IMG/VR virus record: IMGVR_UViG_3300006927_000068
Coordinates: 1 to 25,805 of that record
DNA length: 25,805 nt
Reading direction: 5' to 3' (one strand)
Source: a virus
Position numbers and translations under genes: made by a program. Within the stretch, counting starts at the first letter, position 1. The number at the start of each line of letters is the position of its first letter. This document shows positions 1 through 25,805 of the stretch, one piece after another. The notes under the pieces are model-generated. The model ran no database searches. It saw only the letters and a list, made by a program, of their open reading frames with translations, and was not told the DNA's origin.

Positions 1-186
1 AACCAGTTCGCCGGTTCGCCCAATCACTTCATTAGCCTCCAAATTACCTTGGCGATAGGCTGATGTCAATTTTCCGATGACAGTTTCTGTCCCTTCTGTT
101 ATATAACCCAAGACGATGGTATAGCCCAGCTGGGCATTCTGCGCCCGATGGATTAGCTCTGCGTTCTTGTCCTGGGAATTAGTCAT
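1..186 (-). CDS. Hypothetical protein, N-terminal 62 residues (runs off the left edge)
   Basis: An open frame begins with ATG at 186 and is still open at base 1. It starts MTNSQDKNAELIHRAQ and ends in the window at GRTGELV. The start lies 3 bases before the end of the stop of the preceding gene (stop at 179-181), the tight overlap typical of this minus-strand operon. I do not recognise the family. The visible part is soluble, with no membrane segment. Its position downstream of terminase, portal and the 853-residue protein places it in the virion/late operon, so a head or assembly role is possible but not shown. Confidence 0.6.
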   Translation of the reverse strand, partial: MTNSQDKNAELIHRAQNAQLGYTIVLGYITEGTETVIGKLTSAYRQGNLEANEVIGRTGELV

Positions 187-421
187 CCTGGCGCAACGGA
201 TCAGTTAATTCCAGATTCCTAGGGAGCCATAAACTCTCTGACTTCCCAGAATCGTCTACCTCTTCAAGGCAGCGGGCTACCATCTCAAAGCAACCATCCA
301 CACCCTTCTCAAGAAACTCCTGCCTCTTTTGAAGGTTCTCCTTAGGGATGGTATCCTTATTCCCGTGATACCACAATACCCAATCTCGCAGGCGATTGAT
401 ACATTCTGTTGATACAGCCAT
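179..421 (-). CDS. Hypothetical 80-residue protein
   Basis: ATG start at 421, one base after the stop of the upstream gene (423). The product is acidic at its C-terminus and rich in Trp and charged residues in its first half (RLRDWVLWYHGNKD), with two Cys (CFEMVARC) but no zinc-ribbon pattern. There is no membrane segment and no family that I recognise. It belongs to the minus-strand late operon and overlaps the next gene by a few bases. Its operon position and the absence of a good competing frame support it as real; its function is unknown. Confidence 0.6.
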   Translation of the reverse strand: MAVSTECINRLRDWVLWYHGNKDTIPKENLQKRQEFLEKGVDGCFEMVARCLEEVDDSGKSESLWLPRNLELTDPLRQDD

Positions 422-422
422 C

Positions 423-662
423 TTACAATCCTATTTTTTCTCGGATTTTGCGTATTTCAGGGTCGTCTGGGCGCCACAGGAGAGACACTCCATCAGCTCT
501 TACCGGACCCTGCACGATTTCACACGACGCCGGAGGAATAAAGAACAGACAGTTGGCACACACCTGATCCTTCGATCCATTCCCATACTCCACCTTGTCT
601 TGAGGAACTTTGTCATCCCCCTCAGGATCACGAACAAGCTGGAACTTGTTAGTTTGGGCCAC
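423..662 (-). CDS. Small cysteine-motif protein, HiPIP-like pattern
   Basis: A 79-residue protein that starts with GTG. The start is supported by GGAGG six bases upstream and by a 14-base overlap with the end of the upstream 853-residue gene. The middle reads CANCLFFIPPASCEIVQG followed by PVRADGVSLLWRP. This resembles the CxxC...C..V.G.I....C..W pattern of small high-potential-iron-sulfur-like proteins that are common near phage head genes. The fourth expected cysteine is a serine here (GVSLLW), so metal binding may be changed or lost. The likeness is from memory of the pattern, not from a search. Confidence 0.6.
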   Translation of the reverse strand: MAQTNKFQLVRDPEGDDKVPQDKVEYGNGSKDQVCANCLFFIPPASCEIVQGPVRADGVSLLWRPDDPEIRKIREKIGL

Positions 663-3210
663 TAAGTCCTCCGTCTGTCAAAACCTTCATGATGGCTCGA
701 AGCTCATCCTTGTTTCCTACCCGAGACCTTGATCCAGATGCAGCTGGGATGGGAAAGGTCTTCTGTTGGAGGTGGTTAGCTATGAGTTCCCTAAGCGCTA
801 GAGTACCACCCCCAGGACCAGTTCCGAATAGAGTATCCCGAATATTCTTGTCGGCAAAGCCGGCCTTCTTCAATATCCGTACAACAGAGTTCATAACCGA
901 AATATCTCTGGTCTTGGATGTCTGTAGTTGCGCAACCTCAGTCGCTTTGTAGAGGAATTCGCGCCACTTGACGTAGCTCCTAAAAGACTCATCAATCTTC
1001 GCAGCTCTGGTCTCCCATTCGTGATCCCCAGGACTAATACGCTGGGCCAGATGCAGCTGGGATGCGGTTGGATCGAGGAACGAGGAGAGCGGCCGGCCGC
1101 CGGACTGTCGAAGTTCAACAAGTTCTAGTACCCCTGTTTCTATATCTGCCCAGTTCATACTGACCCGCTCTGCTATTTGAGCCAATCCCTGAAGGGCGCT
1201 TCTATACTGCTCAGTCCATAGACTACTGGCTACAGTGTTCTCATGAGAGCCATCAACAATCTCCCTGACCTCTATGCGGCGGAGATTCTGGCGAATCACC
1301 TTCCACAATCTAGACCTAGATGCTCTTGAGGGAGTCCTGTTTGCGGCATTCAATGCGTGGAAGACCTTAGAAGGAGTGCCGTTCAGAGCTTCTGGTTCGT
1401 CAGCAAAGAACTTTGCGGTCCCTGTGGGCTGGTTTGTTTTGTAGGATAGAGCTCGGTCAATAGCAGATATGAATGAGTCTGATCCTAGACCGTCTACAGC
1501 GCCGCGCACTCGTTGATACTCCTCGACTGACTGTTCAGTAATCTGCTCAATTATTCTCAGCTCCTCATCAGTCGGCCTACGGATCACAACCCCCTCTCGA
1601 CCGCTCTTAGTCAAGAATATCTCATACTCATGATGGAAAGATTGAGACTTACCATATCCAATGGGATCCAACTGGCGCAAAAGCTCCTGATCGAAGGCGC
1701 CATAATCAGAGGGTTTCAAATTAATAATTTGGCCTTGCGTCACCGCAGGGAGTTCCACAATCAGAACATGCTTAAGGGCATCTCCCTGACCAAAATTCGT
1801 CGTGGATACATCTGGTGCACCAGATACTGAAGAGCCCGGTATGTTCAACTCGTAACTATGGCCTTTTGTGAGTCCCTCCTCTTGAACCTGAGACGCCGCG
1901 AGAGTCCCGTGATAAAGTTCTTGAGTCCTCCCTCTCCCCCGCATTCTACGACCAGCCTGCAACTCATGGGCTGGATCCCCCTTCCGCTGAGCACGAGTCA
2001 GCTTCACACCGGGGCGCGTACGGGTTTTGTTAAACTTCTGAGCTGAAGTCAAGGCATCTTTCTGATTATGGGTAAAGCTTCTACTAAATTTAAGCCGGGC
2101 TGTCGTAGCGTCCTCGGGATCAAACTGGAGATCGGGGAAATTAGAGAAGAATTGATCAAGCGCCTCAGTCATTTGGGGGCTACCTAGCTGGGCTAACCCA
2201 AAATGACGAGATTCTCCAACCATACTTGTGTTCATTACAGCCGCGGCCTTCACCAATGGCAGTGCAACATCTCCATGAACAGAGGGCATATCCTTTATCA
2301 TGTCTACTGCGGTTTTTAGTCGAGCATTGTTACTCGCTAGGAGGTCCAAAACCTCTGAATGCTCCATTTGAGCCGCATACAGGTCCATGAGATTTACGTT
2401 CAAACTTGTAGAGACTTGATGAGCAAAAGCATCATCACTACTAAACTTATTGAGAGCCGCACCCTTATGGGATTGCCCCATAGTTATAACCTTAGCAAGA
2501 CTTGGCCCATCAAATAGTACACTCTTACCCGTAGACCCAGCCCGAGCTTTGGACATGATGTGGGCTATTTGTAACGAACTTCTTAAATCAGGGGCGGGAA
2601 TCTTCACAGACAGGAACTCGTGGTCATCTTCTTGATAGGTTAGTTTTGTTACATAGTCAGTCATGCCCTGACCAGGAATTTCTATATTGATAGTGGGAAG
2701 CTTTAAGTGAAGCCACCCAGACTTAGGATCAAATGAAGAGGTATCAAAAAGTATAGTATCCTTCTCTCCTTCATTACTTCGAGGAACTATATTAGCCCTA
2801 TATCCCTGGGTCTTTAGAGTGTTCGTCAACCCCACGACACCCTGACCCATAGAAACTCCAGGATCAAAGTCTATGAGCCCTTGTGTCTTCTGCTCAGGAT
2901 CAGCCCCAGGAGCCCCTATAGGGTCTGCAGGATCTACAACCTGTCCAACAGGTACTGTTCCAGGTGGCCCACCTTGAATGAGACCCACAGGTGCGGGAAA
3001 TTGCATCTGATTGAACGGCACAGATGTAGTACCGGGATTGGTTAGTCTGGTGTTTTGCAGCACTGTAACGCCGGGCGTCTTGAATTGAGCAACGGCTTGC
3101 CGCAACGACTGGGGACTCAATCCTCCCGCTCCCCCACCGCTCCCCGGTCCGAGGATGCGCTTTAGTGTTGGTGGGTAACCAGGTCCGCCTCTGCCCAGAA
3201 AATCAACCAT
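649..3210 (-). CDS. Large probable virion protein with an ADP-ribosyltransferase-like domain
   Basis: 853 residues, ATG start at 3210 with AGGA seven bases upstream. The N-terminus (1-110) is Gly/Pro-rich and low complexity; 200-400 looks helical. At about 430-545 there is a pattern like an ADP-ribosyltransferase: YHGT at 433-436 followed by an helix ending EEGL, then VSTTNF at 468-473 with A478 after it, then EYEIFL at 528-533. These match the H, S/T and E elements of the ART fold seen in PARP-like and bacterial toxin families. The C-terminal 300 residues are helical and unrecognised. The gene lies two genes downstream of portal, so the product is probably packaged or head-associated, possibly injected to modify host proteins as T4 Alt is. 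The ART call is my reading of motifs; the virion role is inference from position. Confidence 0.6.
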   Translation of the reverse strand: MVDFLGRGGPGYPPTLKRILGPGSGGGAGGLSPQSLRQAVAQFKTPGVTVLQNTRLTNPGTTSVPFNQMQFPAPVGLIQGGPPGTVPVGQVVDPADPIGAPGADPEQKTQGLIDFDPGVSMGQGVVGLTNTLKTQGYRANIVPRSNEGEKDTILFDTSSFDPKSGWLHLKLPTINIEIPGQGMTDYVTKLTYQEDDHEFLSVKIPAPDLRSSLQIAHIMSKARAGSTGKSVLFDGPSLAKVITMGQSHKGAALNKFSSDDAFAHQVSTSLNVNLMDLYAAQMEHSEVLDLLASNNARLKTAVDMIKDMPSVHGDVALPLVKAAAVMNTSMVGESRHFGLAQLGSPQMTEALDQFFSNFPDLQFDPEDATTARLKFSRSFTHNQKDALTSAQKFNKTRTRPGVKLTRAQRKGDPAHELQAGRRMRGRGRTQELYHGTLAASQVQEEGLTKGHSYELNIPGSSVSGAPDVSTTNFGQGDALKHVLIVELPAVTQGQIINLKPSDYGAFDQELLRQLDPIGYGKSQSFHHEYEIFLTKSGREGVVIRRPTDEELRIIEQITEQSVEEYQRVRGAVDGLGSDSFISAIDRALSYKTNQPTGTAKFFADEPEALNGTPSKVFHALNAANRTPSRASRSRLWKVIRQNLRRIEVREIVDGSHENTVASSLWTEQYRSALQGLAQIAERVSMNWADIETGVLELVELRQSGGRPLSSFLDPTASQLHLAQRISPGDHEWETRAAKIDESFRSYVKWREFLYKATEVAQLQTSKTRDISVMNSVVRILKKAGFADKNIRDTLFGTGPGGGTLALRELIANHLQQKTFPIPAASGSRSRVGNKDELRAIMKVLTDGGLSGPN

Positions 3211-3272
3211 TATCCTAGCCCTACCCTACTACCTGGCGAAATCGTCTTCCCAAATGCTTCCATAGTATGGGA

Positions 3273-3446
3273 TCAACGACCTCGGAGCTTTCGCATCAAA
3301 TCCGTTACAGGCGTCTTACTCTTAATGGCCGCTTTCAGCTCTTTGTTGGTAGGAGGTGGCCTTAGCAGGTTTCGCTGCACCTGCTGCTCAATTTTTTCTG
3401 CGCTATCATCAAAAGCAGGTTCACGACGTTTAGGTTTATCTGTCAT
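3273..3446 (-). CDS. Small basic 57-residue protein between portal and the ART-like gene
   Basis: The frame starts MTDKPKRREPAF and ends LMRKLRGR. Its ATG at 3446 follows the portal stop with a single base between them (TAATATG), and GGTAGGA lies upstream inside the end of portal. It is highly charged, Lys/Arg-rich, with a predicted helix (DDSAEKIEQQVQRNLL). No family is recognised. The tight spacing, good ribosome-binding site and matching strand make it a likely real gene. A small scaffold or connector accessory role would fit the position but is a guess. Confidence 0.6.
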   Translation of the reverse strand: MTDKPKRREPAFDDSAEKIEQQVQRNLLRPPPTNKELKAAIKSKTPVTDLMRKLRGR

Positions 3447-3447
3447 A

Positions 3448-5418
3448 TTATCCTACCAATCCTGTTAGAGGATTACCAGCCTGATTTATCTCACTTGGGA
3501 GACTAGCATCTCCTGTGTCTTCTGCAGAGACCCTTGGAGAGCCCTCCTGCCCACCCGCAACACCAGGACCGCCGTTCAAAATTTGAGCAATCCCCGGGAT
3601 TTCGGCGGCATCAGCTTCGGCAGTCTGCTGCTCTTCCTGATCCTTCTCAAGTGAGCGTGGATCAATATTGAGGAGCTTCATCAAGGTGCTCAAGGCTTTG
3701 TTACCTGAGAAGCGTTTCATAAAGGCCTGGAATAGTAATGGATTCACTGTTACAGCCTGTAAGAGGGCCATAGATTTTTGGAAGTCCTGAGACTTCGCCA
3801 AGACTGCAGATAATCCTCGAGCAGTGAAAGAGCAAGAGGAGGCAAATTGGGCAAAGCGTTCAGGGGCACTCATCTGACTTAGAAGGAGAGCAGATCTGGT
3901 ACCAATAGCATCTACTACCATCTGACTATCGAGATCGTCGGCATTCTGCATTAGGAGCATCCAGCTCTTTCGGATGAGTTGATCTATTAAACCCGTCTCC
4001 AGATTGCCGATTATGCCATCTAATGTTACGGCCCTTGACTGTTGGGAAGCGACAATCTCTGTAGCTTTCACCTGCTTTGCCGATACCTGTCCAAGGGCGA
4101 TTTCATTGGTCAGGGCGGCTTCCTGAAACTCTCTAATCAATACTCCAAGGGTTTGTAGAGCATCCTGAGGGACTTGGCCCTCTGTGACAGTTTCCAGCAC
4201 TTTTGCATTCGCTGGCAACGTTTCATTCACCACTAAGGTGGAGCCCTGAGGAATGCCGCCCGATACGTCAGAGGAATCATCCAGTGCAAAGGCCCTCAAC
4301 TGTTTGATACCCCAAACTGCTGCTAAACCACCATCTAAGATGAGGTTGAACATCTCGTTTATGGCCAGGTTAAGAGGGCTAGCATGATCATAGATGGCTT
4401 TGTGCCATGTGCTGAAGGGGACATTGATCAAGGGATGAACAATGAAGGGGCTTTCTTGGTGCCAAAAAGGATTGTCCTCGGGTTTACGGAGTACAACCCG
4501 ATCATTGCCAATTGCCCACCTCTGATTCTTCTTAACTGCTTGGCCGTCCTCATTCAAGACAGTGCCCCAGCACTCATCTATGACAATCTTCTTACGAAAT
4601 CCTGGAGGGTCATTTTCAGATTGGCCTCTCCGCGTCTCTGCCCGTTTGTGCTCATGCTCTTTGTGGGTATCTACACCTTTGAGAGTCATTAAGGCATTTT
4701 TATCATATATACCCTGTTCAGCCAATTCCTCAGCCCGACTCCAATCTACCTCTACCCGATGAATCTCATAAAGGCCAGCTCCAGAAGGATCTTGATAGAA
4801 GTCTTCTGCAGCAATGAGGTCAACCAGCAGGCGCCAAGAGGAGAACTCTTGAGTACCAAGGGATTCGGAGGGAGGTTCGAATTCCTCTGTCTCAATATTA
4901 AACGCAGGTTCGCCACGTTCAACAAAGAACCGCCTCTCAGTCACCTGCCGGCCATGAACTTTTAGTATGATTGTTGATTCAAGAAGCCCAACCTTGGAAG
5001 CGTTGGAAAGAACGGTGTCCAGTGCGATCGTCTTCTCATCCTGTCCGGTGGGGATAGAAGAGAAGTAGCACATAAGGAGCGCCCGCACCTCCTCGGGTGC
5101 GATCGGCAACTGGACACCGCGGCCCATCTCAACCTGAAACCAATCTCCGAAGGAGGTCATTCCCCTCTGAATGAGGGCGGCAAACTGCTCTACCGAAGTA
5201 GCAACTTTGGGAACAAATTCAGCAGATTGTCCGTCTTGCTTATGAGTCCAATCTTGCAGACCCATATAAGCATCAACATTTATCTTGTTAAGCTCTAGAC
5301 GGCGCTTCCGCGCATCTTCGGCTTCTTTCTTATAGCCCAATGTGAGATTGATTAAAGAGGGGCCGTTAGGATCAGGGTGTATATCGGCACCAGGCTTCTT
5401 AGCGGCGGCTTCTACCAT
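3448..5418 (-). CDS. Portal protein (head-tail connector)
   Basis: 656 residues. The portal forms the dodecameric ring at one vertex of the head through which DNA is packaged and ejected. Portal-like features are an N-terminal segment around residues 58-105 (HKQDGQSAEFVPKVATS...FQVE), which resembles the start of P22-like and other large portals; a central region with ASPLNLAINEMFNLILDGGL; and a long helical C-terminal region with SAKQVKATEIVASQQS, similar to the stem/wing helices of portals. It follows terminase and one small gene in the same operon, the usual order. The start at 5418 lies inside the end of the zinc-ribbon gene (20-base overlap). The C-terminus is acidic and Gly-rich. The identification rests on pattern and order, not on an alignment. 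Confidence 0.85.
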   Translation of the reverse strand: MVEAAAKKPGADIHPDPNGPSLINLTLGYKKEAEDARKRRLELNKINVDAYMGLQDWTHKQDGQSAEFVPKVATSVEQFAALIQRGMTSFGDWFQVEMGRGVQLPIAPEEVRALLMCYFSSIPTGQDEKTIALDTVLSNASKVGLLESTIILKVHGRQVTERRFFVERGEPAFNIETEEFEPPSESLGTQEFSSWRLLVDLIAAEDFYQDPSGAGLYEIHRVEVDWSRAEELAEQGIYDKNALMTLKGVDTHKEHEHKRAETRRGQSENDPPGFRKKIVIDECWGTVLNEDGQAVKKNQRWAIGNDRVVLRKPEDNPFWHQESPFIVHPLINVPFSTWHKAIYDHASPLNLAINEMFNLILDGGLAAVWGIKQLRAFALDDSSDVSGGIPQGSTLVVNETLPANAKVLETVTEGQVPQDALQTLGVLIREFQEAALTNEIALGQVSAKQVKATEIVASQQSRAVTLDGIIGNLETGLIDQLIRKSWMLLMQNADDLDSQMVVDAIGTRSALLLSQMSAPERFAQFASSCSFTARGLSAVLAKSQDFQKSMALLQAVTVNPLLFQAFMKRFSGNKALSTLMKLLNIDPRSLEKDQEEQQTAEADAAEIPGIAQILNGGPGVAGGQEGSPRVSAEDTGDASLPSEINQAGNPLTGLVG

Positions 5419-5614
5419 AACTCATCCTCGGAATTTTGAGTGCGGCCTGATCAGTGGAGCGTTGAACACACTGTTTACAAACCCCAATTCTTCGATGTGC
5501 TCCAGGGTCTAAGGGTGTTCCACAAGCTCTACATCTAACCTCGCTGTTGTTCGGCTCTTGCAATTTTGAGCTTACATGGTAGAGAGCCGGATCGTCAATT
5601 GGATTACTCGACAT
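5399..5614 (-). CDS. Zinc-ribbon protein between terminase and portal
   Basis: 71 residues with a clear four-cysteine ribbon: CRACGTPLDPGAHRRIG followed by VCKQC. The CxxC pairs are separated by about 16 residues, consistent with one zinc ion. The C-terminus is basic (RMSYGRSRR), which could bind nucleic acid. The gene overlaps the portal start by 20 bases and begins 26 bases after the terminase stop. Its role is unknown; the ribbon is seen, while packaging involvement is inferred only from location. Confidence 0.7.
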   Translation of the reverse strand: MSSNPIDDPALYHVSSKLQEPNNSEVRCRACGTPLDPGAHRRIGVCKQCVQRSTDQAALKIPRMSYGRSRR

Positions 5615-5640
5615 CGGGTGTATCCGACCAATAGTTGTCG

Positions 5641-7167
5641 TTAACTGGCTCTGAAACGATATGTTGGACGGGGAATTTTTCGGCCAAGCTTAGTCGCCAT
5701 TCGTAACGCACGGATTGGTGCCTCATAAGAGATCCAGTAACCCAAAGCGTCTGAAGTATGGGTCCGTTGAAAATATGGATCACGGGCGTTGTAGGTCTTC
5801 TTGATTCCACCTCTCCCATCTCTTAATACCTGCTCCATATCTGCGATTAGCTCTACACACTGTGGATCTAATTCAAGGTTGATTTGGGCCTCTGCTGATC
5901 GACACGCTAAATTCAAGGCGTTTACTCGATCCGGTACTGGAGGGTTTGACTCCGGAACTTTCATTCGCAAAGGTGCGCCATAGTGTCTCATCTCATTGGC
6001 TATAACAGAATAGTTAGTACGGTTTGATTGAGAATGCCGGGCCTTACCAGTGGCATCTCCATGAACCCAGATTTCGGCATAATGCTGGGTATGTACGTCA
6101 TAGAACATCTGACACATATCTGGGATAGAACCTTCACTCAGAACCAGTTCCCTATGTACACGGAATAGCCCAGATGATTCGCGTTGGCCGATCAAAGAGA
6201 CCATAGGCTCAACGTTGAAGTCCCAAATCCACGCTAGAGGTCGACGTAGGGAGATTTCTGGCTGCTCCTTCACGTTCAGTTGTCGGTTGAAGGAAGGATA
6301 AGCACGAGCACCAGCCATCCCTGGAAGCCATTCCCCCTCGAGCCTAATTCTCCGAGCTGGGGAGCCTGGGGGATAGATGGCCTCCAGTCGGGCTATTTCC
6401 TCCCGATCAATGTGGGGGTTGTCATAGATAGAGGCCCCAAACACCATCGCGTGTTTCAAGTCACCCGATTGAAATGGCACCAGGATCTTAGGGAACACCC
6501 ACGACACTCCTCCGATTTGCCCTTCGGGTGGTAGGATGGTGATAGTATGGAAAGTACGCAATCGTCTCGCGCCCACTCGTATCGCACATTCCTCAACAAT
6601 ACCTTCGTCGTGCTCTTCGTCGAAGTGGACTGCATCTTTCTCAGCTCCTTGATACTTCTTTCGGCCAGTCTCCGCAGACTTAAATCCTATAATAGAACCG
6701 TTCTTCAATTTCAGAACCTGATCAGACACCCTCCACTCTGCGATCTCTCTATCAGGGATAAACGGTGGGTGCTGTCCAGCCGCGACAAAGCCATTGTCAA
6801 AGTATTTCGGTTGTATAACATCACGGCTTGTAGGAAAGTCGAGAGCCGAGACCCACAGTGAGGCGCTTCGGTCTTTAACTGAGATAGGTGATCCCGCAGC
6901 GCCGACATGGCGCACCTCGTTTGCGGCCAACCCAAACCTGGCCAAGGCCGCTCCGCAATATGCCCCTGCATCGCTTTTTCCTGACCTGTTCGCGGCAACT
7001 AACCAGTTCTCATAATATTCCCTGCCAAGCACAGAGTCGATAAACGCCTCTTGTTTAGCGTGCGGCATGAAGTTGAATAAGGGATCATCTGCTCTCCTAC
7101 GAAGCAGTTCATTCATCATGAGGAGTTCTAACTCCTTCCCCTCACGGTCGGCAAAAGACAAACTCAT
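5641..7167 (-). CDS. terL: Terminase large subunit (packaging ATPase and nuclease)
   Basis: 508 residues from the start at 7167. It translocates DNA into the procapsid and cuts it. Motifs (numbered from this start): Walker A AANRSGKS at 58-65; Walker B AVHFDEEH with D183-E184-E185; then the RNase H-like nuclease acidic residues D316 (IWDFNVEP), D371 (VHGDATG) and D473 (TSDALGYW). I prefer the ATG at 7167 because AAAGGGG lies seven bases upstream. An in-frame ATG at 7209 would add 14 residues but has no close ribosome-binding site and lies against the predicted transcription start. It is the first gene of the minus-strand late operon, followed by the zinc ribbon and portal. The nuclease and ATPase are both complete. 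Confidence 0.93.
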   Translation of the reverse strand: MSLSFADREGKELELLMMNELLRRRADDPLFNFMPHAKQEAFIDSVLGREYYENWLVAANRSGKSDAGAYCGAALARFGLAANEVRHVGAAGSPISVKDRSASLWVSALDFPTSRDVIQPKYFDNGFVAAGQHPPFIPDREIAEWRVSDQVLKLKNGSIIGFKSAETGRKKYQGAEKDAVHFDEEHDEGIVEECAIRVGARRLRTFHTITILPPEGQIGGVSWVFPKILVPFQSGDLKHAMVFGASIYDNPHIDREEIARLEAIYPPGSPARRIRLEGEWLPGMAGARAYPSFNRQLNVKEQPEISLRRPLAWIWDFNVEPMVSLIGQRESSGLFRVHRELVLSEGSIPDMCQMFYDVHTQHYAEIWVHGDATGKARHSQSNRTNYSVIANEMRHYGAPLRMKVPESNPPVPDRVNALNLACRSAEAQINLELDPQCVELIADMEQVLRDGRGGIKKTYNARDPYFQRTHTSDALGYWISYEAPIRALRMATKLGRKIPRPTYRFRAS

Positions 7168-7193
7168 TTCATAACCCCTTTCTGTAACCAGAA

Positions 7194-7207
7194 GAACATG
7201 GTTGTTC
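7194..7207. promoter_or_regulatory. Palindromic operator candidate, copy 1 (GAACA-N4-TGTTC)
   Basis: GAACATGGTTGTTC is a perfect 5-base-arm palindrome. It lies 12 bases beyond the -10 box of the terminase-operon promoter, so it falls inside the first transcribed bases, where a repressor would block initiation or clearance. The same palindrome with different central bases occurs at 7430-7443 and 10321-10334. Confidence 0.6.
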
Positions 7208-7219
7208 ACTTGTCCCTAT

Positions 7220-7225
7220 ATTATA
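7220..7225 (-). promoter_or_regulatory. Promoter -10 for the terminase/portal operon
   Basis: The minus strand carries a perfect TATAAT here in GGGGTATAATATAGGGAC. No strong -35 is visible at 16-18 bases; TTGTTC at 20 bases is the nearest match, so the promoter may need an activator or a phage factor. Transcription would start near 7213, leaving a 5' leader of about 45 bases before the preferred terminase start. Confidence 0.55.
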
Positions 7226-7466
7226 CCCCATAACGAACAAGGGAGGAACAACATTCCTGGTGTTTGAAATTTAGTGAGATTGGCCACGGCACGTGGCAAA
7301 AATCGTGCCAACTATGTATACCCCCACCCACCATGTTGATCACAATATCGTGATCGAAAAAACAACACATAGGTCAGCAATGCTGATTCATTTCACCCAG
7401 TTTATACCCATATATTACCCATCAAGACGGAACAATGATGTTCCATCAAACCATGAGGAAGTAAAA
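7226..7466. other. Divergent control region rich in different inverted repeats
   Basis: About 240 bases without a convincing gene, between the late minus operon and a plus operon. Dyads seen: GGAA-CAACA-TTCC at 7245-7257; two nested, mutually exclusive pairs, GCCACG-gca-CGTGGC (7283-7297) and GGCACG-N10-CGTGCC (7288-7309); GATCAC-N6-GTGATC at 7338-7355; TCAGCA-A-TGCTGA at 7374-7386; and the shared operator at 7429-7444. A weak rightward -10 (TATATT, 7411-7416) precedes the operator. An open frame crosses the plus strand here from 7293 but has no ribosome-binding site and I take it as chance. The region could bind several regulators or be a replication start; I cannot choose. Confidence 0.55.
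7429..7444. promoter_or_regulatory. Palindromic operator candidate, copy 2
   Basis: GGAACAATGATGTTCC, six-base arms with a four-base centre. Its core (7430-7443) is the same GAACA-N4-TGTTC as at 7194 and 10321. It lies 13 bases downstream of a possible -10 (TATATT at 7411-7416) and about 20 bases before the start of the first plus-strand gene, so it would control the rightward operon. Confidence 0.6.
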
Positions 7467-7907
7467 ATGGCAGAAAAACAGAAAATCAATGGAAACGGCG
7501 AGTTCGACCGGACAGCCGTCCAGTCAGTGAACCACGCCGGGGATGCAGCGACGTCCCACCGCACAATCAAACCCGCCGGTGTCAAAGATTATCGGTACCA
7601 GGTTTCTACAACCTACGATTTCACAGGCTGCACCCGGCAAGATTTGATGGAGGTTGCAGTAAGGGCGCTGGACGTCATTACCGCCGACGAATTTCGGACA
7701 ACCTACGCGGGAACTAAGAAAGTCGAGTCCGACCCCGCCAAAGCCCTTCGGTCAATTGACGGAGAATACAAAGTCAAGCCAATTGCAGAAAGGCTGGCTA
7801 ACCGTGGCAAGGCGAAAGATCCAGTCGAGGTCAGCAAGAAAAGCTTCTCCGGCATGGATGCCGATGAGCGGGCCGCATTCATCGAATGGGCCAAGACTCA
7901 GAAGTAG
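7467..7907 (+). CDS. Hypothetical protein, 146 residues, related to the protein at 13340
   Basis: ATG at 7467 preceded by GAGGAA eight bases upstream; the open frame extends further up to 7293 but without a ribosome-binding site. The product has a polar N-terminus, a likely strand segment (YRYQVSTTYDFTG), a helical middle and a basic stretch (ERLANRGKAKDP), and ends SFSGMDADERAAFIEWAKTQ. The last part is close to QFQAMSAEERAAFLQDANSK at the end of the 109-residue protein at 13340, and both genes directly follow control regions and are followed by a G/C-rich hairpin. I read them as paralogs. Function unknown; abundant early nucleic-acid-associated proteins would fit but this is not shown. Confidence 0.75.
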   Translation: MAEKQKINGNGEFDRTAVQSVNHAGDAATSHRTIKPAGVKDYRYQVSTTYDFTGCTRQDLMEVAVRALDVITADEFRTTYAGTKKVESDPAKALRSIDGEYKVKPIAERLANRGKAKDPVEVSKKSFSGMDADERAAFIEWAKTQK

Positions 7908-7924
7908 GGTCACAACATGGGGGA

Positions 7925-7946
7925 GGGGAGGTCTACGGGCCTCCCC
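7925..7946 (+). terminator. Purine-rich hairpin after the 146-residue gene
   Basis: GGGGAGG pairs with CCTCCCC across an eight-base loop. No T run follows, so it may act as an mRNA 3' stabiliser or a weak attenuator and not as a full terminator. Similar G-rich hairpins follow or precede several plus-strand genes. Confidence 0.4.
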
Positions 7947-7976
7947 AACTCTCCAGATTAAACCAAAGGGGTTGCT

Positions 7977-8213
7977 ATGATTACATTCGAGGAATGGTTT
8001 GCACTACCTGCCCGTATTCGCTCCCAGTTCTTTCGCGACCACGGTAGGTCACCCTCCCAACAAACTTCTTGGAAGAACCGGGGGAGGATTTCCAACGGAT
8101 CTCAGCAGCTGATCGACAACTGGCTGGCTAAGAAGGAAGGAGAGCCTCAGCCCAAGGTGGAACCCTTGAAGATCGTGATTGAGATTCACCATTACTACCA
8201 TAAGGAGAAATAA
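7977..8213 (+). CDS. Hypothetical 78-residue protein
   Basis: ATG with AAGGGG six bases upstream. The N-terminal 50 residues (FEEWFALPARIRSQFFRDHG, then SWKNRGRIS and a helix SQQLIDNWLAKKEG) could form a small helix-turn-helix-like fold, but no family is certain. The C-terminus is rich in His and Tyr (IHHYYHKEK). The next gene begins two bases after the stop, so they are one operon with the 146-residue protein. A small DNA-binding regulator is one possibility; low confidence. Confidence 0.6.
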   Translation: MITFEEWFALPARIRSQFFRDHGRSPSQQTSWKNRGRISNGSQQLIDNWLAKKEGEPQPKVEPLKIVIEIHHYYHKEK

Positions 8214-8214
8214 G

Positions 8215-8394
8215 ATGGAGCATTTGAAGCAAGCGATTCGCGACCACGCCGAGTTGGATCAACAGATTCGGCTGATGCAGCTGGAGCGCGACGGGGTGGC
8301 CCAGGTGGTCAAGCATCAACTTATCAAGAACGGAATGACCGACTGCCTCAAGGTGGACTGGACCCGCACCAGGGAGATGGTAAGCCGCAACTAG
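8215..8394 (+). CDS. Hypothetical 59-residue helical protein
   Basis: ATG at 8215, two bases after the upstream stop, with AAGGAG seven bases before it. The frame is open further upstream but this start has the ribosome-binding site. The protein is mostly helical (EHLKQAIRDHAELDQQIRLM, then LERDGVAQVVKHQLIKNG), possibly a short coiled coil. It is the last gene of the short plus operon and is followed 14 bases later by a strong terminator. Function unknown. Confidence 0.6.
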   Translation: MEHLKQAIRDHAELDQQIRLMQLERDGVAQVVKHQLIKNGMTDCLKVDWTRTREMVSRN

Positions 8395-8407
8395 CAACAC
8401 CACAAGG

Positions 8408-8434
8408 AGGGGCGGCTTCGGCCGCCTCTTTTTT
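8408..8434 (+). terminator. Rho-independent terminator with a TTCG loop
   Basis: GGCGGC-TTCG-GCCGCC, extended by outer pairs and followed by six T. The TTCG tetraloop makes it unusually stable. It ends the short rightward operon and separates it from the convergent minus-strand gene that ends at 8437. Confidence 0.9.
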
Positions 8435-8436
8435 GT

Positions 8437-8862
8437 TCAAATTTTGAGCGCCCTAGTAGGACCATGCTGTCCAGTAGGACCATGCTGCTCTACTTCTTCT
8501 TCCTCCCCTACTTCTACAACCTCCCCTACTAGGACCATGTTATCAGATGTTGCATCTAACATCTGTTTTCTCATATCCTCTAACTTATGCATCAAATCAG
8601 CGTCGGACATCTCATGCACGTGGACGTGTACATTCTGATCGATCTCCAACTTCTCGTGGAAGCCATATAGTTTTGACACAATGGTCAAGGCTTGCGCCCA
8701 TCTATCAGGATATTTGTTCGCAAACGCTTGGATGGATTGTATGGTGGGGGCTGCCCCCAGTATTTTCTCAAGCACATCGAGAAACGGCTCCCGGTTGAAT
8801 CGTTGGAGCTTGGCCCTAACGTCAGCCGCGGTCGCTTTAGGTGCTGAATGTCTAGGAGGCAT
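8437..8862 (-). CDS. Probable terminase small subunit
   Basis: 141 residues. Residues about 25-100 (EPFLDVLEKILG, YPDRWAQALTIVSKLYGFHEKLE, then a HVHVHEMSDADLMHKLEDMR segment) resemble the end of phage small terminases and related DNA-recognition subunits, where a helical pair around a KLhGhhEK motif is followed by an SDeeL helix. The N-terminus is basic. The tail is acidic (VEVGEEEEVEQ) and ends in a two-copy QHGPT repeat encoded by an 18-base tandem repeat. The family call is pattern-based and moderate. If right, the small subunit is separated from the large subunit and transcribed from another promoter. A DNA-binding regulator is the alternative. Confidence 0.5.
   Translation of the reverse strand: MPPRHSAPKATAADVRAKLQRFNREPFLDVLEKILGAAPTIQSIQAFANKYPDRWAQALTIVSKLYGFHEKLEIDQNVHVHVHEMSDADLMHKLEDMRKQMLDATSDNMVLVGEVVEVGEEEEVEQHGPTGQHGPTRALKI
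8455..8487. repeat. Tandem direct repeat in the end of the probable small terminase gene
   Basis: AGTAGGACCATGCTG occurs at 8455-8469 and 8473-8487, a period of 18 bases. On the minus strand it encodes QHGPT twice. A partial third copy (ACTAGGACCATG) lies at about 8528. Repeat number is likely variable between relatives. Confidence 0.8.
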
Positions 8863-8897
8863 CGCGGACAGTTACCAATCTTTGTTACCGGAAATTT

Positions 8898-9143
8898 TTA
8901 GCTCTTGCGAGCTTCTAGTTCTGCCTCGTTGTTAGCCATAAGCCATTCGAGCAAGAGGGATTTGTTTGTGAACCAGTGGCCGTTGGGGAGCTTGGCTGCG
9001 GGGAGGAGACCCTTGTGTATCCAGTCATAGATGGTGGTATCTGAACGACCGAAGAACTCGGCTATTTCCCGAGCACCTTCCATAGAGAGTCCTGAGTCGC
9101 CACCGTTTATGAGATGGGGATCACCCTTGCGCCACTTGGTCAC
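8898..9143 (-). CDS. Helix-turn-helix DNA-binding protein, excisionase/MerR-like
   Basis: The domain AREIAEFFGRSDTTIYDWIH, then KGLLPAAKLPNGHWFTNKSLLLEWL, is a typical HTH_17/excisionase-type winged helix: two helices, the recognition helix TTIYDWI, then the wing NGHWFTNKSLL. The start is uncertain. GTG at 9143 has GAGG nine bases upstream and overlaps the upstream gene by 23 bases. ATG at 9197 (99 residues, with GGTGAG upstream) would overlap it by 77; ATG at 9083 would give only the domain. Likely a small regulator or recombination directionality factor; there is no integrase in the window, so a regulator is preferred. Confidence 0.65.
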   Translation of the reverse strand: MTKWRKGDPHLINGGDSGLSMEGAREIAEFFGRSDTTIYDWIHKGLLPAAKLPNGHWFTNKSLLLEWLMANNEAELEARKS

Positions 9144-9273
9144 TTGTTTTGTCCTCACAAGTTTTCTTGAGTTGTTCAAACTTTGTGCGTACCTCATCTG
9201 TCATCTCACCATTCCACAGGTCACGGATGGAGAAGTTGAGGGGAGGACGCACTTGGGTTGTGAAGTTATCCAT
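9121..9273 (-). CDS. Hypothetical 50-residue protein
   Basis: Starts MDNFTTQVRPPLNFSIRDLW at 9273, with AAGAGA rather far upstream. An in-frame extension to 9342 is possible but has no ribosome-binding site. The product is charged and helical (EMTDEVRTKFEQLKKTCED). It is the first gene of the leftward mini-operon that continues with the HTH protein. Function unknown. Overlap with the longer form of the HTH frame leaves some doubt which start is used for each. Confidence 0.45.
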   Translation of the reverse strand: MDNFTTQVRPPLNFSIRDLWNGEMTDEVRTKFEQLKKTCEDKTSDQVAQG

Positions 9274-9562
9274 TTTTGGATTTTGTCTCTTTGTGGAGAG
9301 GAAAGCAAGAGAACTTTTTGGGTAATGTAATCTAACAATCAATCAATTTATGAAAATCACAAGGGGGGGTACGAGGGGGGTCGGGTGATGAGGTTTAGAG
9401 GGGGGGAGGGGGGACTAGAAAAAAAAAAAAAGATTAATATAAATACCACTAGCTCCCACATCCCAGTGGGGCATACCCCCCGATGCACCTTGTACCCCCC
9501 ATTGGGATTTTGGTTAATTGTTGGTATAATTGTTAACCACATGAACATCTAGGATCACTAAA
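9274..9562. other. Divergent intergenic region with G runs and an A13 tract; possible origin or control region
   Basis: No gene is convincing here. The plus strand has G runs of 7, 6, 3, 7 and 6 between 9363 and 9413, enough for a G-quadruplex, followed by 13 A at 9419-9431 and an AT-rich stretch. GGGGGGTAC (9364-9372 area) is complementary to GTACCCCCC at 9492-9500. Towards the right lie the promoter at 9502-9530 and the direct repeat TAATTGTT. Strand-switching between two operons, a G-rich track and an easily melted A tract would fit a replication origin or a regulatory hub; I cannot decide. Confidence 0.5.
9502..9530 (+). promoter_or_regulatory. Promoter for the long rightward operon
   Basis: -35 TTGGGA (9502-9507), 17-base spacer, -10 TATAAT (9525-9530), with TGG before it giving an extended -10. 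GGTTAA and TTAACC flank the -10 as inverted arms, and TAATTGTT is repeated on either side of it, so a regulator probably binds here. The first gene starts about 30 bases downstream. Confidence 0.75.
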
Positions 9563-9880
9563 ATGATCGACAAACTGACAATGAGGGCAATGAGTGATTA
9601 TGTAGCAGAACAGCATCTTGCGTGTTCTAATGAGAAGGGGGAGAGGATTAAGAGGTTGTTATGGCTCGGCGTGACTACAGCTGAGGTTGCTAGGGAGGTG
9701 CAAATAAGGGAGAGTTTTGTTGCCAGAGTTAGACAGGGAAGAGCTATGTGGGCTATTCAATGGCCTAACGGCTGGATCGGCCCGATGCCTCATGGACGAG
9801 ATAGGAAGATACGAGCCGACGGCTTTGTAAAGATGGATGACGTGAGAGAGGTTTTGAAGGAGATGGAAGATGGGTCGTAA
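9563..9880 (+). CDS. Helix-turn-helix-like protein, tandem paralog 1
   Basis: 105 residues. The segment RIKRLLWLGVTTAEVAREVQ, then IRESFVARVRQGRAMWAIQWPNGWIGPM, has the look of a small HTH (helix, turn, recognition helix ESFVARVRQG) followed by a conserved I.WP.G..G tail. The same pattern occurs in the next gene. It is the first gene after the rightward promoter, a usual place for a regulator. Overlaps the next gene by 11 bases. No clear purine-rich ribosome site before the ATG (GGATCACTAAA). The paralogy is seen; the DNA-binding role is inferred. Confidence 0.7.
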   Translation: MIDKLTMRAMSDYVAEQHLACSNEKGERIKRLLWLGVTTAEVAREVQIRESFVARVRQGRAMWAIQWPNGWIGPMPHGRDRKIRADGFVKMDDVREVLKEMEDGS

Positions 9881-10289
9881 GCTGTATTTGTTGACCGACG
9901 AGGAATGTAGAGATATTAAGATGTGGATATGGAAAGGAGTGAGGTATGCTCGCATAGCTGCTCAGTTCAACCTATCTAAGGGGTATATATCACAGATTTC
10001 TACAGGTGCCACCAAGGGGGAGATTGAATGGCCTGATGGGTCGCTTGGAAGACTATCGAGGCATCGAGCTTTGGAGATTGAGAAAGACAGGAAGATCAGT
10101 CCTACTCATGTTGTGGAACTGGAGAGGGATTTGCCCACACCTGATGGAGGAATGACTAGAGAGGAGCGAGACAAGTTTAGGGCTGAGTATGAGAAGGTTG
10201 AGATGGACCTACAGACTGCTTCGGATGAAGAGTTGAGGGCCATCCTTCAACCTAAGAAGGGTAAAGCCAGGGGTAAAAAAGGGGGTTGA
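9870..10289 (+). CDS. Helix-turn-helix-like protein, tandem paralog 2
   Basis: 139 residues. DIKMWIWKGVRYARIAAQFN, then LSKGYISQISTGATKGEIEWPDGSLGRL, aligns with the preceding protein over the whole HTH-like region, so the two came from a tandem duplication. A helical, charged extension follows (TREERDKFRAEYEKVEMDLQ) and the tail is strongly basic (KKGKARGKKGG), likely nucleic-acid binding. Starts inside the end of the upstream gene (GAAGATGGG). A promoter with an operator lies just after its stop. Role as a transcriptional regulator is probable but unproven. Confidence 0.7.
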   Translation: MGRKLYLLTDEECRDIKMWIWKGVRYARIAAQFNLSKGYISQISTGATKGEIEWPDGSLGRLSRHRALEIEKDRKISPTHVVELERDLPTPDGGMTREERDKFRAEYEKVEMDLQTASDEELRAILQPKKGKARGKKGG

Positions 10290-10314
10290 ATCTTGGGAAA
10301 ATTTGGTGCATAAT
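10286..10314 (+). promoter_or_regulatory. Promoter before the 60-residue gene
   Basis: -35 TTGAAT (10286-10291), a 17-base spacer and -10 CATAAT (10309-10314). Transcription would start near 10321, exactly at the palindrome GAACAAATGTGTTC, which therefore sits over the start site. Confidence 0.6.
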
Positions 10315-10320
10315 AAGGGT

Positions 10321-10334
10321 GAACAAATGTGTTC
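10321..10334. promoter_or_regulatory. Palindromic operator candidate, copy 3
   Basis: GAACAAATGTGTTC, five-base arms around AATG. It overlaps the predicted start of transcription of the promoter at 10286-10314. The arms are identical to those at 7194-7207 and 7430-7443. Confidence 0.65.
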
Positions 10335-10361
10335 ATTGTCACTAAACCAAGGATGGTTCAG

Positions 10362-10544
10362 ATGGCCAAGATTATAAACCTTGCCAATGCAAGGGAGATA
10401 AAGAAGGTCAAAAACCTCTTTCAGGATCTCATCCAGCTTCAAGTTGAGTTCAATACTGGCACCGGCAGATTCGATCCTTCCATCTCCACGGAGGATAAGA
10501 TTAGACGAATGCTGGACAAAATGAGCCCCGCTGATAGGGAGTAA
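10362..10544 (+). CDS. Hypothetical 60-residue protein
   Basis: The ATG at 10362 (MAKIINLANAREIKKVKNLF) has AAGG about nine bases upstream. ATG at 10353 or GTG at 10329 are in-frame alternatives; the latter would lie in the operator palindrome. Helical and charged, with the end TEDKIRRMLDKMSPADRE. A short hairpin (CGCTC-gtata-GAGCG, 10546-10560) follows the stop. No family recognised. Confidence 0.55.
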   Translation: MAKIINLANAREIKKVKNLFQDLIQLQVEFNTGTGRFDPSISTEDKIRRMLDKMSPADRE

Positions 10545-10572
10545 ACGCTCGTATAGAGCGCTGGTAGCAGCT

Positions 10573-10773
10573 ATGAAAACAGATATTGAGATGGATGACC
10601 TAATTAAAGCCGTAGCTAAGGCCGTACGGGAGTCAGAGGCTTGGTCAACATTCTGGTCTGAAGAGGACAGCGTCATCATGGCTGAAGCTGCCGTGAAGGC
10701 TATACGTAAACATCTGCAATCTGATGCTACCCTGATCCGCCCGAGCTTGGCTGCTCTTGCACGAAGGAGATAG
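10573..10773 (+). CDS. Hypothetical 66-residue protein
   Basis: ATG at 10573, with a second in-frame ATG at 10594 that could also serve; neither has a strong ribosome-binding site. The protein is Ala-rich and helical (DDLIKAVAKAVRESEAW, SVIMAEAAVKAIRKHLQ), with a basic end (ALARRR). It is followed three bases later by the next gene, which supports it as part of the operon. Function unknown. Confidence 0.5.
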   Translation: MKTDIEMDDLIKAVAKAVRESEAWSTFWSEEDSVIMAEAAVKAIRKHLQSDATLIRPSLAALARRR

Positions 10774-10776
10774 AAG

Positions 10777-11139
10777 ATGTCTGATGAATTCACCGAAGCC
10801 CAAGTCCACGATACTAAGCAGGGAAATACCTATCTGGAGATGATTAGTTTTACGAGCGGTGATGTCGGCGTAGAAATGGGATTGTCCCCAGAAGATGTAC
10901 AGCACTTTGCTGATGCCTTCGAAGACTTCAAGACGGAGTATGTCACAGCTATGAAGCTGGAGCCGGCTCATGAAGAGCCCCAACAAGTTGTGTTGACGCT
11001 CACACTATCCATGATGAAAGATCTCTTGTTTCATCTCAAAAAGCACCAGACACTCGCCCACGTAGTGCCGATGCTGGAGCTGGCGGTAATGACCTTGTCT
11101 GATGAGGTGTCGGCAGTACCGTTGAAGAGTATTCACTGA
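10777..11139 (+). CDS. Hypothetical 120-residue acidic protein
   Basis: ATG with GGAG eight bases upstream. Acidic; the first half is mixed strand/helix (NTYLEMISFTSGDVGVEMG, then SPEDVQHFADAFEDFKTEY), the second half is a long helix pair (VVLTLTLSMMKDLLFHLKKH). No recognisable domain or membrane segment. It belongs to the run of small early plus-strand genes whose products in other phages are often host-takeover proteins; that role is inference from position only. Confidence 0.7.
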   Translation: MSDEFTEAQVHDTKQGNTYLEMISFTSGDVGVEMGLSPEDVQHFADAFEDFKTEYVTAMKLEPAHEEPQQVVLTLTLSMMKDLLFHLKKHQTLAHVVPMLELAVMTLSDEVSAVPLKSIH

Positions 11140-11151
11140 TCGTCAGCAGTT

Positions 11152-11194
11152 TCCCTTGTGTAAGAGCAAGGGAGATTGGTGCCGATCCTGGCAC
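11152..11194 (+). other. Two adjacent small hairpins in a 71-base gap
   Basis: TCCCTTG pairs with CAAGGGA (11152-11173), and GTGCC with GGCAC (11179-11194). Neither is followed by a T run. They lie between two plus-strand genes and just ahead of the ribosome-binding site GGGAGAAG, so they may shape mRNA stability or translation. Confidence 0.4.
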
Positions 11195-11210
11195 TACATG
11201 GGAGAAGAAG

Positions 11211-11432
11211 ATGGAAACCAAGTCTGTTCTTTTTGAATTCGAGCGCGAGACAAAGGGTGCCATTCGTTATCGAGAGATCAACCCTGATACGGAGGAAGTC
11301 GTTACTATACAGAATGGCGCCTCTGTGGGGACGATCTACATAAGGAAATCGGCCCTCAATGGAGAGGTTCCGATGTTTCTCCGGATGGTTCTGGACGGCT
11401 CTGGGGACGCCTCCTTCAAGGGGTTGAACTGA
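11211..11432 (+). CDS. Small hypothetical protein with a conserved GTIYIRKSAL-type motif
   Basis: 73 residues, ATG with GGGAGAAG just upstream. A compact beta-rich protein: VLFEFERETKGAIRYREINP, then VVTIQNGASVGTIYIRKSAL, then PMFLRMVLDG. The pattern of an N-terminal strand pair followed by GT[IL]YI.K.AL is one I have seen in short hypothetical proteins of phages and bacteria with no known role. The last bases (GTTGAACTGATGACC) begin a direct repeat that recurs at 11716. Confidence 0.7.
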   Translation: METKSVLFEFERETKGAIRYREINPDTEEVVTIQNGASVGTIYIRKSALNGEVPMFLRMVLDGSGDASFKGLN

Positions 11433-11448
11433 TGACCAGAACCCCTGA
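11423..11448 (+). repeat. Direct repeat, left copy (26 bases, 25 identical to 11716-11741)
   Basis: Covers the end of the 73-residue gene and the first bases after it, starting GTTGAACTGATGACCAGAAC. The matching copy covers the end of the 78-residue gene and the start of the zinc-ribbon gene. The two copies bracket the 78-residue gene. Confidence 0.85.
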
Positions 11449-11476
11449 ACCGATGCTCCTCGAAGTCACCATCTAG
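11432..11476 (+). pseudogene. Probable 14-codon remnant of the zinc-ribbon gene start
   Basis: ATG at 11432 opens MTRTPEPMLLEVTI and then stops. The first codons equal those of the zinc-ribbon gene at 11725 (MTRTSEM...), as does the overlap with the upstream stop. I read this as the broken start of that gene, left behind when the 78-residue gene was inserted or duplicated between. It could be translated as a tiny peptide. Confidence 0.5.
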
Positions 11477-11488
11477 GAGGTTTGAGCC

Positions 11489-11725
11489 ATGCGGAAGGTC
11501 TATCGCCTGTCATTCGACTTTAGGGAGTTGGATGATCTCATCGACTTTTGGAAATCCTTCCAAGCCACGAACCGCGGCCCGTCTACGTCGGCCAATGACC
11601 TGAGTACCTGGGACACCTGTGGTCCGTGCTACAAAGACACGATACACGACCAAGGCAAGAGCGTTCAGGAGTTCTTGATCCGAGAGGCTAACATTGATAA
11701 CGGTCGGCCCCTGGAGTTGAACTGA
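11489..11725 (+). CDS. Hypothetical 78-residue protein, apparently an inserted gene
   Basis: ATG with AGGAGG about ten bases upstream. RKVYRLSFDFRELDDLIDFW is followed by a Trp/Cys region (STWDTCGPCYKDTIHD) and a helical tail. One CxxC pair only, so a full zinc site is not evident. The gene is flanked by 26-base direct repeats, which suggests it was added between the 73-residue gene and the zinc-ribbon gene. It ends with a TGATG overlap with the latter. No family recognised. Confidence 0.65.
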   Translation: MRKVYRLSFDFRELDDLIDFWKSFQATNRGPSTSANDLSTWDTCGPCYKDTIHDQGKSVQEFLIREANIDNGRPLELN

Positions 11726-11741
11726 TGACCAGAACCTCTGA
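11716..11741 (+). repeat. Direct repeat, right copy
   Basis: 25 of 26 bases match 11423-11448. It spans the stop of the 78-residue gene and the start of the zinc-ribbon gene, keeping the same stop/start overlap as the left copy. Confidence 0.85.
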
Positions 11742-11946
11742 GATGCAAGCTGTCATGGACGGGATGTTTCCTGAGCAGGCGGCGAACCGTGCGGCGGGCA
11801 ATTGTGCCACTTGTGCCCGTCCCATCGATGCCTCGCTGTTTGAAGGCCGGCCACAAATCTACCGAGATGAGTACCTCATCGCCGGGATGTGTCCGGCCTG
11901 CCAGGACAGGGCATTCACCTCATCTGAGGAGGACAATCTCGAATAG
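11725..11946 (+). CDS. Zinc-ribbon protein, 73 residues
   Basis: Two CxxC pairs, CATCARPIDASLF and MCPACQDRAF, about 27 residues apart, form a treble-clef or ribbon-type zinc site. Its ATG overlaps the stop of the upstream gene. It resembles the 97-residue protein at 12570 in the order CxxC, PI...F..G..., CPxC, so the two may be distant relatives. A hairpin follows the stop. Function unknown; such small ribbons often contact host RNA polymerase or nucleic acid, but nothing here proves it. Confidence 0.7.
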   Translation: MTRTSEMQAVMDGMFPEQAANRAAGNCATCARPIDASLFEGRPQIYRDEYLIAGMCPACQDRAFTSSEEDNLE

Positions 11947-11958
11947 GTTCATAGCAGC

Positions 11959-11983
11959 CTCGGGGTAGGGACGCCCCGAGTTT
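11959..11983 (+). terminator. Hairpin after the zinc-ribbon gene
   Basis: CTCGGGG pairs with CCCCGAG across an eight-base loop and is followed by TTT. It is strong but the T run is short, so partial termination or mRNA 3'-end protection is likely. The next gene's ribosome site (AAGGAG) is 15 bases on. Confidence 0.5.
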
Positions 11984-12006
11984 GGTATCAACCAAGGAGA
12001 TATACC

Positions 12007-12372
12007 ATGCCTAAGATTGTAATCAACAACGCCTATGGGGGCTTTCAGCTCTCAAATGCAAACATCGAACGGTATGCTGCGATCAAGGAGATTGTACTAT
12101 ATAAGAAAGAAACCAAGAACTGGACTCATTGGCATTGGGAAGCTGATATGTCGGACACCAGCTTCTTTTCCAAATACGACGTGGAGCGGGACGACCCTGC
12201 CTTGGTGCAGGTCGTCGAAGAGATGCTACACTCCGGCGAGGTGACAGACCTTCGAGTGGTGGAAATTCCAAACGACGTGGAATGGGAAATCAAAGAGTAC
12301 GATGGCTTCGAGCACGTTGCCGAGGTTCATCGGACCTGGCACGCTCTAATGGATGAAGCTTCCAGAGGATAA
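12007..12372 (+). CDS. Conserved hypothetical protein of the YGGF...VEIPxDVxW type
   Basis: 121 residues, ATG with AAGGAG nine bases upstream. It contains NNAYGGFQLSNANIERYA near the start, then ERDDPALVQVVEEM, then LRVVEIPNDVEWEIKEYDG and HVAEVHRTW. I recognise this pattern from many hypothetical proteins of bacteria and phages, where it has no known function. The fold is probably a compact alpha/beta domain. It sits in the early small-gene region with a good ribosome site and is almost surely real. Confidence 0.8.
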   Translation: MPKIVINNAYGGFQLSNANIERYAAIKEIVLYKKETKNWTHWHWEADMSDTSFFSKYDVERDDPALVQVVEEMLHSGEVTDLRVVEIPNDVEWEIKEYDGFEHVAEVHRTWHALMDEASRG

Positions 12373-12376
12373 CCAC

Positions 12377-12478
12377 ATGAAACTCATAGTCGAGTTCGTA
12401 GGGATGTGCCTCTTCTTCCTAGCACTATACGCTCTAAGTATGATCGTATGGGCCTGGACGCAGCCGATGCCGCAGTGA
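12377..12478 (+). CDS. Small single-pass membrane protein, 33 residues
   Basis: Starts MKLIVEFVGMCLFFLALYAL and ends MPQ. A hydrophobic span of about 20 residues with few charges marks a membrane helix. GAGGA lies eight bases upstream. Its stop overlaps the next start (TGATG). Four bases after the preceding gene's stop. Possible roles include a small inhibitor of host functions or a holin accessory; none is shown. Confidence 0.55.
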   Translation: MKLIVEFVGMCLFFLALYALSMIVWAWTQPMPQ

Positions 12479-12558
12479 TGTGGATCGCCTTGACTATATT
12501 CCTGCTCGGAGTGGCGGTTGGGATGAACATCTCAATTGCCTTGTTCCATATTTTATAG
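12478..12558 (+). CDS. Small membrane protein, 26 residues
   Basis: Starts MWIALTIFLLGVAVGMNISI and ends FHIL. Nearly all hydrophobic, one transmembrane helix. It is coupled to the 33-residue gene by an A-TGATG overlap, so the pair would be made together. Such very short frames can arise by chance; the hydrophobic pattern and coupling argue for a gene. Confidence 0.45.
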   Translation: MWIALTIFLLGVAVGMNISIALFHIL

Positions 12559-12569
12559 GAGAAACCAAG

Positions 12570-12863
12570 ATGGTTAGACTCCCCGACGGTGTGTATGCAA
12601 TGAGTGTGGATGGGTTCCTCGATCTTATCACAAACGACGGCCCTGATGAGCCACTAAAAGAGTGGCTTGGGACTCCCCCGAGTTCGTGTGACATCTGCCG
12701 TAAGCCGATCACCGACAGCTTTATCGATGGTCGTACTGTGCATGGCCCCTGGGCTAATATGTGCCCAACCTGCTTCAAGCGTGAGGGTGTGGGACTGGGG
12801 ACCGGCCACGGCCAGCATTACGGCATGACGCCTACTGGTGGCTTCGTGAAGATAGGAGGCTAA
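12570..12863 (+). CDS. Conserved zinc-binding phage protein, 97 residues
   Basis: ATG at 12570 with AGGAG nine bases upstream; the frame is open further up but without support. Motifs: CDICRKPITDSFIDGRT, HGPWANMCPTC and GLGTGHGQHY. The pairs of CxxC and the conserved GLGTG.GQ.Y end match a hypothetical protein family I know from phages and bacteria. It probably binds zinc; the role is unknown. The next gene starts two bases after the stop. Confidence 0.75.
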   Translation: MVRLPDGVYAMSVDGFLDLITNDGPDEPLKEWLGTPPSSCDICRKPITDSFIDGRTVHGPWANMCPTCFKREGVGLGTGHGQHYGMTPTGGFVKIGG

Positions 12864-12865
12864 GC

Positions 12866-13162
12866 ATGACCCTTTATACAGACACCTATGAGGTAGTACA
12901 GTTTGGCGAGTGCGTTGCTGACATAGATGTGAGGTTTCAGTATAGTGTGTTTCCTGGTCGCCCGGCTCAGATCTATGGTCCGCCTGAGCGATGCTACCCT
13001 GAGGAGCCTCACGAGATTGAACTGGAGGAGATTGAACTCCCGTGGGACAAGGGATGGAAGGTGATTTCGACTAAACATCCCTTGTACGACACCCTTGAGG
13101 AGATGTTCAACAACGTTGAGGAGGCCATCCTCCTGGACAATGCCGTTGCTGAAAGGTGGTAA
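12866..13162 (+). CDS. Hypothetical 98-residue acidic protein
   Basis: ATG with AGGAGG eight bases upstream, two bases after the previous stop. Features: DIDVRFQYSVFPGRPAQIYG, a Pro/Glu-rich middle (EEPHEIELEEIELPW) and a helical end (LEEMFNNVEEAILLDNAVAE). Reads like a folded phage protein but no family is certain. It is the last gene before a strong hairpin, so it ends the transcript that begins at 9530. Confidence 0.7.
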   Translation: MTLYTDTYEVVQFGECVADIDVRFQYSVFPGRPAQIYGPPERCYPEEPHEIELEEIELPWDKGWKVISTKHPLYDTLEEMFNNVEEAILLDNAVAERW

Positions 13163-13177
13163 TCCAGGGTTGAACAT

Positions 13178-13220
13178 GATCCCGCTGGGCTGTCCAAAAT
13201 TCGGACAATTCAGCGGGATC
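13178..13220 (+). terminator. Long hairpin with a nested inner stem
   Basis: GATCCCGCTG (13178-13187) pairs perfectly with CAGCGGGATC (13211-13220), and inside it TGTCC pairs with GGACA. CTTTTC follows within about 15 bases. It closes the upstream operon and lies 43 bases ahead of a new promoter. Confidence 0.65.
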
Positions 13221-13262
13221 ACCGCAACCCCTGCTTTTCATTAGTCAGGATTAAAAAACAAT

Positions 13263-13291
13263 TTGATTCTTGACGTTTGGTCATGTATGAT
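13263..13291 (+). promoter_or_regulatory. Promoter before the 109-residue gene
   Basis: -35 TTGATT (13263-13268), 17-base spacer, -10 TATGAT (13286-13291). Start of transcription would be near 13298. TGCGG-TT-CCGCA (13301-13312) and a degenerate operator copy lie directly on the start. Confidence 0.7.
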
Positions 13292-13294
13292 TGG

Positions 13295-13308
13295 TAACAA
13301 TGCGGTTC
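13295..13308. promoter_or_regulatory. Degenerate operator copy 4
   Basis: TAACAATGCGGTTC differs from GAACA-N4-TGTTC at two arm positions. It lies three bases after the -10 of the 13263 promoter. Because of the mismatches it is only suggestive. Confidence 0.35.
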
Positions 13309-13339
13309 CGCAAACAACTATGAAGAAGGAGTTAGTGTA

Positions 13340-13669
13340 ATGACTATAGTCTCTGCAAAATTCGGTGATGGCGATCCGATCAAGGTCAACTACGAATTCG
13401 GAGATGACCTGGCCGGAGCCTCCAAGCTGTTCGGTGACGAAACTGTGTTTGCCAACTACAAGGCCAACGCCATCGTTGCTTTGCAGGGTTTCGTCCGTGG
13501 GATGCTGAAGGCTGAGAAGTCGGCCAAGGACATCACCGGGGCCGTTGCCGAGTGGAAACCGGGAGTCCGCAAGAAAGGCAAGACTCCGCAGGAGAAGCTG
13601 CGCGAACAGTTCCAGGCCATGTCGGCTGAGGAACGTGCGGCCTTCCTCCAGGACGCCAACTCCAAGTAG
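13340..13669 (+). CDS. Hypothetical 109-residue protein, related to the one at 7467
   Basis: ATG with GAAGGAG about ten bases upstream. N-terminal strands (DPIKVNYEFGDDLAGASKLF), a helix (YKANAIVALQGFVRGML), and a basic linker (PGVRKKGKTP) then REQFQAMSAEERAAFLQDAN. The end and the strand/helix order match the 146-residue protein at 7467. Both have their own promoter and both are followed by a G-rich hairpin, suggesting high expression. A structural nucleic-acid-binding role is possible; I do not recognise the family. Confidence 0.75.
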   Translation: MTIVSAKFGDGDPIKVNYEFGDDLAGASKLFGDETVFANYKANAIVALQGFVRGMLKAEKSAKDITGAVAEWKPGVRKKGKTPQEKLREQFQAMSAEERAAFLQDANSK

Positions 13670-13726
13670 GTTGGTGAGTTCGGCCCTGCTGCATTAAATC
13701 CCCCAGTGTAGTAGAGCCAGCCCCGG

Positions 13727-13761
13727 GTGGGGAGAGGGTTTCTTGGTTTACCTCTCCCCAC
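13727..13761 (+). terminator. Strong 11-pair hairpin after the 109-residue gene
   Basis: GTGGGGAGAGG pairs perfectly with CCTCTCCCCAC across a 13-base loop, then TTTGG. It has the same G-rich stem style as 7925-7946, 16073-16100 and 17374-17414. Probably partial termination or protection of the 3' end of an abundant mRNA. Confidence 0.6.
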
Positions 13762-13770
13762 TTTGGTCCC

Positions 13771-14073
13771 ATGTTAAAGGTGTTTGTACCCAACAAGTCT
13801 GCTCACAATTTCAGCGATGCGCTGAGGTTTGGGGAACTTGTGTTCCTAACGTCTGGGACTGTGAATAAGTATGCGATAAATTCCCTGTATCGAGAATTAT
13901 CAGAGGGACTGCAAAACAGTTCTGAGCAGGATCACTTGATGATCTCATCACTGGCTATTTTGAACAGTATTTGTTCTGCCATTTTTGCTAGGAAGCACGG
14001 CAAGGTAAATTACCTACTATTTAGGGATGGGAAGTACATCAGTAGGACAGTCGATATAGACGCTTTGATCTAA
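13771..14073 (+). CDS. Hypothetical 100-residue protein
   Basis: ATG at 13771 directly after a hairpin; no ribosome-binding site is visible, so the true start may be later. Sequence includes LRFGELVFLTSGTVNKYAIN and SLYRELSEGL, then a helix ISSLAILNSICSAIFARKHG and strands NYLLFRDGKYISRTVDID. No family. It lies 20 bases before the P-loop gene. Two inverted repeats with GAAC/GTTC-type arms (13833-13846 and 13962-13976) fall in the coding sequence and may be coincidence. Confidence 0.5.
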   Translation: MLKVFVPNKSAHNFSDALRFGELVFLTSGTVNKYAINSLYRELSEGLQNSSEQDHLMISSLAILNSICSAIFARKHGKVNYLLFRDGKYISRTVDIDALI

Positions 14074-14093
14074 CATCCTTGAGGGAGGATTTG

Positions 14094-14696
14094 ATGCTCA
14101 ATAAGCCCATCCTAATAGCCGGTGCGCCAAGATCAGGCACATCCATGTGCGCTCGGATTCTACATTCCCAAGGTGTGTGGACTGGAGACTGTAAGAAGCC
14201 AAACAAGTTCAACCCCTATGGCTTCTTTGAAAACAACACCTTCACAGCGATGTTGAATCGCCACTACAAAGGCGAGTTCCCCCTTCAATGGGAGAACATA
14301 TTCGAGTCGTTGGAGTTCCAAGGTTGGACACCAGATCAACCTTGGATGTTCAAACACTGGAAACTCCTTCCCACCTGGAAGATATGGGACGCTATGTTCC
14401 CCGATGCCCTTTGGCTTCTCCCTTACAGAAATGAGGGAGACAACCTTAGGTCATTAGAGAACATGAGATATGCCAACCCCTTCGCTGTGTTTAAGGAATG
14501 TAAGGAGAGGCAGAACGAAATCGCTGATAGGTGCACCCACAGGTTTGTGGATACCGATAAGATTATAGGGGGATGGATTTCTGAATTGCAGAACATCATC
14601 TGCCTGCCACAAATCAAGGAGCCTTCTATTTTAAGAGGGAGGGATTGTATAGATTTGGTTATATGGAACCGGAAAGGACTGGTTAAAAGTGACTGA
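14094..14696 (+). CDS. Sulfotransferase-like P-loop protein
   Basis: 200 residues from the ATG at 14094, which has GGGAGG five bases upstream (a TTG start at 14079 lacks support). The N-terminus KPILIAGAPRSGTSMCARIL is the 5'-phosphosulfate-binding loop of the PAPS sulfotransferase family, and KKPNKFNPYGFFENNTF follows in the way seen in that family (NP.GY.E). Such proteins transfer sulfate from PAPS, or are related P-loop folds that have lost it. The substrate in a phage is unknown; modification of a host surface or small molecule is speculation. It overlaps the nuclease gene by eight bases. Confidence 0.65.
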   Translation: MLNKPILIAGAPRSGTSMCARILHSQGVWTGDCKKPNKFNPYGFFENNTFTAMLNRHYKGEFPLQWENIFESLEFQGWTPDQPWMFKHWKLLPTWKIWDAMFPDALWLLPYRNEGDNLRSLENMRYANPFAVFKECKERQNEIADRCTHRFVDTDKIIGGWISELQNIICLPQIKEPSILRGRDCIDLVIWNRKGLVKSD

Positions 14697-15678
14697 TAAG
14701 TTTTACGACAACACCCGCTGCTCTGCAATGAAGGGCTGCCCCAGGAAGTTCTACTTCCGCCATAGGTTGCATTGGACCCCTGATATATCGGGGCCAGCTC
14801 TTGTATTTGGCTCAGCCTGGCATAATGCGATGGATGTAGTTTGGACTTTGTTGGCAGCCGACCCTGGCCGCAAAACTGCGGAGATCGCCCAAGCCGGGTT
14901 TGCTGCCTTCCTAAACAAATGGGAGGAAGAGGGCATGACTCCCTACGGGGAGATGGGTCCAGATGAGATCGCCAAGTTAGGCGCTCGTCACCCCGGCACT
15001 GCAGCAGAGATGCTCTACAGTTATATCGACACCAGACGAGCTATGTTCCAGTCCAAAGGTTTCGAGCTGATTTCAGTAGAGCAGCCGTTTGCCGTCCCCC
15101 TCGATCCCAACCTTCCCAACTTGTTCTACGTCGGACGAATTGATAAGGTGTTTAAGTACCAGGGGGACATCTTAGTTGGAGAGCACAAGACAACTGCCAT
15201 GTACTCCAAAGCTGCGGGCTTCCGCTCCAGTTGGATTGACTCCTTCAGTCCCAACAGCCAAATCGACGGATATATGTACGCCGCCAGAATGACGTATGGC
15301 GATAAAGTCCGGGCGATCTGGGTCGACGGGGCGTTGGTACACAAAACTGAGCACGATGTGTTCAAGTTCATTCCCATCGAACGTAAGTGGGAACAGTTGG
15401 ACGCTTGGCTTTGGGAAACTCGATACTGGATCGACCAGATCGAGGCGAATGATGCCATTCTGGAGCACCTCAATCCAGACTCTTCCACCCCCTACCTACC
15501 AGCATTTCCCAAGAATACGGGAGAGTGTGCCACTTATAGTGGCTGCACCTACATGGACTTGTGTAAGGCGTGGGCTAATCCTATCGGGAAGCCCCTCCCC
15601 GGTGGGTTCAGGCAGGAGAAGTGGAGTCCGTTTGAGGTTCTGGAACTGAACAAACTAGGATTGGAGCAATCGAAATGA
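14689..15678 (+). CDS. Cas4/RecB-like PD-(D/E)XK exonuclease with iron-sulfur cysteines
   Basis: 329 residues, GTG start overlapping the previous stop, AAAGGA about ten bases upstream. Nuclease elements: H45 (GSAWHNAMD), D152 (VGRIDKVF), E165 and K167 (GEHKTT), and Q191 (SQIDGYMYA). Cysteines C17 near the start and C280, C286, C292 near the end match the four-Cys 4Fe-4S arrangement of Cas4/AddB. It would resect DNA to make single strands for recombination. It precedes the Sak4-like ATPase and the DUF669-like protein, as such nucleases often do in phages. Confidence 0.85.
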   Translation: MTDKFYDNTRCSAMKGCPRKFYFRHRLHWTPDISGPALVFGSAWHNAMDVVWTLLAADPGRKTAEIAQAGFAAFLNKWEEEGMTPYGEMGPDEIAKLGARHPGTAAEMLYSYIDTRRAMFQSKGFELISVEQPFAVPLDPNLPNLFYVGRIDKVFKYQGDILVGEHKTTAMYSKAAGFRSSWIDSFSPNSQIDGYMYAARMTYGDKVRAIWVDGALVHKTEHDVFKFIPIERKWEQLDAWLWETRYWIDQIEANDAILEHLNPDSSTPYLPAFPKNTGECATYSGCTYMDLCKAWANPIGKPLPGGFRQEKWSPFEVLELNKLGLEQSK

Positions 15679-16022
15679 GGCAACAAGAGATGAAACTCAA
15701 CAAAACTAAGACGTATCAAACAGCTACATTTGACCAATTCGAAGCCTTTGCTTCCAAGGTGATGGCTCGAAACAACTGGACTGAGGGAGTACTATCCACG
15801 GAATTAGGATTCTCATCTAATACTGTCAGCGGATGGAGAAGACGCAAGAAGGTTCCTATGACTGCCCTGTTGGCGGTTAAATGGTTGGCTAGGGAACTCT
15901 TTGAGGCAAGAAATTTGACCGGCTCAGAGGCCATGACTTGCCTGATCTTAGTAACTACGCACACTACAGATGAGCGAGACCTGAGTATAAAACTCGCTAA
16001 GATGGCTAAGCGAAACGGGTAG
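15675..16022 (+). CDS. Helix-turn-helix protein, 115 residues
   Basis: ATG overlaps the nuclease stop (AATGAG). LSTELGFSSNTVSGWRRRKK is a Cro/CI-type helix-turn-helix, with recognition helix SNTVSGWRR. The rest is helical (TALLAVKWLARELF, DERDLSIKLAKMAKR). A second in-frame ATG (15690) would remove five residues. Probably a phage regulator; its target could be one of the palindromes described here, but I cannot link them. Next promoter lies just after its stop. Confidence 0.7.
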   Translation: MRQQEMKLNKTKTYQTATFDQFEAFASKVMARNNWTEGVLSTELGFSSNTVSGWRRRKKVPMTALLAVKWLARELFEARNLTGSEAMTCLILVTTHTTDERDLSIKLAKMAKRNG

Positions 16023-16034
16023 CGGGATCATCAG

Positions 16035-16063
16035 TTGACAACTGGTGTTTAATGTGCAAAAAT
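16035..16063 (+). promoter_or_regulatory. Promoter candidate before the Sak4-like gene
   Basis: Perfect -35 TTGACA (16035-16040) with a 17-base spacer to AAAAAT (16058-16063), a weak -10. The start would fall near 16070, directly at a hairpin that forms the 5' leader. Confidence 0.5.
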
Positions 16064-16072
16064 GAGCAATGT

Positions 16073-16100
16073 TGTGGGGGATCTACACTGGTCCCCCACA
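16073..16100 (+). promoter_or_regulatory. Hairpin in the leader of the Sak4-like gene
   Basis: TGTGGGGG pairs with CCCCCACA across 12 bases, at the very 5' end of the predicted transcript. It could protect the message or regulate translation. The gene's start is 26 bases downstream. Confidence 0.5.
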
Positions 16101-16125
16101 CCTAAGAACGAGGGGAATAAAACAA

Positions 16126-16926
16126 GTGCCAAACGCAAAAGACCTAGACCTATCCGACGTACCTACCCGAATACTCATGGTAGGTCCAACGGGAAGCGGC
16201 AAGACAGCCCAAATTCACACTCTTCCAGGCAGGAAGTTCGCCTATATATTCGACCCCAACTCGTTGCAAACCCTTCGAGGACTAGACCTCGACTATGAAG
16301 AGTTCATGCCTGAGATGGTAGAGATGGACGCCACCTTAAAGGGTTTCAACAAGGGTGCGAGGGACGACACTCCTGCAACCAAAAGGGAGCCGACCCTATA
16401 CAACAGATGGGTGGAGCACCTCAACGATTTTGAGGAGTCAGGAGAAATTACAGAATACGACTGGATGATCTTCGACTCCCTAACCTTCCTGGTCAAGGCG
16501 TGTATGGATCGACAACTTTTCATCAATAACAGATATGGGAAGATTGAAGATCTGTCTGACTATCGTGTAGTTGGGAATAAGATCAGCACAGTCTTTCGGA
16601 CTGTCACATCTATTCCTATCAATATGTTTGCTACGGGGCACCTACAAGTCTTTCAAGACGACAAGACCAAGAAGGTGGAAACCCTTTTGCAACTCCCGGG
16701 CAGTTCCCGAAACCAACTTCCTCTTATGTTTACAGACCTCTGGCTGGCTCAAGCTGCATCGGAGGGAGATGAACTCAAGTTTGAGATACAGACCATCCCT
16801 GAAAAGCGAGGTCTTCAGACAATTCGCTCCTCCCTTAATGTGAAGGCTAAGGAGGATGTCACCATCAAGAATTTCGCACGCGCCGGCGAATACGGAATAG
16901 GCGCAATCCTGAAACGGCAATCTTGA
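16126..16926 (+). CDS. Sak4-like RecA-fold recombination ATPase
   Basis: 266 residues from GTG at 16126 (GAGGGG ten bases upstream). The open frame goes to 16069 but those codons lie in the hairpin leader. Walker A GPTGSGKT at 20-27; Walker B YDWMIFDSLTFL with D117, then S/T. This arrangement and the short single-domain length match the Sak4/AAA_24 family of phage RecA-like single-strand annealing proteins. It probably loads on single strands with the DUF669-like protein encoded next, after the Cas4-like nuclease has made them. It starts soon after its own promoter. Confidence 0.85.
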   Translation: MPNAKDLDLSDVPTRILMVGPTGSGKTAQIHTLPGRKFAYIFDPNSLQTLRGLDLDYEEFMPEMVEMDATLKGFNKGARDDTPATKREPTLYNRWVEHLNDFEESGEITEYDWMIFDSLTFLVKACMDRQLFINNRYGKIEDLSDYRVVGNKISTVFRTVTSIPINMFATGHLQVFQDDKTKKVETLLQLPGSSRNQLPLMFTDLWLAQAASEGDELKFEIQTIPEKRGLQTIRSSLNVKAKEDVTIKNFARAGEYGIGAILKRQS

Positions 16927-16939
16927 AAAGGAGCAAAAG

Positions 16940-17329
16940 ATGCCATTCATCAATGCAGAAATGGGCGATGACTACGAAGACAAGGCGGTAGCAGAGGGAG
17001 AGTATCCCCTTCGGATTACCAAGGCCGAGGAGAAGGACTCAAAGGCCGGCAATCCTGGCGTCAACGTCATTATTGCTATCGAAGGTGAGGACGGCGAAGG
17101 CTCGGCTCCTGTATTCCAGTGGCTGAACCTGCCCTACGACGGGTGTGAGTGGAACAGGCTTTACATGAGGGATCTAAAGCGGTTCTTCACCATGTTCGGC
17201 GTCACTTACGAAGTGGACGGGTTCAACACGGATGACCTGCTGGGAGCTACCTGCGACGCTCTCCTGAAACAGGAGGACGACGATTTTGGCCTCCGCAATA
17301 CTCTGGTGTTGCCCAAGGTTTCGGAGTAG
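16940..17329 (+). CDS. DUF669-like single-stranded-DNA-binding protein
   Basis: 129 residues, ATG with AAAGGAG about eight bases upstream and 13 bases after the Sak4-like stop. Pattern EGEYPLRITKAEEKDSKAGN, then VNVIIAIEGED, VFQWLNLPY and LKRFFTMFGV is that of the DUF669 family, which usually accompanies Sak4-type recombinases and has an OB-like core. The pairing supports a role as the phage's ssDNA-binding partner. The C-terminus is acidic to mixed. A hairpin follows the stop. Confidence 0.75.
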   Translation: MPFINAEMGDDYEDKAVAEGEYPLRITKAEEKDSKAGNPGVNVIIAIEGEDGEGSAPVFQWLNLPYDGCEWNRLYMRDLKRFFTMFGVTYEVDGFNTDDLLGATCDALLKQEDDDFGLRNTLVLPKVSE

Positions 17330-17373
17330 TATTGGTATCGGGATTGCCTCAGCCTTCCTAAGGTGATCCTGAG

Positions 17374-17414
17374 AGAGGGGGGTTGCTAGTCTACCGACAT
17401 CCCAGCCCCCCTCT
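17374..17414 (+). terminator. G-run hairpin after the DUF669-like gene
   Basis: AGAGGGGGG (17374-17382) pairs perfectly with CCCCCCTCT (17406-17414) across 23 bases and runs into TCTTTCC. Terminator-like, and just upstream of the holin candidate's ribosome site (GGAG). Confidence 0.6.
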
Positions 17415-17443
17415 TCTTTCCTTCCACAATTCGGAGATTTGTC

Positions 17444-17626
17444 ATGGAGTTTTTGCAGAACAAAAAGACGAATATCGTTGCTGCCCTTATGGTCATTGTC
17501 GGCGTGGTGCAGGGTCTCACAGGTGATGTGGCGGCCTGGCAGGGTGTTCTCGACAACGCTATTCTGATCCTCAACGGCTTCGGGCTTGCTGGTTTGCGGG
17601 CTGGGGTAGCTAAGCTTCAGTCGTGA
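17444..17626 (+). CDS. Small holin-like membrane protein
   Basis: 60 residues, ATG with GGAG seven bases upstream. Two hydrophobic segments, NIVAALMVIVGVVQGLTG and NAILILNGFGLAGLRAGV, separated by a short polar turn. Small size, paired helices, a charged N-terminus (MEFLQNKKT) and the GLAGLRAG end are like class II-type phage holins. Holins make pores in the cytoplasmic membrane at the end of infection. It is followed at once by two overlapping genes that look like spanins. Membrane nature is well supported; holin is inferred. Confidence 0.6.
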   Translation: MEFLQNKKTNIVAALMVIVGVVQGLTGDVAAWQGVLDNAILILNGFGLAGLRAGVAKLQS

Positions 17627-17847
17627 TCTGGCTTCATCTGATTCGAGTTGGGCTAGGGTTCGCAAAAGCCCTAGCCCAATTCGCCCGAGATCGTGCCATT
17701 CGCCAGAACACTAGGAAGGCAACCCTCGCTGAGTATATAGAGGAGAGTATGAATGAAGTACGCACCGCTACTGACGCTCGCCGCAGTTTGCATGATCCTG
17801 CTAATCGTGACAGGGTGCGGAAAAGGTTTACCCGTAAGAATAAGTAA
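17623..17847 (+). CDS. Candidate inner-membrane spanin (i-spanin) or lysis accessory
   Basis: 74 residues with a GTG start overlapping the holin-like stop (GTGA). The first 20 residues (MIWLHLIRVGLGFAKALAQF) are hydrophobic or amphipathic and could anchor it; the rest is charged and helical (AEYIEESMNEVRTATDARRS, then DPANRDRVRKRF). The lipoprotein gene at 17753 starts inside it in another frame, as Rz1 does in Rz. That gene architecture is the main argument; the sequence itself is not diagnostic. Confidence 0.5.
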   Translation: MIWLHLIRVGLGFAKALAQFARDRAIRQNTRKATLAEYIEESMNEVRTATDARRSLHDPANRDRVRKRFTRKNK

Positions 17848-17977
17848 TTTCTGTGATATCTACCAGCCAGTCTATGTTCATGAGGATGATACAGAGGGGA
17901 CGAAGGATCAGGTGGATGAAAACAATATTGCTTTTTTAAGACTTTGTGAGGCGGAAAAAGGAGGAGTTGTGAAGTGA
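17753..17977 (+). CDS. Small lipoprotein, candidate outer-membrane spanin (o-spanin)
   Basis: 74 residues starting MKYAPLLTLAAVCMILLIVT, then a lipobox-type IVTGC with the lipidated Cys at 22. The mature part has NFCDIYQPVYVHEDDTEGTK, then QVDENNIAFLRLCE. The signal peptide and lipobox are clear, and the start lies inside the previous frame. Rz1-type proteins are usually Pro-rich; this one is acidic, so it may be another type of spanin or a superinfection-exclusion lipoprotein. Its stop overlaps the next start (GTGA). Confidence 0.55.
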   Translation: MKYAPLLTLAAVCMILLIVTGCGKGLPVRISNFCDIYQPVYVHEDDTEGTKDQVDENNIAFLRLCEAEKGGVVK

Positions 17978-18174
17978 GTAATCCAGAAATGAAACGGATG
18001 AACTTTGAAGTCTCACCCGAACTGGCGGAGCGTGCGGCACAGATGCCTTACGGCATAAAAAGCCATGTGTTGCGTATCATTCTTGAGCGGGTGTTGGACA
18101 GTGTGGAGCAGAAGGGCACTCTTGTGTACGGCGCCGTGCTGGATGGAAATTTCAGAATTGAGTTTAAGACATGA
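17974..18174 (+). CDS. Ribbon-helix-helix-like DNA-binding protein
   Basis: 66 residues with GTG start in the GTGA overlap and GGAGTT upstream. RMNFEVSPELAERAAQMPYG then KSHVLRIILERVLDSVE is a strand followed by two helices, the ribbon-helix-helix pattern of small phage repressors and ParB-linked regulators. It sits immediately before the ParB-methyltransferase cluster and is coupled to the next gene (ATGA). It could regulate this operon. Family seen by pattern only. Confidence 0.6.
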   Translation: MSNPEMKRMNFEVSPELAERAAQMPYGIKSHVLRIILERVLDSVEQKGTLVYGAVLDGNFRIEFKT

Positions 18175-18389
18175 ACAATCCCCTCTCCAAATTAAGAACC
18201 CACCTCACAGATATGTCCACCGAAGAACTGCACCAACAGATCGCAGACATTCGGGGCGACAGGAAGATCACAAAAGCTCCTCCGAAGACGGTGCGGAAGA
18301 AGGCTGAACGAAAGTCTAATGCTATCAGTCTCTTGGATAGTCTCAGCCCAGAAGAGCAGGCGACAATGCTAGCGGAGTTTGGTGGATGA
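18171..18389 (+). CDS. Small hypothetical protein upstream of the ParB-methyltransferase
   Basis: 72 residues, coupled to its neighbours by ATGA overlaps at both ends. N-terminal LRTHLTDMSTEELHQQIADI, a basic middle (KTVRKKAERKS) and LLDSLSPEEQATMLAEFGG at the end. Helical with a basic stretch, perhaps DNA-binding. I have seen similar small proteins just ahead of phage ParB-like genes, but cannot name a function. Confidence 0.65.
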   Translation: MNNPLSKLRTHLTDMSTEELHQQIADIRGDRKITKAPPKTVRKKAERKSNAISLLDSLSPEEQATMLAEFGG

Positions 18390-19657
18390 AAACTCAACAA
18401 GTTGAGATCAAGAAGATCAAGAAAACCAAGCGGTATCGGATTGATCTGGGGAATATAGAAGAGCTGGCGGCTAGTATAAAGGAGAAGGGCCAACTCGTCC
18501 CTCTTTTGCTGAGCGAAGACCTAACCCTCCTTGCCGGTGAGCGTAGGTTAACTGCAATGGAGTCCCTCAAGTGGGACAAGGTAACAGCCTTTGTCCTGGC
18601 AGCAGAGGGGGAGCTTGAGCATAGGGAAATCGAACTCCTGGAAAATGTCATGCGTAAGGACATGAGATGGGACGAGCGGGCTATGTTAGAAGCTCGTATT
18701 TTCCAGTTAAGATCTGAGTCTGATCCCAACTGGTCTCAGCGTGACCAGGCTGGGTTGTTAGATGCATCGGCTGGGGCAGTTAACAGGCGGTTACAGTTGG
18801 CAGAGGCGATTGAGATCATCCCTGAATTGGCCGATGCCAAGACTGAGGACGAGGCTTGGAAGAAATACAAAAGACTAGAAGAGGATGCCGTCAATGCTGT
18901 TTTGTTGGAGAAGGCGGAAAAAACCAGCAAAGGAATAGCTAAATGGGCACGGGATCATTACATCCTCGGAGATAGTGTAACCCAGATAAAGAAAATGAAT
19001 CCCGATGTTTGCGATTTTGCCGAGGTCGATCCCCCATACGGGATTGATTTGGACAAAAGAAGGGAAGGCCGGACCAAGAGTCATAGCGAAATGACCCGGT
19101 ATATAGAAATCCCCACTGAGGAATATCCCAAGTTCTTACACAACATAGCGACGGAGGTTTACCGTGTCCTGCGAAAAAACTCCTACTGTGTCTGGTGGTA
19201 CGGGATGTCATGGCATCAGCAGGTTTATGATACTCTTACTCGTGTTGGGTTCACAGTTAATCCAATCCCCGCAATCTGGACTAAGGGTCAAGCTGGGCAG
19301 ACTGCTGCTCCGGAAACTGCTTTGGGCTCTTCCTACGAGCCTTTCTTCGTCGCCAGAAAAGGCAAGCCGAAACTTATGAAAGAAGGGCGGTCCAACGTCT
19401 TTCAGTTTCAACCCGTCCCCCATCAGAAGAAAGATCACAGCACCGAGAAGCCAATCGAACTGATGTTAGAAATCCTCGAGACATTCACTTGGCCAGGTTC
19501 TACAACAATCGTCCCCTTCCTTGGGTCCGGCGTAACCTTGAGGGCCGGCTACAGGATTAGGAGAAAGGGACTAGGTTTTGATCTAGATGAGATGATTAGG
19601 ACCAGGTTCCTTGCCAACATCCAAAAGGATGTGGATGCCGGCACCCTTGTAAATTAA
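18386..19657 (+). CDS. ParB-domain / DNA methyltransferase fusion
   Basis: 423 residues. The N-terminal half is ParB-like: GQLVPLLL, GERR at 51-54 (LLAGERRLTAM) and a helix-turn-helix at about 118-142 (DQAGLLDASAGAVNRRL). The C-terminal half is an amino-methyltransferase: DPPYGIDL at 215-222 (motif IV) precedes PFLGSGVTLRAGYR at 377-390 (motif I), so it is of the beta order, methylating N6-adenine or N4-cytosine. Such fusions in phages protect DNA from host restriction or mark it. It overlaps its upstream neighbour by ATGA. The specificity is unknown. Confidence 0.88.
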   Translation: MKTQQVEIKKIKKTKRYRIDLGNIEELAASIKEKGQLVPLLLSEDLTLLAGERRLTAMESLKWDKVTAFVLAAEGELEHREIELLENVMRKDMRWDERAMLEARIFQLRSESDPNWSQRDQAGLLDASAGAVNRRLQLAEAIEIIPELADAKTEDEAWKKYKRLEEDAVNAVLLEKAEKTSKGIAKWARDHYILGDSVTQIKKMNPDVCDFAEVDPPYGIDLDKRREGRTKSHSEMTRYIEIPTEEYPKFLHNIATEVYRVLRKNSYCVWWYGMSWHQQVYDTLTRVGFTVNPIPAIWTKGQAGQTAAPETALGSSYEPFFVARKGKPKLMKEGRSNVFQFQPVPHQKKDHSTEKPIELMLEILETFTWPGSTTIVPFLGSGVTLRAGYRIRRKGLGFDLDEMIRTRFLANIQKDVDAGTLVN

Positions 19658-19663
19658 CAAAAG

Positions 19664-19686
19664 CTTCCTAGAAAAAGGAGAGGAAG
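19664..19686 (+). promoter_or_regulatory. Hairpin around a ribosome-binding site
   Basis: CTTCCT (19664-19669) can pair with AGGAAG (19681-19686), putting the AAAAAGGAG ribosome site in the loop and closing just before the ATG at 19688. Could tune translation of the DUF6378-like gene; weak evidence. Confidence 0.3.
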
Positions 19687-19687
19687 A

Positions 19688-19975
19688 ATGCCCGTACGTG
19701 ATGATGTATTACAGGAAGCCAATAAAATAGTATCTGCTGACCGAGAGGCTACTTACGGTCCCCCCAAGGAAAATTTCAAGGCGATCGGTGATCTTCAATA
19801 TTCGTACTCCAATCTTGTAGAAGATAGAGCTCCCAGTGAGGAATGGCGCACAGCTATGAATATGGCTTTGCTAAAACTCGCTCGTATTGCAACTGGGCCT
19901 CAACACAAGCGAGATAACTATATAGACGCTTGTGGGTACCTGGCACTGGCTTGTGAGTTGGCCGAAGATGACTAG
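19688..19975 (+). CDS. DUF6378-like protein
   Basis: 95 residues. ANKIVSADREATYGPPKENF near the start, then WRTAMNMALLKLARIATGPQ and RDNYIDACGYLALACELAE match the phage DUF6378 family (DReatYG.P..NF ... LKlaR ... DnyiD..GY.al). Often found beside replication and nucleotide metabolism genes. The helical arrangement suggests a small bundle like MazG, but the activity is not known. GGAGAGG is upstream. It overlaps the polymerase start by eight bases. Confidence 0.8.
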   Translation: MPVRDDVLQEANKIVSADREATYGPPKENFKAIGDLQYSYSNLVEDRAPSEEWRTAMNMALLKLARIATGPQHKRDNYIDACGYLALACELAEDD

Positions 19976-21596
19976 CCCCTTCGAAGAGGGCGACCCTGGC
20001 AGCAAAATCTGTATCATAGGGGAGGCTCCATCCCATTCTGAAATGCGTGCCCACAAGCCTTTTGTCGGCCCGGCTGGGCATGTCCTCGACCAGTGTATGC
20101 ACGCTGCAGGAATGATCCGACGCGAATGCTATCTGACCAACATCTTCGAGGAGCCTGTTACCAAGGATAAGTTGGGGGGTAAAATCTGGGACTCCGCCGG
20201 CGATCTGGTGTGGACAAACAAGGGCGGGTTCACTGCAGATGGAGAGAAGCACCTAGATAGCCTCCTTGTCAGGTTGGCAAGAAGCAAGGCTAATGTCTTT
20301 GTCCCTCTTGGGAATACAGCCCTCAGTGCCCTGACTCCCCACGCTCAGATAATGAAATGGCGAGGTTCTATCCTATCCAGTCCTGTGATTGGGAAGAAGG
20401 TGGTGGCGACAATCCACCCTGCTGCTAGCCTCCGAGGGCAGTACATCTGGCGCTATATTATTACAACAGACTTAAGGCGCGTGATTGAGGAGAGGAATTC
20501 TTCCAACCTAAACCTTCCCCAGAGAACCTTGCGGATTAATCCCTCGTTTGAGGAAGTTATATCCTATTTGAAGGAATGCCTTGAGCAGAGGGACGTAGCC
20601 CTGGATATTGAGATATTTAGGCATCAGGTGTCCTGCCTCGGGTTTGCCATTGCCCCAGATGATGCCATGTGCATACCCCTAGTAGGAACAGACAGCAAGG
20701 CTAGGTGGAGCATAGATCAGGAGATGAAGATATGGCAGTTGACCGCTCAAATTTTGAACGATCCCTCTATCCGAAAGATCAATCAGAACATCTCCTTTGA
20801 CATCTCCGTACTCTTACAACAGAATTCTATTATAACCCAGGGACGGTTAGGAGATACTATGGTAGCACAGCACCTCTTATATCCCGACTTTCCGAAGGGT
20901 TTAGACTTCATCGCATCTATCCATACAAGGGAACCTTATTGGAAAGACGACGGCGGAAAGATGTGGAAGAAGATGGACGGTGATTACCACACCTTCTGGC
21001 GATACAACGCTAAGGATGCCTGCGTAGCAATGGAGGCGTGGTATGCCCTTGAGGTGGAATTGCACGACAGGGAGTATTGGCATTCTTATCAAGAAACAAT
21101 CAAGTTGATTGATCCCCTTGTCTACATGATGACAAGAGGCTTTAAGGTTAGTATGGACGAGTTGGCTAAAACCAAGGAAGAGGTCGAAACCAAGATTGCT
21201 GAGAAAGAAGTCGATCTGTTGGAGGTGGCAGAACGGCCGTTTAATCCAAACTCTCCAAAACAGTGTATGGAGTATTTCTATGTCACAAAAGGGATCAAAC
21301 CCTACGTCAACAGGAAAACGGGTAAACCTACAACTGATGACAAAGCTATGGCACGAATTGTGCGACGCTTTAACCTCCCAGAAGCTCGTCTGGTTCAGGA
21401 AATTCGGACCCTCAAGAAACTACACGGCACCTACTTATCCGCAGATGTCGATGGAGATCACCGTATGCGCTGCTCTTATAACATCCGAGGGACAACTACA
21501 GGTCGGTTGTCCTCCTCTCAAACGATCTTCGGAACTGGCATGAACATGCAGAATATTCATCCTGAATTCAAGAGTTTCCTGGTAGCCGACGAATGA
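19968..21596 (+). CDS. DNA polymerase I family, N-terminal part: UDG-like domain, 3'-5' exonuclease and thumb
   Basis: 542 residues from the ATG at 19968 (GTG at 19932 lacks support). Residues 1-170 resemble a uracil-DNA glycosylase (IIGEAPS at 16-22, PFVGPAG 31-37, LTNIF 56-60, HPAASLR 150-156), but the Fe-S cysteines of family 4 are missing, so catalysis is doubtful. The proofreading exonuclease is complete: D213/E215 (LDIEIF), D278 (NISFDIS), Y346 and D350 (YNAKD). Then the polymerase begins (TGRLSS at 511-516, NMQNIHPEFKSFLVADE) and the frame stops just before motif A. The rest is encoded at 21937 after an HNH gene. UDG-polymerase fusions are known to me in SPO1-type phages. Confidence 0.9.
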   Translation: MTSPFEEGDPGSKICIIGEAPSHSEMRAHKPFVGPAGHVLDQCMHAAGMIRRECYLTNIFEEPVTKDKLGGKIWDSAGDLVWTNKGGFTADGEKHLDSLLVRLARSKANVFVPLGNTALSALTPHAQIMKWRGSILSSPVIGKKVVATIHPAASLRGQYIWRYIITTDLRRVIEERNSSNLNLPQRTLRINPSFEEVISYLKECLEQRDVALDIEIFRHQVSCLGFAIAPDDAMCIPLVGTDSKARWSIDQEMKIWQLTAQILNDPSIRKINQNISFDISVLLQQNSIITQGRLGDTMVAQHLLYPDFPKGLDFIASIHTREPYWKDDGGKMWKKMDGDYHTFWRYNAKDACVAMEAWYALEVELHDREYWHSYQETIKLIDPLVYMMTRGFKVSMDELAKTKEEVETKIAEKEVDLLEVAERPFNPNSPKQCMEYFYVTKGIKPYVNRKTGKPTTDDKAMARIVRRFNLPEARLVQEIRTLKKLHGTYLSADVDGDHRMRCSYNIRGTTTGRLSSSQTIFGTGMNMQNIHPEFKSFLVADE

Positions 21597-21940
21597 CCAA
21601 CACAACAGATGAAACCTTCCAAGCCCTAAACCGTCTTGAACATCTTATAGTTGAAAGGTTTGTATCTCAGCCTGTCTGGTCTATAAACGATCTAACAGCA
21701 ATGGTCCGGCAAAAGACTGAACTCATCATCAACGAAGTGACAGCAAAAAGGATGGATGCTGTACCTAAGAATCACAACTTTCGCACTAGTCGGCATCGGT
21801 CTAAGGAGACCCATTGCACCAACGGGCATGAGTACACATCTGAAAACACCGGTACAGGACATGATGGACATCGTAAGTGTTTGACCTGTTACAAAGCTCG
21901 TCTAGGTCCACACAGCAAACGGAATAAGAAAAAGTCATGA
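21593..21940 (+). CDS. HNH homing endonuclease-like gene inserted in the polymerase gene
   Basis: 115 residues. ATG overlaps the first polymerase stop (AATGA) and its stop overlaps the start of the second part (CATGA). The C-terminal half has the phage HNH pattern with zinc cysteines: C75, NGH at 77-79, N85, C96 and C99 (HCTNGHEYTSENT ... KCLTC). The N-terminus is helical and basic and may recognise DNA. The sequence is translated across its whole 343-base insertion, so there is no room for a self-splicing intron around it. It likely promotes its own spread into polymerase genes lacking it. Confidence 0.8.
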   Translation: MTNTTDETFQALNRLEHLIVERFVSQPVWSINDLTAMVRQKTELIINEVTAKRMDAVPKNHNFRTSRHRSKETHCTNGHEYTSENTGTGHDGHRKCLTCYKARLGPHSKRNKKKS

Positions 21941-22839
21941 CTCAACACATCCTAATGGAGTTTGACAAGTCTGGGGCGGAATGGGTCGTGGTGGCCTACG
22001 CCTCGGGTGATGGTCAGATGATAGATGTTGTCAAAGGTGACGAGAGTCCCCACAGCAAGACTGGTATGCTCATATCAGGCGCTCCAATTGAACTTGTTGA
22101 GATGGAGAATAAACTTGTCGAACACCACACCGATCCAGATACAATTAGGACCATTAGGAGTGAGTCACTTGCTGCGCTACTTGAAGGAGATTACTTCCTG
22201 CCTAGAAGTATGTCTATTCGACAAGCTGGGAAAAAGTCCAATCATGGTCTTAACTACGGAATGGGTTATCGACGGTTTGCGTTGGAAAATGAGATGGAGG
22301 AGCGGGATGCAAAAAGAATTGTCGATCTCTATCTCCACAGCGCCTACCCGGGAATACCCGTTTGGTGGGAGACAATCCGACAACAACTCAGAGACAATAG
22401 AACTCTAACCAACTGTTTCGGAAGGAAGAGGGAGTTCAGAGATGCCTGGGGTGACGAACTGTTCAAAGAAGCCTATGCTTTTATTCCCCAATCAACGGTT
22501 GTAGATATGGTCAACTCTGGAATGGCTAAGGCGTTTGTGCAAGGTGCTGACTATTTTGACTTGGCCGACTTATTGGCACAGGTACACGATTCAATTGTGT
22601 ATCAGTATCCCATAGATCATTTCTACGAAATGGCCTTGTTTACTATTCGTCACGCTCTCGATTATATGTCCCCAACTATTCAGTACAGCGGACGAGAGTT
22701 CCAAATTGGAACTGATCTGAAGGTTGGAAGGGACTGGGGACATATGATCCCCGTCGAGTTAAGTGAAGATGTAGATGTGATGCAACACAACCTAGAAGAA
22801 GCGTGGGACAAGTTGAATGCCTCAACGCAAGCTGGATAA
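21937..22839 (+). CDS. DNA polymerase I family, C-terminal part: palm and fingers
   Basis: 300 residues; starts MTQHILMEFDKSGAEWVVVA. Motif A: D10 in MEFDKSGAEW. Motif B (O-helix): R95, K99, Y107 in RQAGKKSNHGLNYGMG, with His103 at the position of E. coli Phe762. Motif C: QVHDSIV with D218, where HDS replaces the usual HDE. Both catalytic Asp are present. With the N-terminal part it makes one complete enzyme; the join between ...FLVADE and ILMEFD is close to that of uninterrupted relatives. Starts by translational coupling with the HNH gene and overlaps the next gene by 23 bases. Confidence 0.9.
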   Translation: MTQHILMEFDKSGAEWVVVAYASGDGQMIDVVKGDESPHSKTGMLISGAPIELVEMENKLVEHHTDPDTIRTIRSESLAALLEGDYFLPRSMSIRQAGKKSNHGLNYGMGYRRFALENEMEERDAKRIVDLYLHSAYPGIPVWWETIRQQLRDNRTLTNCFGRKREFRDAWGDELFKEAYAFIPQSTVVDMVNSGMAKAFVQGADYFDLADLLAQVHDSIVYQYPIDHFYEMALFTIRHALDYMSPTIQYSGREFQIGTDLKVGRDWGHMIPVELSEDVDVMQHNLEEAWDKLNASTQAG

Positions 22840-24016
22840 CTGGCTCAATGCTTATTTGGAATACACCGATAATTCAGAGTCGCCTCTGGCGTTTCATCTC
22901 TGGACTGCTATGGGGTGTATTGGCGCTGCCCTTCAAAGGAAAGTCTATATGCGATGGGGGCACACTGATATTTATCCTAACCAGTATGTCGTCCTTGTTG
23001 GACCTTCGGGTAGGGCACGAAAAGGGGAGGCGATTACGATTGGGAGAAGTATGGTCAAAACCCTCAACATCCCTATGCTTGGGGAGGACAACTCTCCAGA
23101 GGCGATAATCAAACAGATGGATGACTCAGCCGGAGCGTTCAAAGATGAAACAACTGGAAACATGCGAGAAATGTCCTCTATGGCGGGCTTCCTCGAAGAG
23201 TTATCTGTCTTTACCGGCGAGCAGAACAAACGCTTCTTGGCGATGCTTACTAACTGGTATGACTCGCGCGATGATTGGCAAAGACGGACTAAAAATAAGG
23301 GTATTAATGAGCTTGCTGGAATGTGTTTCAATCTGGTGGCAGCGACAGCTCCCGATTGGCTTCCCCTTATACTGCCACATGAGGCGATCGGCGGTGGCTT
23401 CACTTCAAGATGCATCTTCATCGTCGAAACTCAAAAGCGAAAGATCATCTCAAACCCAAACCTCAAGCCGCCGGACAAAGCCCTAAGGGATAGGCTCATA
23501 CACGACTTGGAAATCATACATACACTGACGGGGGAATATAAGTTCACCCCCGAAACCCTTGAACAGTATGAAAACTGGTATGTACAAGAGGAGAAGAAGA
23601 TTGAGAAGGGAGAAGGGCCGGTAAATGATCCCGCTTTTGCTGGATATATCTCAAGAAGGGCGACCCATGTTAAGAAGCTGGGGATGATAATAGCTGCTAG
23701 CCAGCACGACAGAAGGGAATTAGATTTAGATAGTTTTGAGGTTGCACTTAATTTGATGGAAAAGGCAGAGGTGGGGATGCAGAAGGTCTTTGCTGGGATT
23801 GGCAAGGCTAGGTATGCTGAGGAAAGTGAGGCATTGATTGAATTCTTGTCGGAACGTAAAAAGGTTACAAAGGCTGCCATTCTTAGGAGATTCAACAGAA
23901 CTGTGGACTCATATGTTCTAGATGCCGTAACTGAAACACTGGTAGCTATGAAAAGAGTTAGGGTTAAGATAGACAGAGAAGAGGGAGAAACATACTATGT
24001 CTACATGGAAGATTGA
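22817..24016 (+). CDS. DUF3987-like phage helicase/primase
   Basis: 399 residues. Walker A-like VLVGPSGRARKGEA at 59-72, in the G..G..RKG form used by DUF3987-type proteins, not the classic GK[ST]. Walker B region MAGFLEELSVF follows at about 120-131, and GGGFTSRCIFIVE later resembles the sensor. N-terminal WLNAYLEYTD and AFHLWTAMGCIGAAL are family-like. A C-terminal winged-helix-like segment (KVTKAAILRRFNRTVDSYVL) could bind DNA. It would unwind or prime DNA for the polymerase encoded just before. The identification is by motif recall. Confidence 0.8.
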   Translation: MPQRKLDNWLNAYLEYTDNSESPLAFHLWTAMGCIGAALQRKVYMRWGHTDIYPNQYVVLVGPSGRARKGEAITIGRSMVKTLNIPMLGEDNSPEAIIKQMDDSAGAFKDETTGNMREMSSMAGFLEELSVFTGEQNKRFLAMLTNWYDSRDDWQRRTKNKGINELAGMCFNLVAATAPDWLPLILPHEAIGGGFTSRCIFIVETQKRKIISNPNLKPPDKALRDRLIHDLEIIHTLTGEYKFTPETLEQYENWYVQEEKKIEKGEGPVNDPAFAGYISRRATHVKKLGMIIAASQHDRRELDLDSFEVALNLMEKAEVGMQKVFAGIGKARYAEESEALIEFLSERKKVTKAAILRRFNRTVDSYVLDAVTETLVAMKRVRVKIDREEGETYYVYMED

Positions 24017-24045
24017 TTTTGAGGTATGGCAGTTGGAGATGCAAA

Positions 24046-24279
24046 ATGGCAAGGAGTAAAAAAGAATCCCGCCTGATCTGCCACCACTGCGGCGAGGCTA
24101 TGGTCGGAGTTCAGCAGACTTATGTAGGGGATGGCTATATCCGCAGACAAAGAATGTGCGGCTACTGCAGAGCGGCCTGGACAACTTATGAGATCAGGCA
24201 AGAAGAGTTTGACAAACTCTTGGCTAAAGAAGGCAAGCTAAACAAAATTATTGAAGCGATCAATGAACTCCTGAACTGA
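24046..24279 (+). CDS. NrdR-type zinc-ribbon protein
   Basis: 77 residues from the ATG at 24046 (GGAG eight bases upstream; earlier starts lack support). LICHHCGEAMVGVQQTYVGD then YIRRQRMCGYCRAAWTTYEI is the ribbon of the ribonucleotide-reductase repressor NrdR (C..C ... IRR.R.C..C...TTYE). The ATP-cone domain of NrdR is absent; a short helical tail follows. It may regulate host or phage transcription. The end overlaps the convergent minus-strand gene by 42 bases. Confidence 0.75.
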   Translation: MARSKKESRLICHHCGEAMVGVQQTYVGDGYIRRQRMCGYCRAAWTTYEIRQEEFDKLLAKEGKLNKIIEAINELLN

Positions 24280-24708
24280 CCCAGCCCCCAATTCAGTGTT
24301 GTAGTGATCCTTCCAGTATGCTGCCATCCCCCCTATATCATCAGGTTCAGGTAGAGGCATAGACACCCTATAGTAGTGCAGCCTAGCCATTGCAGTAGCA
24401 TAGAATAGGTTGGATTGAAGCTGGTCTATCCTCGAAGGGAATGGAGCCAACAAATCTTCCATCTTCTCCTTCAGTTCAGGGCGGAATCCAAGGTAGTTTA
24501 GCCAAATATCAGTATGAGTTGCAGGCTCCATCTGGTAAAGACCTAGAGCAGGGCCGCTCTCCAACTGTCTGATGTAGCACAGCAAACTTTCTTGGATAGC
24601 AGTCCCCAGAAGCAGCGTCTCTGCAGACATACTATACATGTCTAGGTAGAACAAAGTAGGACGAATTATGTCTTCCCGAAACTGTTTAACGTCTAACCCA
24701 GAAGTCAT
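24238..24708 (-). CDS. Transglycosylase-like virion peptidoglycan hydrolase
   Basis: 156 residues. TLLLGTAIQES with E40, then SGPALGLYQMEPATHTDIWL at 51-70, match the lytic transglycosylase (SLT) core: catalytic Glu in the first helix, then GLYQMEP. I recognise this exact type (DVKQFR ... GTA.QES ... GPALGLYQMEPAT) from phage virion or entry proteins. It probably opens the cell wall at DNA entry; a lysis role is the alternative. ATG overlaps the upstream stop (ATGA). Its end is convergent with the NrdR-like gene. Confidence 0.8.
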   Translation of the reverse strand: MTSGLDVKQFREDIIRPTLFYLDMYSMSAETLLLGTAIQESLLCYIRQLESGPALGLYQMEPATHTDIWLNYLGFRPELKEKMEDLLAPFPSRIDQLQSNLFYATAMARLHYYRVSMPLPEPDDIGGMAAYWKDHYNTELGAGSVQEFIDRFNNFV

Positions 24709-24998
24709 GTATCATCACCCCCCACTTCTATAGTTTGCCATCCCTCTCCAGTTGCAGCTACACAGGAGATACCATCAGAACGAGATATAAGTATTGTCCA
24801 ATTGCCTTCGGTTGAGACAAGTAATTCCATAACCATTCCGTTGCTTATTAGTCCTTGAGCGGTAATCTTCTCACCGTGTTGGAGACTAAGCTGCGTGATA
24901 AGGTTTTCTCTTGCTAAACAAATTTCTGCTATGCTGATCTCTGGTAGGAGGAGACACCCAACCAGTATCGTCCAAAATTTGAACGTTTTCACTATCAT
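24705..24998 (-). CDS. Secreted or periplasmic hypothetical protein
   Basis: 97 residues with a signal peptide (MIVKTFKFWTILVGCLLLPE, then ISIAE) and two mature cysteines in ICLARE and ISCVAATGE that may form a disulfide. The segment AQGLISNGMVMELLVSTEGN then WTILISRSDGISCVAATGEG is like small secreted proteins I associate with Alphaproteobacteria and their phages. A virion accessory or a host-envelope role is possible. Coupled by ATGA to both neighbours. Confidence 0.7.
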   Translation of the reverse strand: MIVKTFKFWTILVGCLLLPEISIAEICLARENLITQLSLQHGEKITAQGLISNGMVMELLVSTEGNWTILISRSDGISCVAATGEGWQTIEVGGDDT

Positions 24999-25801
24999 TC
25001 ATATCTCGCCCTATTTGCGATGATTGCCCGAAGAGAGGGCAGATCAGGACTGACCCTTTTCAACTCATCGTTGATGACTCTTATAGTGCGGGTGCTGATA
25101 TTCTGCTCTTTCAGCAAAGCTCTGAACGGGGCAGCATCTGGTCTTAACAGAACCCTCACTCGAGCGGCGGCTCGAATTCCCTCTAATGTTTTTTGTAGGA
25201 CGAGACTCTGCTGAGATATGGACAGGTTTTTGAACCCTGGGCTTCGAACAATAGCATTGCCTATGTCGGCAGATATGGGGTTGGCCTCCTCCCTAACCAT
25301 GTTATCCAGTTCTGGAATGCCAGTCGAGGGAAACTTCTCTTGCTGAGTGAACTGGTACAGTCCAAGAGCATCTTCGAAATCACTTTGCTTCGGACGTAAA
25401 GGAACACCAACTGCCTGAAGTGCAGGGTCAACCTTCCGCTGAGGAGTACCAGTCCCAGAAAATCGCTCTGGCAACTCTTGGCTAAGCCCAGGAACTTGGC
25501 CTTTAACCTTCCGCTCAAGATCAACAACAGGATCTTCACTCTCAGTCATTCTCTGTTTGGATTCTTCCTCAGCAAAATCCTGCAAAGTCTCTGCAATCGC
25601 TCCAATATCTTTGCCAGTCAGTTCTCCGAACTTCTTAACCATCCTCGTGGGAATGTCACTTGCCGATATATCTCTTGCAACTCCAAGGAAGGTTAGTAAT
25701 CGCCTGGCGTACTCACCCGTAACTGTGGTGAAGAACTCAGTCACACCATTCTCATCTCTGATACCTGTCACAGTATCCATGAGACGATCAAGGACTGCCA
25801 C
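24995..25801 (-). CDS. Probable virion protein, possibly the C-terminal part of a longer one
   Basis: At least 268 residues; a GTG at 25801 begins the visible frame, but the window ends here and the frame may continue upstream. Mostly helical, with charged and Pro-rich linkers (LPERFSGTGTPQRKVDPALQ) and a helical end (LPSLRAIIANRARYE). No family recognised. It shares the operon with the transglycosylase-like gene, so an internal or tail virion protein is likely but inferred. Confidence 0.6.
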   Translation of the reverse strand: MAVLDRLMDTVTGIRDENGVTEFFTTVTGEYARRLLTFLGVARDISASDIPTRMVKKFGELTGKDIGAIAETLQDFAEEESKQRMTESEDPVVDLERKVKGQVPGLSQELPERFSGTGTPQRKVDPALQAVGVPLRPKQSDFEDALGLYQFTQQEKFPSTGIPELDNMVREEANPISADIGNAIVRSPGFKNLSISQQSLVLQKTLEGIRAAARVRVLLRPDAAPFRALLKEQNISTRTIRVINDELKRVSPDLPSLRAIIANRARYE

Positions 25802-25805
25802 TCCA

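Follow-up and report, generated by a model that had tools for sequence, protein, structure and literature searches.

We analyzed a window of 25,805 nucleotides of viral DNA, IMG/VR record IMGVR_UViG_3300006927_000068, in which a divergent region at 7168-7466 separates the terminase gene from a small protein gene at 7467. The palindrome GAACA-N4-TGTTC, here called motif A, occurs in exactly three perfect copies in the window, at 7194-7207, 7430-7443 and 10321-10334. The initial annotation had proposed these three, and a motif scan bears it out: all are intergenic, in a window whose intergenic DNA amounts to 8.0%, and their occurrence goes beyond that in shuffled sequence. The sites and their surroundings, with coordinates and strand, are as follows.

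7194-7207, minus: motif A copy 1, GAACAACCATGTTC, 12 nt past TATAAT, with the terminase start codon 26 nt further on
7220-7225, minus: TATAAT, putative -10-like hexamer of the late (terminase) operon, read from the sequence
7411-7416, plus: TATATT, putative -10-like hexamer of the short plus operon, read from the sequence and kept in the relative L005
7429-7444, plus: motif A copy 2, GGAACA-ATGA-TGTTCC, whose arms are 6 bp long, conserved at 16 of 16 positions in L005
7467-7907, plus: small protein following copy 2, from the list of open reading frames, with a C-terminus resembling the 13340 family
10286-10314, plus: putative promoter from a promoter scan, TTGAAT-N17-CATAAT, with CATAAT at 10309-10314
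10320-10335, plus: motif A copy 3, TGAACA-AATG-TGTTCA, whose arms are likewise 6 bp long, conserved at 16 of 16 positions in the relative L084
13295-13308, plus: near-copy of motif A from the motif scan, TAACAATGCGGTTC, with two mismatches, not significant

The protein encoded at 7467 has no PHROG match and only sub-threshold Pfam matches, and scans with this protein and with the 10777 protein return no relatives beyond those already known.

The window contains no copy of motif A with a single mismatch. Allowing up to two mismatches gives 15 sites, compared to 12.0 +/- 3.6 in shuffles, so that the near-copy at 13295, which had been counted as a fourth site, stands at chance level. It is present in L084, but the whole stretch there is 97% identical. 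A similar near-copy at 9543 is gone in L084, and neither is retained as an additional site. Post-hoc choice of the motif was allowed for by counting every family of 5+5 palindromes with gaps of 0-12 in 200 shuffles. Only one of the 200 has a family with at least three intergenic copies, while 10% have some family with at least three copies anywhere. This last figure, together with a second three-copy 5+5 family in the coding DNA of the same window, is what can be said for coincidence as the explanation of the three palindromes. The second family, however, is itself real, having proved to be part of a longer palindrome (motif B, below), and the copies of motif A are all intergenic, with two of them conserved. 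Conservation at 7430 in particular largely refutes coincidence, which we consider very improbable.

In L005, the nearest relative, the identical 7430 site sits between flanks in which 19 of 41 alignment columns upstream (46%) and 13 of 22 downstream (59%) are identical. All 12 arm bases are unchanged there, none altered or compensated. The 10321 site is kept in full in L084, where its leader is retained even though the two genes that follow it in the window are missing. In L005 the terminase copy has lost one arm and reads GTTCATTGTTGTTC. In keeping with the initial annotation, which had placed the motif at start sites, the scan of relatives finds no spread of motif A through the late genes of L005: its 20-kb contig has one perfect copy, the homologue of 7430. 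More distant terminase relatives (57-62% identity) lack motif A, save for one copy in L028, which excludes a family-wide element; motif A is restricted to this clade. The proposal of one regulator for early and late genes has only partial support, because the terminase site has lost one arm in L005. The part that stands is a shared site at two or more plus-strand transcript starts, preserved at 7430 in L005 and at 10321 in L084. The late part is weaker, as the terminase copy is not kept in L005, 9543 is lost in L084 and 13295 is at chance level. The comparisons thus support a shared, putatively sequence-specific site at the predicted starts of at least two plus-strand transcripts.

Counted from the last base of each -10-like hexamer, motif A begins after 12, 13 and 6 nt at 7194, 7430 and 10321, which reproduces the distances of 6-13 bases reported earlier, although the promoter calls themselves are weak: a consensus promoter scan finds 8 sites in the window against 10.6 in shuffles, no more than chance. 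Spacing from motif A to the start codon is equally constant, at 26, 23 and 27 nt in the same order. A role in RNA is a lesser possibility, in which a stem of 5-6 bp capped by a 4-nt loop, close to the leader's 5' end and just upstream of the Shine-Dalgarno sequence, would stabilize the mRNA or be bound by protein. Stabilizing 5'-terminal stem-loops are known from work cited in PMC3997798. The leaders of 7430 and 10321 fold better than shuffles (z about -2), and hairpins lie at similar distances from the start codon across leaders, about 18-30 nt. In these phages generally, leaders are enriched in hairpins (34 of 164 at p <= 0.034), and those of the 13340 family in distant relatives have strong hairpins in the same place, unrelated in sequence, with L108, L119 and L009 at p <= 0.02; this family was scanned with a subset alignment. 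An RNA role, however, needs no common arm sequence at three leaders, nor does it require 12 unchanged arm bases beside such poorly matching flanks as those at 7430. The terminase leader, moreover, is not stable relative to shuffles (z -0.5), and no hairpin forms in its homologue in L005.

Read instead as a DNA site, motif A can be compared with known operators. The Gram-positive LexA (SOS) box is GAAC-N4-GTTC (PMC3323433). It has the same tetramers in the same order, but motif A has the spacing GAAC-N6-GTTC at all three sites, a difference to which the initial annotation had already drawn attention and which excludes a LexA box as the identity of the motif. That the sites serve some host regulator rather than a phage one is improbable. 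Phages are known to make use of host regulators, LexA among them, but GAAC-N6-GTTC matches none of the published LexA motifs retrieved (GAAC-N4-GTTC, GTTC-N7-GTTC, TTAC-N3-GTAA and GGTT-N10-AACC), and the terminase relatives at 57-62% identity do without motif A.

Motif A resembles operators of lambda/434/P22-type repressors (XRE, Cro/CI HTH). The 434 operator is a 14-bp dyad with short arms about one helical turn apart. Motif A shares the 14-bp dyad, the arm spacing, a center that looks uncontacted, location at promoters and clade specificity, and this phage encodes a Cro/CI-like HTH protein. The palindrome overlaps promoter elements or the predicted start site. Central operator bases can be read indirectly (PMC3317979). 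Unlike in the lambda arrangement, where tandem operators separate divergently transcribed repressor and cro genes, motif A occurs as single sites at three separate leaders, and neither an integrase nor a CI-peptidase protein is seen in this partial genome. Three loci of the window encode HTH proteins that could be considered as binders.

8898-9197, minus: HTH_17 (MerR/excisionase-like) protein, Pfam E 1.7e-11
9563-10289, plus: two overlapping paralogous HTH genes (9563-9880 and 9870-10289), alternative candidates
15690-16022, plus: Cro/CI-like HTH protein of 110 aa, candidate for binding motif A, from PHROG 4779, HTH_26 and a structure model

The reading we somewhat favor is that motif A is a 14-bp operator peculiar to this clade and bound by a small dimeric HTH protein of the phage, with the 15690 protein as best candidate. 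This protein weakly matches PHROG 4779 (transcriptional regulator) at E 5e-5 and HTH_26 at E 0.033. Its structure model has six helices at pLDDT 70, and a fold search gives no significant match. It is confined to the same clade as motif A, with no relatives in cellular genomes or named phages. The start of its recognition helix (SSN) is kept in L084 despite only 55% overall protein identity, as expected if the operator is unchanged. Shared clade restriction and geometry are what link it to the motif as best candidate. Binding by the 9563/9870 pair or by the 8898 protein instead seems doubtful. These are encoded beside motif A sites, with 10321 directly after the 9870 gene, and in L084 the 9870 protein is much better preserved over its first 45 or so residues, HTH included, than over the remainder; it has no relatives in named phages. 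Relatives of the pair, however, are present in G004 and L060, both without motif A, and those of 8898 occur in 16 loci without it, while L084 has a diverged recognition helix in 9563 but unchanged operators.

Under the favored operator reading, motif A would lie across the points where transcription begins at two plus-strand promoters, those preceding 7467 and 10362; in this strain it would do the same at the terminase promoter. The dimeric protein, probably that of 15690, would place one monomer on each GAACA arm, about one helical turn apart, and would block or modulate RNA polymerase at the start site. The positions of the promoters, the binding itself, the protein responsible and the sign of the regulation are all inferred here. 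The motif would offer a short operator open to experiment in a clade of environmental phages that is otherwise unreadable.

Motif B, the second palindrome, found in follow-up, matters more. It reads YGYYCRAAWTTYGRRCR in this phage and TGTTCAAAWTTTGAACA in relatives, recurs every 2-9 kb in this phage and at least 10 others, and lies both between and inside genes. Its copies (no strand assigned, from the motif scan) and its proposed binder are listed here.

3573-3589: CGTTCAAAATTTGAGCA
8434-8450: TGTTCAAATTTTGAGCG, at a convergent gene junction, with a syntenic copy in G004
13191-13207: TGTCCAAAATTCGGACA, kept in L084
20744-20760: CGCTCAAATTTTGAACG
24969-24985: CGTCCAAAATTTGAACG
18386-19657, plus: fusion of a ParB/Noc-type CTPase and DNA-binding domain to an N6_N4 DNA methylase, from Pfam, profile and AlphaFold, proposed to bind motif B

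Distant phages were selected by pattern alone, at least three dispersed copies of motif B, and all nine encode the ParB-methyltransferase fusion. The 9563/9870 pair had first been favored as the binder, since in G004 a copy of motif B lies shortly before the HTH gene, but was dropped because none of the nine has the HTH protein and all have the fusion. Where the fusion has a different recognition helix, motif B is absent or variant. Motif B accompanies fusions in distant phages, and recognition helices change with its sequence.

The Pfam domain ParB_N is found in 14 of 14 relatives, with R53/R54, E86, N87 and R90 invariant. With its GERR and EN..R.D boxes, this domain has the features of a ParB-type CTP clamp, shared with the ParB/parS and Noc/NBS systems. 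The fusion aligns to ParB structure 4umk. Its profile matches Noc and ParB structures and the DpnA/CcrM methylases, and aligns to Noc over 9-189, DNA-binding domain included. Its AlphaFold model (pLDDT 84.5) matches CcrM, Noc and ParB by Foldseek, so that profile and Foldseek both indicate a DNA-binding domain of the type that reads parS or NBS. ParB has a C-terminal dimerization domain, in whose place the fusion has the methylase. The sequence of parS is TGTTTCACGTGAAACA. The TGTT..AACA ends of motif B match it, while motif B differs from parS/NBS in its 17-bp length, its center CAAAWTTTG and its dispersal through a 45-kb phage genome.

Motif B is probably a parS-like loading site, and we lean toward its being the cognate site of this phage's own fusion. 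Fusions of ParB-CTPase folds to N6_N4 methylases are frequent in phages, with no known function and no DNA site reported in the accessible part of a survey (PMC12704722). The link to motif B, if true, would turn the question of their function into simple experiments on binding, loading and methylation. The CTP-dependent clamp would load at motif B sites every few kilobases and slide between them, carrying the methylase along the genome, and the traveling methylase would mark or protect the whole phage genome. The loading-site half of this picture is the well-supported one.

KorA/KorB of plasmid RK2 (PMC11790492) likewise combine a short promoter operator for a small HTH protein with a dispersed palindrome for a ParB-family protein. 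Motif A differs in overlapping +1 rather than -10, and this phage's ParB-family protein carries a fused methylase. Coupling of motif A, as the local promoter operator, to motif B in such a two-level circuit is speculation and would be rather improbable. Stoperators of cluster A mycobacteriophages resemble motif B in having many copies of one site dispersed through the genome, but they are asymmetric, 13 bp long, recognized by a monomer and oriented with transcription (PMC9283540), whereas motif B is palindromic.

The palindrome GAACA-N4-TGTTC (motif A) has three perfect copies in the window, at 7194, 7430 and 10321, as the initial annotation had said. No copy with a single mismatch was found in the window, and the number with two mismatches matches chance expectation. 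All three perfect copies are intergenic according to the gene map made in this analysis, by which intergenic DNA makes up 8.0% of the window. A shuffle test that counted all 5+5 palindromes with gaps of 0-12, to avoid favoring motif A post hoc, returned any palindrome family with three intergenic copies in just 1 of 200 shuffles. Each copy follows a -10-like hexamer, at 12, 13 and 6 nt respectively, the placement proposed at the outset, and start codons come 26, 23 and 27 nt downstream; these distances are read from the sequence. Because a promoter scan of the window did no better than shuffles, transcription start sites at motif A are something we infer only. Motif A is indeed not a LexA box, and a tandem arrangement like the operator set of lambda was checked for and not found.

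The two nearest relatives of the window are two viral loci, L005, which spans the 7430 copy and the terminase side, and L084, which spans the side from 10321 to 20542. Both originate from one metagenome and may be two parts of a single phage. The gene bounding the first region is:

5641-7167, minus strand, terminase

The divergent region between terminase and the 7467 gene (7168-7466) agrees with L005 in 197 of 302 alignment columns. Positions 7429-7444, containing motif A, are identical at 16 of 16, against 19 of 41 in the upstream flank and 13 of 22 in the downstream one. Among the other blocks of at least 16 bases in this control region, just two are kept equally well, 7293-7313 and 7369-7385; they too are inverted repeats, TGGCA-N7-TGCCA and CAGC-AAT-GCTG, respectively. 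The 10321 copy is unchanged in L084, which retains the 10321 leader although the two following genes are absent, and the element therefore travels with the promoter rather than the gene. The terminase copy in L005 has two altered bases in one arm (GTTCATTGTTGTTC). For this reason the proposal of one regulator acting on early and late genes is firm on only two sites, the conserved 7430 and 10321, while the terminase site stands only in this strain.

We lean toward motif A being a DNA operator. That it acts instead as an RNA stem in the transcript leader is rather unlikely; both could be true. Every copy can fold in the transcript into a stem of 5-6 bp with a 4-nt loop, the fold is more favorable than in shuffles for two of the three leaders (z about -2), and hairpins between genes are frequent in these phage genomes. 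Hairpins of very different sequence also precede distant genes of the 13340 family, about 18-30 nt upstream of the start codon, and this supports a leader stem-loop as an ancient feature of that family, of which the 7467 gene is seemingly a relative. Speaking against a stem-loop as the only explanation, an RNA stem would not require identical arms at three leaders, nor would it need the twelve arm bases at 7430 to stay unchanged beside flanks that are 46-59% identical. The candidate DNA operator resembles a phage repressor operator in action, and its novelty is at most that of another such site. Genes of the 13340 family in loci L108, L112, L115, L119, L094, L009, L109 and L118 have strong stem-loops in their leaders, unrelated in sequence and similarly far from the start codon.

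For the binder of motif A we offer a ranking of candidate HTH proteins, not an identification. The 15690 protein, like motif A, is restricted to the window's clade. A match to PHROG 4779, a weak one to Pfam HTH_26 and a six-helix model mark it as a small HTH protein of Cro/CI type. L084 encodes a relative with 55% overall identity, in which the recognition helix begins with the same residues (SSN). Phages that lack motif A do have relatives of the 8898 protein and of the HTH pair 9563/9870. The overlapping HTH genes at 9563-10289 are only 53-60% identical to L084 158-851, while flanking DNA is about 88-97% identical, which suggests rapid divergence or exchange.

The window's 25,805 bases are the entire viral record, and relatives whose terminase is 57-62% identical extend to 45-47 kb. 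Among named phages with a terminase match, none with at least 60% identity was found. The window encodes a ParB-methylase fusion (18386-19657) and a replication module, in which there is a uracil-DNA-glycosylase/DNA polymerase A protein. DNA polymerase A at 19932-22839 lies in two frames (19932-21596 and 21937-22839), separated by an ORF of 115 aa (21593-21940); this ORF has Cys/His pairs and resembles an inserted homing endonuclease.

A search for palindromes common within the relatives revealed a second class, unrelated to motif A. This 17-bp palindrome, YGYYCRAAWTTYGRRCR (motif B), has five exact matches in the window:

3573, exact match
8434, exact match
13191, exact match
20744, exact match
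24969, exact match

Shuffles yield 0.03 matches, a comparison in which the consensus derives partly from these same sites; when all repeated 15-bp palindromes were searched for without bias, motif B came first in the window, at six copies where shuffles reached two at most. Copies are dispersed every 4-8 kb, and related phages have 3-12, including seven of TGTTCAAANTTTGAACA at up to two mismatches in genome G004 (two in the terminal repeat) and six of TGATCAAAWTTTGATCA at up to one mismatch in G006. The window, G025 and G026 have copies spaced more evenly than chance would give (smallest-gap P about 0.005 each); this was not found in G004 or G030. The 8434 copy differs in L005 by three transitions, all within the consensus. 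A terminator-like hairpin, GGGGCGGCTTCGGCCGCCTCTTTTTT (8400-8435), closes the short plus operon directly beside this copy, and G004 has a copy at the same gene junction.

Motif B goes along with the ParB-methylase fusion. When TGTTCAAAWTTTGAACA by itself was scanned against viral contigs, 106 stretches matched, and 13 records were examined for gene content. At least three dispersed copies are present in nine of the 13, and each of these nine encodes the fusion (28-46% identity) and lacks the window's terminase, 9563/9870 and 15690. DNA polymerase is likewise common to the nine, so mere presence fails to single out the fusion. Genomes G027, G034, G036 and G038 have 2-5 copies within two mismatches and lack the fusion, G027 being the awkward exception with five, three of them exact. 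The recognition helix does better than presence. Most motif B phages have S-[AV]-G-[AG]-[VI] or something close to it in this helix, and G005, G008 and G010, which have the fusion and no motif B, have DKSNT, QQPEI and SKTRI, respectively. In G006 the helix is SAQSAV, and the site has TGATC where others have TGTTC.

In profile searches, members of the fusion family show the nucleotide-binding boxes of ParB and a DNA-binding domain like that of Noc, with a methylase resembling DpnA/CcrM after them; an AlphaFold model (mean pLDDT 84.5) agrees with this reading. Phage ParB-methylase fusions have been surveyed, with function left unassigned (PMC12704722). In its symmetry, its dispersion and its partner protein, motif B is like a parS or Noc site, and it may be one. 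The pairing of motifs A and B recalls, by analogy only, KorA/KorB of plasmid RK2 (PMC11790492). G017 (L103-L105), a relative without the ParB-methylase, has in place of motif B ten copies of another dispersed palindrome, GAACC-N3-GGTTC.

Follow-up and report, generated by a model that had tools for sequence, protein, structure and literature searches.

A UDG-type family A DNA polymerase of phages, probably maintained as two genes that flank an exchangeable cargo slot

The viral DNA of IMG/VR record IMGVR_UViG_3300006927_000068, 25,805 nucleotides long and hereafter called the window, carries a replicative UDG-PolA polymerase that is encoded as two genes within one tightly overlapped operon, with the break falling in a predicted loop just ahead of motif A. 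Subunit 1 would contribute the UDG-like domain, the proofreading exonuclease, the thumb and the first palm strands, and subunit 2, beginning at the catalytic motif A strand, would supply the remainder of the palm together with the fingers. The explanation that we favor, and consider very probable as a whole, is that of an old and stable two-gene polymerase, split throughout a clade of phages and holding between its halves a slot for exchangeable cargo; the order of events in that history is one that we infer.

The genes of the operon all lie on the plus strand and overlap, in the order DUF6378, polymerase N part, small ORF, polymerase C part and DUF3987/primase. The 3' end of the DUF6378 gene (19688..19975; Pfam DUF6378, 4e-20) shares 8 nt with the start of the gene for subunit 1 (19968..21596), a 542-aa N part with its ATG at 19968 and its stop at 21594-21596, assigned from Pfam, PHROG 17 and dN/dS. 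At the first join (gaATGAcc, with gaATGAc at 21591..21597) the start codon of the middle ORF lies over the N-part stop, and at the second (tcATGAct, with ATGA at 21937..21940) the C-part start lies over the stop of the middle ORF; the window sequence thereby bears out the first-pass annotation, which had described a polymerase gene in two whose joins are both ATGA overlaps. The middle ORF itself (21593..21940) encodes 115 aa and measures 348 nt including its stop, and not the 343 bases originally given. The gene for subunit 2 (21937..22839), assigned from Pfam, AlphaFold2, Foldseek and dN/dS, encodes a 300-aa C part with palm motif A, the fingers (motif B) and palm motif C, and its end shares 23 nt with the start of a gene identified by Pfam and PHROG as DUF3987/primase (22817..24016). 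N part, middle ORF and C part occupy three different frames. A sequencing error, considered at the first pass, does not account for the split, for 99.9%-identical contigs that show it too were recovered from two other metagenomes, and the break in a relative, L004, falls at the same codon; this phage shares 93% (N) and 84% (C) amino-acid identity with the window and has a different, longer insert.

The two products together possess the UDG, exonuclease and PolA domains and the motifs A, B and C of a UDG-type phage family A polymerase (PHROG 17). Pfam detects UDG (3e-17), DNA_pol_A_exo1 (8e-8) and DNA_pol_A positions 2-131 in the N part, and DNA_pol_A positions 206-380 in the C part. The polymerase segment of the N part runs to TGRLSSS...QNIHPEFKSFLVADE and the chain ends ...FLVADE, and the C part opens MTQHILMEFDKSGAEW. 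When uninterrupted relatives were sought and the junction compared, as had been suggested, the break was placed between ADE and the next Gly, with hardly any residue missing relative to unsplit L104 (...FLEADEGYLMCEMDKAQAEW) and L005 (...FLLADEGCMIYNFDLSQAEN). The motif A Asp (C residue 10), motif B (R95, K99, Y107) and the motif C Asp (218) all lie in the C part and show little or no variation across 27 relatives, in line with the earlier claim that the two chains jointly keep all motifs and that the palm motifs A, B and C reside in one part. Modeled alone by AlphaFold2, the C part reached a pLDDT of 95.6 and a pTM of 0.89; the model opens with the strand of motif A, at residues 4-10, and a Foldseek comparison of this model with Taq/Bst Pol I gave a best E value of 7e-14. 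In a model of the unsplit L045 polymerase the split point corresponds to a loop (560-563) followed by the strand 564-570 with catalytic Asp570; a chain end in the loop before motif A is likely to be tolerated. The O-helix equivalent of E. coli Phe762 is a His (window 22219-22257, C residues 95-107, pattern RxxxKxxxH), which is invariant in the group alignments and falls into none of the F/Y/L classes recognized in phage PolA. At least one survey of PolA demanded R688, D705, K758 and F, L or Y at 762 in one sequence (PMC9069017); because split enzymes with His at 762 would fail this filter, phages of this kind may go unnoticed.

A scan of IMG/VR with C parts yielded 69 loci, which were sorted with N and C profiles; the scan patterns favor one spelling of motif A, and the counts say nothing on overall frequency. 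Once near-copies were removed, the pre-motif-A split was found in 29 distinct contigs of viral origin, which group as a single clade (SH-aLRT 99; bootstrap 98 and SH-aLRT 96 in a second tree). No cultured members of this clade were found in the phage collection searched, and the relatives found on bacterial genome contigs were only unsplit or split at the second site described below. The gap from N stop to C start ranges from -20 nt (L035) to 2660 nt (L070), with a median of 559 and all frame relations represented; the C parts of some relatives start with GTG or TTG or at an uncertain position, and that of L084 is without a clear start codon. L035 has no insert, its halves overlapping by 20 nt; it is known from one contig and could be an intact gene with a one-base assembly error. 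The insert-free state is also seen in the cultured phage QDWS535. As part of the two-chain explanation, there is a high probability that the split is ancestral to the clade and has been stably inherited.

Both halves are under purifying selection, with dN/dS values relative to L004 of 0.066 (N) and 0.104 (C) and values of 0.04-0.19 in other sister pairs with measurable dS. The N and C distance matrices are correlated (r = 0.83, with 0 of 2000 permutations as high); nearest neighbors by N and by C coincide in only 15 of the 29 rows, so some recombination between the halves is possible. Twelve relatives of 32-47 kb contain no PolB, and no family A matches apart from the split halves. The contigs are metagenomic, several are incomplete and the window's genome is partial, so a second polymerase could lie in the missing part of the latter, which is the one point in favor of regarding the polymerase as a pseudogene, a degraded gene in a genome replicated by a host or other phage enzyme. 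Such decay is exceedingly improbable given the low dN/dS in both halves, the conserved motifs, the clade-wide retention and the lack of any other PolA or PolB in the twelve relatives. The locus has the features of a split polymerase, with complementary parts in separate ORFs, all motifs kept and conservation by selection, and the enzyme is most likely active as two chains. These would be produced by coupled translation and fold together without a covalent link, most likely as a stable polymerase.

Splicing of the intervening sequence, as a group I intron or a split intein, would restore one chain, and it has precedent in the group I introns of SPO1 and Bastille phages, which interrupt the same polymerase family (PMC11878797), and in the intron suggested for phage MEP401 by its authors (PMC10580990). 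Since nothing was found in the SPO1 polymerase region at the Rfam gathering threshold, a permissive mode was used with SPO1 as a control. This search detected the SPO1 intron core (E 4e-4) and returned no Rfam intron at the join in the window at E<=10 and none in six relatives, consistent with the initial view that the join holds no intron. Furthermore, the SPO1 intron lies ~35 residues upstream of the split point, near TGRLSSNEP / NAQQFPR, several inserts measure only 164-224 nt, and L035 has none. With regard to an intein, N parts end <=9 residues from the last homologous position in 27 of 29 cases, C parts start a few residues ahead of motif A, and no extra residues that could represent split-intein halves were found at the junction; because the chains end within a few residues of homologous positions, there is no room for intein halves. 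Splicing is accordingly highly improbable, and a polymerase of two separate chains is preferred.

The first-pass annotation had called the middle ORF an HNH gene and proposed that its homing made the split. The insertion of a homing endonuclease gene into the polymerase gene would be a genes-in-pieces event of a kind known from phage genes elsewhere that homing genes have split (PMC2988022), and PHROG 826/1492 do label the middle ORF as an HNH endonuclease, but the match covers the tail only. This tail is a zinc-finger-like CxxGH...CxxC module that resembles the tail of proteins of Mycobacterium phages Pound and Minerva, in which NUMOD4 and HNH_3 lie upstream. Pfam finds both domains in Pound gp50 and Minerva gp162, yet in the same test the HNH_3/NUMOD4 core is absent from the window ORF at E<=0.1 and from the L004 ORF at E<=1. 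As the window ORF has no detectable catalytic core, 'HNH gene' is an over-call. HNH PHROG matches among the insert ORFs occur only in the window and L004, and these two ORFs, in the same slot, share 44% aa identity (N 93%, C 84%), from which the middle ORF evidently evolves fast. All 29 clade members share the cut, and the two HNH-like inserts are nested within the clade among relatives whose gap is empty or occupied by lysins, ThyX, a subtilase or small ORFs. No Pfam homing-nuclease domain was found in any of 58 insert ORFs, and neither these nor the window ORF place a homing endonuclease ORF at the join. The small gene in the window's gap need not be the cause of the cut; its insertion as a homing gene is an unlikely origin of the split, and a homing element as a long-lost founder is unsupported, though conceivable. 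An HNH-like protein with three tandem CxxGH...CxxC modules is encoded in L027 (4509-5379).

The gap would rather be a slot in which ordinary phage genes came and went, with the middle gene of the window as probable cargo of this sort. The 58 insert ORFs include five GH25 lysozymes, five M15_4 peptidases, one ThyX and one S8 subtilase among others, with small ORFs and families without known function also represented. The first cargo ORF starts <=25 nt from the N stop in 27 of the 29 contigs, and the last ends near the C start in 26. Homology was not found between the window cargo ORF and the ~70-aa ORFs of sister phages. Endolysin-type genes lie between the polymerase genes in L064, L079, L083, L088, L091, L053 and L066, which puts a lysis gene inside the replication operon, and in L024 (5395-7370) the polymerase halves are separated by genes for a subtilisin-like protease and for a small protein whose start resembles a signal peptide.

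Outside the clade this arrangement appears to have arisen on at least two further occasions, as illustrated by phages MEP401 and QDWS535. The OM43 phages MEP401 and MEP402 (Zobellviridae) resemble the window in possessing a two-ORF family A polymerase with a small ORF between, and differ in having no UDG domain and in forming an independent lineage in the tree. The split of the cultured MEP401 is at the same point (...FLSRYGE / MILNADAKALEW) and was published as a possible intron, with no wider pattern described (PMC10580990). Alcaligenes phage vB_Af_QDWS535 is also split at this point, into two adjacent CDSs with a start/stop overlap (TAATG) and no insert; unlike that of the window, its N part shows no UDG domain, and the phage groups with MEP401. 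No paper was found for it in the literature searched. In L015 and L016 the break lies slightly farther upstream, and tiny ORFs separate the parts; L015 has a long branch and an unsure placement in the tree. In L016 (350-600) the N part ends strongly acidic (EEDQEELEEEYA) and the C part begins basic (MKIKIRS), which is possibly an assembly aid. Supported tree branches force three changes of pre-motif-A state, in disagreement with a common origin of the split in MEP401 and the window clade; most simply these are three gains, although counts of changes alone cannot tell gains from losses. We give an even chance to the broader proposition that family A polymerases have a natural fission point in the pre-motif-A loop, which has been used independently at least three times, and that the gap is a reused cargo slot, often for a lysin, with polymerase and lysin expression perhaps linked by the operon.

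Split polymerases are already known, as in T4-like gp43A/B (PMC2988022). The gp43A/gp43B of Aeromonas phage 25, the NrdA of phage Aeh1 and T4 gene 60 are essential enzymes that reassemble from two chains, with an inserted gene between the halves as in the window, and the phage 25 proteins co-purify and are active (PMC2988022). These are family B (T4-like PolB) or other enzymes in which homing endonucleases are present, and unlike the window clade they have no clade-wide cargo slot. The PolB of phage MIJ3 is likewise a replicative polymerase encoded by two ORFs that flank an HNH-type ORF, but a split intein is reported for it (PMC6892783), for which the window has no room. The PolA of SPO1 and Bastille phages is of the same family (PHROG 17) and, like that of the window, interrupted ahead of the catalytic motifs, but by a spliced RNA intron, at another site in SPO1. 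No earlier description of a clade-wide family A split with an exchangeable cargo slot was found in a search that took in few subscription journals, and one possibly exists elsewhere. The significance of the system lies in a replicative polymerase kept long in evolution as two chains, cut beside the catalytic aspartate. With inserts that range naturally from zero to 2.7 kb, the system opens the evolution of split enzymes to direct testing, and natural split PolA pairs are on offer for biotechnology.

In ~33 other loci the same polymerase is divided at a second site, which separates the exonuclease domain from the polymerase domain, as it also does in Caulobacter phage Kuura. This group includes L048, L050, L054, L056-L061, L063, L067-L069, L071, L073-L078 and others, as well as L033, with other sequence between the two genes. 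Probable inteins also occur, as in-frame insertions near motif B in L009 (near 3150-4043), L102 (5130-6016) and L105 (5136-6049); the edges of the L009 insertion are intein-like (CVVGSTEVLTPGG ... SVTGN).
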